A stretch of DNA of 64,000 nt. It comes from Pseudoalteromonas carrageenovora IAM 12662 (GTDB lineage: Bacteria > Pseudomonadota > Gammaproteobacteria > Enterobacterales > Alteromonadaceae). Below, piece after piece: positions 1 through 64,000 of this stretch (the first letter of the stretch is position 1; every line of letters starts with the position of its first letter). The translations under genes were made by a program, and so were the position numbers. The stretch is from the NCBI RefSeq assembly GCF_900239935.1, contig NZ_LT965928.1, forward strand, positions 482,945 through 546,944, in the 5' to 3' direction. Below the pieces are notes generated by a model. That model did not search any database, was not told where the DNA came from, and was given only the letters and a program-made list of their open reading frames with translations.

Positions 1-18
1 ACAAATGCAGATATTTAA

Positions 19-1119
19 ATGAAAGATAATAAAATAACACTTTTTGTTAGCTCTTTGGCCGGAGGCGGGGCAGAAGGAGTTTGTGTTAATGTAGCAAATG
101 GACTAGCCAAAAACGGCTGGGATGTAGACTTAATTGTATTACATTTAAAAAATGCAGCTTATTTAGATCGTGTTAACGAAAACGTAAATTTAATATCGTT
201 AAATGCAGGCAATGCAAGGTACGCTATTGTTCCGTTATTAAAATATATTCGCCAAAACAAAATAGAAAAAATCGTTGTATTTAAATATGAACTAGCGGTA
301 TTACTTATTCTATTAAAAAGTGTTTTAAGACTTAACATAAAAGTCATAGCACGGAATATTAATACTTTTTCTCAATCTAGTGGCCAAGGTAAAGGGATAT
401 GGCGTAGATATATTGCCAACCCATTAATCCAACATTACTTTTGTAAAGCTGATCATGTAATAAATCAATGTGAAGCAATGCAGGAAGATTTATTAACTGC
501 GTTTCCTGAATTAAAAGGAAGAACCAGTGTAATCTTAAATCCTGTAGCAAAGCATGTTGAAGACTATGTGGAAAACCATAATAAAGAAAATAATAACAAG
601 CAGAACTATATACTATGTGTAGGGCGTTTGGAGAAACAAAAGGCCTTTCATTTTGCATTAGAAGCGTTCGCTAAAATAAGTAATAACTCCCCAAACTTAC
701 GACTAAAAATTGTAGGGCAAGGTAGCCTTGAAAGTGAGCTTAAAAGCTTAGCGAAGCAGCTTAAAATAAGTCAAAGCGTAGACTTTGAAGGCTTCCAACC
801 TCACATGCTCGATTATTATTTAAATGCTAAAGTTACTTTATTAACTTCTATTTACGAAGGCTTTCCTAACGTACTCGTAGAGTCCATAACCTTAGGCACT
901 CCTGTTGTTTCGTTTGACTGTCCGAGTGGACCAAGTGAAATAATAAACCAAGGGAGCAATGGCTACCTTGTAGAATATCAAAATATTGACGACCTTATAT
1001 TTTATTTAGACAAAAGCTTAAATACTCAGTTTGACTCTAAAGTTGTAATGGAAACAGCTAAAAAAAATAAAGTGTCAGAAGTTATTAAAAAATATTCAGA
1101 ACTTTTAAAGAATATTTAA
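19..1119 (+). CDS. GT4-family glycosyltransferase
   Basis: Probable retaining glycosyltransferase of the GT-B fold that adds a sugar to a lipid-linked repeat unit at the cytoplasmic face of the inner membrane. The N-terminal glycine-rich loop with GGGAE lies at residues 15-19. The C-terminal domain has the family E-x7-E region (YEGFPNVLVES, about residues 279-289), followed by a Gly/Pro-rich donor-binding stretch. Its 366 residues are normal for GT4. The start directly follows an in-frame TAA at 16-18, so it probably continues an operon from beyond the left edge, and the polymerase gene follows 13 bp later. Donor and acceptor cannot be read from the sequence. Confidence 0.85.
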   Translation: MKDNKITLFVSSLAGGGAEGVCVNVANGLAKNGWDVDLIVLHLKNAAYLDRVNENVNLISLNAGNARYAIVPLLKYIRQNKIEKIVVFKYELAVLLILLKSVLRLNIKVIARNINTFSQSSGQGKGIWRRYIANPLIQHYFCKADHVINQCEAMQEDLLTAFPELKGRTSVILNPVAKHVEDYVENHNKENNNKQNYILCVGRLEKQKAFHFALEAFAKISNNSPNLRLKIVGQGSLESELKSLAKQLKISQSVDFEGFQPHMLDYYLNAKVTLLTSIYEGFPNVLVESITLGTPVVSFDCPSGPSEIINQGSNGYLVEYQNIDDLIFYLDKSLNTQFDSKVVMETAKKNKVSEVIKKYSELLKNI

Positions 1120-1132
1120 CTGGGTTAATAGA

Positions 1133-2131
1133 ATGACTTCAATTGAAAAGCAGCTAATAAAATACAGAAACACCAAGCTTATTTATAGTTTAGCGGTACT
1201 GGCCTTAGCATTTTTATATGCTTTGGTTCTATCGAATTACATCCCGATGGATGTAACTATAAAAGATCGTGTAAACTACATCGAATATGCAAGCAGTCCA
1301 GAAATAATATTTGTTAGGTATTGGTCTAGCGGTATAATTTCTAGCTTTTTTAACGAACCAGTTTGGTTGGGGTTAAATTTTATATTTAGCCGCTTCTTAA
1401 CCCCTGAACAAGTTGTAGCAACAATAATATTTTTTTCAGCTTTTAGCTCTGCGTTCGTAGTACTTAAAATAAACCCAAGGTACGTTTTTTTTCTTGTTTT
1501 TATTTTGCTTTTCCCACAAGTGATAACTAAATATGTTGTCCACATCAGGCAGGGATTTGCTATTAGCTTATTTTTGTTGGGGTGGTTTTGCCAATCTCGT
1601 TCTTGGCGGTGGTTCTTCTTTGCTTTAACTCCTTTAATACATGCTAGCTTCTTTTTTATATTATTTTTATATGCATTTACTCACATTCTTAGAGATGTAA
1701 AGCTATCTAGTGACATAAGAACAATAGCGGTTATTTTATTTGGTTTGACGATAGGGGTAGGCCTTGGATTTTTAGCCGGTGCAGTAGGTGCAAGACAAGC
1801 AAACGTGTATGAGTTTAGTGCCAGCTCGGTCAGTGGTTTAGGTTTTGTTTTATGGTTATGTGTTTTTACTTTGTATTACTTGCAAGGACGAACATTCGCC
1901 AAAAAGAATGCTTTTGCAATGAGCATAATAGCCTTTTATCTATCCACTTACTTTTTGATTGAAGTTACAGGGCGAATTTTCGAAAGCTCTGTCGTAATAG
2001 TGTTACTAGCAAGTCTAGGCTTAACTTCGTGGAGAAGGCTTTGCTTTTTTGGATTAATAATATCGTTTACGTTAATTACGTGGATTCTTAGATTTAAAGA
2101 ACCTTGGTTAGGTTGGGGTACAGGGTTGTAA
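1133..2131 (+). CDS. EpsG-family polysaccharide polymerase (Wzy-like)
   Basis: Polytopic inner-membrane protein of 332 residues with about nine or ten hydrophobic segments. It resembles the EpsG/Wzy-like family: after a long N-terminal membrane region there is an H-x-RQGFA motif (around residues 137-143) and a later I-H-A-S motif (around 170), both typical. Such proteins join lipid-linked repeat units in the periplasm. The stop codon overlaps the next gene's ATG by one base (TAATG), which suggests translational coupling. A second polymerase of this family lies at 28742-29779 in the other locus. Linkage specificity cannot be inferred. Confidence 0.75.
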   Translation: MTSIEKQLIKYRNTKLIYSLAVLALAFLYALVLSNYIPMDVTIKDRVNYIEYASSPEIIFVRYWSSGIISSFFNEPVWLGLNFIFSRFLTPEQVVATIIFFSAFSSAFVVLKINPRYVFFLVFILLFPQVITKYVVHIRQGFAISLFLLGWFCQSRSWRWFFFALTPLIHASFFFILFLYAFTHILRDVKLSSDIRTIAVILFGLTIGVGLGFLAGAVGARQANVYEFSASSVSGLGFVLWLCVFTLYYLQGRTFAKKNAFAMSIIAFYLSTYFLIEVTGRIFESSVVIVLLASLGLTSWRRLCFFGLIISFTLITWILRFKEPWLGWGTGL

Positions 2132-3258
2132 TGAAAAAAATTATTCATATTTCTACAGGTTTAGAAAATGGCGGCGCAGAAGGCGTTTTATATAGACTCT
2201 GTAAAGGTGATAAGCATAATACACATATTGTGGTTTCATTAATTGGTAGGGGTAAATATGCTGACCTCTTGGAGGCTGAGGGAGTTAACGTTTATTGCCT
2301 CAATATGCCTTCAGGAAGGGTTTCTATTAATGGCTTATTAACCTTGTATAAATTAATTAAGCAGCAAAATGCCGACGTAATACAAACATGGATGTATCAT
2401 GCCGATTTGATTGGTGGAGTAGTGGCTAAGCTAGCCCGAGCAAAATCAATTTACTGGAATGTACGACACTCTACAATAGAAGTTGAACATTCTAAAAAAG
2501 CACTCGTGCTTGTTGCTAAAGCTTGTTCAATACTTTCAAAATGGATTCCAAAAAAAATTATTTATTGTGCTGAGCAAGCTAAAGTCACCCATGAGCTGTT
2601 AGGGTACGATACTTCAAAATCAATAGTCATTGGAAATGGCTACGATTTAGAGTTATTTACCGTTAATAATGCAGGAGCACATACCTTCCGTAACAGTATC
2701 GGTCTTGAGCAATCTGAATTGCTTATAGGTATGATCGGTCGATATAATCCGCAAAAAGATCATCATAATTTACTACAATCACTTAGCTTAGTAAAACAAG
2801 CTGGTTATTCGTTTAAATGCGTTTTAATTGGGCGAGAAATTGAACAAGGTAACCAGGTGTTAACTGGGCAAGTTGATAATTTAAATTTGACAGAAGAAAT
2901 TATTTTATTAGGTCAAAGAACCGATATACCTCACATAATGAACGCACTCGATATAAATATTTTATCTTCATCTTTTGGGGAGGGGTTTCCAAATGTCTTA
3001 GCTGAGGCTATGGCCTGCGGGACACCATGTGTAACTACAAATGTGGGAGATGCAGGGTTAATTGTAAAATCGACAGGTTGGGTTGTTAGCCCCAAAAATC
3101 ATAATGAACTAGCTGACGCTATTATTGGTGCTATTAAAGAAAAAGAGTTACATAAAGAAAATTGGTTAAATCGCTCAAAGGCATGTAGAAAAAGAGTTGA
3201 AGATAATTTTAGTATTAATTCAATGATTAATAACTATCACGCAGCTTGGTCAATATAG
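2131..3258 (+). CDS. GT4-family glycosyltransferase
   Basis: GT-B fold glycosyltransferase of 375 residues. The N-terminal nucleotide-sugar loop contains NGGAEG at about residues 10-15. The C-terminal signature is FGEGFPNVLAEAMACGTP near residues 282-299, with both conserved glutamates. I chose ATG 2131, not the upstream in-frame start at 2104, because it overlaps the preceding stop as TAATG and gives the normal N-terminus (MKKIIHISTG). It presumably adds one sugar of the repeat unit. A spacer of about 95 bp separates it from the next glycosyltransferase. Confidence 0.85.
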   Translation: MKKIIHISTGLENGGAEGVLYRLCKGDKHNTHIVVSLIGRGKYADLLEAEGVNVYCLNMPSGRVSINGLLTLYKLIKQQNADVIQTWMYHADLIGGVVAKLARAKSIYWNVRHSTIEVEHSKKALVLVAKACSILSKWIPKKIIYCAEQAKVTHELLGYDTSKSIVIGNGYDLELFTVNNAGAHTFRNSIGLEQSELLIGMIGRYNPQKDHHNLLQSLSLVKQAGYSFKCVLIGREIEQGNQVLTGQVDNLNLTEEIILLGQRTDIPHIMNALDINILSSSFGEGFPNVLAEAMACGTPCVTTNVGDAGLIVKSTGWVVSPKNHNELADAIIGAIKEKELHKENWLNRSKACRKRVEDNFSINSMINNYHAAWSI

Positions 3259-3352
3259 TTTAACTATTAATTATCTGCGTCTGTATTTATTAAAATCAAA
3301 CAAATAGGAAGTATTAAAATTTTTTCAAATTATCAACTTAGGAATAGAGCTA

Positions 3353-4492
3353 ATGCCTAAACTTTTATTTTTAGTTAATGTGGACTGGTTCTTTATTTCA
3401 CATCGTTTACCAATAGCGCAAGAAGCTCTTAAGCAAGAGTATGATGTTACTATAGCCTGCCATTTTACAGAGCATAAGCAAGAGCTTATAAATATGGGTT
3501 TTAATGTTGCAGAACTACCATTTAGTAGAAGTGGTGGCAGCATAGGTAATGAGCTAAAAACACTTAAAGCTATTCGTAACTTAATTAAGCAAGAGCAGCC
3601 ATCAGTTATTCATGCTGTAACAATAAAGCCTGTTTTATATGCAGGGTTAGTATTAAAAACAATTAAACAAAAAATACCGTTTGTAGCTGCTATATCAGGG
3701 TTAGGTTATGTTTTTACAGCAAATACTTTCAGAGCAAAGCTAACTAAGTTCGTAGCATCAATGGTATACAAAGTTGCGCTAGCTCATAAAAACAAAACGG
3801 TTATCTTTCAAAATAGATCAGATGAAAAAATACTAACAGATGTAGCTAAACTTAAAGCTAACGATAAAATACTTATTAAAGGTTCTGGTGTCGACTTATC
3901 TGTTTATAATCATATTCCTGAAATAAACAGTCCACATATTAAAGTTGCAATGGCATGTCGTTTACTACGTGAAAAAGGTGTTTATCAATATATTGAAGCT
4001 GCCAAAATAGTTAAAGCACAGCTACCAAATACACAGTTTTTGCTTATAGGAACACCCGACTTAGAAAACCCAAATACAATAAAACAAGCTGAAATTGACA
4101 AGTGGGTTAATGAAGGGGTAATCGATTACTTAGGGCACCGTAATGACATTCCTGCAATTTTCTCAGATGTAAACATTGTAAGCCTACCTTCTTTTTATGG
4201 TGAAGGCGTTCCAAAAGTACTTATTGAAGCAGCAGCATGCGGTAGAGCCATTGTGACAACTACAAATCCAGGTTGTAGTGATGCCATAATTAATAACGTA
4301 ACAGGGCTAGCTGTTCCACCTATGGATGCGAAACCTTTAGCTGATGCTTTTATTAAATTAATAAATAACACAAATGAACGAATGGAAATGGGTATTAAAG
4401 CCCGAGCATTTGCCGAAAAAGAGTTTGATGTTAAAGCTGTCGTAGATACTCACATCAAAATATATAAAGCATCGATGGATAAAAAGTTATGA
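3353..4492 (+). CDS. GT4 glycosyltransferase, PglA/CapM-like
   Basis: GT4 glycosyltransferase of 379 residues. The N-terminus (FLVNVDWFFISHRLPIA) and the internal SGLGYVF motif around residues 114-120 are typical of the PglA/CapM/WbuB-like branch, whose members often add the second sugar to an undecaprenyl-PP-linked amino sugar. The C-terminal E-x7-E lies in GEGVPKVLIEAAACG near residues 283-297. An AGGA ribosome-binding site sits about 8 bases before the ATG. The gene overlaps the following reductase gene by 4 bp (ATGA), so it probably acts right after the initiation step made by the next three genes. That role is inferred. Confidence 0.8.
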   Translation: MPKLLFLVNVDWFFISHRLPIAQEALKQEYDVTIACHFTEHKQELINMGFNVAELPFSRSGGSIGNELKTLKAIRNLIKQEQPSVIHAVTIKPVLYAGLVLKTIKQKIPFVAAISGLGYVFTANTFRAKLTKFVASMVYKVALAHKNKTVIFQNRSDEKILTDVAKLKANDKILIKGSGVDLSVYNHIPEINSPHIKVAMACRLLREKGVYQYIEAAKIVKAQLPNTQFLLIGTPDLENPNTIKQAEIDKWVNEGVIDYLGHRNDIPAIFSDVNIVSLPSFYGEGVPKVLIEAAACGRAIVTTTNPGCSDAIINNVTGLAVPPMDAKPLADAFIKLINNTNERMEMGIKARAFAEKEFDVKAVVDTHIKIYKASMDKKL

Positions 4493-5403
4493 TTGCTATA
4501 ACAGGCTATAGTGGCTTTGTTGGAAAAGAGTTACTAAAAAAAATAGATGTTGAAGAGTGTTTGTTACTTGGTAGGCAACCGATTACTGGTAATTATAAAC
4601 ATCAACATTTTGATCTTAGTGATGCAAAACAAAGCTTAAATTTAAGCGAAGTTAAAGTACTTATACACTGCGCCGCACGAGTCCATATAATGGATGATAA
4701 TTCTGCAAATCCAATAGATGAATTTAGAGCTGTAAATACAAAAGGGACTTTAAATTTAGCTACGCAAGCTGCCCAAGCTGGTGTTAAGCGATTTATATTT
4801 ATAAGTACAATTAAGGTAAATGGCGAGAGTACAACCGGTCGTACTCCTTTTAATGAGCAAGAAAATGCCCCAGAAGATCCATACGGAGTTTCTAAAGCAG
4901 AAGCAGAGCAAAAACTGCTAGCTTTAGGGCAAAAAACAGGTATGGAAATAGTAATAATCAGGCCCCCGTTAGTATACGGCGAAGGCGTAAAGGCTAACTT
5001 TGCATCTTTAATGAGGTTAGTAAATAAGGGTTTTCCTCTGCCTTTTAGAGCAATAAATAAAAATAAGAGAAGCTTAGTATCTGTATATAACTTAGTTGAT
5101 TTAATTAAGGTATGTGTTGAGCACCCAAATGCGGCTAATCAAGTGTTTTTAGCAAGTGATGATCATGACCTTTCTACTGCTGAAATGGTACAATTAATGG
5201 CTCAGGTACAGGGTAAGTCAAACTTGGCGCTCCCGGTACCGCCAGTTTTATTTTCAATAGCTGGCTCAATGCTAGGCAAAAAACAGGTAGTTGATCGTTT
5301 AACAGGATCACTACAAGTAGATATCACTCACACAAAAAATACACTTAATTGGACACCACCATATTCAGTTGAAGATGGCTTTAAGTTCTCAGCAAAAAAT
5401 TAA
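4489..5403 (+). CDS. NDP-sugar 4-keto reductase/epimerase (extended SDR)
   Basis: Extended short-chain dehydrogenase of 304 residues. The NAD(P)-binding TGYSGFVG is at residues 5-12, the catalytic Ser/Thr region is FIFISTIKVNGE, and the Y-x3-K pair is YGVSK around 132-136. It lies between a PglA-like transferase and a small phosphoglycosyl transferase plus WbpM-like dehydratase. In Rhizobium (WreQ) and Pseudomonas (WbpV-like) loci that neighbourhood makes UDP-QuiNAc or UDP-FucNAc by reducing UDP-4-keto-6-deoxy-GlcNAc. I infer the same job here; whether the product is quinovosamine or fucosamine cannot be told. It overlaps the upstream gene by 4 bp. Confidence 0.75.
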   Translation: MIAITGYSGFVGKELLKKIDVEECLLLGRQPITGNYKHQHFDLSDAKQSLNLSEVKVLIHCAARVHIMDDNSANPIDEFRAVNTKGTLNLATQAAQAGVKRFIFISTIKVNGESTTGRTPFNEQENAPEDPYGVSKAEAEQKLLALGQKTGMEIVIIRPPLVYGEGVKANFASLMRLVNKGFPLPFRAINKNKRSLVSVYNLVDLIKVCVEHPNAANQVFLASDDHDLSTAEMVQLMAQVQGKSNLALPVPPVLFSIAGSMLGKKQVVDRLTGSLQVDITHTKNTLNWTPPYSVEDGFKFSAKN

Positions 5404-5415
5404 ATAGGTTAATTA

Positions 5416-5964
5416 ATGATTCGTATACTCGACATTTTGTTTTCATTGGTAGGTTTAATATTTGCCATGCCATTTTTAATCATTTTATTCATCATAGGCT
5501 TATTTGATACAGGCTCACCACTTTTTATGCAAGAGCGCGTTGGCCGCAATAAAAAGCCATTTACCTTGGTAAAGTTCAGAACAATGACCGTAGATACAGC
5601 GTCGGTCGCTAGCCACCTGGCAAGCACTGCATCTATCACTCGCTTTGGTGGTTTTTTACGTAAAACTAAATTAGATGAACTACCGCAGCTTTGGAATGTA
5701 CTTAAAGGCGAAATGAGTTTAGTTGGGCCTCGCCCAGGCTTATTTAATCAAGAAGAACTTACTCAGGCTCGTGAGGCTAAAAATATATACAATGTGCGCC
5801 CTGGTATTACTGGTTTAGCCCAAGTCAATGAGATTGATATGTCTACACCAACGTTACTTGCTGAAACGGATGAAAAAATGATAGCCACTCTTAACCTAAA
5901 GCACTACTTCACTTACATACTGCAAACAGTGACAGGAAGTGGCAGTGGGGATAGAGTTAAATAG
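5416..5964 (+). CDS. Small phosphoglycosyl transferase (initiating sugar transferase)
   Basis: Monotopic phosphoglycosyl transferase of the bacterial sugar transferase family, 182 residues, about the size of PglC. One N-terminal hydrophobic re-entrant helix (residues 5-28) is followed by the conserved VKFRTM, the catalytic Asp-Glu pair in KLDELPQLWNVLKGEMSLVGPRP, and VRPGITGLAQV. It would transfer a sugar-1-phosphate, probably QuiNAc- or FucNAc-1-P given its neighbours, to undecaprenyl phosphate to start the repeat unit. The C-terminus is slightly short but all core motifs are present. A second initiating enzyme lies at 17417-18403, consistent with two polymers. Confidence 0.85.
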   Translation: MIRILDILFSLVGLIFAMPFLIILFIIGLFDTGSPLFMQERVGRNKKPFTLVKFRTMTVDTASVASHLASTASITRFGGFLRKTKLDELPQLWNVLKGEMSLVGPRPGLFNQEELTQAREAKNIYNVRPGITGLAQVNEIDMSTPTLLAETDEKMIATLNLKHYFTYILQTVTGSGSGDRVK

Positions 5965-6007
5965 CTTTACTTTCATACACAAATTTACAAAAAATAACCA
6001 AATACAT

Positions 6008-6039
6008 AAAGACTATATAATATTTTGAATATAGTCTTT
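6008..6039 (+). terminator. 11-bp hairpin between PGT and wbpM-like gene
   Basis: AAAGACTATAT (6008-6018) is an exact inverted repeat of ATATAGTCTTT (6029-6039) with a 10-base loop. It lies in the 163-bp space between the two genes. No long T-run follows, so it may be a weak terminator or attenuator or just RNA structure. Confidence 0.35.
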
Positions 6040-6127
6040 AACTATTAAGTGCAATAGTTGTTCATCTTGTAGTAAAATTGTAATCAATAGAATAGTAGTC
6101 TCACTGCTAGCTTCAGGGAAATGTATT

Positions 6128-8080
6128 GTGTTTTTAAAATATTTAGTTAATTTACCTCGCCCCCAAAAAAGAGTTGTATCACTTGTTGTAGATAGTATTT
6201 TTATTGTTGTAGCTTTTTGGCTCTCTTTTTTACTCAGGTTAGACAGCACCGCAGTTTTAAAAAATACACATACTTGGATATTATTAGCTACTGTTCTTCC
6301 GCTTAGCTTATTTAGCTTTGTAAAGCTTGGGCTTTACCGAGCTGTACTTCGTTACATGAACACACAAGCAATGTGGGCTATTATTGCTGGCGTTGTGCTC
6401 TCTACTGTATATTTAACCGTTTTGTCATTCTTTTTAAGTGCCCCTGTACCACGTACAGTGCCATTTATTTATGCCAGCTTTTGTATTTTATTTGTTGGCG
6501 GAGCAAGGCTTACCGTTCGCGCAGTTGTTGGGCAGATAACTATGCGCCGTAAAGAGGGCGTAATAATATATGGCGCAGGTTCTGCTGGGCGCCAGTTAGC
6601 AACTGCGCTTGCTAATGGCCCTGAGTATTCACCAGTCGCTTTTATAGACGACGACCCTAAAAAGCACTTATCGTTAATTCAAGGTGTTTGTGTGCATGCG
6701 CCTTCTCAAATTGCAGAAATAGCAAAGCAAAAATGTGCGAAAAAAATCTTACTCGCATTACCTAGTGTCTCAAGAAGCCGCCGAAAAGAAGTACTCAATG
6801 CAATAGAAAAGTTTAAATTACAAGTAATGACTATTCCGGGCATGGCCGATATTGTATCGGGTACTACCAACCTCGACGAAGTCAAAGATGTAGAAATTGA
6901 TGACCTACTAGGGCGAGATTCAGTTCAGCCTCGTCAAGATCTTATGTCAGCAAATATAGCTAATAAAGTGGTAATGGTAACAGGTGCCGGTGGTTCTATA
7001 GGCTCAGAGTTATGTAGGCAAATAATTAAAAATAACCCAATTAAAATAGTACTTTTTGAGCTGTCTGAGTTTGCCTTGTATGCAATAGAAAAAGAGCTAT
7101 CGGAATACTGCACTTCTAATAATTTAAATGTAGAAGTACTGCCTATTTTAGGCTCGATACAAAATAAAAAACTAGTTGAATCTACTTTCTCTACTTTTAG
7201 CGTTCAAACCGTTTATCATGCCGCGGCCTACAAGCATGTTCCACTGGTAGAACATAATGTAGTAGAAGGCGTACGTAATAATGTTTATGGTACTTATAAC
7301 GTTGCCACCGCAGCAATAAACGCTAAGGTAGAAACTTTTGTACTAATTTCAACAGATAAAGCAGTTCGCCCTACAAATATAATGGGCACAACCAAACGCA
7401 TGGCTGAACTAGTGCTACAAGGTTTGTCTGAAGTTCAAGATACAACGCGTTTTACAATGGTTCGCTTTGGTAATGTACTGGGATCGTCGGGTTCTGTTGT
7501 TCCATTATTTAGAAAGCAAATAAAAGCGGGTGGCCCAATTACTTTAACCCACCAAGACATTACTCGTTACTTTATGACAATACCGGAGGCAGCGCAGCTT
7601 GTTATTCAAGCTGGTGCAATGGGAGTTGGCAGCGATGTATTTGTACTTGATATGGGTGAACCCGTTAAAATTAAAGATTTAGCGACCAAAATGGTACATT
7701 TATCAGGCCTTGAGGTTAAACACGAAAAAAGACCAAATGGCGATATAGAAATAAAATGTACCGGTTTGCGCCCAGGTGAAAAGCTTTTTGAAGAGTTACT
7801 TATTGGCGACAATGTTATTGGAACCGACCACCCAAGAATTTTAAGTGCGCAAGAAATCAAAATGCCTTGGAATGAGCTTGAACCATTTTTAGGTAAACTT
7901 AAAGCCGCATGTGATGAGTCAAACCATCAAGAAATACGCAACTTGCTTTTAACTGCGCCAACAGCATTTTCACCAACCGATGGTATTTGCGACCTAAACT
8001 GGCAAGAAAAGCAAGAAAAGCAAGAAAAGCAAGGTAAGCAGACGAATGTAACTGTATTGCCTAAAGTAAATCGCTTTTGA
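6128..8080 (+). CDS. WbpM/FlaA1-like UDP-GlcNAc 4,6-dehydratase, membrane-bound
   Basis: Large membrane-anchored nucleotide-sugar dehydratase of 650 residues. Four N-terminal membrane helices (about residues 12-120) precede a CoA-binding-like Rossmann domain (GAGSAGRQL near 150) and the catalytic SDR domain (TGAGGSIGSE near 285). The catalytic triad appears to be the WbpM-type S-M-K variant: STDK, then NIMGTTKR with Met in place of Tyr. It should convert UDP-GlcNAc to UDP-4-keto-6-deoxy-GlcNAc, the substrate for the reductase at 4489. The start is GTG with AGGGA about 9 bases upstream. Near the C-terminus a 9-bp in-frame DNA repeat encodes repeated QEK units. Confidence 0.88.
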   Translation: MFLKYLVNLPRPQKRVVSLVVDSIFIVVAFWLSFLLRLDSTAVLKNTHTWILLATVLPLSLFSFVKLGLYRAVLRYMNTQAMWAIIAGVVLSTVYLTVLSFFLSAPVPRTVPFIYASFCILFVGGARLTVRAVVGQITMRRKEGVIIYGAGSAGRQLATALANGPEYSPVAFIDDDPKKHLSLIQGVCVHAPSQIAEIAKQKCAKKILLALPSVSRSRRKEVLNAIEKFKLQVMTIPGMADIVSGTTNLDEVKDVEIDDLLGRDSVQPRQDLMSANIANKVVMVTGAGGSIGSELCRQIIKNNPIKIVLFELSEFALYAIEKELSEYCTSNNLNVEVLPILGSIQNKKLVESTFSTFSVQTVYHAAAYKHVPLVEHNVVEGVRNNVYGTYNVATAAINAKVETFVLISTDKAVRPTNIMGTTKRMAELVLQGLSEVQDTTRFTMVRFGNVLGSSGSVVPLFRKQIKAGGPITLTHQDITRYFMTIPEAAQLVIQAGAMGVGSDVFVLDMGEPVKIKDLATKMVHLSGLEVKHEKRPNGDIEIKCTGLRPGEKLFEELLIGDNVIGTDHPRILSAQEIKMPWNELEPFLGKLKAACDESNHQEIRNLLLTAPTAFSPTDGICDLNWQEKQEKQEKQGKQTNVTVLPKVNRF

Positions 8081-8112
8081 GTAAAATTAAAGTTTAAAAG
8101 ATTAGGAATTTC

Positions 8113-9117
8113 ATGAAATATTTAGTAACAGGTGCTGCTGGGTTCATTGGTGCTGCAACATGTCAAAAGTTATTAGCAGCAGGGCATACTGTAGTCGGAA
8201 TTGACAACTTAAATGACTATTACGACGTAAATTTAAAATTAGCGCGCTTAGACTTATTTAAAGATCACACCAGCTTTAAGTTTATAAAACTTGATATTAG
8301 CGAACGTGCGCTTATGAGTGAATTGTTTAAAACTGAGCAATTCGATAAGGTAATTCACTTAGCGGCACAGGCTGGCGTTCGTTACTCAATTGAGAATCCA
8401 GACGCGTACGCCGACTCAAACTTAGTTGGACACTTAAACGTGCTAGAAGGGTGCAGAAATAATAAAGTTAAGCACCTTGTTTACGCATCATCTAGTTCTG
8501 TATACGGGCTAAACGAAAAAACACCATTTGAAACAACAGACAGTGTTGATCATCCTGTGTCGTTTTATGCCGCCACCAAAAAAGCCAACGAATTAATGGC
8601 CCATAGCTATTCACATTTATATAGCTTACCGACTACAGGGTTACGCTTTTTTACAGTTTATGGCCCGTGGGGTCGCCCAGATATGGCTCCATACATATTT
8701 ACTAAAAAAATCTTAAACAACGAAACTATCGACATTAATAATAATGGCGATATGTGGCGTGACTTTACCTACATAGACGATATTGTAGAGGGAGTAGTAC
8801 ACGCGGCTGATGTTATACCTAAAGCAAACCCAGATTGGAGAGTAGAAACAGGCTCACCAGCTTCAAGCTCTGCTCCGTATGCCGTTTATAATATAGGCCA
8901 TGGCAGCCCTATTAATCTAATGAAATTCATTGAAGCTATTGAAAGCGAATTAGGTATTGAAGCTAAAAAGAACTTCCGTGAAATGCAAGCTGGCGACGTT
9001 TATAAAACCTTTGCAGATACCCAAGACTTGTTTGCGGCTACTGGCTACAAAGCAAAGGTAGGTGTTAAAGAAGGCGTAAGCGAATTAGCCAAATGGTATA
9101 AAACCTTCTACTCGTAA
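8113..9117 (+). CDS. UDP-glucuronate 4-epimerase
   Basis: GalE-like extended SDR of 334 residues. TGAAGFIG (6-13) binds NAD, and the following IDNLNDYYDVNLKLARL is the usual signature of UDP-glucuronate 4-epimerases. Ser in YASSSSVYG and Tyr/Lys in YAATK (about 151-155) form the catalytic centre. It should interconvert UDP-GlcA and UDP-GalA, with UDP-GlcA coming from Ugd (41544-42710). It closes the left polysaccharide locus, 32 bp after the wbpM-like gene, and is followed by a repeat array. Naming is by family pattern only. Confidence 0.85.
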   Translation: MKYLVTGAAGFIGAATCQKLLAAGHTVVGIDNLNDYYDVNLKLARLDLFKDHTSFKFIKLDISERALMSELFKTEQFDKVIHLAAQAGVRYSIENPDAYADSNLVGHLNVLEGCRNNKVKHLVYASSSSVYGLNEKTPFETTDSVDHPVSFYAATKKANELMAHSYSHLYSLPTTGLRFFTVYGPWGRPDMAPYIFTKKILNNETIDINNNGDMWRDFTYIDDIVEGVVHAADVIPKANPDWRVETGSPASSSAPYAVYNIGHGSPINLMKFIEAIESELGIEAKKNFREMQAGDVYKTFADTQDLFAATGYKAKVGVKEGVSELAKWYKTFYS

Positions 9118-9174
9118 AATATCACCGCAAAAGCAAGCCTAAACCCTGCGCTAAATATAAGGTTTAACCTTGGC

Positions 9175-9254
9175 GTAGGCGTCTTGCTTGCTGGCTCACT
9201 AAAAGCGTAGCTTTTACGTATTTACCAAATTGCGCGAGCAAGCTTCACGCCTAC
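9175..9254. repeat. 80-bp REP-like palindrome, subfamily I
   Basis: An 80-bp imperfect palindrome that begins GTAGGCGTCTTGCTTGC and ends AGCAAGCTTCACGCCTAC, with an inner AAAAGCGTAGCTTTTA stem. It is the first unit of an array of about 123-bp period (palindrome plus a related spacer of about 43 bp) lying between the epimerase and beta-CASP nuclease genes. Confidence 0.85.
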
Positions 9255-9297
9255 AATAAAATCCTAAACCTACCTTTATTTCTAATGTTTACCACCC

Positions 9298-9840
9298 GTA
9301 GGCGTCTTGCTTGCTGGCGCATTAAAAGCAACGCTTTTACAAATACACACAATTCCAATACGGATATTTGCTTATGTTGTTTACTAATCCCGCGCGTAAA
9401 GGGTTTGCTACTATATACCTAGCTTGAGCTATCAAATCTTCATCATCTCTTATTTTGTGGTCATAATAATTTGATTGCCATATCTTTCCGTAAGTTCCGT
9501 TATATTTATTAAATCTATAAGTTGTAATGTTCTTAAACTTTCTAACTAGGTTTGATAGTTCTGGGCTTCGATTTAATTGCAAAAGCCAATGTATATGATC
9601 AGGCATAATTACGTAGCAAATAGTATTAAGTGAATTACTTTTAGAGAACAAAGCAAGCTCTCTGGCTATTAAACGTGCATTTAGATAATTGGCGAATAAT
9701 GGCTTACGAAAATCACAACATAAAGTTACGGTGTAAAAGGTATTAATGGTTGGGCATCGCCCTTTTAAACGCTTATGTGTGTTAGCCATGTAATTTTATT
9801 CCTTTTTGTATCCTTTCGCGTGAGTAAACTTCACGCCTAC
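9298..9840 (-). mobile_element. REP-bounded transposase unit (REPtron-like)
   Basis: The left half of the local 80-bp palindrome (9298-9340, starting GTAGGCGTCTTGC) and its right half (about 9817-9840, ending AACTTCACGCCTAC) stand at the two ends of a segment whose inside is the transposase gene. The flanking units at 9175-9254 and 9885-9964 are complete. The segment is therefore one repeat unit opened by, or ancestral to, the transposase gene. No target duplication was identified. Confidence 0.7.
9337..9789 (-). CDS. REP-associated tyrosine transposase (RAYT, Y1 HUH)
   Basis: Single-strand-type transposase of 150 residues from the TnpA_REP/IS200-like Y1 family. The HUH motif is H65-I-H67 in MPDHIHWLL, and the likely nucleophile is Y125 in ARYIVANPLRAG, a classic RAYT signature. 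RAYTs bind and cleave REP hairpins and are usually single-copy, domesticated genes. The stop codon falls inside the left half-palindrome, so the last codons come from repeat DNA. The intact frame suggests it is under selection. It is convergent with the upstream epimerase and points the same way as the beta-CASP nuclease gene. Whether it acts on all the palindromes in this window is inferred. Confidence 0.88.
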   Translation of the reverse strand: MANTHKRLKGRCPTINTFYTVTLCCDFRKPLFANYLNARLIARELALFSKSNSLNTICYVIMPDHIHWLLQLNRSPELSNLVRKFKNITTYRFNKYNGTYGKIWQSNYYDHKIRDDEDLIAQARYIVANPLRAGLVNNISKYPYWNCVYL

Positions 9841-9884
9841 AGCAAAACCTTAAACCCACCTTTAATGTTAAGGTTTAACTCCAC

Positions 9885-9964
9885 GTAGGCGTCTTGCTTG
9901 CTGGCGCATTAAAAGCGTAGCTTTTACGTATTTACCCAATTGCGTGAGTAAACTTCACGCCTAC
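9885..9964. repeat. 80-bp REP-like palindrome, subfamily I
   Basis: Complete unit with GTAGGCGT and ACGCCTAC ends and the AAAAGCGTAGCTTTTA inner stem. It lies in the 390-bp gene-free stretch between the transposase start and the nuclease gene. That stretch holds only this array and its spacers. Confidence 0.85.
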
Positions 9965-10007
9965 AATAAAATCCTAGACCGCCTCTAATCTCAGGCCTTT
10001 CGTCCAC

Positions 10008-10087
10008 GTAGGCGTCTTGCTTGCTGGCGCAATAAAAGCGTAGCTTTTACATATTTGCGAAATTGCGCGAGTAAACTTCACGCCTAC
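10008..10087. repeat. 80-bp REP-like palindrome, subfamily I
   Basis: Complete unit 123 bp after the previous one. The spacers carry recognisably related sequence, so the whole 123-bp unit was duplicated in tandem. Confidence 0.85.
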
Positions 10088-10132
10088 AACAAAACCCTAA
10101 AACCACCTCTAATATTAAGGTTTAACTCACAC

Positions 10133-10176
10133 GAAGGCGTCTTGCTTGCTGGCGCAATAAAAGCGTAGCTTTTACA
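10133..10176. repeat. Left half of a subfamily I REP palindrome
   Basis: Starts GAAGGCGTCTTGCTTGC (one change in the first bases) and runs to the inner stem. The right half is missing and the end of the beta-CASP nuclease gene follows within a few bases, so the array seems to have been cut at this junction. Confidence 0.7.
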
Positions 10177-10179
10177 TAT

Positions 10180-11553
10180 TTACCCCTTACCTATCTCTAT
10201 TTTAACTTCACTACCTAATACCTCTTTATACTTTGTGGCCAATGCATTTTTTGCCTCGTCATCACCATGCACAATTTTTATATGGCTTGGCTTTTTGCGC
10301 ATACCGGTTACAAATTTAATTAACCCTTTTTGATCGGCATGAGCACTGTAACCGCTAATAGTATGTATTTTGGCATGTATGTTTATGCGGGTATCATTTA
10401 TAAAAACATAACCATTACGCGGGCCATATTTTTGTATATCGCGCCCTAAAGTGCCCCTACCTTGGTAGCCAACAAACAATACATCGGTAGTTGCATCACT
10501 TAAAAATCGCTCTAGGTAATTTACTATTCTGCCGCCGCTGCACATTCCGCTGGCTGCTAAAATAATGGCCGGCGTTTGTCGAGAGTCTAAATAATTAATA
10601 ATAGCCATATGTTCTGCGTGTGAATCAACCGTTGTCAGGTTTTTAAAGTCCAGCGGATGTCGGCCTTTGGCTACTTTGCGCTTTGCCTCGCTATCCCACA
10701 TATGTTTAAAATTTTTATATTGCTCGGTAAAAGTGGCAGCCATGGGGGAGTCGAGTATTATGTGCAAATCACGCCATTTTGAGTTTTTGGCCGATTTATA
10801 AATTAATTGCTCAAGTTCATACAGTAACTCTTGTGTACGGCCAATACTAAAAGCAGGCACTAATACTACGCCATTATCTGCAATAGCTCCTTCAATAACC
10901 TTTTTTAAAGTGTGTGTGCGTTCTTTACGCCCTTGATGGTTTTTATCACCATAGGTTGATTCAATAACTAAAGTATCGGCTTTATAGGGTGCTTTAGGCG
11001 AGGGAAGTAAAGGCGTATAAGGTGCACCTAAATCACCAGAAAAAACAACTCGATGTTTATTTTTACTCTTATTAGTAATATCTATTTCTACATAGGCAGA
11101 GCCCAAAATATGCCCTGCTCTTTGAAATTTAGCTTTAGCTGTATTGCTCCCCTTAACAGGCAAGTTAAACCAGGTTTTAAAATCAACAGGTGTAATGCGT
11201 TTGTTTAGCAAACTTAAGCACGCGTTTATAATTTTTGGGTTGCGTGTAACACCAACTTTTAAAGCATCCTCTATTACAAGGGGCAATAAACTAGCAGAAG
11301 CAAGTGTTGTAAAAATAGGGCCTTTAAAACCTGCCGCCAATAAATAGGGAATTCGGCCTACATGGTCAATATGGCAGTGAGTAACAATAAGTGCAGTAAC
11401 GCGCGTAATATTAAACTCTATCGACAAATCATCTTTAGAGTCCTCACCCTGAAAAAGCCCGCAATCTATAAGCACGCTTGCTTTATTATTAATTATTAGC
11501 TCGTGACAAGAGCCAGTAACACCATTTACAGCTCCGTGATGAAGTATTTGCAT
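10180..11553 (-). CDS. MBL-fold beta-CASP RNA-processing nuclease
   Basis: Metallo-beta-lactamase protein with a beta-CASP insert and RMMBL tail, 457 residues, probably a zinc-dependent RNase of the RNA exonuclease/CPSF73-like group. H59-C-H61-I-D63-H64 is the metal motif. Other family motifs are SGDLGAPYTP, ESTYGD, ILAASGMCSGGR (beta-CASP) and SGYSAHADQ, with a late His in KIVHGDDEAK. It reads toward the REP array, and its end abuts a truncated repeat unit. It has its own promoter region shared divergently with rfaH. Its RNA target is unknown; a role in REP-hairpin RNA turnover would be speculation. Confidence 0.88.
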   Translation of the reverse strand: MQILHHGAVNGVTGSCHELIINNKASVLIDCGLFQGEDSKDDLSIEFNITRVTALIVTHCHIDHVGRIPYLLAAGFKGPIFTTLASASLLPLVIEDALKVGVTRNPKIINACLSLLNKRITPVDFKTWFNLPVKGSNTAKAKFQRAGHILGSAYVEIDITNKSKNKHRVVFSGDLGAPYTPLLPSPKAPYKADTLVIESTYGDKNHQGRKERTHTLKKVIEGAIADNGVVLVPAFSIGRTQELLYELEQLIYKSAKNSKWRDLHIILDSPMAATFTEQYKNFKHMWDSEAKRKVAKGRHPLDFKNLTTVDSHAEHMAIINYLDSRQTPAIILAASGMCSGGRIVNYLERFLSDATTDVLFVGYQGRGTLGRDIQKYGPRNGYVFINDTRINIHAKIHTISGYSAHADQKGLIKFVTGMRKKPSHIKIVHGDDEAKNALATKYKEVLGSEVKIEIGKG

Positions 11554-11789
11554 TGCACGTCCTTATTGCTACTAATTTGTGACAGTAACAAATTAAGTTA
11601 GGAGTAAAGCGGTAAATATTCAAGGATATAACCTATACACTAATGTAAATTAGCATACTTAAAAGCCCAAAATACTATGAGCATTAGTAAACATAATTAT
11701 GCTGTAAGCTTTTTATAACCCTTTTAGCCAATTTATATAAACACAATAAAAACTATTTAAAAGTGAGCGTGTATTCACCTTAAAGCGTG

Positions 11790-11819
11790 TTTACAAGTTG
11801 GGTTGTTTAAGAGTATAAT
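11790..11819 (+). promoter_or_regulatory. Sigma70-type promoter of rfaH
   Basis: TTTACA (11790-11795) and a perfect TATAAT (11814-11819) are separated by 18 bp, 62 bp upstream of the rfaH ATG. It is the clearest promoter in the 328-bp rfaH/nuclease divergent space. I see nothing else definite there. Confidence 0.65.
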
Positions 11820-11881
11820 CGCGCGCTCATTTAGTTTAATGTTGTGTTATTTGCAATGTGAGATAGGCCATAGGGATTGCC

Positions 11882-12364
11882 ATGGAAAGTTGGTATTTAG
11901 TTTTATGTAAACCTCGTCAAGAAGAACGAGCGCAAACCAACTTGCATAACCAAGGGATTAAAGCATTTTACCCCAAGTTAACTACCGAAAAATTGATTAA
12001 AGGTCGTCGCACCCTTAAACAATCTGCGTTATTCCCAAATTATTTATTTGTATGCCTTGAATCACAAAATGGTAACTTTTCTGCTGTAAAAAATACGCGC
12101 GGGATTAATGGGTTTGTATCGTATGGTGCAAATTATCAAATAGTTCCTAATAAACTAATAGAACAACTGCAATGTGAGCGCTCACAAACTTTAGAATCGA
12201 CACTACCAAAATCGGGCGATGTAGTTAACGTAAGTAGCGCTTCATTTAAAAACATTCAGGCTATATATAAAGAGCCGGATGGCGATGTACGCAGCATTTT
12301 ATTAATTAACTTACTTAATAAACCAATACAAATGAGCGTAGACAATAAAGATATTGAGTTTTAA
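11882..12364 (+). CDS. rfaH: Transcription antitermination factor RfaH
   Basis: NusG paralogue of 160 residues (E. coli RfaH has 162) that loads on RNA polymerase at ops sites and keeps long envelope operons transcribed. The N-terminal NGN domain starts with WYLVLCKPRQEERAQTNL, and SALFPNYLFV is the usual RfaH/NusG core. The C-terminal KOW-like part (from about residue 105) is the region that refolds in E. coli RfaH. It has its own good promoter, a TAGGGA ribosome-binding site, and lies between the two polysaccharide loci, which are the obvious targets. No convincing ops element was found upstream of wza. Confidence 0.93.
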   Translation: MESWYLVLCKPRQEERAQTNLHNQGIKAFYPKLTTEKLIKGRRTLKQSALFPNYLFVCLESQNGNFSAVKNTRGINGFVSYGANYQIVPNKLIEQLQCERSQTLESTLPKSGDVVNVSSASFKNIQAIYKEPDGDVRSILLINLLNKPIQMSVDNKDIEF

Positions 12365-12371
12365 TTATGCT

Positions 12372-12441
12372 GGCTAAGGGCTAAGGGCTAAGGGCTAAGG
12401 GCTAAGGGCTAAGGGCTAAGGGCTAAGGGCTAAGGGCTAAG
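12372..12441. repeat. Heptanucleotide tandem array, GGCTAAG x10
   Basis: Ten nearly perfect copies of GGCTAAG, starting 7 bp after the rfaH stop codon. Period 7 makes all frames equivalent, and no gene is present. The 909-bp space to wza holds this array, an 82-bp tandem repeat, REP units and the wza leader. Confidence 0.9.
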
Positions 12442-12526
12442 AGCGCCTCCCTTGCTGGCGCGGTATTTACTAAAACAAAAATTATAAAAGTAATCAGTAC
12501 GTAGGAACTGCAACCTAGGGGCGGAA

Positions 12527-12707
12527 GCGTGCCCGAAGGGCTAGATAAGCAAATAGTTTTGCTTTCAAGCTGGAGCGAGAGGAGCTCTGCGACGAACTGG
12601 AACGTGAAGCGTGCCCGGAGGGCTAGATAAGCAAATAGTTTTGCTTTCAAGCTGAAGCGAGAGGAGCTCTGCGACGAACTGGAACGTGAAGCGTGCCCGA
12701 AGGGCTT
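12527..12707. repeat. 82-bp tandem repeat, 2.2 copies
   Basis: GCGTGCCCG recurs at 12527, 12609 and 12691, an exact 82-bp period. The two full units differ at only a few positions and the third is cut after 17 bases, where a REP palindrome begins. The unit holds a CTAGATAAGC segment and a GAGGAGCTCTGCG segment. It has no coding sense and is of unknown origin. Confidence 0.85.
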
Positions 12708-12708
12708 C

Positions 12709-12788
12709 GTAGGCGTCTTGCTTGCTTGCGCACTAAAAGCGTAGCTTTTACATATTACCTATTTTGCGTGAGCAAGCTTCACGCCTAC
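12709..12788. repeat. 80-bp REP-like palindrome, subfamily I
   Basis: Complete palindrome with GTAGGCGT and ACGCCTAC ends, directly following the truncated third copy of the 82-bp repeat. It is about 3 kb from the transposase gene. Confidence 0.85.
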
Positions 12789-12839
12789 AAGATGAGAGTT
12801 TGAAGCTTTTAGCTACAAGTTACTTGTATTTAACTCCCC

Positions 12840-12919
12840 GTAGGCGTCTTGCTTGCTGGCGCATTAAAAGCGCAGCTTTTACATATTATCTATTTTGCGT
12901 GAGCAAGCTTCACGCCTAC
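12840..12919. repeat. 80-bp REP-like palindrome, subfamily I
   Basis: Complete unit 131 bp after the previous one, with a spacer of about 51 bp unlike that of the transposase array. The inner stem reads AAAAGCGCAGCTTTTA. Confidence 0.85.
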
Positions 12920-12970
12920 AAGGTGACAGTTTGAAGCTTTTAGCTACAGGTTATCCGTAGTTAACTCCAT

Positions 12971-13020
12971 GTAGGCGTCTTGCTTGCTGGCGCACTAAAA
13001 GCGCAGCTTTTACATATTAC
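12971..13020. repeat. Left half of a subfamily I REP palindrome
   Basis: Begins GTAGGCGTCTTGCTTGC and continues to the inner stem. The right arm is absent and unrelated wza leader sequence follows. Confidence 0.75.
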
Positions 13021-13061
13021 CTAACTTGCACAAACAGGCATTACCACATTTGCGCAAATAT

Positions 13062-13083
13062 TAGGTATTTGTACTAATACCTA
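13062..13083. promoter_or_regulatory. Operator-like dyad upstream of wza
   Basis: TAGGTATT (13062-13069) and AATACCTA (13076-13083) form a perfect 8-bp inverted repeat around a 6-base centre, about 190 bp before wza. It could be a repressor/activator site or an RNA hairpin. The downstream leader (13090-13160) is very AT-rich. No partner regulator is identified. Confidence 0.35.
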
Positions 13084-13273
13084 CGCTACAAAAATAAAAA
13101 TAAATTATAAAAAATACATGTTAAACATTAAGTAAATTTACAATACATAATGTTTCCAAAGCCTTATTCACGCTTGCGCGTAAACAGCGCTCATGCTTTA
13201 ATTAGCCAGATAAAAAGTACTCACCAAGGTTGGTGGGCAAAAGCAATAGTTAAAATAATTTTGGGATTCTACA

Positions 13274-14389
13274 ATGGCGTTACGCTGTAAATCATTCACA
13301 ACGATACTCGCATTATTAACCTTATCAGGTTGTACAATTGTACCAGGTAGCCATTTTGAAGGCATAGACTCAGGCGAACAAACTTATAACCTTGAGCAAG
13401 ATCTCGAAAAAGTTAACATACAAATTATCGACTCGCAGCTTTTAAACAAGCAAAAGCTAGCGCAAGCAGCTGCAAAGCCAATATCAAGCAGTGCAGGTTT
13501 AAACGTAAGCGATTACGAATATAAACTAGGTGTAGGCGATGTACTCACAATTGGCGTATGGGATCACCCAGAGCTAACAATACCAGCAGCAGTACAACGT
13601 ACCGCAGAGTTTGACGGCTTTAGAGTACAAAAAGACGGCACAATTACCTACGCTTACGCACCAGATATTCCTGCGGCTGGCAGAACAATAGGCCAAGTAC
13701 GCGATGACCTAGTAAAACGCCTAAGCCGAGTGATAGAAGACCCACAAGTAGACATAAAAGTAGTGGGCTTTAGAAGCCAAAAAGCCTACGTAACCGGTGA
13801 GGTTAACCAGCCAGGTGTATACCCAGTAACCGAAATACCACTTACCCTAATTGACGCGCTAAACCAAGCAGGAGGCTTAACAGATGCAGCCGATTGGCGC
13901 ACTGTTACCTTTACCCGAGGTGATAAAACAGAAGTAATACAGCTAGATGACTTTTATGCCCATGGCGATATTTCGCAAAATCGTTTATTACAACACGGCG
14001 ATATTGTGCATGTAAGCCGTAATGATGCGCAAAAAGTATTTGTTTTAGGTGATGTTAAAAGAGCGGGTTCAGTAACGCTTAATCGTTATGGATTAAACTT
14101 AGCCCAAGCACTAAGTGATACGGGCGGGCTAAACGAAGCAACCGCTGATGCAAACGGCGTATTTGTATTGCGTAAAAGTGACCTAGAAAAAACAGGCATT
14201 ATTGCAAACGTATACCAATTACACGCTAAAAACATAGCAGCTATGGTACTTGCAGAGCAATTTGAGCTACAACCACACGACATTGTATATGTTACATCAG
14301 CACCGCTTGCACGTTGGAACCGCGTAATAAGCTTATTATTACCATCGGTAGCGTCGGTTGATAGCCTCGACGACATTTCGTCAAACTAA
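13274..14389 (+). CDS. wza: Wza outer-membrane polysaccharide export lipoprotein
   Basis: Outer-membrane secretin-like channel for capsule/EPS export, 371 residues (E. coli Wza 379). The signal peptide ends in a lipobox LSGC with Cys20. The poly-export domain follows (YKLGVGDVLTIGVWDHPE, about 83-100), then SLBB repeats (KAYVTGEVNQPGVYPV; KVFVLGDVKRAG) and a C-terminal amphipathic helix ending near WNRVISLLLPS, which fits the Wza alpha-barrel. It starts the wza-wzb-wzc operon, 11 bp ahead of wzb. Its long repeat-rich leader suggests it is the first gene of the RfaH-type operon. Confidence 0.93.
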   Translation: MALRCKSFTTILALLTLSGCTIVPGSHFEGIDSGEQTYNLEQDLEKVNIQIIDSQLLNKQKLAQAAAKPISSSAGLNVSDYEYKLGVGDVLTIGVWDHPELTIPAAVQRTAEFDGFRVQKDGTITYAYAPDIPAAGRTIGQVRDDLVKRLSRVIEDPQVDIKVVGFRSQKAYVTGEVNQPGVYPVTEIPLTLIDALNQAGGLTDAADWRTVTFTRGDKTEVIQLDDFYAHGDISQNRLLQHGDIVHVSRNDAQKVFVLGDVKRAGSVTLNRYGLNLAQALSDTGGLNEATADANGVFVLRKSDLEKTGIIANVYQLHAKNIAAMVLAEQFELQPHDIVYVTSAPLARWNRVISLLLPSVASVDSLDDISSN

Positions 14390-14400
14390 GGGTTTTAAAT

Positions 14401-14835
14401 ATGTTTGATTCAGTTTTAGTGGTGTGCGCTGGTAATATATGCCGTAGCCCAACCGGTGAGTATGTTTTAAAGCAAAAGCTTGAAGGCAAAAATATAAAAG
14501 TATCGTCAGCAGGGTTAACCGCACTTGAGGGTAAACCTGCCGATGCTACCGCTAAGCAAATAGCACTCGCACATGGCGTAAATATGGATGCCCACCAAGG
14601 CAGACAGTTATCGTCAAGCCTAGTGGCGCAAAATAGTGTTATTTTAGTAATGGAAGAGCGCCATTTAACCGACGTACATGCCCGCTACCCAGAGGCACGT
14701 GGTAAAACATTTTTACTAGGTAAGTGGATTAACAACGCTGAAATACCCGGCCCCTACCGCCAAAGCACCGAGGCGTTTGAACACGTATATACATTAATCG
14801 ACAGCGCCTGTAGCGCTTGGCAAAAGTATTTATAA
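14401..14835 (+). CDS. wzb: Wzb low-molecular-weight protein-tyrosine phosphatase
   Basis: Cytoplasmic phosphatase of 144 residues that dephosphorylates the tyrosine kinase Wzc. The P-loop is C9-A-G-N-I-C-R15-S, matching C-x5-R-S. The general-acid loop, normally D-P-Y-R, reads E-I-P-G-P-Y-R with Gly117 (codon GGC at 14749-14751) where the catalytic Asp is expected. A single A-to-G change would explain this. If real, activity should be much reduced. It sits between wza (11 bp) and wzc. Confidence 0.9.
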   Translation: MFDSVLVVCAGNICRSPTGEYVLKQKLEGKNIKVSSAGLTALEGKPADATAKQIALAHGVNMDAHQGRQLSSSLVAQNSVILVMEERHLTDVHARYPEARGKTFLLGKWINNAEIPGPYRQSTEAFEHVYTLIDSACSAWQKYL

Positions 14836-14850
14836 GGAATGGCTAATTTA

Positions 14851-17100
14851 ATGAATACCCAGCCGAATAACAGCGCTAGTAACGCTAATAATAAAAGTAA
14901 TAACAACGCACAGCCCACGCAAGAAATCGATTTAATGGCGCTATTAGGTGCATTGCTCGATCGCAAATATTTTATAGCCGGTATAACTGCACTGTTTATG
15001 TTGATAGGTGTGGTTTATGCTGTATTAAGTACGCCTGTATACCAAGCTACCGCCATGATACAAGTTGAAGACGGCAGTGCATCAGTCCCCGGGTTTGACG
15101 ATATGGCAGGCATGTTCGAAAGTACATCGGCCGCAGTTACCGAAATAGAACTACTTAAATCGCGCAGTATAATAGGTGAGGCAGTAGACACACTAAAGCT
15201 TGATGTAATAGCAGATCCTAAATTGTTCCCATTTATTGGTAGCCGTGCTTATCGTAAATTTACCCTAATGAGTGAAGGCGACTTAGCCGAGCCAAGCTTT
15301 GGTGCCAATAGTTATGCATGGGGCGGCGAGAGCATAAATGTATTTAGGTTTGATGTACCACGCTCAGCTATTAATGAGGCGTTTACGCTAGTAGCAAAAG
15401 CAAATAATAGCCTGGCGTTAATTAATGCCGATGGCGAGCAAGTGTTAACAGGCAAAGTAGGCGAAGAGCTTACAAATGGTAAATTTAATTTAACAGTACG
15501 TACGTTAAATGCACGACCTGGTACTGAGTTTTTATTGACCCGCAAAGATCGCCTTAATACTATTTTAGATTTACAAGCAGACATTGGCGCAAGCGAAAAA
15601 GGTAAAGATTCAGGCATAATTAACTTAAGCTTACAAAGTACAAAACCTAGCTATGCCGAAAAGGTGCTTGATAAAGTAGCCGCTATTTATGTACGCCGTA
15701 ATGTAGAGCGTAATAGCGCAGAGGCGCAAAAGTCATTAGAGTTTTTAGAAGTACAATTACCAGAGATTAAAAAACAACTTGAATACGCAGAGCAACGTTT
15801 TAACGATTACCAAATTAAACGCCAGTCAATAAACATTACGCTCGAGACGCAAGGCGTGTTAGAACAAGTAGTAAAGCTTGAAACAAAGCTGCAAGAGCTA
15901 AACTTAAAACGTTTAGAACTTGGCCGTAAATTTAAAAAAGACCACCCAACATACCAAGGTATGGTTGAGCAAATTCAAGCGGTAGAAAAACAAAAGCAAG
16001 ATCTAGTAGGTGAGGTAGGTAACCTACCAGAAACTCAACAAGAGCTACTGCGTTTAAAGCGTGATGTTGAGGTAAGTAACCAAATTTACACATTGCTACT
16101 TAGTAAAACACAAGAGCTTGATATTGTGCGTGCAGGTACTGTAGGTAACGTACGTATTATTGATTACGCCGAGGTAAACACCAGCAAGCCTGTTAAACCT
16201 AAAAAAGCATTAATAGTAATAATGGTTACAATGCTTGGCGGTATGCTAGCAGTTGCAATTGTACTAATACAAAAAGCAATACATAAAGGCGTTGAAGACC
16301 CAGCCGAAATTGAGGCGCTAGGCATACCTGTGTATGCAAGCGTACCGCACTCAGACTACCAAGATAAGCTAACAGGCTTTGCCGAGCGCGCACGCAAAAA
16401 TAAAGTTAATAAACCTAAAAGTATACTAGCACTCGATAACCCAGCCGATTTAGCGGTAGAGGCACTACGTAGCTTGCGTACAAGTTTACACTTTGCGATG
16501 ATGGAAGCTAAAAACAATATTATTGCTATATCGGGCCCAAGCCCAAGTGTGGGTAAATCGTTTATATCGGTTAATTTAGCCTCTGTACTTGCCCAAAGCG
16601 GTAAAAAAGTACTTATTATTGATGCCGATATGCGTAAAGGCTACTTACAAACACAGTTTGGCTTAAAGTGGGACGATGGCTTAAGTGATTACCTATCAGG
16701 CCGTTTAAACCTAGAGCAAGTTGTTAAACCTACAAAGGTAGATGGCCTAAGCGTAATTACCCGTGGGCAAATACCACCAAACCCTTCAGAGCTATTAATG
16801 CATAGTAACTTTAGTAAGTTGGTTGAAGAAGTAAGCACCGCTTTCGACATAATAATTATAGATACCCCATCCATATTAGCAGTAACCGACCCAGCAATTG
16901 TAAGCGCACATACCGGCACTACACTACTTGTGGCACGTTTCGGGCAAAACCATCTACGCGAAATAGAGCTCACACGCAATCGTTTTGAACAAAATGGAAT
17001 AGATGTAAAAGGGTTAGTATTCAACGGCGTAGTTAAAAAGGCTAGCAATGCTTATGGGTATTATGGTTATTACAACTATGAATACAAAAGCGATAAATAG
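14851..17100 (+). CDS. wzc: Wzc polysaccharide co-polymerase / tyrosine autokinase
   Basis: Inner-membrane BY-kinase of about 749 residues controlling polymer length and export through Wza. The N-terminal Wzz domain with a membrane helix (about 45-65) is followed by a periplasmic coiled-coil region (about 280-420) and a second helix near 455. The cytoplasmic kinase has Walker A (GPSPSVGKSF), Walker A' (VLIIDADMRKG) and Walker B (FDIIIIDTPSI), and ends in a cluster of seven tyrosines (YGYYGYYNYEY). I chose ATG 14851 because AAGGA at 14834-14838 touches the alternative ATG at 14839 with no spacing; the longer form remains possible. Confidence 0.93.
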   Translation: MNTQPNNSASNANNKSNNNAQPTQEIDLMALLGALLDRKYFIAGITALFMLIGVVYAVLSTPVYQATAMIQVEDGSASVPGFDDMAGMFESTSAAVTEIELLKSRSIIGEAVDTLKLDVIADPKLFPFIGSRAYRKFTLMSEGDLAEPSFGANSYAWGGESINVFRFDVPRSAINEAFTLVAKANNSLALINADGEQVLTGKVGEELTNGKFNLTVRTLNARPGTEFLLTRKDRLNTILDLQADIGASEKGKDSGIINLSLQSTKPSYAEKVLDKVAAIYVRRNVERNSAEAQKSLEFLEVQLPEIKKQLEYAEQRFNDYQIKRQSINITLETQGVLEQVVKLETKLQELNLKRLELGRKFKKDHPTYQGMVEQIQAVEKQKQDLVGEVGNLPETQQELLRLKRDVEVSNQIYTLLLSKTQELDIVRAGTVGNVRIIDYAEVNTSKPVKPKKALIVIMVTMLGGMLAVAIVLIQKAIHKGVEDPAEIEALGIPVYASVPHSDYQDKLTGFAERARKNKVNKPKSILALDNPADLAVEALRSLRTSLHFAMMEAKNNIIAISGPSPSVGKSFISVNLASVLAQSGKKVLIIDADMRKGYLQTQFGLKWDDGLSDYLSGRLNLEQVVKPTKVDGLSVITRGQIPPNPSELLMHSNFSKLVEEVSTAFDIIIIDTPSILAVTDPAIVSAHTGTTLLVARFGQNHLREIELTRNRFEQNGIDVKGLVFNGVVKKASNAYGYYGYYNYEYKSDK

Positions 17101-17416
17101 GGGTCTATTGAGTACCTTTTAATAGAAGTATAAAAACAAGGTTTTACAATGAGATTATCTAATTCGACTGTCTCAATTTAGAAAGAAAGTGTCTCAGTGG
17201 CTTACTAAAGACTTGAGGTGCTTCTTGTTTTTACTGACCTCTATCTTTTCTGACTTAATCTAGTATGGATTTTTAGTTTATAAAAAGCTCTTGTGACTGT
17301 GTCACATTTACCGCTTTGAGAGAATTAAATAGACTGAAAACGTGGTAATAAAGCGAGAAACACATGATAGCTGCAATTTTTACATTGAATAATACATGCA
17401 AATGGGTGGTAAGGTA
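17101..17416. other. Gene-free space between wzc and sugar transferase
   Basis: About 316 bp with no open frame that resembles a protein and no strong terminator. It probably holds the promoter of the downstream operon, but no convincing -35/-10 pair stands out. No REP or heptamer unit is present. Confidence 0.5.
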
Positions 17417-18403
17417 ATGAGCCTCGAAGTGAAAATGGCAGGAAGTGAAAATCACACCCCTGTTAATAAACCTGATGAATTAGAGCCTATTTTTATTACT
17501 AATAGTTTTAAGTCTAAATCAGAGGCGCTTAAGCAAAATATAATTTATGTATTTTGCCCTCTTCAGGACGCTGAAGAAATAGGTAATATTCTTGCAGAAT
17601 ATTCATTTGATATCATTATGAATGACTACTCTATTAACGATTTTACTAATAAAGTAGTGTGTCACTATCAAAGCGAACACTTAACAAAAGAACAACGAAA
17701 TTTTTTAGTAAAAGTAACAGAGGGTGGTGCTTGGGTGGAACCTTTAGTAAGCTACCTAGATGAAAGACTCAAGTATACAGAAGTACGCTTATTACATAGT
17801 AGTTACTTTCTACATCAAAAAGCCTTTTCAATTTTATCAAATAAACGAACACAAATTACAAAAAGAATTATTGATATAATAAGTGCGATTTGCCTTTTGA
17901 TTATTACCTTGCCTTTTTCAGCACTTGCAGCTTTACTTATCAGGCTTGAAAGCCCCGGGGCAGTGTTGTTTAAACAAAAACGTACGGGTCAGTATAATAA
18001 AGAGTTCAAAGTTTATAAATTTAGATCTATGCGAAATGACGCAGAGAAAAATGATGCGCGTGTAACAAAAGTTGGCAGATTTATACGTAAGACGCGTATA
18101 GACGAAATTCCTCAACTTATAAATGTTATACAAGGGACAATGTCAATTGTAGGTCCAAGGCCTGAGCGCGAAGTTTTTATAAAGGATTTAGAGCAAGAAA
18201 TTCCTTACTATCGTTTTCGTCATGCAGTAAAGCCCGGAGTAACAGGGCTAGCGCAAGTAAGTTATCCTTATGGTGCTTCGGTTGAGGATGCTGTTTGGAA
18301 GCACAAATACGATATACACTACATCAAACATCACTCATCTTTACTAGATATAAAAATATTGTTATTAACAGTTAAAACAGTTTTATTTGGGATGGGGAGA
18401 TAA
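17417..18403 (+). CDS. Initiating sugar transferase of the second locus
   Basis: Phosphoglycosyl transferase of about 328 residues. The C-terminal 200 residues are the bacterial sugar transferase domain: one hydrophobic segment (IISAICLLIITLPFSALAALLI), then VYKFRSM, catalytic Asp-Glu in TRIDEIPQLINVIQGTMSIVGPRPE, and VKPGVTGLAQVSYPYGAS. The N-terminal 140 residues are soluble and lack the usual four-helix WbaP-type membrane region, resembling EPS-type enzymes whose N-terminus is degenerate. ATG 17417 is preceded by GGTGGTAAGG; ATGs at 17396 and 17402 are alternatives. It would start the polymer built by the pse/wzx/wzy genes that follow. Confidence 0.82.
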   Translation: MSLEVKMAGSENHTPVNKPDELEPIFITNSFKSKSEALKQNIIYVFCPLQDAEEIGNILAEYSFDIIMNDYSINDFTNKVVCHYQSEHLTKEQRNFLVKVTEGGAWVEPLVSYLDERLKYTEVRLLHSSYFLHQKAFSILSNKRTQITKRIIDIISAICLLIITLPFSALAALLIRLESPGAVLFKQKRTGQYNKEFKVYKFRSMRNDAEKNDARVTKVGRFIRKTRIDEIPQLINVIQGTMSIVGPRPEREVFIKDLEQEIPYYRFRHAVKPGVTGLAQVSYPYGASVEDAVWKHKYDIHYIKHHSSLLDIKILLLTVKTVLFGMGR

Positions 18404-18498
18404 AGAAAAATAACTATAATCGATTCTGTAAAAACTTTAATAGCGGCAAATGTTTTTACTTAATTCAAAATTCATATGTTCACTAAATCATGTTAATT

Positions 18499-18532
18499 AA
18501 TAGTACTAAGTAAGCTATACCTAGGTACTATT
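18499..18532. promoter_or_regulatory. Inverted repeat upstream of pseB
   Basis: AATAGTAC (18499-18506) and GTACTATT (18525-18532) are exact inverted repeats with an 18-base spacer, ending 18 bp before the pseB ATG. It may be an operator or an RNA hairpin near the ribosome-binding site. No factor is known. Confidence 0.3.
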
Positions 18533-18550
18533 GTATTTAAAGGCAAAGTT

Positions 18551-19571
18551 ATGTTAAATAAAAAAACGGTTCTGATCACTGGTGGTACAGGGTCATTTGG
18601 TAAAAAATTTATAGAAACTATTTTGGCGCGCTATCCAGATGTCAAAAAAAATAATCATCTATTCGCGTGATGAATTAAAGCAGTCTGTAATAAAACAAAA
18701 ATACCCAGCATACGATTACCCGCAATTACGTTTTTTTATTGGTGACGTGCGTGATAAAGAGCGTTTAACGCAAGCGTGTGAAGGTGTTGATGTAATTATT
18801 CACGCAGCAGCTATTAAGCAGGTTGATACCGCTGAATACAATCCAACAGAATGTATTCGTACAAACATAGATGGTGCTGAAAACGTTATTCATGCTGCAT
18901 TAGCGTGTGGTGTACAAGATGTTGTTGCCTTATCGACAGATAAAGCATGCGCACCAATTAACTTATACGGCGCGACTAAACTCGCTTCAGATAAATTATT
19001 TGCTGCTGCTAACAATATTCGCGGCTCTAAAGATATTAAATTTAGTGTTGTTCGTTATGGTAATGTAATGGGTTCTCGTGGCTCTGTTATCCCTTTCTTT
19101 TTAGAAAAACGAAAAGAAGGTATTTTACCAATAACGCACAATGAAATGACTCGTTTTAATATCTCGCTTCAAGATGGAGTTAACTTAGTGATGTTTGCAT
19201 TAGGTAATCATTTAGGTGGTGAGATATTTATTCCTAAAATTCCATCATATAAAATTTTAGACATTGCAGAAGCGGTGGCTCCTGATTGTGAAACACGAGA
19301 TGTGGGTATTCGCCCAGGTGAAAAGCTACACGAAGAAATGATTACAGATACAGACTCTTTAAATACAATTGATTTGGGGCCTTACTACGCGATTTTGCCT
19401 TCAGTATCATATACATATGCTGAAGGTGAGTACATTGCACATCACAAAGCCGAAAAAGTACCGTTTGGCTTTAAATATAACTCAGGCACAAATACCGAAT
19501 GGGAAACAGTCGAAGGGTTGCGCGAGCTTATTATTGAGCATGTTGACCCATCATTTGAAGTGCAAGGCTAG
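18551..19571 (+). pseudogene. pseB: pseB, UDP-GlcNAc 4,6-dehydratase (5-inverting), frameshifted
   Basis: First enzyme of pseudaminic acid synthesis. ATG 18551 opens a normal PseB start (LITGGTGSFGKKF) but the frame ends at a TGA near 18669, because a run of eight A at 18644-18651 has one base too many. With seven A the protein reads through DVKKIIIYSRDEL into the remaining frame. The rest is intact to 19571, including STDKAC and the Y-x3-K in YGATK. The ATG at 18639, inside the junction, would give a 310-residue product lacking the NAD-binding glycine motif. It is 4 bp from pseC. The break could be phase variation, transcript slippage or an assembly error. Confidence 0.88.
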
Positions 19572-19575
19572 TTAA

Positions 19576-20736
19576 ATGATACCGTATGGAAAGCAAGATA
19601 TAACTCAAGCAGACATTGATTCTGTTGTAAGCGTTTTAAAGTCAAGCTTTTTGACGCAGGGGCCACAAGTACCAGCTTTTGAAAATGCACTTATAAAAGC
19701 AACAGGTGCGGATCACGCACTTGCCGTTAATAGTGCAACCTCAGCTTTGCATATTGCTTGCTTGGCGCTTGAGTTGGGACAAGGTGATATTTTATGGACG
19801 ACTCCTATCACGTTTGTGGCTTCAGCTAATTGTGGTTTATATTGCGGAGCCTCGGTAGACTTTGTTGATATAGACCCCGCTACTTACAACCTTTGCCCAA
19901 AAGCATTGGAGCAAAAATTAGTTCACGCTAAAAAAGAAGGTGTATTACCTAAAGTTGTAGTTGCTGTACATTTATGCGGTCAGCCATGTGATATGAAAGC
20001 CATCCATGCGTTATCTATACAGTATGGTTTTAAAATAATTGAAGATGCGTCACATGCAATTGGTGGGCGCTATTTAAAGCAACCAATTGGCTCATGTGTA
20101 TACAGTGACATCACCGTGTTCAGTTTCCATCCGGTAAAAATTGTTACCACGGCTGAAGGTGGAGCTGCTTTAACAAATAGTAAGGCGCTTGCCGATAAAA
20201 TGGCGCTTTATCGTAGTCATGGTATAACGCGTGACGAAGCATTAATGGAAAATGCTTCACATGGTGGTTGGTATTACGAGCAAATTGATTTGGGCTTTAA
20301 CTACCGTATGACAGAGCTTCAAGCTGCACTCGGTGTTACACAAATGAGTCGCTTAAGTGAGTTTGTATCTGCACGACATCAGTTAGCAATACGCTATAAT
20401 GAAAAGTTAGCTGAGCTTCCTATAACTCTACCTTATCAATTAGCTAATACATATTCAGGCCTACATTTATACGTTATTCGTTTAAACCTAAATGAAATTA
20501 CTAAAACACATAAAGCAGTGTTTGACGAGCTAAGAGAAAACGGTATTGGTGTTAACCTGCATTATATTCCTGTACACCTACAGCCTTATTACCAAAGAAT
20601 GGGTTTTAAACATGGTGACTTTCCAAATGCAGAAAGTTATTACAGCAATGCTATTTCATTACCGATGTTTCATAGTATGACCCATGAACAGCAGGACGAA
20701 GTTATCAGTAAACTAACTCTAATATTAGACGCCTAA
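19576..20736 (+). CDS. pseC: PseC, PLP-dependent 4-aminotransferase
   Basis: DegT/DnrJ/EryC1/StrS aminotransferase of 386 residues. It adds the amino group at C4 of UDP-2-acetamido-2,6-dideoxy-L-arabino-4-hexulose, using glutamate. The N-terminus (IPYGKQDITQADIDSVVSVL) is typical of PseC. The PLP lysine is in SFHPVKIVTTAEGG, and IIEDASHAIGG carries the cofactor-contacting Asp. It lies 4 bp after pseB and 2 bp before pseF. The order pseB-C-F-G-x-I is that of flagellin or capsule pseudaminic acid loci. The frame is intact, unlike pseB. Confidence 0.93.
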   Translation: MIPYGKQDITQADIDSVVSVLKSSFLTQGPQVPAFENALIKATGADHALAVNSATSALHIACLALELGQGDILWTTPITFVASANCGLYCGASVDFVDIDPATYNLCPKALEQKLVHAKKEGVLPKVVVAVHLCGQPCDMKAIHALSIQYGFKIIEDASHAIGGRYLKQPIGSCVYSDITVFSFHPVKIVTTAEGGAALTNSKALADKMALYRSHGITRDEALMENASHGGWYYEQIDLGFNYRMTELQAALGVTQMSRLSEFVSARHQLAIRYNEKLAELPITLPYQLANTYSGLHLYVIRLNLNEITKTHKAVFDELRENGIGVNLHYIPVHLQPYYQRMGFKHGDFPNAESYYSNAISLPMFHSMTHEQQDEVISKLTLILDA

Positions 20737-20738
20737 TC

Positions 20739-21422
20739 ATGAATATAGCAATTATCCCGGCACGCGGTGGCAGCAAACGTATACCTCGAAAAAATATTAA
20801 AGAGTTTCATGGTAAGCCAATGATTGCTTATTCAATACAAGCTGCAGTAAATAGTCAGTGTTTTGATAAAATAATCGTCTCTACAGATGATGCTAAAATA
20901 GCCGAGGTTGCTATAAAGCATGGGGCTGAAGTGCCCTTTATGCGACCAGCAGATATTTCAGACGACTATGCAACGACGCTCGATGTAATTAAGCATGCTA
21001 TTGAATTTACGGAATCACAAGGCTGGGCCGTTAAAAACGTGTGTTGCATTTATGCAACAGCACCATTTTTAATTCCTGAATTCATTCAAAAAGGGTTGGG
21101 TGAACTAACATCTGCGGAGATAGATTACGCCTTTGGTGCAACAAGTTTTCCTTTTCCAATTCAAAGAGCTTTAAAGCTTAATGATGAGCAACGTGTTGAA
21201 ATGTTCCAGCCAGAACATTTAAATACACGCTCGCAAGATCTCGAAGAGGCATATCATGACGCTGGGCAATTCTACTGGGGTACCAAAAGTGCCTTTTTAC
21301 AACGCAAGCCCTTTTTTTCACATCAATCGAAAGCTGTTTTGCTACCACGCAAACGCGTTCAGGATATTGATACAAATGAAGATTGGGAGCTAGCAGAGGC
21401 ACTCTATAAGGCGCTTCAATGA
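20739..21422 (+). CDS. pseF: PseF, pseudaminic acid cytidylyltransferase
   Basis: CMP-sugar synthetase of 227 residues that activates pseudaminic acid with CTP, the last soluble step of the pathway. IPARGGSKRIPRKNIKEFHGKPMIAYSI is the hallmark nucleotide-binding N-terminus of the CMP-NeuAc synthetase family (residues 5-32). The Asp residues in IDTNEDWELAE near the C-terminus are also conserved. The last 4 bp overlap pseG. Confidence 0.92.
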   Translation: MNIAIIPARGGSKRIPRKNIKEFHGKPMIAYSIQAAVNSQCFDKIIVSTDDAKIAEVAIKHGAEVPFMRPADISDDYATTLDVIKHAIEFTESQGWAVKNVCCIYATAPFLIPEFIQKGLGELTSAEIDYAFGATSFPFPIQRALKLNDEQRVEMFQPEHLNTRSQDLEEAYHDAGQFYWGTKSAFLQRKPFFSHQSKAVLLPRKRVQDIDTNEDWELAEALYKALQ

Positions 21423-22486
21423 GAGTTGTATTCAGGGTTGACGCATCCCAACATATTGGTAGTGGGCATGTAATGCGTTGCTTAGTTTTAGCTGAGGCTC
21501 TTAGGGATGATGGATATAGCGTTTTATTTGCTACGCGGGCTCAAGTCGCAGACTTAAATGATTTTATCTTAAGCAAGGGTTTTTCGGTAATAAACTTAAT
21601 GCAACCTAGCTATTGGCAAACACCTACAAGCTCGGCTGATTATGCTGCATGGCTTCAAGTCAGTGAAATAGAAGACTCTCAGGACTTCATAAATAAAGTG
21701 GCAAATGCGGATCTAATAATTGTTGACCATTATGGGGTTAATATAAAATGGCATAATCAAGTTAAGCAGCATTTATCCTGTACTTTAATGGTTATAGATG
21801 ACCTAGTAAGGGAGCATGATGCAGATATTTTGCTTGACCAAACATTGAATCGAGATGCGTTAGAGTATACAAAGTTTCGTGATTGCTTAGCACTTACCGG
21901 TACCGATTATGCCTTATTAAAACCAGGCTTTAGGTGCTCACGGGAGACTTTGCTTCATAATGCACCGTCTGAAAAATATACTATTTTAATAAGCATGGGG
22001 GGGATTGACCTACCGAATGCTTCACTAAGTGTATTAGTTGCACTGCAACATTTGGTGAAAAAAATTCCAACTACGGTTCTGCTTAGTATGCGCTCACCAA
22101 ATTATGAGGAAGTAAAAGCCTTTGTTAACGCAAATAGCGATTGGGTAAATCACGTCGACTTTGTGGATAATATGCCAGAGTTTATGGCTAAGTATAGTGT
22201 TATGGTAGGGGCTCCAGGGTCAACCTCATGGGAACGAGCGTGTTTAGGTATACCATCAATAATAGTACCTATCGCCGATAACCAGCAAACTATTGCACTG
22301 CAATTAGAATCTGCTAATGCGGTAAAAGTTGTTGAGCTTGAAAATATAAAAAGTGACCTTGTCGTCTCGTTAGAAGAAATACTATCGCAATGGCAAAGCT
22401 ATCGAGCACACAACTTTGCATTGTGTGATGGCTTGGGCTGCGATAGAGCATTAAAGCAATTAAAAAGGTTTATGGAACAATGCTAA
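21419..22486 (+). CDS. pseG: PseG, UDP-sugar hydrolase of pseudaminic acid pathway
   Basis: GT-B-like hydrolase of 355 residues that removes UDP from UDP-2,4-diacylamido-trideoxy-altropyranose. Landmarks are VFRVDASQHIGSGHVMRCLVLAEAL at the start (GxGHxxR with the catalytic His), and MGAPGSTSWERACLGIPSI plus the DNQ in IADNQQTIA in the C-terminal donor site. It has no fused GNAT domain, so PseH activity is not carried here. It overlaps pseF by 4 bp and the formyltransferase gene by 7 bp, so all are translated together. Confidence 0.92.
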   Translation: MRVVFRVDASQHIGSGHVMRCLVLAEALRDDGYSVLFATRAQVADLNDFILSKGFSVINLMQPSYWQTPTSSADYAAWLQVSEIEDSQDFINKVANADLIIVDHYGVNIKWHNQVKQHLSCTLMVIDDLVREHDADILLDQTLNRDALEYTKFRDCLALTGTDYALLKPGFRCSRETLLHNAPSEKYTILISMGGIDLPNASLSVLVALQHLVKKIPTTVLLSMRSPNYEEVKAFVNANSDWVNHVDFVDNMPEFMAKYSVMVGAPGSTSWERACLGIPSIIVPIADNQQTIALQLESANAVKVVELENIKSDLVVSLEEILSQWQSYRAHNFALCDGLGCDRALKQLKRFMEQC

Positions 22487-23121
22487 AAGTGACTCTACTT
22501 TGCTCAGATACAAAACATCCAGTTTTTAAAGCGTTGAAGCTGTGGGAAGAGGTTAATCAGCAGCATTACGATATAGAAATACTGACATCAGTAAATGATA
22601 TTAAAAGAAACGGTACGCTGCTTTTTTTAATTTCATGCAGCGAAATAGTCAAAAAGCACCATCGCGATTTTTTTGAGCATACTCTGGTGCTTCATGCGAG
22701 CGATCTACCGAAGGACAGAGGGTGGAGCCCACATATTTGGGCTATTGTGAATGGCGCTAACGAGTTAACCTTGTCGCTACTTGAGGCTGAAGACAAAGTG
22801 GATACGGGAGCTATATGGAAAAAGCTAAGAATTCCCTTGGATGGTAATGAGCTTTATAACGAAATTAATCAAAAGTTATTTGCTGCAGAACTAAAATTAA
22901 TTAGTTGGGCATGTGAAAACGTGAATACTGTTGTTCCGCAGCCTCAAAACCAAGAGACTACTAATTACCTACAAAAAAGAACACCCGCGGATAGCGAAAT
23001 AGATATAAATAAACCGTTAGAAGAACAATTTAACCAGCTTAGAGTATGTGATCCTGAGCGATTTCCAGCTTATTTCTATAGAAATGGCTGTAAGTATAAA
23101 ATTAAAGTAGAGAAGTACTAA
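22480..23121 (+). CDS. Formyltransferase-family protein, in place of PseH
   Basis: Member of the formyl-THF-dependent transferase fold (Fmt/ArnA-N/sugar N-formyltransferases), 213 residues. LHASDLPKDRGWSPHIWAI (71-89) matches the family H-x-S-x-LP...RG...P..WA motif with catalytic His72, and KVDTGAI carries Asp108. Two residues before His72, where these enzymes usually have catalytic Asn, is Val70. It sits between pseG and pseI, the place of the acetyltransferase PseH, and no GNAT gene occurs in the cluster. I infer it N-formylates the 4-amino group, giving 7-formamido pseudaminic acid. It overlaps pseG by 7 bp. Confidence 0.8.
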   Translation: MLKVTLLCSDTKHPVFKALKLWEEVNQQHYDIEILTSVNDIKRNGTLLFLISCSEIVKKHHRDFFEHTLVLHASDLPKDRGWSPHIWAIVNGANELTLSLLEAEDKVDTGAIWKKLRIPLDGNELYNEINQKLFAAELKLISWACENVNTVVPQPQNQETTNYLQKRTPADSEIDINKPLEEQFNQLRVCDPERFPAYFYRNGCKYKIKVEKY

Positions 23122-23122
23122 A

Positions 23123-24169
23123 ATGAATAAATTTATTACAATTGAAGATAGAAAAATTGGACCAGACTTTCCTCCCTATATTATTGCTGAGTTATCAGCT
23201 AACCATAACGGTGATATAAATCGTGCATTTGAAATATTAGAAATGGCAAAGCGATGTGGTGCAGATGCAATTAAATTACAAACCTATACACAAGATACGC
23301 TAACAATAGACTCCGATAAATCTGATTTTAAAATTAATGGTGGGCTATGGGATGGCAGAACTCTGTATGATTTATATACAGAGGCGCATATGCCGTGGGA
23401 ATGGCACAAGTCACTGTTTATAAAGGCAAAAGAGCTGGATATCACTATTTTTAGCTCCCCTTTTGATTCAACTGCTGTTGATTTATTAGAAGAACTTGGC
23501 GCTCCTGCTTATAAAATAGCATCATTTGAAGCTATTGACTTACCATTAATAGAATACGTTGCTAAAACAGGTAAACCAATGATTATATCGACGGGCATGG
23601 CTAACGAAGAAGAAATTCGTGAAGCAGTTGAAACAGCAAGAAATGCTGGATGTAAAGAGCTTATTGTTTTGCATTGTGTAAGTGGCTACCCAGCCCCGTC
23701 AGAAGATTATAATCTGGCAACAATACCGGATATGGCTGAACGTTTTGATGTATTAACAGGGTTATCAGACCATACAATAGATAATACAACAGCGGTTACT
23801 TCAGTTGCATTAGGTGCTTGTTTAATAGAAAAACACGTTACGCTTAATAGAGGTGATGGCGGACCAGATGATAGTTTTTCACTAGAAGAGCCTGAATTAA
23901 AACAATTATGTCTTGATAGTAAAGTTGCATGGGCTGCAACGGGTAAAGTCAATTATGAGCGTAAAGAAAGTGAAAAAGGAAATATGATATTTAGACGCTC
24001 ATTGTATGTAGTAAAAGATATTGCTAACGGTGAGATGATTACACATGAAAATGTAAAAAGTATTCGACCCGGTTATGGCTTAGCCCCTAAGTATTTAGGT
24101 GAAGTTATAGGGAAAAGAGTAAAAATTGATCTAAGCCGAGGTACTCCATTATCGCGTGATTATATTTAA
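23123..24169 (+). CDS. pseI: PseI, pseudaminic acid synthase
   Basis: NeuB-family synthase of 348 residues that condenses the 2,4-diacylamido-hexose with phosphoenolpyruvate. The TIM-barrel part contains IIAELSANHNGD (18-29), KLQTYTQDTLTID and the metal/PEP region, and LSDHTIDNTTAVTSVALGA is the usual PseI stretch. The C-terminal SAF (antifreeze-like) domain is about residues 285-348 (RRSLYVVKDIANGEMIT). It is one base after the formyltransferase stop and is the last gene of the pse operon before a 1-kb gap. Confidence 0.93.
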   Translation: MNKFITIEDRKIGPDFPPYIIAELSANHNGDINRAFEILEMAKRCGADAIKLQTYTQDTLTIDSDKSDFKINGGLWDGRTLYDLYTEAHMPWEWHKSLFIKAKELDITIFSSPFDSTAVDLLEELGAPAYKIASFEAIDLPLIEYVAKTGKPMIISTGMANEEEIREAVETARNAGCKELIVLHCVSGYPAPSEDYNLATIPDMAERFDVLTGLSDHTIDNTTAVTSVALGACLIEKHVTLNRGDGGPDDSFSLEEPELKQLCLDSKVAWAATGKVNYERKESEKGNMIFRRSLYVVKDIANGEMITHENVKSIRPGYGLAPKYLGEVIGKRVKIDLSRGTPLSRDYI

Positions 24170-25232
24170 TTAAATGCGGTTTCTGAAGCATCAAAGCTCC
24201 TAATTTGAAAATTAAACTTAGAGTGTTTGTTTTTTATTAAAGTTTCATCAGGTAATTTCATAAGACATATTAGATATCTAATTAAGCCAGTGTTACTTCT
24301 TATTGGATAAAAGTGATGTGTCTTATAAGCTACTGTGATTGTATCCCGCGAGCTCAAACTTTGTTATGTTCAGCATGGTGATATCGTTAACTTATACAAA
24401 AATAAAAATCGTTGACCTTCAGATATAGTGAGCTGGAATAAGAACATATTTGTCTGCTTTATCGTAATTACGGCACGATCATAAATATTCTTACGGAGGT
24501 AAAAGATTAAGTTCTATAAGTTAAAAATGTTAGCTTCTTCTCTTACCGAACGTGATTTTTGTACCGAGAGCGTTCAGTTTATTGCCTAATCACTGCAGCA
24601 AAAGGTGACATTATGACTGTTTAAATCGTGAAATTTAGAGATAATCCTATTTTTTACTTAATAAATTAACTTTAAAAATAGATTTTGGATATTTACTGTT
24701 TTAAAAAATATTCATTATTAATTACAAAGCAGCTAAACATGAAGTGATTATGCTAAATACTCAGATAAAATCAATGGGTAATATAAAAAATAACCTCAGA
24801 TCTGACTAGTTCGTAAAGTCACAATTTTAAATCGTTTTTTAGGTACTTAAGGCGGTGTTTTCGAGTAGAAAAAGTGATCATCACGTAATAACAGCACTGG
24901 ATAATTATGGTGGAAGTAATACTGAGTCACCATATGATAGTCAGCCAATCAAAAATTGTTATATCATTACCTGTATATAAACTAATTCATTGCCGAAATC
25001 TTTAGTTAAGCCAGTCATGAGATGTTGTTGGTAGATATAGTATGTTATTTGTAGCTTTTGTTGATTGGGTTTAAACATTTTGTTCATTCTTTCTAGGCTG
25101 AAATTACATAGAGCATAGTTTAGCCTTGCAAGTCAGCCAAGCTATTGCCTGTTGCGGGTAAAGAACAATTATATATGCTTATATGGTAATGAAAGATAAA
25201 GCTGATCATTAAAAATCATATGTAAGGCTCTA
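24170..25232. other. 1.06-kb AT-rich gene-free gap
   Basis: Between pseI and wzx there is no convincing gene on either strand, only short frames broken by stops. A 63-codon minus-strand frame (24166-24357) matches nothing I recognise. There are no heptamer or REP units. It may be decayed coding or insertion-sequence DNA marking the junction between the pse operon and the more AT-rich wzx-to-GT2 block. A promoter for wzx should lie near its right end. Confidence 0.5.
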
Positions 25233-26487
25233 ATGCCTAAACAAATAAGAGAATTATTAGTTGTGTGGAAAAAAATTAAAAAAGCAATGATTAGCTTTAG
25301 CCTAGTGAAAGTCCTACAACTTTTGCTTCCATTAGTACTCATACCTATAATAACTAGCAAATTTGGTTTAGAAGGATATGGTGAGATAGTTTTTGCTCAG
25401 GCCATAATGACATATGCATTAGTATTTGTGAATTTTGGTGCGGATGCTATAGCAGTAAAAAGGTTAGCTGATGGTGATGAACCATCAAAAGTAATTATCA
25501 CAATGTACACATTTAAAGTCTGTATACTATGTATGATATTGTTACTCTTTTTATGTATAACTCCATTTGTTGATGAGCAACTCAATTTACTTCTTGTTTT
25601 TCTGAGCTCATGGGTATGTTTTTACGACATTCTACATCCAACTTGGTATTTTCAACATAAAAACAAATATTATGCTCTAGTGATTTCAAACGTCTTAGGG
25701 AAAATATTCCAGTTATGTAGCGTTTGGTTTTTTATAGAGGTGTTTGAGCACTTATACATAGTTCCTTTATGCGCATTAGTGTCTACACTAATCACTGGTA
25801 TTTATTTATCTAGATTTGTAATAGCCGATATTAACTTAAAAAAAATACCAAATCTTACTTATTTAATTGAATTTATCAAAGAGTCCTCATATGTTTTCCT
25901 ATCTAAATTAAGTCAACTCTACTTAGTGCTACATAAAGTTATCGTCGGTAGTATATGTTCCTCAGAATTTTTAGCTATATATGACTTGGTTGAGAAATGT
26001 TTAAATGTATTAAGGATTCCAGTTACAATATATTTACAGTCAGCTTATGCAACATTTGCTCGAGAAAAAGATAATCTCATTGTTGAAAAAAGTTTGATAA
26101 TAATGCTGTTGTTTAATTTTTTACTACTCCTATTATTAGTTGTTTTTTTAAACCTTATGGGTCCTATTTTCTTCAAGAATTTGGATTACAATTGGACTTA
26201 CTTAACTATAGCTATGTGTTGTTCTATTTTACCAATTACAGTAAATAGTTTACTCGGTGTTGGTTTTTTCATTCCGCTAGGGTTGGGTAAGTTTTTTATG
26301 ATTAGCCAGTTTATAGCTGCGGGTGTTTATATTTTTTATATGGGTTTTTTGTTTTTTTTCAAGGAGTTAACAGGGGGGAGTCTGATCTGGGGGGGGGGCT
26401 GTCGGTGAATTTTCTGCAGCTATTATTCTTTCATTTATATATATATATCGAAAGAAATTAGAAATAAGAAGCTTTAAGGTAAACTAA
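25233..26487 (+). pseudogene. wzx: Wzx O-unit flippase, frame switched at a G10 tract
   Basis: Polysaccharide flippase of the MATE/MOP superfamily (12 hydrophobic segments; SLVKVLQLLLPLVLIPIITSKFGLEGYG is a typical Wzx start). It moves the lipid-linked repeat unit across the inner membrane. As read the frame stops at 26408 (391 residues, ending WGGGCR). Ten G at 26389-26398 precede the break. With nine G it continues AVGEFSAAIILSFIYIYRKK to TAA at 26487, giving 417 residues and completing the last membrane helix. It is therefore a candidate on/off or C-terminus switch. It is the only flippase in the window. A poly-G this long is also a common sequencing-error site. Confidence 0.85.
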
Positions 26488-26504
26488 ATTAGGGTATAAG
26501 TATA

Positions 26505-27746
26505 ATGGTTGTTTTCTCGATTAATGGAAATTGGATTAATAATACAGTAGGGCCAAGTAATATAATTAGAAATGCCTATGATAGGACCAGTAAGTACCTT
26601 GAGCATAATGTTGATTTGAAAATTATTACTCTAGATTCATATTACAATGATACTCATGTGAGAGGAAGTGAGGCGCCTTCAATTGCTGTAGGTTCAAAGT
26701 TTTCCGATTTTAAGAGGAAAGTAAAAAGTTTTGTATCATATAAATCAAAATCAAGTTTACTCTTTTCTTTAATTACTGTGTTAAAAAAAATGATTTTTCC
26801 AGCATTTAAATTAGCGTATAAAATGAAGCGGGATAAGACATTACTGAAAACTCATAATATAGCAGTTGTCCATGATTGTTTTACAGCATATTTCTTAATG
26901 AAGCTTCATAGTAAAGAAAATTCAAAATCAAAATTTATTTTTATCTATCATAATGATGGCAATTTATGGTCCATGCTACTTGAGTCATACCCTAAATTAT
27001 CCATATTTAAAAGATATTTGGATTTAATAGAAAACTCTATTATTGCAAGGTGTGACGCTATCATTTTGCTTTCCAATTCTGCAAAAAGTAGGCTTGAATT
27101 TATTAAAGGAGATGCTGTTAATAATAAGTTGAAAGTTATTTATAACGGAATACCAGACTTTACTGATAAAGAATCTACTACAAACTATGATAATGATAGT
27201 GTTAATATTGTATGTGTTGGTACTCTTTGTCACAGAAAAGGGCAGGATAGGTGTTTGAATTTATTGTCTCTATTGCCTTTTAAGATGAGGGGGAAGATTA
27301 AATTACATTTTGTCGGGGATGGCAGCTTTCGGGAGGATTTGAAGACTCAATCATTGAACCTAAGCTTAAATGAACAAGTTTTTTTTCACGGTGCAAAAGA
27401 CGATGTTTATCCTTATGTCGCAGAAGCTGATGCCTATATTCTACTTAGTCGAAATGAAGGACTTCCTTTATCTATCATTGAAGCTATGAGTCTAGGGCTA
27501 CCGATTTTAGCCACTAAGGTTGGTGGAGTTGGTGAATTAGTTATTGATGGCTTCAATGGTTTTATATACGACGATGAAAATAGATCTGACTGTTTGCAAA
27601 GATTTTTATCTTTAAGTGAAGATGATCTTAATAAAATGAAATTAAACTCTAGGGCTTACTTCGAGGCTAATTTTACAGTGGATAAAATGATCGATAATGA
27701 ATGTAGACTATTTAAGGAAGTTTTTAGCTATGATGGCAGAAGTTAA
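26505..27746 (+). CDS. GT4-family glycosyltransferase
   Basis: GT-B glycosyltransferase of 413 residues. The C-terminal domain has IVCVGTLCHRKGQDRCLNLL (the beta-strand and Arg/Lys phosphate-contact region, about 243-262) and SRNEGLPLSIIEAMSLGLPI (about 311-330) with the E-x7-E pair. The N-terminal half is less conserved and lacks the GGxE loop, so its acceptor differs from those of the left locus. It lies 17 bp after the full-length wzx stop and overlaps the next gene by 17 bp. Codon use is markedly AT-rich. Confidence 0.85.
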   Translation: MVVFSINGNWINNTVGPSNIIRNAYDRTSKYLEHNVDLKIITLDSYYNDTHVRGSEAPSIAVGSKFSDFKRKVKSFVSYKSKSSLLFSLITVLKKMIFPAFKLAYKMKRDKTLLKTHNIAVVHDCFTAYFLMKLHSKENSKSKFIFIYHNDGNLWSMLLESYPKLSIFKRYLDLIENSIIARCDAIILLSNSAKSRLEFIKGDAVNNKLKVIYNGIPDFTDKESTTNYDNDSVNIVCVGTLCHRKGQDRCLNLLSLLPFKMRGKIKLHFVGDGSFREDLKTQSLNLSLNEQVFFHGAKDDVYPYVAEADAYILLSRNEGLPLSIIEAMSLGLPILATKVGGVGELVIDGFNGFIYDDENRSDCLQRFLSLSEDDLNKMKLNSRAYFEANFTVDKMIDNECRLFKEVFSYDGRS

Positions 27747-28755
27747 AAAAACTATAAAACGTTCAAAGCTTTTATCTTTTTTATTATTTAAAATTCAGGT
27801 GATGTTGAGGGGTTTTAAAAATATAGATACATCAGAAGTTGATTTATTTGATTATAAAAAGTTAGCAATGAATAATCGCTTTTGTCCTTTAGACCGAATT
27901 ATTGATAATAATTATTTTGGTATAAATTTTTGTTTAAGACGATTCTCAAAAAATAATCGTGAAATTTTATTATATATTGAACACGGCCTTTTTCTCGGTA
28001 GTTTAGTTAAAGAAGACTCAATTCATATAGGTAACGCTATAATTACTTTTAGCGATTATAGAGAAAAACAAATATCAGCAAAAACCAATAAAGATGTCCA
28101 CAAAATTGGCCCCTATATAGCCTATGCTGAAGAACTATATGATAAATCAAGTTTCCAAGTTCAGAAAAAAAAATTAGGAAAAACTTTATTAGTTTTTCCT
28201 AGCCACTCAACAAAAGCAGTTAGTATAAGTATTGATACTGTTCAATTTACTGAAGTTATTGAAGATACGAAAAAGAAAGGTGGCTTTCAATCTGTAGTCG
28301 TTTGTCTATTTTATATTGATATCCAGAATGGTTACGATAAGCCATATATTGAGAGCGGTTATAAAGTTTTCTGTGCTGGCCATCGTATGGATAAACTTTT
28401 TTTAGATAGATTAAAGACGGTTATATCACTTAGTGATTTTGTTTTGAGTAATGATGTTGGAACGCATGTTGGTTATGTCCATTACATGAAAAAACCTCAG
28501 GCTATTTATCCACAAAATATAGAAATATGTGCAAAGGATCAAACTGCTTACACTAGAGAAGTCAGTCAAAGAGATGATGTTGCTTGGTCTACATTTGAAG
28601 AAATAAAAGCGAGTATAATTTCTGATTATATATTCAATACTGACAGCTTTAATTACGAAGAGATAAAAGAATCTAAATTAACAGAATATATTTGGGGGTT
28701 CGAACACGTAAAAAATAAAAGGGAAATTAAGGCTGTAATAGATGATAATATATAA
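27730..28755 (+). CDS. Unrecognised polysaccharide-locus protein, GT-B-like
   Basis: Soluble protein of 341 residues that I cannot assign. A central stretch GKTLLVFPSHSTKAVSI (about 152-168) followed by SGYKVFCAGHRM and LSDFVLSNDVGTHVGYVHYMKKPQAIYP (near 225-280) looks like the two halves of a GT-B donor domain, in the manner of capsule-type or CDP-glycerol-like transferases. A short KTIKRSKLL basic start may bind membrane. Start 27730 is chosen by AAGGA at 27714; 27733 is possible. It sits between a GT4 gene and wzy, overlapping wzy by 14 bp. A role as the transferase that adds the nonulosonic acid is possible but unproven. Confidence 0.6.
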   Translation: MMAEVKKTIKRSKLLSFLLFKIQVMLRGFKNIDTSEVDLFDYKKLAMNNRFCPLDRIIDNNYFGINFCLRRFSKNNREILLYIEHGLFLGSLVKEDSIHIGNAIITFSDYREKQISAKTNKDVHKIGPYIAYAEELYDKSSFQVQKKKLGKTLLVFPSHSTKAVSISIDTVQFTEVIEDTKKKGGFQSVVVCLFYIDIQNGYDKPYIESGYKVFCAGHRMDKLFLDRLKTVISLSDFVLSNDVGTHVGYVHYMKKPQAIYPQNIEICAKDQTAYTREVSQRDDVAWSTFEEIKASIISDYIFNTDSFNYEEIKESKLTEYIWGFEHVKNKREIKAVIDDNI

Positions 28756-29779
28756 TGTAAGCTTAATATTATTTCTCACTATATCTTTTTTGGGTGTTAG
28801 TCAATCTAATGTAGCAAAGTATGTTGTGATCTTATACTTACTAATTGTTTTTTTTATTATTTTTGGTTTTAGGTGGTATGTTGGAAATGATTATGAAGGC
28901 TATTTAGGTTTACATAATAGTATACAGAATGGTATTCAATTACGGAATGAACCCTTATTTCAACTGTTCTTTTCTTTTTTTTCTGGTCCTAATGGTTCAG
29001 TGTATGCAATTGCATTCTTGACCACACTTTCATTCTCCATATATATAATTGCATGTCATAAATATTCATCGGTAGTATGGATTGTATACTTTTACTTTGT
29101 ATGCACTATGGTGCTTTTCTTTAATGACCAAATACGTCAGGCTACAGCATTATCAATTTTTATCTTTGCTTATAGGTATATTGAAAGTCGAAGTCTTCTT
29201 AAATTTTGCCTTTGCATGATTGTTGCTTTCATGTTTCATTATTACTCTTTAGTTTTATTTTTATCATATTTTTTTAAAGGTAGTATAATTAAAAAGAATT
29301 TTTATATTTATATACTTTTTGTATTAATTTTACTATATTTTTTAGGTTTTTTTAGAACTATACAAGATAGTCTGTTCTCTATTTTGCCGGTTTTCGTGTC
29401 TTCAATTTATGCAGGTAAAGATTATCTATTTGAGGTTCATAGGTCTTCTGGTTTAACAATTGTTGTTTGGGCTGTTCCATTTATGTTGTTGTGTGTACAA
29501 GAGCGTAACTCTCGAGATTTAGACCACCTAATTTTGTTATGTTTCATTGGCTTGTGTTCGAAAATAGTTTTTTTTGATTTTCATTTACTAAGTAGATTAT
29601 CAAATTATTATCTTTACTTATCACCATTATTATATGCAATTGCTTTATCCAGAAATTCTACAGGATATAAATATAAGGTTTTTTATGTTTTTTGGTTCTT
29701 TATCTATTTTCAATATCTTATTTACATAGAGGGAGGGTATCATGGAGGATTTCCCTATAAGAATTACCTTCTCCTTTAA
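28742..29779 (+). CDS. wzy: EpsG-family polymerase Wzy
   Basis: Polytopic membrane protein of 345 residues with roughly ten hydrophobic segments, of the EpsG/Wzy type. Typical points are the early FGFRWYVGNDYEGY, the NDQIRQATALSIFIFA motif (about 124-139) and the MFHYYSLVLF motif (about 165-174), equivalent to IRQ.. and ..iH.s in the family. It should polymerise the pseudaminic-acid-containing repeat. It overlaps the previous gene by 14 bp. Very low GC. Confidence 0.75.
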   Translation: MIIYNVSLILFLTISFLGVSQSNVAKYVVILYLLIVFFIIFGFRWYVGNDYEGYLGLHNSIQNGIQLRNEPLFQLFFSFFSGPNGSVYAIAFLTTLSFSIYIIACHKYSSVVWIVYFYFVCTMVLFFNDQIRQATALSIFIFAYRYIESRSLLKFCLCMIVAFMFHYYSLVLFLSYFFKGSIIKKNFYIYILFVLILLYFLGFFRTIQDSLFSILPVFVSSIYAGKDYLFEVHRSSGLTIVVWAVPFMLLCVQERNSRDLDHLILLCFIGLCSKIVFFDFHLLSRLSNYYLYLSPLLYAIALSRNSTGYKYKVFYVFWFFIYFQYLIYIEGGYHGGFPYKNYLLL

Positions 29780-29838
29780 TAATGTTAAAAAAAGTATATA
29801 ACTACAATTTTATTTATTCTTACAAACTAGGTGGGTAA

Positions 29839-31131
29839 ATGTCTTCAAATTACAATTTTCTAGAAAAAAAAATAGCGAGGATGTTATCTACATCTCCTTT
29901 TATTAAACAAAAAATAAAGAAGTTCTATTCTAATATTCAGTTTTATATTAATAAGAAAAAATATAATGTTAAAACAGTTGACCCTGTTTCTATAATAAAT
30001 AGTGAGGGAGCAGAAACTTTTTTTGGCTACTACGATAAAACACCTGATAATGGTCTTGGTTTAGTTCTTGTTTATAGTACAAAGGAATCAACAAAACTTA
30101 AACCTAAGGAAGTGGAGGAAATATTTTTGGATGTATATTCGCTTGAGAATAAAGAGTATATATTGCCAGAAAAAATAAATGTTAAAGCTTTTAATTGGCA
30201 ACAAGGAAGCCGAGCGCATTGGCTTGACTCTGATCACTTTATATTTAATGACTATTGTAGTTCAGCTGATGACTATCACTCATATATATATTCTCTTTCC
30301 GCTGGGCGGATTGTCAAAGAACTTAGTCATCCTGTCCAAGATTCATTTAAAAGTGACTATATTTTGTCCATTTCTTATAAGACTCTAGCAGTATTAAGAC
30401 CTGATTACGGATATTTTCGCCATTCTTCAAGTAAAGAAACAAACTTGGAGGATAACGATGGGATTTGGAAGTTAGATTTGGAGAGTAACAAATCTGAATT
30501 ACTCTTAACCATTAAAGATATTTGCAGTATGGATTTTTTAGGTGACTATCAAGATTATAAGCATAAGATTAACCATGTTATGATCTCACCTGACGGCTCC
30601 CAGTTTATCTTTATGCATAGATACTTTAATGCTAATGGAAAAAGAGTTGACCGTTTATTCTTATCTGATTCTAGAGGTAAATCAATTAGACTTATTTCAA
30701 ATTTTGGAATGGTAAGTCATTGTTATTGGTATGACTCTGATAACATACTCGCATACTTGAGATCTAAGGAAGGAAAGGATGCCTATTGGAAAATTGATAT
30801 TAATACTCTTACTTTTGTAGAGTTGAATGATGGAGTTTTTAGTCCCTTTGGTGATGGCCATCCTTCTGTTTCTAATAAAATGATAATAACAGACACTTAC
30901 CCAAATAAATCCAGAATGCAGTTGCTATTACTTACTTTTAAAGGAGTAAATTCGTATACTAAATTAGGCGAGTTTTATCACAGCTCTGATTTTTCAGGCG
31001 AAACAAGGTGTGATTTACACCCTCGCTTTTCATCATGTGGAAATTTAATATTTTTTGATACTGTTTACTCTGGCTCTAGAAGACTTTGTTATCTTGATAT
31101 TTCTAGAGAGCTTACTAAATATGAGTCCTAA
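29839..31131 (+). CDS. Predicted beta-propeller-like protein of polysaccharide locus
   Basis: Protein of 430 residues with no signal peptide. Repeated strand patterns with W/Y..D..H and short ISPDGSQFIFMHRY / PRFSSCGNLIFFDT motifs suggest a TolB-like or oligogalacturonide-lyase-like beta-propeller. Markers are FFGYYDKTPD near 66-75, GSRAHWLDSDHFIFNDY near 118-134, INHVMISPDGSQF near 244-256, and HCYWYDSDNILAYL. The start (KKIARMLSTSPFIKQKIKKFYS) is basic and helical. Such proteins occur in O-antigen/capsule clusters, often next to transferases, but their reaction is not established to my knowledge. Confidence 0.55.
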   Translation: MSSNYNFLEKKIARMLSTSPFIKQKIKKFYSNIQFYINKKKYNVKTVDPVSIINSEGAETFFGYYDKTPDNGLGLVLVYSTKESTKLKPKEVEEIFLDVYSLENKEYILPEKINVKAFNWQQGSRAHWLDSDHFIFNDYCSSADDYHSYIYSLSAGRIVKELSHPVQDSFKSDYILSISYKTLAVLRPDYGYFRHSSSKETNLEDNDGIWKLDLESNKSELLLTIKDICSMDFLGDYQDYKHKINHVMISPDGSQFIFMHRYFNANGKRVDRLFLSDSRGKSIRLISNFGMVSHCYWYDSDNILAYLRSKEGKDAYWKIDINTLTFVELNDGVFSPFGDGHPSVSNKMIITDTYPNKSRMQLLLLTFKGVNSYTKLGEFYHSSDFSGETRCDLHPRFSSCGNLIFFDTVYSGSRRLCYLDISRELTKYES

Positions 31132-31244
31132 GCTATCGGTTCTAACTAACCGAAATTATAGGTTTATCAATATTACGACCTGTATTTTTTATTTTTCGAA
31201 AGACTAATTTTTTAATATTTTACTTTTAATTTGAGACTCATATA

Positions 31245-32057
31245 GTGGCTAACTTTTCTGTTTTACTCAGCGTTTTTTATAAAGAAAAACCAGAACAATT
31301 AAAAAAATCATTGGAAAGTATATTTAATGAACAAATATTAAAGCCGAAACAAATTGTTTTAGTTAAAGATGGTCCTCTAGATGATAGTCTTGAGTTGGTT
31401 ATTGAGGATTTCTCTTTATCAACTATTTGTGAATTTACAATTGTAGAGCTTAAAGAAAATATCGGCTTAGCAAGCGCACTGAATCAAGGCCTAAAATATT
31501 GTCGTTATGAAATAGTGGCTAGGATGGATACCGATGATATTAGTTTACCGGAAAGGTTTAAATTGCAAATTGATTTTCTTAATGCTAATCCTGATATTTC
31601 AGTTCTGAGTGGTCAAATAGTTGAGTACTGTTCAGGTATGAAAAATATACTTGGAAGGCGCGTTGTTCCTACTAAACATGATGATATTTTTTTGATGTCA
31701 AAATATAGGAATCCAATAAGCCACCCCGCTACTGCCTTTCGAAAAAATGATGTGATTCAAGCCGGTGGGTATCCTAACCTTATGAACTCTCAGGATTGGG
31801 CGTTATGGTCTTTGATGTTAACAAAAGGCTACAAAATGGCTAATTTACGCTGTGACCTGCTATGGATGAGAACTGATTCAGATTTATTTAAGCGTAGAGG
31901 TTTTAAATATTATAAAAACGAACTTAAATTATTCAAATATCAGAAACTTATAGGGCATGTTAATAATAAACAATATTTAACTAATATCCTTTCAAAAGCG
32001 GTGCTTAGACTTTCACCAATTTTTGTAAAATCATTTCTTTACCGGAATTTCAGATAG
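31245..32057 (+). CDS. GT2-family glycosyltransferase
   Basis: GT-A fold inverting glycosyltransferase of 270 residues. The N-terminal strand is FSVLLSVFYKEKPEQLKKSLESI. The metal-binding D-x-D is the DTDD in VARMDTDDISLPERF (about 92-106), and NIGLASALNQGL is the usual nucleotide-base region. The second conserved acidic site is NSQDWALWSLM. The start is GTG 31245, because the next Met is too far in. It is the last transferase of the right locus, 113 bp after the propeller gene, with low GC like the others. Confidence 0.85.
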   Translation: MANFSVLLSVFYKEKPEQLKKSLESIFNEQILKPKQIVLVKDGPLDDSLELVIEDFSLSTICEFTIVELKENIGLASALNQGLKYCRYEIVARMDTDDISLPERFKLQIDFLNANPDISVLSGQIVEYCSGMKNILGRRVVPTKHDDIFLMSKYRNPISHPATAFRKNDVIQAGGYPNLMNSQDWALWSLMLTKGYKMANLRCDLLWMRTDSDLFKRRGFKYYKNELKLFKYQKLIGHVNNKQYLTNILSKAVLRLSPIFVKSFLYRNFR

Positions 32058-32186
32058 AGACCAAATACTCTTAATTAATAGTAGGATAAATAAACTATTG
32101 ATAATGATCTTTTAGGGGGAAATAAGTACGATATTGATAAATGTCTCCATACATGTTAAAGGTAAGCAACTCCAGACCGTGAGCAT

Positions 32187-32441
32187 TTGCATCATATCTG
32201 CCAACGGTTAGGTTGCTCGCCTACACAAACCCTTATTTTAATATGTTCTATCGCCGCTTTTTTTGCAGGTATTGGTGTAATAGGCGAGGTGTTTTTAATA
32301 CCTGAGTTTTTAATGTTTTACGGCTTTGTAATTTTGTTTACCGCGTATTTATTAGTACTCATTAATTACTGCACTGTAATGAACTTTTTTAGACGTAAAT
32401 TAGATTTACCAGAAAAAAAATATTCTACGTTGAGTAAGTAA
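32187..32441 (+). CDS. Small two-helix membrane protein, possibly a gene remnant
   Basis: An 84-codon frame starting at TTG 32187, with two hydrophobic segments (LILICSIAAFFAGIGVIGEVFLI and FLMFYGFVILFTAYLLVLI) and a basic tail. No ATG or clear ribosome-binding site exists, and the frame is open back to about 32066, so it may be the 3' end of a lost gene at the edge of the polysaccharide island. GC returns toward the chromosome average here. Function unknown. Confidence 0.4.
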   Translation: MHHICQRLGCSPTQTLILICSIAAFFAGIGVIGEVFLIPEFLMFYGFVILFTAYLLVLINYCTVMNFFRRKLDLPEKKYSTLSK

Positions 32442-32451
32442 GGTAGTTTTT

Positions 32452-32522
32452 GGCTGCGGGCTGCGGGCTGCGGGCTACGGGCTATACGGGCTATACGGGT
32501 TACGAGCTACGGATTACGGGCT
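32452..32522. repeat. Heptanucleotide tandem array, GGGCTRC type
   Basis: Degenerate 7-bp tandem units (GGGCTGC, GGGCTAC, plus variants with a TA insertion) after the small membrane ORF. It is part of the 499-bp space before cysD, which also holds a partial REP and a terminator. Confidence 0.75.
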
Positions 32523-32527
32523 CTTTG

Positions 32528-32579
32528 GCGTTATAAAAATGTAAGCTTCGCTTATTGCGTGAGCAAACTTAACGCCTAC
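32528..32579. repeat. Right part of a subfamily II REP palindrome
   Basis: Contains AAAAATGTAAGCTTCGCTTATT and the arm GCGTGAGCAAACTTAACGCCTAC in broken form; the left GTAGGCGTC arm is missing. It matches the 76-bp subfamily found around cysC and galU. Confidence 0.7.
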
Positions 32580-32625
32580 GTGGGCGTGAAAAGTTTTAAT
32601 GTATATACAGATTATTTTATTTTTT

Positions 32626-32657
32626 AAGGCGCGACTTTTTGTCGCGCCTTTTTTTGT
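32626..32657 (+). terminator. Strong rho-independent terminator before cysD
   Basis: AAGGCGCGAC (32626-32635) pairs perfectly with GTCGCGCCTT (32641-32650) around a TTTTT loop and is followed by a T-run. It ends transcription coming from the polysaccharide island and insulates cysDN. Confidence 0.85.
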
Positions 32658-32940
32658 TTTTATTTTGAGGCGGTTAAGTTTTAAGCTGAGTAGGGCTTGT
32701 AGTTAATTATTTATAAAAACGTAAAACTAGCTTTTTTAACTTAAGTAATAAGTTACTAATTTAAAAGGTTAAACACTTTAATTATTGTTTATAAACATTA
32801 CTAAACATAATTAAACAGGGTTTACTTGTGTAATATGGCCTAAGGCGTAGAAATTAGTACTTAGTAATGTATAGTACGCTAGTGAGGTCAATGAATATTT
32901 GGCTAAAATGGATTTTAACAAATTAGGATATGGCATTATT

Positions 32941-33849
32941 ATGCATGAAGAAAAGCTAACCCACCTAAAGGCTCTTGAGGCCGAATCTATTCATATTATG
33001 CGAGAAGTTGCTGCCGAGTTTGATAACCCTGTAATGCTTTACTCTGTAGGTAAAGATTCGTCGGTTTTATTACATTTAGCACGAAAAGCATTTTACCCTG
33101 GCAAAATCCCTTTTCCGCTAATGCATGTTGATACTAACTGGAAATTTAAAGAAATGATCCAGTTTAGAGATCAAATGGCCGAAAAATATGGCTTTGACTT
33201 AATTGTTCATAAAAATCCTGAAGGTATTGCTATGGGCATGAGCCCATTTGAACACGGCAGTGCAAAACATACCGATGTTATGAAAACTCAAGGTCTTAAG
33301 CAGGCGCTTGATATGAATAACTTTGACGCTGCATTTGGCGGTGCTCGCCGCGACGAAGAAAAGTCTCGTGCTAAAGAGCGTGTATATTCATTTCGTGATA
33401 AAAACCACCGTTGGGACCCTAAAAACCAACGCCCAGAACTATGGAATGTGTATAACAGCAAGGTAGATAAAGGCGAAAGCATTCGTGTGTTCCCGCTTAG
33501 TAACTGGACCGAGTTAGATATTTGGCAATACATTTACCTAGAAGGTATTGAAATTCCATCGCTGTATTTTGCAAAAGAGCGCCCTGTAGTTGAACGTGGC
33601 GGCACACTTATTATGGTTGACGACGAGCGCATGAAGCTGAGTGAGGGCGAGCAAGCTCAAAACAAAATGGTTCGCTTTAGAACACTTGGCTGCTACCCAC
33701 TAACTGGTGCCGTTGAATCTGTTGCTCAAACTCTCCCTGAAATTATTCAAGAAATGCTGCTTTGTACTACCTCTGAGCGCCAAGGCCGAGTGATCGATAA
33801 CGACTCAGCAGGCTCAATGGAAAAGAAAAAAATGGAAGGGTATTTTTAA
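32941..33849 (+). CDS. cysD: Sulfate adenylyltransferase subunit 2 (CysD)
   Basis: ATP-sulfurylase catalytic subunit, which forms adenosine 5'-phosphosulfate from ATP and sulfate together with CysN. The PP-loop is [18 protein letters not shown] and the [21 protein letters not shown] stretch is typical of CysD. Start 32941 ([19 protein letters not shown]) gives 302 residues, the length of E. coli CysD. The longer TTG-started frame from 32899 lacks support. A four-helix-bundle gene and a heptamer array separate it from cysN, unlike the usual compact cysDN. Confidence 0.93.
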
Positions 33850-33872
33850 AGCGCACAGCGCTTCGGGCCTCT

Positions 33873-33895
33873 AGCTATGAGCTACGAGCTTATAG
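33873..33895. repeat. Short heptamer run before the four-helix-bundle gene
   Basis: AGCTATG, AGCTACG and AGCTTAT follow one another at exact 7-bp spacing, 24 bp after the cysD stop and about 50 bp before the next ORF. They resemble the array downstream of that ORF. Confidence 0.55.
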
Positions 33896-33947
33896 ATGCA
33901 ACTATTAGCTCTAAGTAAGTAGTTAAAAGTAATCAATAAGGATACTT

Positions 33948-34295
33948 ATGAGATACGAAAATTTAGAGGTTTGGCAGCGTAGTTTTCGCCTAAGTATAAA
34001 AATTTATAAAACATTTGAGCAGCTAAAAGACTTTGGTCTAAAAGATCAAATGTGTAGAGCTAGTGTTTCTGTTCCTAGCAATATTGCAGAAGGCTTTGAA
34101 AGAGAGTCCGACAAAGAAAAGGCTCGCTTTTTAGTTATAGCAAAGGGCTCTTTAGGCGAATTAAAAACACAGTTAATGATTGCAACTGAACTAGCTTATA
34201 TTTCAAAAGAAGATAGCTTATTGATTATTAATGAATGTGAATTAATTGGAAAAATGCTAGGTAGCCTAATTAGAACACTTAAAAGTTGCTCGTAG
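33948..34295 (+). CDS. Four-helix-bundle protein (23S rRNA IVP-like, TIGR02436)
   Basis: Small helical protein of 115 residues. YENLEVWQRSFRLSIKIYK and the central SVSVPSNIAEGFERESDKEKARFLVIAKGSLGELKTQL are the diagnostic blocks of the family first found as intervening-sequence proteins in 23S rRNA genes and related to the Avd accessory of diversity-generating retroelements. Biochemical function is unsettled. It interrupts cysD-cysN, is bounded on both sides by 7-bp repeats, and its TAG stop falls in a GCTCGTA heptamer. A clear paralogue with the same arrangement lies at 45446-45799. No reverse transcriptase is present. Confidence 0.88.
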   Translation: MRYENLEVWQRSFRLSIKIYKTFEQLKDFGLKDQMCRASVSVPSNIAEGFERESDKEKARFLVIAKGSLGELKTQLMIATELAYISKEDSLLIINECELIGKMLGSLIRTLKSCS

Positions 34296-34386
34296 CCCGA
34301 AGCTCGCAACATAAATAAATTTAAGCACGTAGCACGTAGCACGTAGTACGTAGCTCGTAGCTCGTAGCTCGTCGCTCGTCGCTTAC
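34288..34386. repeat. Heptanucleotide array, GCTCGTA / GTAGCAC types
   Basis: Three units (GCTCGTA, GCCCGAA, GCTCGCA) start within the four-helix-bundle gene's stop region. After a short AT-rich break, about nine units of GTAGCAC/GTAGCTC/GTCGCTC run up to 20 bp before cysN. The array is in the cysN leader. Confidence 0.8.
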
Positions 34387-34405
34387 AGCTTAAAAAGGAC
34401 TTAAA

Positions 34406-35818
34406 ATGACTGAACAAGCTCAAACAAACTTACTAGCTACAGATATTGAAGCTTATTTAAAAGTACACGAAAACAAAGATATGCTGCGTATTTTAACGTG
34501 CGGCAGTGTTGATGATGGTAAATCTACTTTAATTGGCCGCTTGCTTTACGATAGTAAAATGATTTTTGAAGATCAGATGGCTGCAATTGAAAAAGATTCA
34601 AAACGTTTTAATACCACCGATAACGATTTTGACTTAGCGCTTTTAGTAGATGGCCTGCAATCTGAGCGTGAGCAGGGTATTACTATTGATGTTGCGTATC
34701 GTTATTTTGCAACTGATCAGCGTAAATTTATTATTGCCGATACACCAGGGCACGAGCAGTACACACGTAATATGGCAACGGGTGCCTCTACGTGTGATTT
34801 AGCTATTATTTTAATTGATGCTCGTCACGGTGTGCAGGTGCAAACGCGCCGCCATAGCTTTATTTGTTCTTTATTAGGTATTAAAAACGTTGTGGTAGCT
34901 ATTAATAAAATGGATGCGGTAGGTTACGAGCAATCGGTTTATCAAAACATTAAAAAAGACTACCGTGAGTTTGCACAAGATCTTAAATTTGATGATGTAC
35001 GCTTTGTACCAATTTCGGCATTACGTGGCGATAACGTTGTAAACGAAAGCGAAGCAATGAGCTGGTACCCGGGCTCTACACTAATGAAGCTATTAAATAC
35101 GGTACAAGTAAACCATGCTAAAAATGATGAGTTTAGGTTACAGGTACAATATGTTAACCGCCCTAATTTAAACTTTAGAGGTTTTAGCGGTACCGTAGCT
35201 GCCGGTGGTATTAGAGTAGGCGATACCGTAGCGTCTTTGCCTTCGGGTAAAGAGAGTAAAGTTAAATCTATAGTTACGTTTGATGGCGACCTTGAAAAAG
35301 CATCTGCGGGTATGGCTATTACATTAACCCTTGAAGATGAAATTGATGTAAGCCGTGGCGATATGTTGGTACGCCCACATCAAAAACCACATTCGGCTGA
35401 TAGCTTTGTAGCCGACGTTGTATGGATGACCGAACAAGCCTTAAACGTAGATCGCGAATACGAAATTAAAGTAGGTAGTAAGTCGGTGTATGGTTACGCT
35501 GAGGCAATTAACTACAAAGTTGATGTTAATACGTTAAAGCAACAAGATGCGTCGCAATTAAACTTAAACGAAATTGGAAATTGCCAATTTGCATTAACAG
35601 CGCCTGTGCAATTTGATGCTTACGATATAAATAAGCATACCGGTGCCTTTATTATTATTGACCGTTTAACAAACGTGACTGTGGGTGCTGGCATGATACG
35701 TAAACCATTGGATGGTGAAAATAGTAAACCTAAAAGTGAGCATTCTGCATTTGAAATTGAGTTTAATGCACTGGTTCGTAAGCATTACCCGCACTGGGAT
35801 GCAAAAGTAATACGTTAA
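34406..35818 (+). CDS. cysN: Sulfate adenylyltransferase subunit 1 (CysN), GTPase
   Basis: Regulatory GTPase subunit of ATP sulfurylase, 470 residues, in which GTP hydrolysis drives adenosine 5'-phosphosulfate formation. The EF-Tu-like motifs are all present: G1 [19 protein letters not shown]3 [18 protein letters not shown]4 NKMD, and the SALRGDNV region. Beta-barrel domains follow to the C-terminus. It has no fused CysC domain; CysC is separate at 38088. A ribosome-binding site (AAAAAGGAC) sits after a heptamer array that occupies most of its leader. A hairpin follows the stop. Confidence 0.94.
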
Positions 35819-35831
35819 ATTACTTTATATA

Positions 35832-35859
35832 ACGGGCTTATATTAGCCCGTATTTTATT
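35832..35859 (+). terminator. Hairpin after cysN
   Basis: ACGGGCT (35832-35838) pairs with AGCCCGT (35845-35851) and is followed by ATTTTATT. A modest terminator, it may allow read-through into the permease gene 32 bp downstream. Confidence 0.55.
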
Positions 35860-35882
35860 AACTATGGATGGTTACTTAACTT

Positions 35883-37610
35883 ATGCTATTTGATGCATAT
35901 ATAACATTGGGTATTTTTGCTTTAACGATTTTAGGATTGATCGTTTTGCAAAAACGCCCCGTTGCTGTTTTTGGTGCAACGCTTGTCGCTTTAATTGCAT
36001 GTGATTTAGTAACTAAAAATCAGTTATTAACAAGTATTGCTAACCCTGGGCTTATAACACTTATTTTATTAATGTTGTGCTCGTTAGCGCTTGAAAAAAC
36101 ACGCCTGTTAAGAGTTATTGCATCTAAAACTATTGTTGATAGTTACTATTCAACATGGTTTAGACTATTTGGTGTAACTACGTTTTTCTCTTCTATATTA
36201 AACAACACAGCGGTAGTGGCTACGCTGCTTTCTCCTATTCGTAATAACCCCCATCATTTTGCCAGCAAATTACTATTGCCTTTGTCGTATGCCTCTATTT
36301 TAGGCGGTACGCTTACGCTTATTGGTACCTCTACCAATTTAATAGTTAACTCAATGTATATTGAGGCGTCGGGTAAGTCGTTGTCATTTTTTTCGTTTAC
36401 GGCGGTTGGCGCTATTTTAGTTTTGTGCTGTGGTGTAGCTATGTTTTTTTGTAACCGTATGCTGCCAAGTATTGAACAAAATAAAGCAACCTCAGAGGGT
36501 TACTTTATAGACGCTAAGGTATCTGTAGATTCTCAGCTTGTGGGTTACTCTGTTGAAGTTAATGGCCTTAGGCATTTAGAGTCATTATTTTTAGTTGAAA
36601 TAGTGCGCGAAGGTAGGCTTATTAGCCCTGTTTCACCTTCTGAAATAATACACCCATCAGATAGACTTATTTTTTGTGGTGATATAACTAAATTACTTCA
36701 GCTTGGACAGTTTTCAGGGTTAGAAATTTTTGCTGAAAAAACAGGCACAATAAACAGTAACCTTACAGAGGTTGTAATAAGGCAAGAAAGCCTACTTGTT
36801 GGTCGTACTTTAAAAACAACAGGCTTTAGGGCGTTGTTTGATGCTGCTGTGGTTGCAATAAGGCGTGACGGTGAGCGAGTGTCGGGTAAGTTGGGCGATG
36901 TAGTGATTCGCTCTGGCGACTTTTTAGTGTTAGCTGTTGGCGGTGACTATAAGTCGAGAACAAACATAAATAAAAACTTTTTAACACTGTCGGGTGTTGA
37001 GCCCGAAAGCAGAATTAATGGCTGGAAAGCTTGGCTTTCTGTTGGTGGGTTTGTAACGACCATTATACTGGCGGCTGTAGGAGTTTTAGACTTGCTAGAG
37101 GGCTTAGTATTATTACTGGGCAGTCTTTTATTTACACGGTGTTTAACTACAAACGAAATAGTAAGGCGTTTTCCTGTTGATATATGGCTGGTGGTGTCGT
37201 CTGCTATTTTATTATCGAATGCACTTGTTAACTCGGGAATAGTTGAGTTTATTGGTGGTTTTATAGGTCAGTTTAATGGGCCGCAATATGTTTATACCGC
37301 ACTTATATTGGTGTACTTAATAACATGGATAATGACCGAGTTTGTAACTAATAACGCCGCTGCCGCATTAATGTTCCCTATAGGTTATACGGTTGCGTTA
37401 GGGTTTGGTGTTGACGTATTACCTTTTGTAATGGCGGTAGCGTTTGCAGCAAGCGGCAGCTTTATTAGCCCTTATGGGTATCAAACCAATTTAATGGTTT
37501 TTAATGCAGGCAATTACAGATTGAATGATTTTGTAAAAATAGGCCTGCCAATTAGCGTTGTGTATGCACTTGTTGTGATGATATTTGTACCGGTGTTTTT
37601 TCCTTTTTAA
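35883..37610 (+). CDS. SLC13-family permease with RCK_C/TrkA-C domains
   Basis: Inner-membrane transporter of 575 residues of the divalent-anion:sodium symporter type. It has about eleven hydrophobic segments in two halves, with two cytosolic TrkA-C regions between them (about 190-370; LESLFLVEIVREGRLISPVSPSEI and the SLLVGRTLKTTGF segment). NNTAVVATLLSP and NNAAAALMFP are the two family re-entrant motifs, and GTSTNLIVNSM is the substrate/sodium loop. Its place between cysN and cysC makes sulfate the likely substrate. Sulfate specificity is inferred from context only. Confidence 0.85.
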   Translation: MLFDAYITLGIFALTILGLIVLQKRPVAVFGATLVALIACDLVTKNQLLTSIANPGLITLILLMLCSLALEKTRLLRVIASKTIVDSYYSTWFRLFGVTTFFSSILNNTAVVATLLSPIRNNPHHFASKLLLPLSYASILGGTLTLIGTSTNLIVNSMYIEASGKSLSFFSFTAVGAILVLCCGVAMFFCNRMLPSIEQNKATSEGYFIDAKVSVDSQLVGYSVEVNGLRHLESLFLVEIVREGRLISPVSPSEIIHPSDRLIFCGDITKLLQLGQFSGLEIFAEKTGTINSNLTEVVIRQESLLVGRTLKTTGFRALFDAAVVAIRRDGERVSGKLGDVVIRSGDFLVLAVGGDYKSRTNINKNFLTLSGVEPESRINGWKAWLSVGGFVTTIILAAVGVLDLLEGLVLLLGSLLFTRCLTTNEIVRRFPVDIWLVVSSAILLSNALVNSGIVEFIGGFIGQFNGPQYVYTALILVYLITWIMTEFVTNNAAAALMFPIGYTVALGFGVDVLPFVMAVAFAASGSFISPYGYQTNLMVFNAGNYRLNDFVKIGLPISVVYALVVMIFVPVFFPF

Positions 37611-37633
37611 GGATGTGGTTAGCGTCAAAAGTC

Positions 37634-37812
37634 GTGGGCAAAGGGCGATGGGCTACGGGCTAAGGGCGATGGGCGACGAGCAACGAGCAACGGGCAAAGG
37701 GCGATGGGCAACGAGCAAAGGGCAAAGGGCAACGGGCTACGGGCAAAGGGCAACGGGCTACGGGCGATGGGCTACGGGCTACGGGCGATGGGCAACGAGC
37801 TAAACGCTAAGA
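37634..37812. repeat. Long heptanucleotide array, GGGCTAC/GGGCAAC/GGGCGAT types
   Basis: About 25 units of 7 bp with mixed forms, 24 bp after the permease stop. Because the period is 7 it can stay open in several frames and makes a spurious 72-codon frame with a repeated ATGYG-like peptide. The 477-bp space to cysC is filled by this, a second array and two REP units. Confidence 0.88.
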
Positions 37813-37835
37813 GCGGCGCGGTGTTAAATTTACTT

Positions 37836-37900
37836 GTAGGCGTCTTGCTTGCTGGCGCGGTGTTGTAAAAATGTAAGTTTCGCTTATTGCGCGAGCAAGA
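37836..37900. repeat. Subfamily II REP palindrome, right end truncated
   Basis: Begins GTAGGCGTCTTGCTTGC, carries the inner TGTAAGTTTCGCTTATT, and stops within GCGCGAGCAAGA without the CACGCCTAC end. A GAGCGGCGCGGTGTTAAAT lead precedes it, as for its relatives. Confidence 0.8.
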
Positions 37901-37907
37901 TAGCTTT

Positions 37908-37954
37908 GGGCAACGGGCAACGGGCTACGGGCTACGGGCTACGGGCTAAGAGCG
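37908..37954. repeat. Heptanucleotide array, GGGCAAC/GGGCTAC
   Basis: Six to seven units between two REP palindromes. It ends in GGGCTAAGAGCGGCGCGG, the lead-in shared by neighbouring composite units. Confidence 0.8.
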
Positions 37955-37974
37955 GCGCGGTGTTAAAATTACTT

Positions 37975-38050
37975 GTAGGCGTCTTGCTTGCTGGCGCGGT
38001 GTTGTAAAAATGGAAGCTTGGCTTATTGCGTGAGCAAGCTTCACGCCTAC
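37975..38050. repeat. 76-bp REP palindrome, subfamily II
   Basis: Complete, from GTAGGCGTCTTGC to AGCTTCACGCCTAC, 37 bp before cysC and so in its untranslated leader. The inner part differs from the 80-bp form next to the transposase. Confidence 0.85.
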
Positions 38051-38087
38051 GAGGGAGTTTGGTGTTTAATAATAAAAAGGTGCTTTA

Positions 38088-38699
38088 ATGAGCCAAGACG
38101 AAAACATTGTATGGCACGCTCAAACTGTGTCGAGAGAGCAAAAACAACAACATAAAGGCCATAAGCCGCTACTGCTTTGGTGTACGGGGTTAAGTGGATC
38201 GGGTAAATCTACTGTGGCAAATGCAGTAGAGGCAAAGTTATTTTCACTTGGTTGCCATACTTATTTGCTTGATGGCGACAATGTTCGTATGGGCTTAAAT
38301 AAAGGGCTAACCTTTAGTGACGAAGATCGCATTGAAAATATTCGTCGCATTAGCGAAGTTGCAAAGTTATTTGTTGATGCGGGTTTAATTGTATCAACGG
38401 CGTTTATATCACCTTTTGCATCTGACCGCGCTCAAGCTCGTAGTATTGTTAATAAAGGCGAGTTTGTAGAGGTATTTATTGATACACCACTAGCTGTATG
38501 CGAAAGCCGCGACCCTAAAGGGTTATACAAAAAAGCACGTGCCGGTGAGATCCCCAATTTTACAGGGATTAGTTCATCATTTGATGTGCCTGAGCACCCA
38601 GAAATACACGTAAAAACAGCTGAGCAAACTATCGAACAAAGTGCAGAGCAAATTGTTAGTTATTTAATAAAAAATAAGATTATTGAAGTTAAGAGTTAG
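38088..38699 (+). CDS. cysC: Adenylylsulfate kinase (CysC)
   Basis: Phosphorylates adenosine 5'-phosphosulfate to 3'-phosphoadenosine 5'-phosphosulfate; 203 residues. The P-loop is WCTGLSGSGKSTVANAVE (30-47). LDGDNVRMGLNKGLTFSDEDRIENIRR and AGLIVSTAFISPF are conserved, and the lid region KGLYKKARAGEIPNFTGI contacts substrate. It stands alone between two repeat stretches. With cysD and cysN it completes PAPS synthesis; the PAPS reductase genes are not in this window. Confidence 0.94.
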   Translation: MSQDENIVWHAQTVSREQKQQHKGHKPLLLWCTGLSGSGKSTVANAVEAKLFSLGCHTYLLDGDNVRMGLNKGLTFSDEDRIENIRRISEVAKLFVDAGLIVSTAFISPFASDRAQARSIVNKGEFVEVFIDTPLAVCESRDPKGLYKKARAGEIPNFTGISSSFDVPEHPEIHVKTAEQTIEQSAEQIVSYLIKNKIIEVKS

Positions 38700-38706
38700 G
38701 GAAGGT

Positions 38707-38775
38707 GGCTGCTGAGGGCGGCGGGCGACGGGCGATGGGCTGAGAGCGACGGGCTAAGAGCGACGGGCTAAGAGC
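38707..38775. repeat. Degenerate heptanucleotide array after cysC
   Basis: Units such as GGGCGAC, GGGCGAT, GAGCGAC and GGGCTAA at 7-bp spacing, then the GAGCGGCGCGGTGTTAAAT lead to the next REP. This belongs to the 414-bp gene-free stretch before the DHH gene, which holds only composite repeats. Confidence 0.75.
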
Positions 38776-38795
38776 GGCGCGGTGTTAAATTACTT

Positions 38796-38871
38796 GTAGG
38801 CGTCTTGCTTGCTGGCGCGTTGGTTTAAAAATGTAAGCTTCGCTTATTGCGCGAGCAAGCTTCACGCCTAC
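38796..38871. repeat. 76-bp REP palindrome, subfamily II
   Basis: Complete GTAGGCGTC to GACGCCTAC-type palindrome with inner TGTAAGCTTCGCTTATT. Confidence 0.85.
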
Positions 38872-38884
38872 GGGTGGTGGCTTT

Positions 38885-38934
38885 GGGCAATGGGCAGCGG
38901 GTGATGGGCGACGAGCGAAAAACTACGAGCGGCG
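38885..38934. repeat. Degenerate heptanucleotide array
   Basis: About seven units (GGGCAAT, GGGCAGC, GGGTGAT, GGGCGAC, GAGCGAA and so on) between two REP palindromes. Confidence 0.7.
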
Positions 38935-38950
38935 CGGTGTTAAATTACTT

Positions 38951-39026
38951 GTAGGCGTCTTGCTTGCAGGCTCATTGGTTTAAAAATGTAAGCTTTGCTT
39001 ATTGCGCGAGCAAGCTTCACGCCTAC
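38951..39026. repeat. 76-bp REP palindrome, subfamily II
   Basis: Complete copy with TTGCAGGCTCATT in place of TTGCTGGCGC. It lies 87 bp before the DHH gene. Confidence 0.85.
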
Positions 39027-39113
39027 GGGTGGTAGCTTTGGGCGATGGGCGTAAAGCTGCGGGTAGAGCAGGGTCTATGATAAATTTTTTATATTTGGAT
39101 ATTTGAGAACATT

Positions 39114-40070
39114 ATGAAATACGATATTTTTAACGGTGATGCCGATGGCATTATCGCTCTATTACAGCTTCAACTGGCTAATCCTACGGATACTGTAAAG
39201 GTTACCGGTGTGAAAAGAGATATTCAATTAATGAAAAAAATCACTCCGCAAGAGGGTGATTGTATTCGAGTATTAGATATTTCAATGGAAAAAAACATGT
39301 CGGAGCTGCATGAAGCGTTGAGTGCGGGAGCTCGTGTAATGTATGTAGATCATCATAAAGCGGGAGACATACCTGCTCATGCTAATTTATTTGCACATAT
39401 CGATTTAGATGCAAATATGTGCACAAGCCTAATTGTAAGCGATTTAATTGATAAGCAATTTCACTTATGGGCTATTACTGCCGCCTATGGCGATAATTTG
39501 TTTGCAAAGGCAGATAGCGAAGCTGACGAACTAAATTTAACAGATTTACAAAAATCACAACTAAAAGCATTTGGTACATACATAAATTATAACGGCTACG
39601 GCAGTGAAGTGGCCGATTTGCACTTTGCACCAGAAGAGTTATACGAACTGCTTTTACAGTATAAATCTCCATTTGATGCAATAAACGATAAAAAATCGGT
39701 TTATTACACCCTTGAGCTAGCCTACAAAGCCGATATGGAAAAAGCTGCTAATGCACAGGTTGTACATGATTGCGATACAGCCAAGGTTATTTTGTTAGAG
39801 GATGCAGCCTGGGCCCGCCGAGTAAGTGGTGTATTAGGTAATGATTTAGCTAACCAATCGCCAAATAAAGCACATGCCGTATTTACCTTTAATAATAAAG
39901 GTAGTTACTTAGTAAGTGTAAGAGCGCCGCTTAACAATAAGCAAGGTGCCGTTGATATTTGTAGTAAATTTGCGACAGGCGGAGGCCGTGCCGCTGCTGC
40001 AGGCATAAACGAATTACCTAAATCGCAAGTTGAAAGCTTTGTTGAGGAGCTTGTAGGTTATTACAAGTAG
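39114..40070 (+). CDS. DHH-family phosphoesterase
   Basis: Cytosolic metal-dependent phosphoesterase-like protein of 318 residues. It has the DHH metal motifs FNGDADG (6-12), RVLDIS and VDHHK (about 81-85), and a C-terminal DHHA1-type glycine patch TGGGRAAAAGI. Size and architecture suggest a RecJ/NrnA-like nuclease or phosphatase, and PAP (3'-phosphoadenosine phosphate) hydrolysis would suit its place after cysC. That substrate is only an inference from location and the known NrnA activity. Confidence 0.82.
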   Translation: MKYDIFNGDADGIIALLQLQLANPTDTVKVTGVKRDIQLMKKITPQEGDCIRVLDISMEKNMSELHEALSAGARVMYVDHHKAGDIPAHANLFAHIDLDANMCTSLIVSDLIDKQFHLWAITAAYGDNLFAKADSEADELNLTDLQKSQLKAFGTYINYNGYGSEVADLHFAPEELYELLLQYKSPFDAINDKKSVYYTLELAYKADMEKAANAQVVHDCDTAKVILLEDAAWARRVSGVLGNDLANQSPNKAHAVFTFNNKGSYLVSVRAPLNNKQGAVDICSKFATGGGRAAAAGINELPKSQVESFVEELVGYYK

Positions 40071-40085
40071 AAATGTTAGGTAGTA

Positions 40086-40135
40086 ACGAACAACGAGCAG
40101 CGGGTGATGGGCGACGAGCGACGGGCTACGAGCGG
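40086..40135. repeat. Heptanucleotide array after DHH gene
   Basis: Units GAGCAGC, GGGTGAT, GGGCGAC, GAGCGAC, GGGCTAC and GAGCGGC at 7-bp steps starting 16 bp after the stop. The 423-bp stretch to galU contains two such composite units and the galU leader. Confidence 0.75.
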
Positions 40136-40154
40136 CTCGGTGTTAAATTTACTT

Positions 40155-40229
40155 GTAGGCGTCTTGCTTGCTGGCGCATTGGTTTAAAAATGTAAGCTTC
40201 GCTTTTGCGCGAGCAAGCTTCACGCCTAC
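40155..40229. repeat. 75-bp REP palindrome, subfamily II
   Basis: Complete, one base shorter in the inner CTTCGCTTTTGC part. Confidence 0.85.
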
Positions 40230-40241
40230 GGGTGATAGCTT

Positions 40242-40270
40242 TGGGCAAAGGGCGATGGGCTACGAGCGGC
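40242..40270. repeat. Short heptanucleotide array
   Basis: GGGCAAA, GGGCGAT, GGGCTAC and GAGCGGC between two REP palindromes. Confidence 0.7.
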
Positions 40271-40288
40271 TCGGTGTTAAATTTACTT

Positions 40289-40364
40289 GTAGGCATCTTG
40301 CTTGCAGGCTCACTGGTTTAAAAATGTAAGCTTTGTTTATTGCGTGAGCAAGCTTCACGCCTAC
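40289..40364. repeat. 76-bp REP palindrome, subfamily II
   Basis: Complete copy with changes (GTAGGCATC, TTTGTTTATT). It ends 130 bp before galU. The remaining galU leader is AT-rich and should contain its promoter. Confidence 0.83.
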
Positions 40365-40493
40365 GGGTGATAGCCTTGGGCTTATTTATTATTTAATAAA
40401 ACACGTTATTAGTTATATTCAGGTTATATCTACTTTACTGTTGGTAAGTTAAGATCAAACTATAAATTATTATTTTAAAATAAAGGACTAAAT

Positions 40494-41414
40494 ATGAAAG
40501 CTGTTATCCCTGTTGCGGGCCTTGGAACACGTATGTTACCAATGACTAAAGCTATTCCTAAAGAAATGCTACCAATTGTTGATAAGCCACTTATTCAATA
40601 CATTGTTAGTGAGTGTGTAGCTGCGGGTATTAAAGACATAGTGCTTGTAACTCATAGCTCTAAAAACGCGATTGAAAACCACTTTGACACAAGCTACGAG
40701 CTTGAAGCTACGCTTGAAAAGCGTGTTAAGCGTGCGCTGCTCGAAGAAGTTCGTTCTATTTGCCCGGCTGATGTAACAGTAATGAGCGTTCGTCAAGGCG
40801 AAGCTAAAGGCTTAGGGCATGCTATTTTATGTGCAAAACCTATTGTTGGCGATGACAATTTTATTGTATTACTACCAGATGTAATACTTGATGCTTATAC
40901 GGCTGATCAAAAAACTGAAAACTTAGCCGCTATGATCAAGCGTTTTAACGAAACCAAAGCTAGCCAAATTATGCTTGAGCCAGTAGCACAGGAAGACGTA
41001 AGTAAATACGGTATTGCTGATATTAATGGCGTGCAATTAACACCTGGCAACAGTGCTGCAATTAAAACTATGGTTGAAAAACCTGATGCTGACGTAGCGC
41101 CTTCAAACCTTGCGGTAGTTGGCTGTTATGTATTAAGTAAAAATATTTGGCCATTATTAGCTAAAACACCAGTTGGTGCTGGTGGCGAAATACAGCTAAC
41201 GGATTCTATTGATGCGTTAATGACACAAGAAACCGTTGAAGCGTTTCATATGAGTGGTCGCTCACACGACTGTGGCGATAAACTTGGCTACTTAAAGGCC
41301 ATTGTTGAATACTCAATGCGTGATGAAAAGTTAGGTAAAGACTTTACTGAGTTTATGACCCAAATTGCTCAAAGTGACGAGCAAACCGTTAAAGGTAATG
41401 TAGTAAACTTATAA
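40494..41414 (+). CDS. galU: UTP-glucose-1-phosphate uridylyltransferase (GalU)
   Basis: Makes UDP-glucose from glucose-1-phosphate and UTP; 306 residues. [33 protein letters not shown] (6-38) is the family nucleotide-binding signature. VLLPDVIL holds the metal-binding Asp and MVEKP the sugar-phosphate Lys. It supplies Ugd, the next gene (130 bp away, beyond a terminator), and so both polysaccharide loci. The ribosome-binding site AAGGAC lies 8 bases before the ATG. Confidence 0.94.
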
Positions 41415-41415
41415 C

Positions 41416-41451
41416 AAAAAAGCCCATACTTTTTTAAGTGTGGGCTTTTTA
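41416..41451 (+). terminator. Rho-independent terminator of galU
   Basis: AAAAAGCCCATACT pairs with AAGTGTGGGCTTTTT (one wobble position) directly after the stop codon, with a T-rich end. It could work in both directions. Confidence 0.85.
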
Positions 41452-41543
41452 CTTGTAGCTCTTTTAATTAAATTTATTGTTTATTCGTTTTAGCACCTAG
41501 CTCTGGTAAAATAATAAAAAACTTTTATACCTAAAGGAATAAT

Positions 41544-42710
41544 ATGAAAATCGCCGTAGTTGGTACTGGCTATGTAGGCCTTTCAAACGCTATGCTTTTA
41601 TCGCAGCACAATGAAGTTGTTGCGCTGGATATTGATGAGCAAAAAATTGCACTTTTAAACGATAAAAAATCACCGATTGTTGATACTGAAATTAGTGAGT
41701 TTTTAACGCGCAGTGACCTAAATTTTACAGCAACTACCGATAAAGTAGCGGCTTATAAAAATGCAGATTATGTAATTATAGCGACTCCTACTGATTACGA
41801 TGTAGAAAATAACTACTTTAATACCAACTCGGTTGAAGCGGTAATTAAAGATGCAATGGCGCATAACCCTAATGCAGTTATGGTAATAAAATCGACTATT
41901 CCTGTAGGCTTTACAGCCGATATTAAACAGCAGCTTAATGCTGAAAACTTAATATTTTCGCCAGAATTTTTACGTGAAGGTAAAGCCCTTTACGATAACT
42001 TACATCCGTCACGCATTGTGGTTGGTGAGCAAAGTGAGCGCGCTACTGTATTTGCTAATTTACTTAAACAAGGCGCTATTAAGCAAGATGTTGAAGTGCT
42101 ATTTACCGACTCAACAGAAGCTGAAGCAATTAAGTTATTTTCTAACACTTACTTAGCTATGCGAGTGGCTTACTTTAACGAGCTTGATAGCTACGCAGAG
42201 GCGCATGGGTTAAACAGCAAGCAAATTATACAAGGCGTAGGTTTAGACCCTCGCATTGGGAGTCATTATAATAATCCGTCGTTTGGTTACGGAGGCTACT
42301 GTTTACCAAAAGATACTAAGCAACTACGTGCAAATTACCAAGATGTGCCAAATAATATTATTGGCGCTATTGTAGATGCAAATACTACTCGTAAAGACTT
42401 TATTGCTGACTCAATTATTAAACGCAGCCCTAAAATAGTAGGTGTGTATCGCTTAGTAATGAAAACTGGCTCAGATAACTTTAGAGCGTCTGCTATTCAA
42501 GGCATAATGAAACGCATTAAAGCTAAAGGTATTGAGGTTGTTGTTTTTGAACCAGTACTTGAAGAAAACGAGTTTTATCATTCGCGTGTAATAAAAGACC
42601 TAAACGAGTTTAAGCAAATATCTGATGTTGTGGTTTCTAACCGTATGGTTGAAGAGCTAAGTGACATTGCAGATAAAGTGTACACACGAGATTTATTTGG
42701 TAGCGATTAA
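41544..42710 (+). CDS. ugd: UDP-glucose 6-dehydrogenase (Ugd)
   Basis: Two-step NAD-dependent oxidation of UDP-glucose to UDP-glucuronate; 388 residues, like E. coli Ugd. [13 protein letters not shown] (7-19) binds [27 protein letters not shown] is the substrate loop, and the catalytic Cys lies in [18 protein letters not shown] (near 250). Its product feeds the UDP-GlcA 4-epimerase at 8113. It is followed by a bidirectional hairpin, and the wzi gene converges on it. Confidence 0.94.
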
Positions 42711-42726
42711 AAAGTAAAAGTTTTTG

Positions 42727-42762
42727 AGTCTTCTAAGTAAACATATACTTAGAAGACTTTTT
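42727..42762. terminator. Bidirectional terminator between ugd and wzi
   Basis: AGTCTTCTAAGTA and TACTTAGAAGACT form a perfect 13-bp stem with a short ACATA-containing loop, with T-runs on both sides (TTTTTG before, TTTTTAA after). It serves the convergent genes. Confidence 0.85.
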
Positions 42763-42808
42763 AATAAATTATAATTTTATTAGCATAGTGCTGTATTGCT
42801 TATAAGTT

Positions 42809-44251
42809 TTAAAAGTTAGCAAAAACACCTAAGCGAGCAAACGTTTCTCCGTATACGTCCTTTCCTTGATAAAGCTCTGCACCCCAACTTTTAGCACCCA
42901 TTATTGGTTTACTTAATTTACGTGTATACGCTGTTTGCAGCTCGTAACCCGTTTTATAACCAGAGTTTTTATTTTCAAGTGAGCGCACAGTGGTATTAAG
43001 TGTTTCTATAGGACTTAATTGCCAATGCCAATTTACGCTCATTGATTTAGCTGCAGTATAGTCGGTATATTCGTGCTCATCGCCACCCCAGTGGCCAATA
43101 ACATTACCCGAGTTACGGTTTCCGTCTAAGTAAATACCATTTGCGTACCAAAGAAACTGCCAGTTACTGTGCTCAAAGCGTAAGCTGTGGTTGTTAGCAA
43201 TAAATGGCAAGTATAGGCCAAAGCTATAGGCGTTATTACGCGAGCCGCCTAAGGTATCTTCCAGTGCAACTTCACCATAAAGCTCATAAGGCATTGAATA
43301 AATACTGTTATTGTATTCAAAGGTAATAGAGCCTAATTGATCGCCTAGTTCGTAGTTTTCTCCAAGTTCATCAGCATCTTCTCGCCCTATATTGTCTTTA
43401 CTACCTGGGCTAAAAAAGCCTTCAGCAAAGTCTTTTAACGTTACGCTGCGCGGGCCGCCACCAAATTGCATTAAGCGGCTTAAACCAATAGTTAGGTTAT
43501 CGGTAGCAGCAAAGCTTGTATGAAAACCAAATAAGTACGGCTTACCAGGTTCGTAAACTCTATCTACACCTGTTTGTTTACCCTCTTTTAATATGCCGCT
43601 TTGCTCGGTCATTTGGCTTATAAACATGTCGTATCGAATGTTAAAGCTAGTTATTGGCTCTACGTTACTAAGCGTTATAGAAGGCGTTGTTTTAGCTTGT
43701 GTACTTAGTAGCATGGCGCTGTCTTCAAATGGTGAGTACCAATGCTCTCGGTAACCAATATCTAATTGGGCGTATTTATAACCTAGGTAAACAAAGCTTT
43801 GTGTTGGCAATATTTCGTCTTCGTTGGCTATGCCTGCCACACTTACACCAAAATGGCGACCAAAGTTGGCGTATGCGCCGCCTTCAACAATTAAGTTGGT
43901 TTTAGTGGTTTGTCCGCGTTGGTTTGGCAATGTTTTATTTTTTGTACCTGCGGCAATAGTCACTTTTGCAAATGCACCAGCATCGCTTTGAATATAAGGA
44001 CTAAGTTGGTACGAAAGTGTTTGATATAGCTCGGGGTAAGTGTGCCTAATAGTTTGTAGCACGTTGTAAATATCGTGCGCTTTATAAGGTTTACTCATTA
44101 TATGAGTGTTTTTACTTACGGCTAAAAGCCGTTGTACTTGGTGCTCAAGTTCAGGTACTTGGTTTAAAGGTAAGTAAGGTGACACACCTCCTTTAGCAAC
44201 TGCGTTTGCACTGATTGCCATCCCTATAAACAGTGATATTTTTTTGAGCAT
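42809..44251 (-). CDS. wzi: Wzi-family capsule assembly outer-membrane protein
   Basis: Outer-membrane beta-barrel of 480 residues that binds or attaches group 1-type capsule at the cell surface (Caps_assemb_Wzi). The signal peptide (LFIGMAISANAVAKG) is followed by a short helical N-terminal part and alternating aromatic strands, ending in a Phe (GVFANF) as barrels do. DIGYREHWYSPFEDSAMLLST is a typical family block. It is transcribed toward ugd. Its upstream space (472 bp, shared divergently with the peroxiredoxin gene) contains a long heptamer array. Confidence 0.88.
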   Translation of the reverse strand: MLKKISLFIGMAISANAVAKGGVSPYLPLNQVPELEHQVQRLLAVSKNTHIMSKPYKAHDIYNVLQTIRHTYPELYQTLSYQLSPYIQSDAGAFAKVTIAAGTKNKTLPNQRGQTTKTNLIVEGGAYANFGRHFGVSVAGIANEDEILPTQSFVYLGYKYAQLDIGYREHWYSPFEDSAMLLSTQAKTTPSITLSNVEPITSFNIRYDMFISQMTEQSGILKEGKQTGVDRVYEPGKPYLFGFHTSFAATDNLTIGLSRLMQFGGGPRSVTLKDFAEGFFSPGSKDNIGREDADELGENYELGDQLGSITFEYNNSIYSMPYELYGEVALEDTLGGSRNNAYSFGLYLPFIANNHSLRFEHSNWQFLWYANGIYLDGNRNSGNVIGHWGGDEHEYTDYTAAKSMSVNWHWQLSPIETLNTTVRSLENKNSGYKTGYELQTAYTRKLSKPIMGAKSWGAELYQGKDVYGETFARLGVFANF

Positions 44252-44367
44252 AATTATTCCGTTAGCAAATTTTATGATAGTAAAAACGTTAATGCGAGGT
44301 TAGCAATAAATACGTTAGTAAGAAAGGAAAAAGCGTTTATAGGCAGTAGTTTTGGGTTGTTAGTTTT

Positions 44368-44550
44368 TAGCTGTCAGCTGTCAGCTGTCAGCTATCAGCT
44401 ATCAGTTGTTAGTTATCAGTTATTAGTTATCAGTTATTAGTTATTAGTTATCAGTTGTTAGTTATCAGTTATCAGTTATCCGTTGTCAGTTATTAGTTAT
44501 TAGTTATTAGTTATTAGTTATTAGTTATTAGTTATTAGTTATTAGTTATT
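44368..44550. repeat. Heptanucleotide array, GTTATTA/GTTATCA/GCTGTCA, about 26 units
   Basis: The longest array in the window. It changes gradually from GCTGTCA and GCTATCA at the left to pure GTTATTA at the right and ends in TTTGATCTGACC. It lies in the divergent space of wzi and the peroxiredoxin gene, where promoters of both should lie at the flanks. Confidence 0.92.
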
Positions 44551-44723
44551 TGATCTGACCCTGATAAAGTAATTTATTCAAAAAGAAATTAGAGGGTGCT
44601 GCGCTTTAGATATGCAAAAAATAATAGGCTTTATGTTTTACTGAAAACGGTTTTTATAACATCTGTTTAGTAAATGCTATATGCTGTAACCGTATATTAT
44701 ATCAACACCAATAAGGATTTATC

Positions 44724-45197
44724 ATGATTGAGCAAGGCCAAAAATTACCAGATGTGACACTAACACAGTTAACTAATGACGGTATGCAAACACTTACTAA
44801 TAAAGATTTGTTTGATGGTAAAAAGGTAGTGCTATTTGCAGTGCCAGGCGCTTTTACACCAACGTGTTCTAATGCGCACTTACCTGAATTTATTACTCTT
44901 GCTGATAAAATAAAGGCTAAAGGTGTCGATGCTATTTACTGCGTATCGGTAAATGATGCATTTGTGATGAAAGCGTGGGGTGAATCGCAAAACGCAGAAG
45001 AAATTTCATTACTTGCAGATGGTGATGCAAGCTTTACCAAAGCACTAGGCCTTGATAAAGACACTGCCGGTTTTGGTGGCACTCGCTCTAGCCGTTACGC
45101 AATGATTATTGATAATGCTGAAGTAACAGGACTATTTGTAGAGCAAGGAAAAGAGTTTGAAGTGAGTCGCGCTGAGTATGTATTAGAGAAAATTTAA
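44724..45197 (+). CDS. Peroxiredoxin (Prx5/AhpE-like thioredoxin fold)
   Basis: Thiol peroxidase of 157 residues that reduces hydrogen peroxide and organic peroxides. VPGAFTPTCSNAHLPEF (41-57) holds the peroxidatic Cys49 in the P-x3-T-x2-C motif. The conserved Arg lies in the GGTRSSRYAM segment. A second Cys in AIYCVSV (about 72) is not at the usual resolving position, so it may use glutathione or thioredoxin as in the Prx5 group. The ribosome-binding site AAGGA is 7 bases before the ATG. A heptamer array follows the stop. Confidence 0.92.
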   Translation: MIEQGQKLPDVTLTQLTNDGMQTLTNKDLFDGKKVVLFAVPGAFTPTCSNAHLPEFITLADKIKAKGVDAIYCVSVNDAFVMKAWGESQNAEEISLLADGDASFTKALGLDKDTAGFGGTRSSRYAMIIDNAEVTGLFVEQGKEFEVSRAEYVLEKI

Positions 45198-45213
45198 GGG
45201 CGTTTTTAGGTTT

Positions 45214-45341
45214 TAGTTGTCAGTTGTCAGTTGTTAGTTGTTAGTTGTTAGCTATCAGCTATCAGCTATCAGCTATCAGCTATCAGTTATAAGCTGTCAG
45301 TTATTAGCTATCAGTTATTAGCTATTAGTTTTCAGCTATCT
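45214..45341. repeat. Heptanucleotide array, GTTGTCA/GCTATCA/GTTATTA
   Basis: About 18 units starting 17 bp after the peroxiredoxin stop, similar in sequence to the array on the other side of that gene. It lies about 105 bp before the second four-helix-bundle gene. Confidence 0.88.
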
Positions 45342-45445
45342 GTCGTAGGGCTTTGTAGGTAAGCTAGTTAGTATATGCTTACAGCCTTTTACTTTTTCGA
45401 AATGAGGTCTAGTATAAGCAAAGCTTATAGCTAATGGCTTAAATT

Positions 45446-45799
45446 ATGAACTTCGAAAGTTTGGATGTCTGGAAACGCTCAGCGCGATTAAGTGCGCAAA
45501 TTTACAAAGAGACTGCCTATATAAAGGATTTTGGATTTAGGGATCAACTAACTCGTTCTGGGTTATCTATACCGAGCAACATTGCAGAGGGTATGACTAG
45601 GGAAAGTAATAAAGAAAAAGTAAGGTTTTTAGATATTGCTCGATCATCACTTGCAGAAGCCCGGACCCAAATTTATATTGGAATAGATATAGGTTATATC
45701 AAACAGCCTGTAGGTACAGTTTGGTTAGATGAAACTGTGGCGTTATCAAAAATGTTGACGGGCTTAATTGCTAGACTAAAATCGACCGCTAACCGCTAA
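45446..45799 (+). CDS. Four-helix-bundle protein (23S rRNA IVP-like, TIGR02436), paralogue
   Basis: Helical protein of 117 residues with the same family blocks as 33948-34295: FESLDVWKRSARLSAQIYKE at the start and SGLSIPSNIAEGMTRESNKEKVRFLDIARSSLAEARTQI in the centre. The last four residues (TANR) and the TAA stop are encoded by the CGCTAAC heptamers of the array that follows, so the array has set the end of the protein. It lies alone between the peroxiredoxin and a convergent DUF3299 gene. Function unknown; a structural or RNA-related role is possible. Confidence 0.87.
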   Translation: MNFESLDVWKRSARLSAQIYKETAYIKDFGFRDQLTRSGLSIPSNIAEGMTRESNKEKVRFLDIARSSLAEARTQIYIGIDIGYIKQPVGTVWLDETVALSKMLTGLIARLKSTANR

Positions 45800-45853
45800 C
45801 CGCTAACCGCTAACCGCTAACCGCTAACCGCTAACCGCTAACCGCTAACCGCT
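45785..45853. repeat. Heptanucleotide array, CGCTAAC x about 10
   Basis: Nearly perfect 7-bp repeat that overlaps the last codons of the four-helix-bundle gene and reaches 5 bp from the convergent DUF3299 stop codon. Confidence 0.92.
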
Positions 45854-45857
45854 GAAC

Positions 45858-46358
45858 TTATAATTCAAACGGCGCTACGCCTACCGCTTTCATTTTATAT
45901 CCTACTTGGGCTATTTCGCCTGACCAGCTCTGTGTACTTATAATACCAGTTACTACTATTGCGTCGTATAAACTGTCGATAGGTACGCCGCCTTTAATTG
46001 TTACATGTACTATTTGGTTTGGCGGTGGTGGTGGTACGTGAATGCACGCGCCAAAGTATGGCACTAATAAAAACTCGGTGATCACTTCGCTATCGCCCTC
46101 TAGCGGCACTACAAAACCTGGTAAACTCACAGATTTTCCATCAAGCGCTTTTACTACTGGTGCATCTAAATCGGGTTGCACCCAATTTTGCTCACTGCCT
46201 TCATGATTGGCTTGCGCTTGTGTATCTATTTGTACATGGCCTTTAGGAATTAAATCTTCCCAAAAAATCTCTTTTGGCGGGTTGGCATTACTAATAAAGC
46301 TTATAAATAATAAGCTAATGCATAAGCTGTAATTAACTACTGTTTTAAAAAACGTCAT
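45858..46358 (-). CDS. DUF3299 periplasmic protein
   Basis: Secreted protein of 166 residues (signal peptide VVNYSLCISLLFISFISNANP). The core block SLPGFVVPLEGDSEVITEFLLVPYFGACIHVPPPPPNQIV (about 80-118) is the DUF3299 signature, with one Cys and a poly-Pro turn. It is 15 bp downstream of an FtsX-type permease and its ATPase, so the three form an operon. In vibrios similar sets accompany a zinc-related periplasmic protein (as I recall, the Zrg system), so a metal-related role is possible, but function is unproven. Confidence 0.85.
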   Translation of the reverse strand: MTFFKTVVNYSLCISLLFISFISNANPPKEIFWEDLIPKGHVQIDTQAQANHEGSEQNWVQPDLDAPVVKALDGKSVSLPGFVVPLEGDSEVITEFLLVPYFGACIHVPPPPPNQIVHVTIKGGVPIDSLYDAIVVTGIISTQSWSGEIAQVGYKMKAVGVAPFEL

Positions 46359-46373
46359 GGGATACCTAAAAAA

Positions 46374-47672
46374 TTATATTTTTATACTCATGCCATCGCT
46401 GAGTGAGTAAAAGTAAGCTCGGGTGGCGGGTATTAAACCAATAATAAAACCGGCAGCCATAATAACGCCTATTAAGGTGAGTTCATAGTAAGAGAGCATA
46501 GCTATGTTTACGCTTATGCCTGCGTGGCTTTGTAGATAGCTACTGGCTAAAAGCATAACTAAGTAATAAAGCGCGCTGCCTACAATGCACCCGAGCAAGG
46601 TGGTAAAAAGTGACTCAATACTTATTAGCGTGAATAATTGCCAAGGGCGAGCACCTACAGAGCGCAATATAGCAAGTTCGCGTCGTCGTTGGTTTAAATT
46701 AGCAAGCAGCGTAGTGAGCATACCTAATAAACTAACCAGCACTACAACACCCGAAAACAACAGTAATACTTTTTCGACTATTGCTAACATTTGCCACAGC
46801 TCTTTAAGCGTTACCGTTGGCATAATGCCAAGCAGTGCTTCTTTTTTATATTGATTTATATTTCGCCTAATTTGTAGCGTGTATAAAGGCGAATCGAAGC
46901 CCATTAAAAAAGCGGTAATTTGTTTGGGGTGCCCCGTTAAATCATTATGCTTTTCGTGTTCATCGTGTTCATCGTGTTCATCGTGTTCATCGTGTTCATC
47001 GTGTTCATCGTGTTCATCGTGTTCGTTATGAGCAGAGCTATCATGTATTAAATCAATTGCGGCCAGTGGTATGTGTAAGGTTTTATCCACTGGCGTGCCA
47101 GTGGCATTTAAAATGCCGATAACTTTAAAAGGGTTGTCTTTATGGTGATGAAAGCTGGTATTGCCCATACCATGAGATATAACTATTTGGTCACCTAATT
47201 TATAATTTAAGCGGTTTGCTACATCACTTCCTAGTACTACTTCGTTAATGGCTGTAAAGGCATGCCCTTGGTTAAAGGTTAAGTTCTGTTTTTTAGCAAA
47301 TTGGTAATGCGCAAAGTAATCAAGCGTTGTACCAAGTACCGCTTTGCCTTTATGGCTATCGCCAAGGCTTATAGGAATACTCCATTTAACGCCGCGTTGA
47401 TGAGTAATGTATTCATAACTTTGCCAGCTTACGCCATTATTTGTATGGCCAATTCTAAATACTGATGAAAGCAATAATTGTATATCGCCGGTTCGCGCTC
47501 CCACAATTAAATCGGTGCCTGAAATAGTATTGCTAAAACTACTTTTTGCATCAACTCGTATGCGCTCAATGCTTAAAAGCAGCATTACACTTATAGCGAT
47601 GGTAAAAAGCGTGAGTAATACGCTTGCACGACGATTTAATAAGCTTTTGTAGGCAAGTTTAGTAAGGATCAT
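46374..47672 (-). CDS. FtsX/MacB-type ABC permease with a Asp-Glu-His repeat
   Basis: Inner-membrane permease of 432 residues. It has one N-terminal helix (LLTLFTIAISVMLLL), a large periplasmic domain, and three helices in the C-terminal FtsX domain (starting VVVLVSLLGMLTTLLANLNQRRRELAILRSVGA). The periplasmic domain carries a tandem run of Asp-Glu-His at about residues 216-240, encoded by eight 9-bp repeats, plus nearby His-rich HHHKDN. This suggests metal (Zn or Cu) binding. It overlaps the ATPase gene by 4 bp. It resembles lipoprotein or substrate-extruding systems rather than importers. Confidence 0.87.
   Translation of the reverse strand: MILTKLAYKSLLNRRASVLLTLFTIAISVMLLLSIERIRVDAKSSFSNTISGTDLIVGARTGDIQLLLSSVFRIGHTNNGVSWQSYEYITHQRGVKWSIPISLGDSHKGKAVLGTTLDYFAHYQFAKKQNLTFNQGHAFTAINEVVLGSDVANRLNYKLGDQIVISHGMGNTSFHHHKDNPFKVIGILNATGTPVDKTLHIPLAAIDLIHDSSAHNEHDEHDEHDEHDEHDEHDEHDEHEKHNDLTGHPKQITAFLMGFDSPLYTLQIRRNINQYKKEALLGIMPTVTLKELWQMLAIVEKVLLLFSGVVVLVSLLGMLTTLLANLNQRRRELAILRSVGARPWQLFTLISIESLFTTLLGCIVGSALYYLVMLLASSYLQSHAGISVNIAMLSYYELTLIGVIMAAGFIIGLIPATRAYFYSLSDGMSIKI
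46955..47026. repeat. 9-bp in-frame tandem repeat in permease gene
   Basis: CGTGTTCAT (plus strand) repeated eight times, the last copy changed to CGTGTTCGT. It encodes Asp-Glu-His triplets, and copy-number changes would keep the frame. Confidence 0.9.
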
Positions 47673-48367
47673 AGTGGCTCCTGCAAGCTCATTAGATCAA
47701 TAGCACGATCAAATAGCGGTTTTAAGCTTTCATCGTGGCTTACAAAAACTAAAGTACTGTTGGAGAGCTTTGCTTGTTCAAACAACAGCTTTATAAAGTT
47801 TTGGCGGTTGTTTGCATCAAGTGCTGAAGTGGGCTCATCGGCAATAATAAGCTCTGGGCTGCCTATAAATGCGCGGGCTGCTGCAACACGCTGCTGCTGG
47901 CCAATACTTAATGTGGCTACATCTTTATTATGGTACTGCTCATTAAGCCCTAATGCGTTTAGTAAACGTACGGCTTCTTTTTGTAATGAAGGTTTAGGCT
48001 CAGAGTGCTGTTTTAAGGCTTTTTGTTGTCGGCTTTTTGAAAACTCACAGCCAAGCGTTACATTTTCGATTGGCGATAGATAAGGGAGCAAATTAAAGTT
48101 TTGAAAAATATAACCAATATGATCTGCTCTAAAGGCATCTCGTTTGGTGTTGCTTTGTGTATTTAAATTTTGACTTAATATTAAAACATCACCGCTGGTG
48201 GCGGTATTAATACCTGCCAGTAGTGCTAATAATGTTGATTTACCCGAGCCACTAGGGCCATGTAAAAAAACATGCTCACCTTTATTTATTATTAGGGTAG
48301 GTATATTGAGCGTGGGGATAGGGTCGTTTTTATGCCATTTAAAGGTAACGTTATTAAGACTAATCAT
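47669..48367 (-). CDS. ABC transporter ATP-binding protein (LolD/MacB-like)
   Basis: ATPase of 232 residues energising the permease that overlaps it by 4 bp. Walker A is GPSGSGKSTLLALLAG, the Q-loop is IFQNFNLLPYLSPIENV, the signature motif is LSIGQQQRVAAARAF, Walker B is ELIIADEPTSALD, and the switch His is in VFVSHD. It belongs to the MacB/LolD/FtsE class that uses mechanotransmission. It lies 9 bp downstream of the CDP-glycerol-transferase-like gene, with which it may be co-transcribed. Confidence 0.92.
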   Translation of the reverse strand: MISLNNVTFKWHKNDPIPTLNIPTLIINKGEHVFLHGPSGSGKSTLLALLAGINTATSGDVLILSQNLNTQSNTKRDAFRADHIGYIFQNFNLLPYLSPIENVTLGCEFSKSRQQKALKQHSEPKPSLQKEAVRLLNALGLNEQYHNKDVATLSIGQQQRVAAARAFIGSPELIIADEPTSALDANNRQNFIKLLFEQAKLSNSTLVFVSHDESLKPLFDRAIDLMSLQEPL

Positions 48368-48376
48368 TGTGTAGTT

Positions 48377-49447
48377 TTACCAACCCCAAAAGTTGAACTC
48401 TTTTCGCATTTTTAAATTTCTAAAAAGGTTAAGAGGTTTAGGTTTTAGTTTTTCGTTTTTATGTAAAAACTCATTTGCTGCGTTTAGCACCCTTTGGCTT
48501 GATTGGCCGTCGGTGTATGGGTGAAGCTCTTGGCAGTAGCTTTCAATATGTTGCATTAAGTTTTTAGGTTTTGTTAATGCATGCTCTATGGCGGCTTCTA
48601 CTTCATCGGCTTGTGTTACATCAAGTAAGTGAGGCATCGGTTTTTGATTGCAAAAAGTGACTACTGGTTTTCTAAGGAGTAAAAACATCAGTAGTATTGA
48701 TGATGTATCACACAGCATTACATCAGCAGCTTTGAGCAAGGGTAACACGTTGTCTGTTTCTATAAAGGTTAAGTTTTCATTACTTAACGCTTTGTATTTT
48801 TTAACCCATTCGCTTGGCATTTTTGGATGGAACTGCATTAAAATTCGCCATTTACCTTGCTCACTAAAGCGCTTTATCTGCTCAAATAATTTAGGGGCTA
48901 GCGAAAGCTTTCGTGAAAAAGTAGAGCAAATAAGTAGTGTAGGCCGTGGGTCGTTACTGCTATATGGGTTACTTTGTGAGTCGCTAAATAAAGGGTCTAA
49001 GGTGGGCCAACCTGTTTCGGTTACTTTAAAAAAACCATGCTGCTGTGCAAGTTCTTTAAAGCGCTCAGTGGTGTTAGGGCCTTGCGTACAATATAAATCG
49101 TAGCAGCCTCTAATGGTAAAGTGCCCTCGGTTTCCTTCAGAACTACGCTTTTCTGAATTAAAACCATGAAAAACAGCTACTTTTTTACCTGGAATAAAGC
49201 TTGGAACAATATTACCCGGAATATACGTTATATCTGGCTTCCAGCTTCTTACATCACTAATTGTATGCAATCGCTGTTCATCTGAGCTTAAAAAACTAGG
49301 GTTTACCTCGCTACCAGCTAAAAACCAACGTACTTCACCTCCGTGCGCTAAAATTTGCGCCTGCAAAGGTCTTAAAATAGCGTATGAGTAATTTTGAGAA
49401 ATATACATCAAGTACTTTTTATTTTTAGTAGCAGATAAGTAATTCAA
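48377..49447 (-). CDS. CDP-glycerol glycerophosphotransferase-family protein
   Basis: TagB/TagF-like transferase of 356 residues. GT-B motifs are GHFTIRGCYDLYCTQGPNTTERF (about 112-134), the LLICSTFSRKLSLAPKLF start of the second domain, LMQFHPKMPSEW with the catalytic-type HPK, and ADVMLCDTSSILLMFLLLRKPVV with the DTSS donor motif. It may add glycerol-phosphate or a similar group to a surface glycan or lipid. A second member at 55322-56386 stands next to a TagD-like cytidylyltransferase. It is the first gene of the minus-strand operon. Confidence 0.82.
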   Translation of the reverse strand: MNYLSATKNKKYLMYISQNYSYAILRPLQAQILAHGGEVRWFLAGSEVNPSFLSSDEQRLHTISDVRSWKPDITYIPGNIVPSFIPGKKVAVFHGFNSEKRSSEGNRGHFTIRGCYDLYCTQGPNTTERFKELAQQHGFFKVTETGWPTLDPLFSDSQSNPYSSNDPRPTLLICSTFSRKLSLAPKLFEQIKRFSEQGKWRILMQFHPKMPSEWVKKYKALSNENLTFIETDNVLPLLKAADVMLCDTSSILLMFLLLRKPVVTFCNQKPMPHLLDVTQADEVEAAIEHALTKPKNLMQHIESYCQELHPYTDGQSSQRVLNAANEFLHKNEKLKPKPLNLFRNLKMRKEFNFWGW

Positions 49448-49519
49448 GCGGCACCCCTTTGGTTAGCACGCTGAGTTTACCGCATTATTACAGCCATATA
49501 AATATTGCGTGGTTATTTA

Positions 49520-49712
49520 ACCTGAGCTCTGGATAATAAACCTATCTCTAGCAGCTATTTTCAGCGCTAACTGCGTTGAATTTACTTGCAATAGGTCAGC
49601 TATTGACGCGTAAACTCGCCTTGTTTTCATTGAAAATCTCTGGCTAGAGAAAATAAATTTAAATGTCACCATAATTCAATATGTTAGTGAGTCTCTTAAC
49701 CAGAGTTCAGGT
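49520..49712. mobile_element. MITE-like element with 13-bp TIRs and TATTTA duplication
   Basis: ACCTGAGCTCTGG (49520-49532) and CCAGAGTTCAGGT (49700-49712) are inverted repeats with one mismatch, and TATTTA stands directly outside on both sides (49514-49519 and 49713-49718). A second, inner imperfect inverted pair (CTCTAGCAGC... and ...GGCTAGAG, about 49547-49649) makes it strongly foldable. It has no coding capacity. It fills most of the 375-bp space between the CDP-glycerol-type gene and purC. Confidence 0.75.
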
Positions 49713-49822
49713 TATTTAGTTTTCAGTGCTGATTGAGCTTTAGGGTAGGCTGATTTATTATATAGCGCTTATAACCCCATACCATACTTTGCTCATTGAG
49801 CATCCCTAACCCCGGAGATAGC

Positions 49823-50926
49823 ATGACTAGCTATAAAGTTTTAGACGTAAACGATGATTTACCCATTCGCACTAAAGGTGAAGTACACAGCGGTAAAGTT
49901 CGTTCGGTTTATTGGCTAACAGACGAAGACAGCGCTCGACTCATTAAAGATAAAGGCTACAAGGTGCCTCAAGGTACTGAGTTAGCAATTATGGTTATTT
50001 CAGACCGTATTTCTGCTTTTGATTGTATTTGGCAAGGCGAAAATGGTTTAAACGGCGTGCCGGGTAAAGGTATAGCACTTAATTCAGTTGCATCTCATTG
50101 GTTTAAGTTATTCGATAAAGCAGGCCTTGCAGGGAATCACATTGTTGATATTCCGCATCCCTATGTATGGATTGTACGCAAAGCAAGTACCGTTAAAGTA
50201 GAAGCCATTGCACGCCAATATATTACTGGCAGCATGTGGCGCGACTATGCAAAAGGCACACGTAATTTTTGCGGTATAGATTTACCAGAGGGTTTAAAAG
50301 CTAACCAAAAGCTTGATGATGTACTTATTACTCCTTCAACCAAAGGCATTATTGAAGGTGTTGCCGATATTCCACCTGTTGATGATGTGAATATTACCCG
50401 TGCTAATATCACTGATAATTTAGATGTATTTAACTTTAAATCAGCTGATGACGTTACTAAATACGAAAAACTATTGGTTGAGGGTTTTAAGTTAATTAGT
50501 GATGAGCTGGCAAAGCTTGATCAAATTTTTGTTGATACAAAATTTGAGTTTGGCTATGTAGAGGACTTAAACGGTGCACAACAACTTATTTATATTGACG
50601 AAGTAGGTACACCTGACTCTTCGCGCATATGGGATGAAGCGGCTTACCGCGATGGCAAAATAGTTGAAAACTCTAAAGAGGGATTTCGTCAGTTATTAAT
50701 TTCTAACGTGCCAGAAAGTGACGTGTTATTAAACAAAGATCGTATGGACGAGCGCGAGCAACTCGCTAAAGATTACATTTTACCAGAGGCTGTTATGCTT
50801 GAAGTCTCGAATACTTATGTAGGCATAGCAAGTAAAATTGTAGGTAAAGATATTGTAATACCTGAAGATCCTCGCCAAGAAGTGATTGATATTTTAGATG
50901 CCGATTACGGACTTATTGTAAAATAA
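49823..50926 (+). CDS. purC: Phosphoribosylaminoimidazole-succinocarboxamide synthase (PurC)
   Basis: Purine biosynthesis enzyme that joins aspartate to carboxyaminoimidazole ribotide (SAICAR synthetase). Start 49823 has GGAG 6 bases upstream and gives 367 residues, the long variant typical of this group rather than the E. coli 237-residue form. Motifs: [58 protein letters not shown]-like element lies about 110 bp upstream. A hairpin follows. Confidence 0.94.
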
Positions 50927-50952
50927 CAATACTAAAGTATGTAATAACGAGT

Positions 50953-50984
50953 TAGCCCAGTTTTTATTTTTAGTTACTGGGCTA
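50953..50984 (+). terminator. Hairpin after purC
   Basis: TAGCCCAGT and ACTGGGCTA form a 9-bp stem around a T-rich loop, 27 bp after the stop. No T-run follows the stem, so efficiency is uncertain. Confidence 0.55.
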
Positions 50985-51048
50985 TAATTCTTGCAATTAG
51001 TGCTCGTCTCTAATTAACTTAACCTAACATTAATGTTTGGGTGTTGTT

Positions 51049-51711
51049 ATGTTTAAGCGGGCATTGCAAAAATATGCAAAACATAGTTATTTTTTAGCTA
51101 TAGGTTTGTTTTACAGTCAGTTTGCCTCAAGTGCGGACATAAATTTAGTATTAGAAGATCAGCACGGCCAAAAACTATCGGGCGCCGTTATTGAGCTAAT
51201 TAATGCAAGCACTCATTCAGCATCAAAAACATTACCCCTTGCAGTAATGGATCAGGTTCATAAACAGTTTTTACCTGAGTTATTAGTAGTACAACAAGGC
51301 CAGCAAGTTAACTTTCCTAACAGCGATAATATTCGCCATCATGTATATTCTTTTTCACAAGCTAAGCCTTTTCAGCTAAGGTTATATTCTGGCCAACCAA
51401 AAGAGCCAATTACGTTTGATCAGCAAGGTGTTGTTGTTTTAGGCTGTAATATTCACGACTCTATGGTGGGCTACATTTATGTTGCTAGCAGCGAAAGTGT
51501 ATATAAAAGCGATAAAAAAGGGCTGATTAGCCTCACGTTAGACACTTTACCTGCGCAAGTGAGTGTATGGCATCCTCTTCAAACAGCACCGCTGGAGAAT
51601 AAAAAAATTATAACAATTAACTCTCAAAAGCAGTTGCTAGTCACTGTAAATACTTCATCCCCCGCTCCTCGAAATACGTTTGGCAGTAAATTTAAGGCCG
51701 GTAATGACTAA
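51049..51711 (+). CDS. Cupredoxin-like periplasmic protein (methylamine-utilisation type)
   Basis: Secreted protein of about 220 residues (signal peptide YFLAIGLFYSQFASSA). The cupredoxin fold has potential copper ligands: His in NIRHHVYSF, Cys and His in LGCNIHDSMVGY, and Met in the same loop. This gives a blue-copper-type Cys-His-Met set. Start 51049 (ATG) is chosen over TTG 51037. It overlaps the GGDEF-EAL gene by 8 bp and heads an operon of four genes. It may sense or carry copper or redox state for the signalling enzyme behind it (inference). Confidence 0.8.
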   Translation: MFKRALQKYAKHSYFLAIGLFYSQFASSADINLVLEDQHGQKLSGAVIELINASTHSASKTLPLAVMDQVHKQFLPELLVVQQGQQVNFPNSDNIRHHVYSFSQAKPFQLRLYSGQPKEPITFDQQGVVVLGCNIHDSMVGYIYVASSESVYKSDKKGLISLTLDTLPAQVSVWHPLQTAPLENKKIITINSQKQLLVTVNTSSPAPRNTFGSKFKAGND

Positions 51712-54019
51712 TAGTTTACGAAACCGTATAACCATTTTATGTGTAGGCTTAGTGTTATTAACCACTTTGGTCAGTTTGCTCAGTTTTTGGTGGTCTACAA
51801 GTAAGTTTCAAGAAGAAAAAGTAAATCAAGATATTAATGTTGCACAAAGTGTTTATAAGCAATATCTAAAATCTAAAGAAAGCTTACTGCTGACGGCTGC
51901 AAAGGTGCTTACTTCCGACTTTGGCTTTAAGCAAGCGGTTGCTACGCGCGATGCGGGCACTATAAGTAGTGTGTTGTTTAACCATAGCCAGCGTATTGAT
52001 GCAGAGCTAATGTTACTGCTCGATTTGTCGGGCAAGTTAATTTCGGCTAATACTAACGAAGATGCTTTTGCACATAATTTACAACCACTAATGGAAGAGC
52101 TATTAAGTGCACCTGAAGAGTCGAGCTTTGTGGTTCTTAACAATGCGCTTTACCAGGTTATTTTACTGCCTGTTAGAGCACCGCGTACGGTAGCCTATAG
52201 TTTGGTGGGTTTTAAAATAGATGACGGTGTGGCTAATGAGCTAAAAAGCTTAACCTCAATGGATGTTAGTTTTATTGGCAGTGCTGATGAGATAGTTATT
52301 AGCTCTTTAGCAAAGCGACCAACCCCATTTGAACCTGTTTCTTATTTTAATACTGTTACTACAACACGCTTTTTTGGCGAGTATTTAGTGTATCGAAATT
52401 TAGATATAGAGCTGGCCTCGTTAGCGAGCCATCCAATTATTATTTTATTAAGTGCCGATTTAACACAAAGCTATACAGACTTCGAAAACCTGCTTTTTAC
52501 ACTCATTATTTTAGCTATTTTAACGATGTTTGTAGGGGTAATAACCAGTAGTTTATTTGCAAATAATTTAACCACACCGTTATCTCAGCTTTCTGTAATA
52601 GCTAAGCAATTTGCGCAAGGTAATTATAGCTTTGAGTTTAAAGGCAAAAAGCAAAGTACAGAAATAGCCACCTTAGTTGCCGCATTCGATAGCGTGGGTA
52701 ACGATATAAATGAGCGTGAGCAACAAATTAGCTTTCAGGCTCGCCATGATTCTCTTACCGGTTTTTATAATCGCTCGGCTATGCTTGAAGTACTTGATGA
52801 TGAGCTTGATGCCAAAGCCGAATACACGTTAGTTGCCATTGATATAAAAGGCCTGCGCCATATTAACGATAAACTAGGCCCACGTATTGGTGATGATTGC
52901 TTAAAAGCCGTGGCGTGTAGAATAAGCGAATTTTCAGATGAGTTAGGTGGTTTTCATGCCCGTATTGGTGGGGATGAATTTTTAACGGTATTTCCTACTG
53001 GTGCAGCTCGGGATCAAAAAAGTGGCATTGTAGGTTTAATGGCTCAATTGCAAGCTTGTTATACCATTCAAAAGCTAAAAATTAGCTTACGTTTTAGCGC
53101 AGGAATTGTGCAGTACCCTGCACAAGGGATGGCAAGTGACGATTTAATGCGCCGCGTACTTATTGCAGTAGAAAGCGCTGCTAGCAATCAAGAAAGCATT
53201 CACTATTATAAAAATGGCGAAGACGAAGCTCATCTAGAGCGATTAATTATGCTTGATGAGCTAAAACAAGCGATTAGCGATGACGATGGGCAGCTGTTTA
53301 TGACCTATCAGCCTAAATTACATATGGTTACCCAAAAAATAGATAAAGTAGAGTCACTTATTCGCTGGCAGCGTAAAGATGGCAGCTGGGTAAACCCTGA
53401 GTTATTTATTGATTTAGCCGAGCAGTCGGGGCTTATTGTTGAACTAACAGCTTGGGTAGTTAATACCGTGGTTTCTCAAGTTGCTGATTGGCAAAATAAA
53501 GGCATTAATTTACAAGCGGCTATTAACGTATCTGCACAAGATATTGCATTTCCGGGTTTTCATTCAGCGCTGGTGCGCACTCTTAAAAAGCATAACGTAG
53601 CGCCTAGTTTGATCACAATTGAGCTGACCGAACGCGATATGATCGAAAATGAAGAAAAAGGCATAAAAGCGCTACAAAATTTAAAAGAGGTTGGTGTAAA
53701 AATATCGCTTGATGATTATGGTGTGGGGCAAACATCGCTTGGGCGATTAAAAATGTTACCTATTGATGAGCTAAAATTAGATAAGTGCTTTATTTTAAAA
53801 CTAGATGAATCTCAAAAAGATCAATTTATAGTACAGTCATCAATTACGCTAGGTCATCAACTGGGGTTTTCGGTGGTAGCTGAGGGCGTAGAAACTTTAG
53901 ACTCATTAAATCTACTTAAAGAAATGAAATGTGATCATGCGCAAGGTTATTACCTAAGTAGACCTTTAAAAGCAGACCTATTAGAAGAGTGGCTAAAGGA
54001 ATATTATGAAAAGAATTAA
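51704..54019 (+). CDS. GGDEF-EAL membrane protein (c-di-GMP turnover)
   Basis: Dual-domain signalling enzyme of 771 residues. Helix 1 (about 9-29), a periplasmic Cache-like sensor, helix 2 (about 255-280), HAMP, then GGDEF (HARIGGDEFL, intact A-site) and EAL. The first EAL motif is changed to VESLIRW, but the other phosphodiesterase landmarks remain: IELTERDMIENEE, LDDYGVGQTSL, LKLDKCFIL, VAEGVET and HAQGYYLSRPL. Both activities may therefore be present, with reduced hydrolysis possible. ATG 51704 overlaps the previous gene; the next gene starts 14 bp inside its end. Confidence 0.9.
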   Translation: MTNSLRNRITILCVGLVLLTTLVSLLSFWWSTSKFQEEKVNQDINVAQSVYKQYLKSKESLLLTAAKVLTSDFGFKQAVATRDAGTISSVLFNHSQRIDAELMLLLDLSGKLISANTNEDAFAHNLQPLMEELLSAPEESSFVVLNNALYQVILLPVRAPRTVAYSLVGFKIDDGVANELKSLTSMDVSFIGSADEIVISSLAKRPTPFEPVSYFNTVTTTRFFGEYLVYRNLDIELASLASHPIIILLSADLTQSYTDFENLLFTLIILAILTMFVGVITSSLFANNLTTPLSQLSVIAKQFAQGNYSFEFKGKKQSTEIATLVAAFDSVGNDINEREQQISFQARHDSLTGFYNRSAMLEVLDDELDAKAEYTLVAIDIKGLRHINDKLGPRIGDDCLKAVACRISEFSDELGGFHARIGGDEFLTVFPTGAARDQKSGIVGLMAQLQACYTIQKLKISLRFSAGIVQYPAQGMASDDLMRRVLIAVESAASNQESIHYYKNGEDEAHLERLIMLDELKQAISDDDGQLFMTYQPKLHMVTQKIDKVESLIRWQRKDGSWVNPELFIDLAEQSGLIVELTAWVVNTVVSQVADWQNKGINLQAAINVSAQDIAFPGFHSALVRTLKKHNVAPSLITIELTERDMIENEEKGIKALQNLKEVGVKISLDDYGVGQTSLGRLKMLPIDELKLDKCFILKLDESQKDQFIVQSSITLGHQLGFSVVAEGVETLDSLNLLKEMKCDHAQGYYLSRPLKADLLEEWLKEYYEKN

Positions 54020-54839
54020 GTGTTTATTGGCAGGATTGCTTTTAACGACTAGTTTTTCTAGCCTAGCGAGTAATGGAAAGCTATTAGCCACACCGGGTGT
54101 TTCTCAAATTGAAGGCAGTGGTGGCGGTGGTATTGTTCCGTGGGCACAACTAGCCGGTTACGCAAGCGAAGATGAGTTTTCTGTAAATGGTTTTTGTAGC
54201 CGTGCAGATGTAACTGATTACACTCTTGATGTGTGCGGTGCACAACTTAATCTATTTAATAGAATAGAGCTTAGCTATGCTCAGCAACGATTTGATGTAC
54301 CCGCGCTTGATACCGAAATAGAGCAATCTATCACGGGTGCTAAAATTCGTTTATACGGTGATATAGTTTACAGCGATTGGCCACAATTAAGCTTAGGTTT
54401 ACAGCATAAATCGCTTGATGATGGCGCAGTAGCAACACTTGTAGGTGCACAAGATACTAGCGGAACTGATTATTACTTAGCGGCAAGTAAATTACATTTA
54501 GGCGCTATTGCGGGCTATAACTGGTTTTGGAATGTAACCACACGCTATAGCGAAGCTAATCAACTTGGTTTACTTGGTTATGGTGGGTCAAATGGTAGCG
54601 GTAAAGTGTTATTTGAAGGCAGCACCGCACTATTTTTTAGCCGTGAAGTGGCTGTAGGTATTGAGTATCGCCAAAAAAATAATAACCTTAATTTAGGCGA
54701 GCAAGACTGGAAAGATCTGTTTGTAGCCTGGATGCCCAATAAACATGTGAGTGTGACAGCGGCATACCTTGATTTAGGTAGTATTGCTGGTGCGGACGAT
54801 CAAACGGGCTGGTATTTATCGGTTACAGGGTATTGGTAA
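54006..54839 (+). CDS. DUF3034 outer-membrane-type protein
   Basis: Secreted protein of 277 residues (signal peptide LLAGLLLTTSFSSLAS). The N-terminal GSGGGGIVPWAQLAGYAS, and strands with alternating hydrophobic residues ending in WYLSVTGYW (a terminal aromatic), are typical of DUF3034 and suggest an outer-membrane barrel. Two Cys are in NGFCSRADVTDYTLDVCGAQL. Start and end overlap its neighbours (14 bp and TAATG), so the operon is coupled. Function unknown. Confidence 0.83.
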   Translation: MKRIKCLLAGLLLTTSFSSLASNGKLLATPGVSQIEGSGGGGIVPWAQLAGYASEDEFSVNGFCSRADVTDYTLDVCGAQLNLFNRIELSYAQQRFDVPALDTEIEQSITGAKIRLYGDIVYSDWPQLSLGLQHKSLDDGAVATLVGAQDTSGTDYYLAASKLHLGAIAGYNWFWNVTTRYSEANQLGLLGYGGSNGSGKVLFEGSTALFFSREVAVGIEYRQKNNNLNLGEQDWKDLFVAWMPNKHVSVTAAYLDLGSIAGADDQTGWYLSVTGYW

Positions 54840-55258
54840 TGAAAAGCGTCGCTATTTTTTTTATATGTATAATTTTACTAAACGGGTGTTCAAGCTCTAC
54901 GCAGCTATCGCTTTATCAAAAGCTAGATGGCAAAGCCGGTTTGGCTCGAATAGTTGACAGCTTTATTTATCAAATAGGTAATGACGAGCAAGTTATACAC
55001 TACTTTGAGCACAGTAATATAGCGCATTTTAGGCAAGGGTTTATTACGCATATATGTATGTTAGTAGAAGGCCCATGTGAATACGATGGCGACTCTATGG
55101 TGGCAATTCATACGGGTATGCATATAACGGAAAAAGACTTTAATCATGTAGTCGATTTACTAATAAATGCTATGAATGAGCAAAATATAAACCATAATTT
55201 ACAAAATGAGATTCTTTCTCGAATGGCCCCTTTACGCAGTGAAATTATAAAAATATAG
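54839..55258 (+). CDS. Truncated haemoglobin (group 1-like), predicted lipoprotein
   Basis: Globin-like protein of 139 residues. The N-terminus is a lipoprotein signal (FFICIILLNGC, Cys at about 17), unusual for truncated haemoglobins. LYQKLDGKAGLARIVDSFI is the group 1 helix-A/B start, and MHITEKDFNHVVDLL carries the likely proximal His region. ATG 54839 overlaps the preceding stop. As an anchored, periplasm-facing globin after a cupredoxin and a GGDEF-EAL gene, it may sense oxygen or NO. This is an inference from context. Confidence 0.8.
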   Translation: MKSVAIFFICIILLNGCSSSTQLSLYQKLDGKAGLARIVDSFIYQIGNDEQVIHYFEHSNIAHFRQGFITHICMLVEGPCEYDGDSMVAIHTGMHITEKDFNHVVDLLINAMNEQNINHNLQNEILSRMAPLRSEIIKI

Positions 55259-55321
55259 GTACTTGGTTTTTGTTATGCCATTTTCGAGGTAGAATATAAA
55301 TAAAAATAATAGTGATTAAAT

Positions 55322-56386
55322 ATGAATGTAATTTTTGACACACAAAGCCTTTATTACCTACCTCAATATGTTCCTGTTTTTAAAAAACTCTCCGAGAAAG
55401 GCATCAAAAGTAAATTTGTATTTTATAAAAATAGCCATAAGCATTTAATCCAACGTGTTATAGATGATTATAATCTAGATCATATATGGGTTGATGATCA
55501 GCTCCAGGCGATGGATTTTTATGAGCAAGAAAAGGCTGATTGGGTCTTTTTTGCGAATTCCTTTAGTTACTTAGAACGATTACATAAAGTGTCTAAAAGT
55601 GCACAGCTTGGGCATGGGATTGGTCCTAAATCAAGTTATTACACTAAATCAAACAAAGCGATGACAGTTAGGTTTGTTGAGGGTGCATACAGACTTGCTC
55701 GTTTAGAGTCTATGTACCCTGATGATAAATTTATTGACGTAGGCTTTTGTAAATTAGACCCTATTTTTAACAATGAAAAAATTGATGGCGCTTTAGAACT
55801 TAATAACTTTAGTGATGAAAAACAAACACTTCTCTATGCTCCAACCTTTTATCCGAGTAGTTTAGAGTTATTTCCTAAAAATTGGCCGGAACATTTTGGC
55901 AATTACAACATCTTAATAAAACCTCACTATTTTTCTATTAGTAAAGAACGTTATAAAAAGCACGTGAAATTGCTCGAGCATTGGGCTACATATCCAAATG
56001 TATATTTGGCAAAAGTAGAAGATTATTCTTTAGTGCCCTTTTTAGATAAAGCTGATTTATTAATCAGTGATGCTTCGTCTGCTTTATTTGAATTTGCTTT
56101 GTTAAACAAGCCCGTTATTTGGTGTGACTTTTTAAAGTTAAGATGGGGCTACAGAGGAATATTCTCATATCGATTTAAAAAGCGAATGGATCGCGATTAT
56201 GGTGAATATGCCAATTTGGCCGTACATGCTAAAAAGTATAAAGGTTTGAAAAAAATAGTAGAGCAACAACTCGCTGAACCCGAGAGTTTAGCTAATATCA
56301 GGTTGTCTTTATCTGAAAAGCTAGCCGGAAAAGTTGACGGTAAGGCCAGTCAGAGAATCGTACAATACCTGATGGAAAATAATTAA
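55322..56386 (+). CDS. CDP-glycerol glycerophosphotransferase-family protein
   Basis: TagB/TagF-like transferase of 354 residues. The second domain begins LLYAPTFYPSSLELF; ILIKPHYFSIS supplies the catalytic-type HY region in place of HPK, and ADLLISDASSALFEFALLNKPVIWCDF is the D-A-S-S donor motif. It is 76 bp before the tagD-like gene, the enzyme that would make its CDP-glycerol donor. The product may be a glycerol-phosphate decoration of LPS or capsule. It is separated from the globin operon by a short AT-rich space. Confidence 0.82.
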   Translation: MNVIFDTQSLYYLPQYVPVFKKLSEKGIKSKFVFYKNSHKHLIQRVIDDYNLDHIWVDDQLQAMDFYEQEKADWVFFANSFSYLERLHKVSKSAQLGHGIGPKSSYYTKSNKAMTVRFVEGAYRLARLESMYPDDKFIDVGFCKLDPIFNNEKIDGALELNNFSDEKQTLLYAPTFYPSSLELFPKNWPEHFGNYNILIKPHYFSISKERYKKHVKLLEHWATYPNVYLAKVEDYSLVPFLDKADLLISDASSALFEFALLNKPVIWCDFLKLRWGYRGIFSYRFKKRMDRDYGEYANLAVHAKKYKGLKKIVEQQLAEPESLANIRLSLSEKLAGKVDGKASQRIVQYLMENN

Positions 56387-56462
56387 TTATTACAATCAAA
56401 GTTCGGACGTAATTAAATTTATAAAAGGACTTAAAACTCAGATAATAACTAGGTTTTTATAA

Positions 56463-56888
56463 ATGAAAAAAATTGGATATACCACGGGTGTTTTTGACCT
56501 ATTTCATATTGGTCATTTAAATATTCTAAAAAGAGCCAAACTAGAGTGTGACTATTTAATTGTAGGTGTAACTACAGATGAATTAAGTATGTCGGCTAAA
56601 AATAAAGAGCCAGTTATTCCTTTTCAAGAACGTATGGAAATAGTTGAAGCTATAAAATTTGTAGATGAGGTTGTCCCTCAGGTTAATTACGACAAAGAAG
56701 AAGCTTGGAACAATTTAAAGTTTGATAAAATGTTTGTAGGTGATGATTGGAAAGGGACTGAAAAATGGAAAAAAATAGAAGCAGATTTTGCTAAGTTCAA
56801 TGTTGAAATTTGTTATTTTTCTTACACCTCACATACATCAAGTACTAAGTTGCGTAACGTTTTAGATAAAATTGAACAAAAAAAATAA
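56463..56888 (+). CDS. Glycerol-3-phosphate cytidylyltransferase-like (TagD)
   Basis: Cytidylyltransferase of 141 residues. GVFDLFHIGHLNILKRAK (9-26) is the H-x-G-H nucleotide-binding motif, GVTTDELSM follows, and YTSHTSSTKLRNVL matches the ISSTxxR signature. It should make CDP-glycerol, or a related CDP-polyol, from CTP, as donor for the neighbouring transferase. The pair is a Gram-positive-style module found also in some Gram-negative capsules. The sulfurtransferase gene begins 1 base after its stop. Confidence 0.87.
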   Translation: MKKIGYTTGVFDLFHIGHLNILKRAKLECDYLIVGVTTDELSMSAKNKEPVIPFQERMEIVEAIKFVDEVVPQVNYDKEEAWNNLKFDKMFVGDDWKGTEKWKKIEADFAKFNVEICYFSYTSHTSSTKLRNVLDKIEQKK

Positions 56889-56889
56889 A

Positions 56890-57732
56890 ATGAAAAACTT
56901 AATTACCTGCCAGCAGCTACATGAACAACTTGATGATCCTGCATTAATTATTTTTGATGCAGGCATGTTGCGCCCCGGTGTTTTAGGGACTTATAAAGTA
57001 GATAAAGTACTGCCAGGAGCACAGCGTTTTGATATTAAAACCGAGCTTGCAGATACTACCAGCGCTATACCTAACACCCTATGCAGCAGTGAGCAGTTAA
57101 CTCAAGTAATGCAAAAAGCAGGAGTAAATGACGATTCGTTTATAGTTGTTTATGAACAAGATGATTTATTTAGTGCTGCTAGAGCGTGGTGGATGCTAAA
57201 GGCTATGGGCTTTGATAATGTCAAAGTGCTCAGCGGTGGCTTAAAAAAATGGCTTAAATGCGGTTACAGCACCCAAAGCGCTTATCGTATTCCAACAAAG
57301 AAAGGTAACTTTGTTGCTAATTTAGCACCGGGTTATTTTATTGATCAGCAGCAAGTGCTTCACAGCATAGATGATACAAGTACGTTAATGTTAGATGCAC
57401 GTGCCTATAAGCGCTTTACGGGTGAAGACCCCGAGCCTAGAAAGGGAATGCGAAGCGGTCATATTCCTAATAGTTGCTCATTGGCGTTCACCGATTTATT
57501 AAATGAAGGTGAGTCTAAACCTATTGATGAACTCAAGGCTAAATTTAATGAAGTAGCCGGAGATACTCAACAACTCCAATTTAGTTGTGGCTCAGGTATT
57601 ACAGCCTGTGTATTAGCACTGCTTGCTGTAGAATGTGGATATAGCAATTTAAGTGTTTACGACGGTTCGTGGAGCGAATGGGGAGCAAGTGATTCACTGC
57701 CAATTGCAACGGGTAGTATTAAATTGCTGTAG
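56890..57732 (+). CDS. 3-mercaptopyruvate/thiosulfate sulfurtransferase
   Basis: Two-rhodanese-domain sulfurtransferase of 280 residues. The catalytic loop CGSGITAC in FSCGSGITACVLALL (about 233) matches the CGSGVTA motif of mercaptopyruvate sulfurtransferases rather than CRKGVT of rhodaneses. EDPEPRKGMRSGHIPNS and VVYEQDDLFSAARAWWMLKAMGFDNVKVLSGG are typical of the two domains. ATG 56890 is chosen over the in-frame TTG 56872. Closely follows the tagD-like gene but is probably unrelated in function. Confidence 0.9.
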   Translation: MKNLITCQQLHEQLDDPALIIFDAGMLRPGVLGTYKVDKVLPGAQRFDIKTELADTTSAIPNTLCSSEQLTQVMQKAGVNDDSFIVVYEQDDLFSAARAWWMLKAMGFDNVKVLSGGLKKWLKCGYSTQSAYRIPTKKGNFVANLAPGYFIDQQQVLHSIDDTSTLMLDARAYKRFTGEDPEPRKGMRSGHIPNSCSLAFTDLLNEGESKPIDELKAKFNEVAGDTQQLQFSCGSGITACVLALLAVECGYSNLSVYDGSWSEWGASDSLPIATGSIKLL

Positions 57733-57781
57733 ATGCAATGCACGCTCTTATAAAAGGGTCGTTTTAATTAATCGGCTCTTT

Positions 57782-58141
57782 CTATTTTTTATAGCCATAT
57801 GGGCAGTTTTTACAGCCATTTTTACAGCACGTCCCGCGTTTTAAAAAAAACCACTTACTGAATACCATGTAGCCATTTTGCATGGTGTAATCTAGCCCTT
57901 CTATTAAATTGTCATTACCTCTAAACTTTTTAGCAAATTCAATTTGAGCTTTAATTGGTTGGGTATAAATACTTTCCAAATAAACATTAATTTTACTAAG
58001 CGTACAGCGAGTGCATAAACAGCTTGTTGCACTGCTATCTAGCGGTAAAATAGCGGGTAACTGGTTACACCAACATGCGGTTATATCACTTACATTACAG
58101 TTAAGCGCTGTATTACATTGGCTGCAGTTTATTTGAGTCAT
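57782..58141 (-). CDS. Cysteine-rich CWC / DUF5522 protein
   Basis: Small protein of 119 residues starting at Met 58141 (MTQINCSQCNTAL). The N-terminal part has C-x2-C and CWC motifs with a further C-x-C-x2-C. The C-terminal part YMVFSKWFFLKRGTCCKNGCKNCPYGYKK is the DUF5522 signature with a CC..C..C cluster. Both suggest Zn or Fe-S binding. The longer frame to 58276 has a hydrophobic stretch and overlaps the next gene, so I rejected it. The gene is divergent from 58185. Function unknown. Confidence 0.75.
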   Translation of the reverse strand: MTQINCSQCNTALNCNVSDITACWCNQLPAILPLDSSATSCLCTRCTLSKINVYLESIYTQPIKAQIEFAKKFRGNDNLIEGLDYTMQNGYMVFSKWFFLKRGTCCKNGCKNCPYGYKK

Positions 58142-58184
58142 TTTAGGTCTTATTAACAGTAGAGCAGCAAGAATAACAAATATT

Positions 58185-58511
58185 ATGAATATACAAAAAG
58201 CATTGGCTGAATTTATTACATTTGGCGAGCAAAGAGATAGCGCCATTAGTGTGATTGTTTCAAGCTCTTCGAACAATCAAACCTATCTGTACACACTCAC
58301 AAAACCTATACTAATTGACGTACTTACGCGTTGTTTAAATAAAGAAATTGATATTGACGATTTGGAGCTGTGGGCAAATGTGATTGAATCGCGAGATGAT
58401 TTAAATTGCGCCGAGTTTGAAGGCGTGATTTATGCGCTAAGCAATAGCGAGCAAATGGGAGAGCTTAGCCACAAAAAGCTCGAACAATTACTGGCATTAT
58501 TGAAGGACTAG
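58185..58511 (+). CDS. Conserved hypothetical protein
   Basis: A 108-residue soluble, acidic protein (LNKEIDIDDLELWANVIESRDDLNCAEFEGVIYALSNSEQMG) with no signal or membrane segment. It has an ATG start 44 bp from the divergent CWC gene and a clean stop. The helical Asp/Glu-rich composition resembles small hypothetical proteins of marine gammaproteobacteria. No function can be assigned. Confidence 0.65.
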   Translation: MNIQKALAEFITFGEQRDSAISVIVSSSSNNQTYLYTLTKPILIDVLTRCLNKEIDIDDLELWANVIESRDDLNCAEFEGVIYALSNSEQMGELSHKKLEQLLALLKD

Positions 58512-58572
58512 ATATTTAGGCTGACTCTCATTTTTAGATGCGAATCTACTGCGATTATATGTAACGAATAAA

Positions 58573-58612
58573 TAAAAAAGCCGCATTTAAATTAAATGTG
58601 GCTTAGTATTTT
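58573..58612. terminator. Bidirectional terminator between 58185 gene and fbp
   Basis: AGCCGCATTTAA and TTAAATGTGGCT form a near-perfect stem (one wobble), flanked by AAAAAA on the left (a T-run for minus-strand transcripts) and a TATTTTTT tail on the right. Confidence 0.8.
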
Positions 58613-58614
58613 TT

Positions 58615-58683
58615 GACAACTGACAACTGACAACTGACAACTGACAACTGACAACTGACAACTGACAACTGACAACTGACAAC
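58615..58683. repeat. Heptanucleotide array, CTGACAA x about 10
   Basis: Nearly perfect tandem ACAACTG/CTGACAA units ending 5 bp from the fbp stop. Read on the fbp strand it is GTTGTCA, the same unit as after the peroxiredoxin and DUF2884 genes. Confidence 0.92.
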
Positions 58684-58687
58684 GTGT

Positions 58688-59656
58688 TTACTTATGATAT
58701 CTCAAGCACGTTTCTACTTCGTTTTTAGAACCTAAAATAACCGCTACACGCTGGTGGATGGCATCTGGTTGTATATCCATAATGCGCTCGGTACCTGTTG
58801 AGGCTATTCCACCGGCTTGCTCTACAAGCATAGCCATTGGGTTTGCTTCGTAAAGTAAGCGTAATTTATTTGGTTTATTTGGATCTTTAGTATCTGTAGG
58901 GTAAGTAAATAAACCACCACGGCTAAGTACACGGTGCACGTCGCCCACCATGGCTGCAATCCAGCGCATATTAAAGTTTTTAGCGCGCGGGCCTGTATCG
59001 CCTTCTAACAAATCATTTATGTAGTTTTGCATAGCGCTCTGCCAATGGCGCTGGTTTGACGCATTAATGGCAAATTCGTTGGTATCGGCAGGTATTGTGG
59101 CAAAGTCTTCTGTTAGTAAAAAACTACCTTGGGTTTTATCAAGGGTAAACATGCGTGTGCCTTTACCTGTTGTAAGGGCAAGCATAGTTGATGGGCCGTA
59201 AAGTACATAGCCTGCTGCAACTTGCTTGTGGCCTGGCTGCATAAATATGCTTTGATCTGCAGCATCTGAGCCTTCAGGCGCTTCCATAATCGAAAATATA
59301 GTACCAACCAGCGAGTTTATATCGGTGTTTGATGAGCCATCAAGTGGGTCAAATGCAACAATGTATTTAGCGTCTTGATTACCGGCAACAGTGTAATCTT
59401 CTTCTTCAGAGGCAATTGCTTTAACTGTGCCTGATTCCAGTAAAATATCTTTTAATAGCTGATTAGATAGCACATCGAGCTTTTTTTGAGTTTCGCCTTG
59501 AATGTTTTCATCAAGGGTTGAGCCTAACACGCCTGAAAGTGCGCCTTGGCCAACACGAAACGAAATTTCTTTACATGCCGCTAAAATGGTTCTAATTAAC
59601 GACAAAAGTTCTCTTGGGCAACCGTCTTCTAGTAATACTGGAGGGAGTCTTCGCAT
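58688..59656 (-). CDS. fbp: Class 1 fructose-1,6-bisphosphatase
   Basis: Gluconeogenic enzyme hydrolysing fructose-1,6-bisphosphate; 322 residues (E. coli Fbp 332). The metal and substrate motifs are [31 protein letters not shown] and the [12 protein letters not shown] loop, with [24 protein letters not shown] and [13 protein letters not shown] downstream. A 155-bp divergent space separates it from the metalloprotease gene. A heptamer array and a bidirectional hairpin follow the stop. Confidence 0.94.
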
Positions 59657-59810
59657 TATATTTTCCTGATAACGTGTACTAGCTAATCATAATGTGAGAG
59701 AGATTAACTTAGTGCGCTGAATTTCGTCTTAAATAACTGTATTGTTTAAATAGCGCCCTATAATGGGACCACCTAATCATACTTAAAACGCCAATAACAA
59801 AGATAAGATT

Positions 59811-62240
59811 ATGAAAAAAATACCACTAATAAGTTACATATTCTTTACTGTGCTGTGCTCTATCATAACTCAAGCGCACGCAGCAATTAAGTCAATTGAT
59901 GAATTTACTACGCAAATGAATCACTTTCCGGGCTACTATTCGTTTTTTTACGATACCCAAAACGGCAAAGTTTATTTAAAAGTAGATAAGTTTGAACAAC
60001 AATTTTTACTTCAGCAAAGCTTGCCATACGGGATTGGTTCGAACGATATTGGCCTAGATAGAGGCCAACTTGGAAATACTCACCTTGTACAGTTTGAACG
60101 TTTTGGCGATAAAGTAATGCTGCGCGCTGTAAATACTTACTACCGTGCTAATACTAGTAATAAAGCTGAGCAGCAAAGTATTAAAGAGGCGTTTGCATCA
60201 AGTATACTCGCAGGCTTTAAAGTGGTTGCACAAGATAATTCCACCGCACTGATTGACTACACGCCTTATTTATTAAGTGATGTACACGGTGTAAGCCGAA
60301 AGCTTGCTGCGCGTAAACAAGGTAACTTTAGCCTTGATGAGTCACGAAGCGTGGTTTACATGAAGCGTTCAAAAGCGTTTTTAAAAAACACCGAGCTTGA
60401 AGCGGTACTCACCTTTAAGGGCACAAAGCCGGGTGAGTTTGTTCGCCAAGTAAGTGCCGACCCATACGCACTTACGGTGCATATGCATCATTCACTAATT
60501 AAATTACCAGACGATAACTACACGCCGCGCAAGTTTAACCCGCAATCTGGCTTTTGGAGTATTGAGCATAAAGATTACGCAGCCCCGCTTGGCGAGTCTA
60601 TGTTTGTGCGCTATATACCGCGCCATCGCCTAGCTAAAAAAGATCCAAGCCTACCTATTAGTGAACCCGTAGAGCCTATTGTTTACTACCTAGATCCAGG
60701 GGTTCCTGAGCCAGTTAAAAGCGCTTTATTAGAAGGTGGTAAATGGTGGAATGATGCATTTAGTGCTTCAGGGTACAAAAACGCATTTTTAGTAAAAGTT
60801 TTACCAAGTAATGCAGACCCTATGGATATTCGTTATAACGTAATTCAGTGGGTACACCGCGCTACACGTGGTTGGTCATACGGAAGCTCTGTAATAGACC
60901 CTCGTACAGGTGAAATATTAAAAGGGCATGTAACACTTGGTTCGCTGCGTGTACGCCAAGATATATTAATAGCCGAAGCACTGGCCGCCCCCTATTTAAA
61001 AGGTAATGAGGTCGCTAAAAATTTACAGGCTATGGCGCTTGACCGTATTCGCCAATTAAGTGCACACGAAATTGGCCACACGTTAGGGATTTCTCATAAC
61101 TTTGCAGCATCAGTAGGTGATAGAGCCTCTGTTATGGACTACCCACACCCACTACTTAGTTTTAATGAACAAGGTAAGCTTGATGTAACGCGCGGCTACG
61201 CAAAAGGCATGGGCGCATGGGATACCCAAGTAATTAAATATGGCTACAGCGACTTTACCAATCAAGACGAAAGCGCTGAGCTTGCAGCAATATTAAAAGA
61301 GAATAAAGCTAAAGGCCTTGAGTTTATATCAGATAGCGACGCTCGTGCTAAAGGTGGTGCACACCCAACTGCCCATTTATGGGATAACGGTACCAATCCA
61401 TCACAAGAGCTATTAAGAGTGCTCGACGTTCGTAAAAAAGCGCTTTCGCAGTTTGGAATAAATAACATTAAAACGGGTGATGCACTTTCGCAATTAGAAG
61501 AAAAACTAGTGCCGCTTTATTTATTTCACCGCTTTCAAGTAGAGGCTGCAGTTAAGTTAATTTCAGGCGTAAATTATGAGTACGAACTACGAGGTGATGC
61601 CCCCGTAAAAGGCGCGCAAGTTGTTTCAAAAGAGCAGCAGCAAGAAGCCGTTAACGCTATTTTAGCCACGCTCAAGCCTGCCAATTTATTACTACCAGAA
61701 TCGGTACTTTCACTTATTCCACCAAAGGCATATGGCGAGTCTAAATCGCGCGAAAGCATAATAGGGCGTACGGGCTTAACTCTTGATGCTATGGCACTAC
61801 CTGAAGTTGCCGTAGAGCATAGTTTATCGCTTTTATTAAATCCGCAACGCTTAAACCGGTTAGCGCAGCAACAAGCACGCAGTAACGATTTTTATAGCTT
61901 AGATAGCATGCTAGAGCAGTTATATAAGCAAATATTTAATGTTTCATCACCTAATACTATGGCAGGTAAAATTACTCAGCGTACTCAGTACTTAACGGCT
62001 AAAGCATTTGCTGATTTAGTTGCAAGTAATAACGTAAGCCCTGAGGTACAAGCACAGGTTCGCTATTATTTAGTTAAGCTTGGCGAAGATTTTAATCAAA
62101 ACTCAATGCTGAGCCACACAAGTACTGGTGAAAGCGCGTTTAAGCAATTTTTAGCAGAGCAAATTAAATTGTTTTTAATTAAAGGCGAATGGCCAAGCAA
62201 TTTTGAAGCTTTACCAATTCCACCAGGTTCACCAATTTAA
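59811..62240 (+). CDS. Secreted zinc-dependent metalloprotease (DUF4953/DUF5117)
   Basis: Periplasmic or surface metalloprotease of 809 residues with signal peptide (YIFFTVLCSIITQAHA). The zinc motif HEIGHTLGISHNF (near 420-432) fits the metzincin HExxHxxGxxH, and VMDYPHP provides the Met-turn. N-terminal DUF5117 features (GYYSFFYDTQNGKVYLKVDKFEQQFLLQQSLPYGIGSNDIGLDRGQLG) are present. The ribosome-binding site ATAAGAT is weak. A strong terminator lies 41 bp after the stop. Substrate unknown. Confidence 0.9.
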   Translation: MKKIPLISYIFFTVLCSIITQAHAAIKSIDEFTTQMNHFPGYYSFFYDTQNGKVYLKVDKFEQQFLLQQSLPYGIGSNDIGLDRGQLGNTHLVQFERFGDKVMLRAVNTYYRANTSNKAEQQSIKEAFASSILAGFKVVAQDNSTALIDYTPYLLSDVHGVSRKLAARKQGNFSLDESRSVVYMKRSKAFLKNTELEAVLTFKGTKPGEFVRQVSADPYALTVHMHHSLIKLPDDNYTPRKFNPQSGFWSIEHKDYAAPLGESMFVRYIPRHRLAKKDPSLPISEPVEPIVYYLDPGVPEPVKSALLEGGKWWNDAFSASGYKNAFLVKVLPSNADPMDIRYNVIQWVHRATRGWSYGSSVIDPRTGEILKGHVTLGSLRVRQDILIAEALAAPYLKGNEVAKNLQAMALDRIRQLSAHEIGHTLGISHNFAASVGDRASVMDYPHPLLSFNEQGKLDVTRGYAKGMGAWDTQVIKYGYSDFTNQDESAELAAILKENKAKGLEFISDSDARAKGGAHPTAHLWDNGTNPSQELLRVLDVRKKALSQFGINNIKTGDALSQLEEKLVPLYLFHRFQVEAAVKLISGVNYEYELRGDAPVKGAQVVSKEQQQEAVNAILATLKPANLLLPESVLSLIPPKAYGESKSRESIIGRTGLTLDAMALPEVAVEHSLSLLLNPQRLNRLAQQQARSNDFYSLDSMLEQLYKQIFNVSSPNTMAGKITQRTQYLTAKAFADLVASNNVSPEVQAQVRYYLVKLGEDFNQNSMLSHTSTGESAFKQFLAEQIKLFLIKGEWPSNFEALPIPPGSPI

Positions 62241-62280
62241 TATAAAGTTTAGAAACTCAACTTTTTGAAAATTACAAAGT

Positions 62281-62312
62281 AAAACACCGAGTATACGCAT
62301 ACTCGGTGTTTT
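62281..62312 (+). terminator. Rho-independent terminator after metalloprotease gene
   Basis: AAAACACCGAGTAT (62281-62294) and ATACTCGGTGTTTT (62299-62312) form a perfect 14-bp stem with a 4-base loop. It is followed directly by a heptamer array. Confidence 0.9.
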
Positions 62313-62320
62313 ACTACGTC

Positions 62321-62364
62321 CTGATAGCTGATAACTGATAACTGATAACTGATAACTGATAACT
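62321..62364. repeat. Heptanucleotide array, CTGATAA x about 6
   Basis: CTGATAG then five CTGATAA units, the reverse complement of the TTATCAG form seen elsewhere, 9 bp after the terminator stem. Confidence 0.88.
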
Positions 62365-62436
62365 TTACTTTTACTTGCATAAAGTTGGTTTTTTGTTAAC
62401 CTACCCGCCTTCCATTTTAGTCTTTTTGAGGTGTTT

Positions 62437-63210
62437 ATGGCGTTTCTATCTCGTTCGATATTGGCGTTGTCGATAGCACTTTCAAGCAGCACTGCATTTG
62501 CTCAGGCCCAATGTGATGTTGAGCTTCGCCATGGTTTAATCATTACTGACGATGTAATACGTATACTTGATAAAGGCCAAACTCGTGTTCAAATTAACAA
62601 TAATAATCAGCTGTTTATACGTGGTTATTGGGTTGATTTAAGCGATGACGAAAGTAAAGTACTCGAGCAATTTAGTAATGGTATTCGCCACACAGTTCCC
62701 GAATTAGTAAATCTTGCTACAGATGGTGTTAACTTAGGTTTAAGTGCAATTGAGCATGTAGTTGAGGGTATGTCTGATAAAGAGCCAGAGGTACTTAAAA
62801 CACAACTTCAGTACGTAGAACGCGCATTAATGGATAAATTTAAGCGCGGAGATGACTTCTTTTTTATTGCCCCTCAATCTCTTTCTCAAATAGATGACTT
62901 TTTCACTAAAGAGATAAGCCAACAAATTCACTCCGCAGTACATGGATCGCTAGGTGCTATTTTAGTATCACTAGGTGATGCCTTTAAATCGCGCGAAGGT
63001 AATATAGAAGATCGTATTAACGATATGGGGCAGCGGATGGATATTATCTCAAAAGAGATTGATAAATCACTACAAAAAAAAGCGCATCAGTTAGAGCTTA
63101 AAGCTTCAGAATATTGTGAATGCTTAAATGCACTAGATGTAACCGAGTCACGCCTACAAGCAATTGTCCCTGGCATGGCTGATTACGATTTAGTGCAAAT
63201 TAAATCGTAA
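62437..63210 (+). CDS. DUF2884 (YggN-family) periplasmic protein
   Basis: Secreted protein of 257 residues with signal peptide (SILALSIALSSSTAFAQA). CDVELRHGLIITDDVIRILDKGQTRVQINNNNQLFIRGYWVDLSDDESKVL is the YggN/DUF2884 core, and a coiled-coil-like region lies near 190-220. ATG 62437 is preferred to GTG 62431 because AGG (TTTTGAGGTG) precedes it at proper spacing. It is convergent with rsuA. Its role is unknown; YggN is an uncharacterised periplasmic protein in E. coli. Confidence 0.85.
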   Translation: MAFLSRSILALSIALSSSTAFAQAQCDVELRHGLIITDDVIRILDKGQTRVQINNNNQLFIRGYWVDLSDDESKVLEQFSNGIRHTVPELVNLATDGVNLGLSAIEHVVEGMSDKEPEVLKTQLQYVERALMDKFKRGDDFFFIAPQSLSQIDDFFTKEISQQIHSAVHGSLGAILVSLGDAFKSREGNIEDRINDMGQRMDIISKEIDKSLQKKAHQLELKASEYCECLNALDVTESRLQAIVPGMADYDLVQIKS

Positions 63211-63225
63211 GGGAGATCTATCTTA

Positions 63226-63281
63226 AGTTGTCAGTTGTCAGCTGTCAGCTGTCAGTTATTAGATATCAGATATCAGATATC
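63226..63281. repeat. Heptanucleotide array, GTTGTCA/GCTGTCA/GATATCA
   Basis: Seven to eight units starting 16 bp after the DUF2884 stop, changing from GTTGTCA to AGATATC forms. It faces the rsuA-side array across about 30 bp. Confidence 0.82.
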
Positions 63282-63313
63282 AATTGACTGGTTTAATTAC
63301 TGGACCAAAATTA

Positions 63314-63396
<83 letters not shown>

Positions 63397-64000
63397 TTAA
63401 AGTTTAACTTCTTCGACAGTTAACTGGCGATACTCACCACTGGCTAGGTTTTCATCTAGTTTAATACCGGCAATTTGCTCACGGTGTAGCTCTACTACTT
63501 TGTTGTCTACAGCGGCTAACATGCGTTTAACTTGATGGTACTTACCTTCACAAATAGATAAACGTAGCCCAAAGTTAGCGAGCCTCTCTGCTTTTGCTGG
63601 GCGTGTTAAGTCTTTTTCGTTATGCAGTTGAACGCCTACTCGCAATTGCTCAAGCGACTCGTCGGTAATCGGTTCTTGGGTTTCTACTAGGTAGGTTTTA
63701 AATTTATTATTTTTTGGTGAAGTGATTTTATGAGACCAATCACCATCGTTGGTAATAATAACTAAACCTGTGGTGTCTATATCAAGTCGGCCTGCCACAT
63801 GAAAGTCGGCCATATTAGGCTCATCAAGTAAGTCAAAAACCGTTCTGTGTAATTCATCACTATTTGCGCATACGTAACCCACGGGCTTATTTAGCATGTA
63901 GTAACGTTTACCTAAAAATACGAGTTGTTCACCTTCAAACATTATTTCGTCTTGTTGCTTTACTTGAAAGTCGAATGCAGTAACTACTTCGCCATTTACA
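63397..64000 (-). CDS. rsuA: 16S rRNA pseudouridine synthase RsuA (5' end outside window)
   Basis: RsuA-type enzyme that makes pseudouridine 516 in 16S rRNA. The frame is open to the right edge: upstream of Met 63942 it continues NGEVVTAFDFQVKQQDEI, the end of an S4-like RNA-binding domain, so the true start is beyond 64000 and the internal Met is not the start. The catalytic Asp is in AGRLDIDTTGLVIITNDG, and MLNKPVGYVC and EGKYHQVKRMLAA are family motifs. The stop lies next to a heptamer array. Confidence 0.9.
   Translation of the reverse strand, partial: VNGEVVTAFDFQVKQQDEIMFEGEQLVFLGKRYYMLNKPVGYVCANSDELHRTVFDLLDEPNMADFHVAGRLDIDTTGLVIITNDGDWSHKITSPKNNKFKTYLVETQEPITDESLEQLRVGVQLHNEKDLTRPAKAERLANFGLRLSICEGKYHQVKRMLAAVDNKVVELHREQIAGIKLDENLASGEYRQLTVEEVKL

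Follow-up and report, generated by a model that had tools for sequence, protein, structure and literature searches.

Inverted heptamer arrays around IVP genes point to a widespread, largely overlooked repeat-bound genetic element

IVP/S23 genes (PF05635/TIGR02436, four helix bundle protein; IVP hereafter) are small genes, most familiar as insertions in rRNA. They are spread over many bacterial phyla, and a comparison of their surroundings points to a repeat-bound genetic element that is widespread and has been largely overlooked. We consider it somewhat better than an even bet (probability about 0.55) that a compact and widespread element of IVS-like type has the IVP gene as its coding core. 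In this view the ORF lies between inverted heptad arms recognised by its own protein, with the IVSs of rRNA genes as a special case and scattered arrays as relics. Such an element would consist of a ~350-bp ORF flanked by two arms of tandem units, mostly 7 bp and sometimes 8 bp long, and the unit type of the upstream arm would reappear as its reverse complement in the downstream arm. IVP/S23 genes have no agreed function, and heptamer arrays have repeatedly been reported with no cause known (PMC4679880, PMC4692102). Joining the two makes both testable, because every protein subfamily brings a predicted motif, and it offers natural protein-repeat pairs for the study of how short tandem repeats originate and spread.

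The window, as we call the whole 64-kb stretch of DNA analysed here, holds the only two IVP genes of the genome, both on the + strand (Table 1). Their profile scores are far above the curated cut-offs of 33.8 bits (PF05635) and 24 bits (TIGR02436). Pfam assigned PF05635 and a weak bAvd match to the IVP protein, and nothing else; the IVP fold is predicted from similarity in sequence to 2gsc and 2rld. Both genes are flanked by protein genes, neither lies within an rRNA gene, and at the gathering score Rfam gave no match between window positions 30000 and 64000. It had been predicted from the sequence that the two genes are embedded in heptamer arrays, and the coordinates and TRF arrays bear this out. 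IVP-1 has the expected heptamers on both sides, its upstream unit is of the same type as the downstream arm in reverse complement, and its stop codon TAG (34293-34295) falls inside a GCTCGTA unit. IVP-2 likewise ends as described, its last four codons and stop (ACC GCT AAC CGC and TAA) being made of the CGCTAAC heptamers of the downstream array, with a second array upstream. The original prediction overlooked that the two arms of each gene are mutually inverted.

Table 1 IVP genes, arms and solo arrays in the window
Feature	Position	Strand	Description	Evidence
Solo array	12372-12444	-	W10-W11, type AGNNNTY; IVP gene at this site in L067 and L084	
Solo array	32452-32484	+	Type GRGNNNC	
IVP-1 upstream arm	33873-33893	+	3 degenerate heptamers AGCTATG AGCTACG AGCTTAT; unit GAGCTAT	Sequence read
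IVP-1 gene	33948-34295	+	115 aa, Pseudoalteromonas subfamily 3, between W28 and W30	PF05635 126.1 bits, TIGR02436 123.5 bits
IVP-1 downstream arm	34324-34383	-	Unit GAGCTAC on - strand	TRF 8.6 copies, 92% matches
Two solo arrays	37636-37793 and 37908-37948	+	W31-W32; IVP gene there in L056, L058, L063 and L090; 37636-37793 below class threshold, top-scoring type GRGNNNC	
Solo array	44356-44550	+	Before W37, type AGNNNTY	
IVP-2 upstream arm	45202-45340	+	Units AGCTATC, AGTTATC, AGTTGTT; type AGNNNTY	TRF
IVP-2 gene	45446-45799	+	117 aa, subfamily 0, between W37 and W39	PF05635 106.9 bits, TIGR02436 107.3 bits
IVP-2 downstream arm	45785-45853	-	Unit AGCGGTT on - strand; overlaps the gene's final codons and stop	TRF 9.9 copies, 100%
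Solo array	58614-58683	-	Type AGNNNTY	
Solo array	62321-62364	-	W53-W54, type AGNNNTY (TAACTGA heptamer)	
Third element, upstream arm	63226-63282	+	Between W54 and W55; probably ORF-less; whole element at this site in L055	TRF
Third element, remnant (putative)	63283-63313	+	Aligns with 3' end of the L055 IVP gene	~19/28 aligned bases identical, hand count
Third element, downstream arm	63314-63396	-	Unit AGCGGTC on - strand, as in L055	TRF 11.9 copies, 100%

The association extends well beyond the window. Within Pseudoalteromonas, an array lies within 200 bp of 37 of 50 IVP ORFs and of 116 of 613 other ORFs. Outside the genus, a lag-7 array was found within 400 bp of 37/70 IVP loci and 12/119 far windows, and inverted complementary arms flank 33 of 64 IVP genes, none of 89 other small ORFs and 2 of 110 large ORFs; the anatomy is thus specific to IVP genes, and the predicted link between these genes and 7-bp arrays is well supported and general. 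In a scan for two tandem-heptamer patterns, they were present in 33 of 36 species with IVP genes and 17 of 72 without (Fisher p 5e-12, uncorrected for kinship); one of the IVP-lacking species (G036) has numerous arrays. The original prediction had named two outcomes that would speak against it. Most arrays do not lie in genomes without the gene, and most homologues do not lack arrays, inside the genus or outside it; arrays near IVP genes are common but not universal. Octamers are not a second general period: lag 8 was found near 5/70 IVP genes and also in 6/119 far windows, so convincing octamer arms are limited to single loci.

The orientation of the arms was scored at 202 IVP loci in three sets (136, 36 and 30), counting inverted or direct scores above the 99% control threshold. 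Inverted arms were found at 98 loci and direct arms at 14 (61 versus 11, 22 versus 3 and 15 versus 0 in the three sets, respectively), and arms above the threshold were absent at 104 loci, about half. Only 8 of 27 Pseudoalteromonas loci passed this test. When both sides of the IVP gene were scored by their dominant units in that genus, 18 loci were inverted-like, 11 direct-like and 3 tied (n = 32), a weaker result than that of a separate comparison (20 inverted versus 3 direct of 27). The idea that solo arrays form inverted pairs, as non-autonomous elements might, was not supported in Pseudoalteromonas: IVP-less array pairs less than 600 bp apart comprised 8 inverted-like, 8 direct-like and 2 tied (n = 18), and those 600-2000 bp apart 12, 15 and 9, respectively (n = 36).

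The pair at 63226-63396 stands apart, and we attribute it to ORF loss: most likely it is an IVP element minus its ORF with both arms left, judging from the alignment with the gene in L055. This third element, too, had been missed by the original prediction.

A scan of the window found 12 arrays at lag 7, two at lag 9 and none at lags 5, 6, 8 and 10-13. Twenty further 20-kb stretches of the genome (400 kb) are poor in arrays, the adjacent one, L037, having 2 and the remaining 19 sharing 2. This specificity for lag 7, together with the scarcity elsewhere, indicates that the heptamer arrays of the window are not due to chance. Under the proposed mechanism arrays would lengthen and shorten through slippage, and after loss of the ORF would remain as solo arrays. 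The four arm motifs accommodate 88 of 98 solo arrays, compared with 29% of random heptamers. A resident IVP subfamily was matched by 55 of these 88, where 39.5 were expected (28 of 5000 permutations), a match driven by type 0 (37/42; other types 18/46).

In Pseudoalteromonas the heptamer consensus differs from one IVP subfamily to the next and, within each, holds across different sites. Similarity between units at different sites was 0.672 within and 0.517 between subfamilies (0 of 2000 shuffles), and at the W05-W06 site, a single location, a differing IVP subfamily comes with a differing unit. The subfamily-specific consensus fits the idea that the IVP protein binds the repeats; co-inheritance of gene and arms could yield the same rule without binding.

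Intergenic IVP sites are occupied in some species and empty in others; the W05-W06 interval, for example, measures 151-166 bp when empty and 663-861 bp when filled. The four Pseudoalteromonas subfamilies carry 12, 6, 5 and 5 site labels, some with a neighbour in common. Related elements at different sites, and sites empty in relatives, are what is generally expected of mobile elements. Recent transposition was not caught: copies inside six multi-copy genomes have median identities of 22-42%, with 83% for the top single pair, and in Pseudoalteromonas the two most similar copies at different sites share 83.5% DNA identity. Filled and empty forms were compared at four sites for a target-site duplication, and the junctions could not be resolved. 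A preference for operon-like sites was also considered and dropped, since 87 of 133 IVP sites and 638 of 793 control pairs are tandem, which is no enrichment. Among possible carriers, IVP-1 had no match in 50,697 phage records, and IVP-2 matched 21 of 72,556 plasmid records, mostly cyanobacterial. None of the PADLOC models matched.

We propose that the unit is recognised by the IVP protein, which is related to the XCC0516 pentamer and bears a distant likeness to DGR Avd. Double-stranded DNA would be the simplest target, since the two arms would then present one motif in mirror orientation, much as terminal inverted repeats do. The gene would move together with its arms, slowly, perhaps via recombination between arrays or horizontal transfer. 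More tentatively, and with odds that we place below even, the IVP oligomer may move or maintain specific repeats. It would read a heptad code of about 4 fixed and 3 free positions that differs between subfamilies, produce its inverted arms itself, by building or by copying them, and give rise to solo arrays in the genome; the orphan TAACTGA, GGGNATC and GACAGAT repeats and the rRNA IVSs would then all be products of this one protein family, and bacterial mobile elements would gain a new class.

The leading alternative acts at the RNA level: the arms would form a stem in the host transcript, RNase III would cut it and the IVP protein would bind the stem. Insertions would be tolerated wherever cutting leaves the transcript functional, as between genes or in rRNA loops. 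IVP genes at tandem sites outside Pseudoalteromonas do run mostly in the direction of their neighbours (84 same versus 14 opposite), a bias that counts for the favoured element as well, and there is a precedent in the rRNA IVS that, in the excerpts of PMC4990558, is cut by RNase III at the first heptamer. However, 14 of these 98 genes oppose their neighbours, and upstream and downstream units often have only the consensus in common, their free positions differing. In addition, mismatches between arms show no excess of G-U over A-C type (70 versus 72 in 61 loci), a result that speaks for duplex DNA rather than an RNA stem. We regard the RNA-level explanation as unlikely, if still worth weighing.

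It is distinctly improbable that the heptamers are sites at which an IVP-type regulator of the neighbouring genes and its own gene binds, with no mobility involved. Subfamily-specific units would suit such a regulator, and MacGregor 2015 (PMC4679880, in part) reports that, in one genome, TAACTGA repeats mostly sit immediately 5' of start codons, with the speculation that a protein binding TAACTGA could itself be mobile. Regulatory sites do not readily account for arms on either side of the gene in mirror orientation, and some array sites of the window are IVP-occupied or empty in relatives, that is, they are not conserved. Least probable, and already disfavoured, is that arrays arise through slippage in a plastic polysaccharide region where IVP genes merely land: many Pseudoalteromonas IVP genes and arrays do cluster in that region, and arrays do occur in some IVP-lacking species, but 389 kb surrounding W34 from 20 species without IVP genes contained none, the window arrays keep to lag 7 as against lags 5, 6, 8 and 10-13, units are specific to subfamilies, and the same anatomy recurs in many phyla while absent from the other ORFs of those loci.

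The element with inverted heptad arms that we favour resembles several known systems. In REP/RAYT systems (REPtron, REPIN), inverted copies of a genome-scattered repeat lie on either side of a gene, with specificity between protein and repeat; RAYT is an HUH transposase and REPs are palindromes. IVP genes are similarly flanked by a repeat scattered in the genome, arms and solo arrays being of the same motif classes, but the IVP protein lacks an HUH (Y1) transposase domain and heptad arrays take the place of palindromes. The absence of a transposase domain also sets the IVP element apart from classical DNA transposons; in profile searches its ORF matched none of the transposase families. IVP-1 has weak profile similarity to DGR Avd, a likeness of IVP also noted in the excerpts of PMC10053308, yet its scores are under the cut-offs (DivGenRetAVD, NF033474, 20 versus 80 bits; bAvd, PF22296, 19.6 versus 40 bits). 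No reverse transcriptase lies beside the IVP genes, the two RVT_1 matches of the genome being on contigs C2 and C3, outside the window.

The closest precedent is the Coxiella 23S rRNA IVS. As described in the available part of PMC4990558, it has tandem heptamers (GACAGAT) 5' of an ORF of the same protein family, S23p, and terminal inverted repeats; in the authors' judgement, S23p is probably not produced in vivo and its ORF is undergoing decay. An IVP/S23p ORF between terminal inverted repeats is likewise what we found at the 98 inverted loci. In contrast, the window elements lie between protein genes, have long arrays on both sides and share a genome with scattered arrays of the same type. 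The original prediction took the link to be undescribed, which needs qualifying for these Coxiella heptamers; among the matches listed in our literature search, with subscription journals and preprints outside its scope, there was no IVP-heptamer link beyond this paper, whose available part makes no generalisation of the heptamers to free-standing genes. We suggest that 23S rRNA IVSs may be members of the element inserted into rRNA, an origin for sequences whose function and origin the same text still calls unclear.

Two families of orphan heptamers can be compared in the same way. TAACTGA, in the portion of MacGregor 2015 (PMC4679880) available, is the heptamer of several window arrays, AGTTATC being its rotated reverse complement; that text identifies no protein partner and contains none of the terms S23, IVP or four helix. 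The GGGNATC heptamers of Xanthomonas and Nostoc are described in the accessible text of Rehm 2015 (PMC4692102) as intergenic G-quadruplex repeats, with 70 and 75 convergent pairs in two genomes, and a search of that text for IVP, S23 and four-helix terms gave no match. In the G494 family, we identified GGGAATC-like arms by eye at 8 of 30 IVP loci, 7 of the 8 being above the arm threshold.

Both TIGR02436 genes of the genome (IVP-1 and IVP-2, for the four-helix-bundle family PF05635) lie in the window (C1:482945-546944), spaced by 11.5 kb. Reading the window sequence bore out the original prediction that heptamers flank each gene on either side, that the IVP-1 stop codon falls within a GCTCGTA unit and that heptamers form the final codons of IVP-2. 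A lag-7 scan returned 12 arrays in the 64-kb window; when it was run on a further 20 stretches of 20 kb each from this genome, it returned 2 in the downstream neighbour and 2 in total across the remaining 19.

Window features discussed in the text
Feature	Position	Remark
W05	5416-5964	
W06	6128-8080	
Tandem repeat	9818-10184	unit 123-155 bp
W10	11882-12364	
Tandem repeat	12708-13023	unit 123-155 bp
W11	13274-14389	
W28	32899-33849	presumably cysD
IVP-1	33948-34295	subfamily 3
W30	34406-35818	presumably cysN
W31	35883-37610	
Tandem repeat	37768-38038	unit 123-155 bp
W32	38088-38699	
Tandem repeat	38768-39050	unit 123-155 bp
W34	40494-41414	taken to be galU-like
W35	41544-42710	
W37	44724-45197	
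IVP-2	45446-45799	subfamily 0
W39	45858-46358	
9-bp repeat	46954-47024	within ORF 46374-47672
W54	62431-63210	
W55	63397-63942	

An IVP gene is present in 36 of 108 Pseudoalteromonas species. Forty stretches picked around such genes (L052-L091) contain 51 IVP ORFs. Of the 50 with sufficient flank, 37 had an array no more than 200 bp away, 16 of them on each side of the gene; among other ORFs the corresponding figures were 116 of 613, with 24 flanked on each side. Around W34, no arrays were found in 389 kb from 20 of the 72 IVP-lacking species, a sample anchored differently from the IVP-centred stretches; array patterns occurred elsewhere in the genome in seven of these 20 (G001, G004, G005, G014, G015, G081 and G101). 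Genome-wide hand tallies matched three tandem copies of CAGNTNT in 31/36 species with and 11/72 without the gene, and tandem CTAGGNN in 25/36 and 9/72; either pattern was matched in 33/36 versus 17/72 (Fisher p = 5e-12, kinship ignored). The reversed CAGNTNT control gave 4 matches, all in G065, and reversed tandem CTAGGNN gave none in the Pseudoalteromonas genomes. The clear exception is G036, a three-contig Pseudoalteromonas assembly without an IVP gene yet with 86 and 97 heptamer-pattern matches; arrays can thus persist, or arise, without the gene.

The association extends beyond the genus. A contig scan with the IVP alignment, restricted to the best 80 of 585 relatives, gave 70 loci outside Pseudoalteromonas, including Clostridia, Ruminococcus, Verrucomicrobia, Planctomycetes, Acidobacteria, Saccharibacteria, Bacteroidetes and Elusimicrobia. 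A lag-7 array lay within 400 bp of the gene at 37 of these 70, compared with five for lag 8, two for lag 12 and none for lags 5, 6, 9, 10, 11 and 13; far windows of the same loci held lag 7 in 12/119 and lag 8 in 6/119. We also assembled a non-redundant set, de-duplicated at 85% protein identity and including an even class-wide sample, in which 136 of 143 loci had full flanks. Here autocorrelation adjoining the gene peaked at lags 7, 14, 21 and 28, the lag-7 value being 0.433 near the gene versus 0.275 far from it in Pseudoalteromonas (27 loci) and 0.322 versus 0.264 in the other 109.

The upstream and downstream arrays, or arms, tend to mirror each other. When the upstream flank was compared with the reverse complement of the downstream flank, the median score over the 136 loci was 14.5, against 9.0 for direct orientation, 8.0 for mismatched loci and 8.5 for far flanks. 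The 99% point of controls, 15.48, was exceeded by 61/136 inverted and 11/136 direct comparisons; the inverted passes comprised 8/27 Pseudoalteromonas loci, 34/70 contig-scan loci, 11/24 of the class sample and 8/15 remaining loci. With the threshold unchanged, 36 further non-redundant loci gave 22 inverted and 3 direct passes. Outside Pseudoalteromonas, 33/64 IVP ORFs passed inverted (5 direct), compared with 0/89 other small ORFs (2 direct) and 2/110 large ORFs (1 direct), control ORFs within 700 bp of an IVP gene being excluded. The likeness goes furthest at L126, L154 and L157, where the variant units also follow an identical order in the two arms. Where a Pseudoalteromonas gene had a unit on each side, the dominant units were closer inverted in 20/27 cases and closer direct in 3/27; whole flanking arrays (n = 32) divided into 18 inverted-like, 11 direct-like and 3 tied. 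Arm units of 8 bp occur at five IVP loci (L098, L140, L155, L218 and L240), and one genome, G261, has both periods at different IVP genes. Purines predominate in the upstream arms (G 737, A 700, T 514, C 325).

Heptamers have been described in three settings. The Coxiella 23S rRNA intervening sequence (IVS) carries two or three tandem heptamers ahead of its IVP-type S23p ORF and has a 28-bp terminal stem and an RNase III cut located at the first repeat; its authors considered S23p production improbable (PMC4990558). GGGNATC heptamers were reported to form 70 and 75 convergent pairs in two genomes (Rehm 2015, PMC4692102), and TAACTGA heptamers with a speculated mobile binding protein (MacGregor 2015, PMC4679880). 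Among the texts listed in our literature searches, none united the three. In the family of genome G494, the GGGNATC heptamer occurred in 12/29 genomes with and 7/49 without an IVP gene (p = 0.013); by eye, 8 of 30 IVP loci there (L302, L307, L308, L310, L311, L317, L323 and L327) have GGGAATC-like arms, seven of which exceed the arm threshold. Across the 30 loci of the GGGNATC-bearing family, not de-duplicated, 15 inverted and 0 direct comparisons passed.

Single linkage at 62% divided the Pseudoalteromonas IVPs into four main subfamilies and three singletons, with the units AGNNNTY (subfamily 0, 26 genes), AAAGNNN/AAGGNNC (subfamily 1, 12 genes), AGGNNCT (subfamily 2, 6 genes) and GRGNNNC (subfamily 3, 6 genes). 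Exceptions include AAGCTAT in subfamily 0 at W28|W30, the site between these two ORFs, and the stretches L080 and L083, without a clear unit. Positions were counted after the units had been registered to their expected consensus, a step that itself partly accounts for the fixed positions but not for the free middle ones. Unit similarity for different-site pairs was 0.672 within subfamilies (81 pairs) versus 0.517 between them (215 pairs), a difference reached by 0 of 2000 label shuffles, and at W05|W06 the unit tracks subfamily rather than site (L064 and L078 versus L075). At W31|W32, L063 and L090 are composite, a subfamily-0 gene and its downstream arm following a subfamily-2-type upstream array, as if one element had inserted into the arm of another.

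With a distance of more than 300 bp to any IVP gene as the criterion, 98 solo arrays were counted in the window and L052-L091. One of the four arm motifs fitted 88, versus 29% of random heptamers, and 55 of these 88 matched a subfamily resident in their own genome (expected 39.5; 28/5000 permutations), a match driven by type 0 (37/42; other types 18/46). Ten of the 12 window arrays were classified, all into types of the two resident subfamilies, and the other two scored best for GRGNNNC; elsewhere in the genome, one array, in L032, belongs to a type for which no IVP is resident, and one in L037 fits no motif. Window arrays at W10|W11, W31|W32 and W54|W55 occupy sites that hold an IVP gene in relatives. 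At W54|W55 both arms are retained, the downstream unit is that of the relative with a whole element there (L055), and a short piece aligns to the L055 IVP gene at its 3' end (~19/28 bases identical, hand count); this pair is most likely an IVP element that has lost its ORF.

The W05|W06 site measures 151-166 bp when empty and 663-861 bp when filled. We infer movement of the element from distribution alone. At tandem sites the IVP gene is co-directed with its neighbours in 84 cases and opposed in 14 outside Pseudoalteromonas (p = 2.5e-13), and in 15 and 2 inside it. Tandem sites themselves are not preferred (87/133 IVP sites versus 638/793 control pairs). On cyanobacterial plasmids, the gene is flanked by cas6 and cas4 in Pseudanabaena (L272) and, opposed to its neighbours, by two ribonucleotide reductase genes in Nostoc (L278).

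Because the arms are mirror images that share a consensus, are untuned for G-U pairing and vary with subfamily, we prefer recognition of the arm units as DNA by an IVP oligomer; the arms look like candidate duplex binding sites, one at each end of a single unit. Co-inheritance could explain the rule linking unit and subfamily without binding. Co-direction suggests that the element uses host transcription, and the rRNA IVS precedent suggests that an RNA stem may be cut; the two may both apply.

Other repeats were also seen. The 123-155-bp window repeats adjoin heptamer arrays and contain GTAGGCG...CGCCTAC palindromes, resembling GTAG-tagged REPs (compare PMC3733652). The 9-bp unit TCGTGTTCA, in 8 perfect copies, codes for a His-Asp-Glu repeat. 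Seven IVP genes (L082:9551-9632; L066, L067, L068, L069, L086 and L087), which differ in their flanking codons, share a ~78-bp insert at the invariant SNIAE|G codons. Its fold has four hairpins, with 2 of 23 pairs changing on both sides, each in one sequence, and a negligible covariation term; Rfam AaHKsRNA22 matched 4/7 copies (E up to 0.1; best 31.9 bits, below the 39.8 cut-off). Across 107 genus genomes there were 7 full-length matches, every one within an IVP gene, and a 26-bp partial match in G050; the insert looks like something homing on IVP genes.
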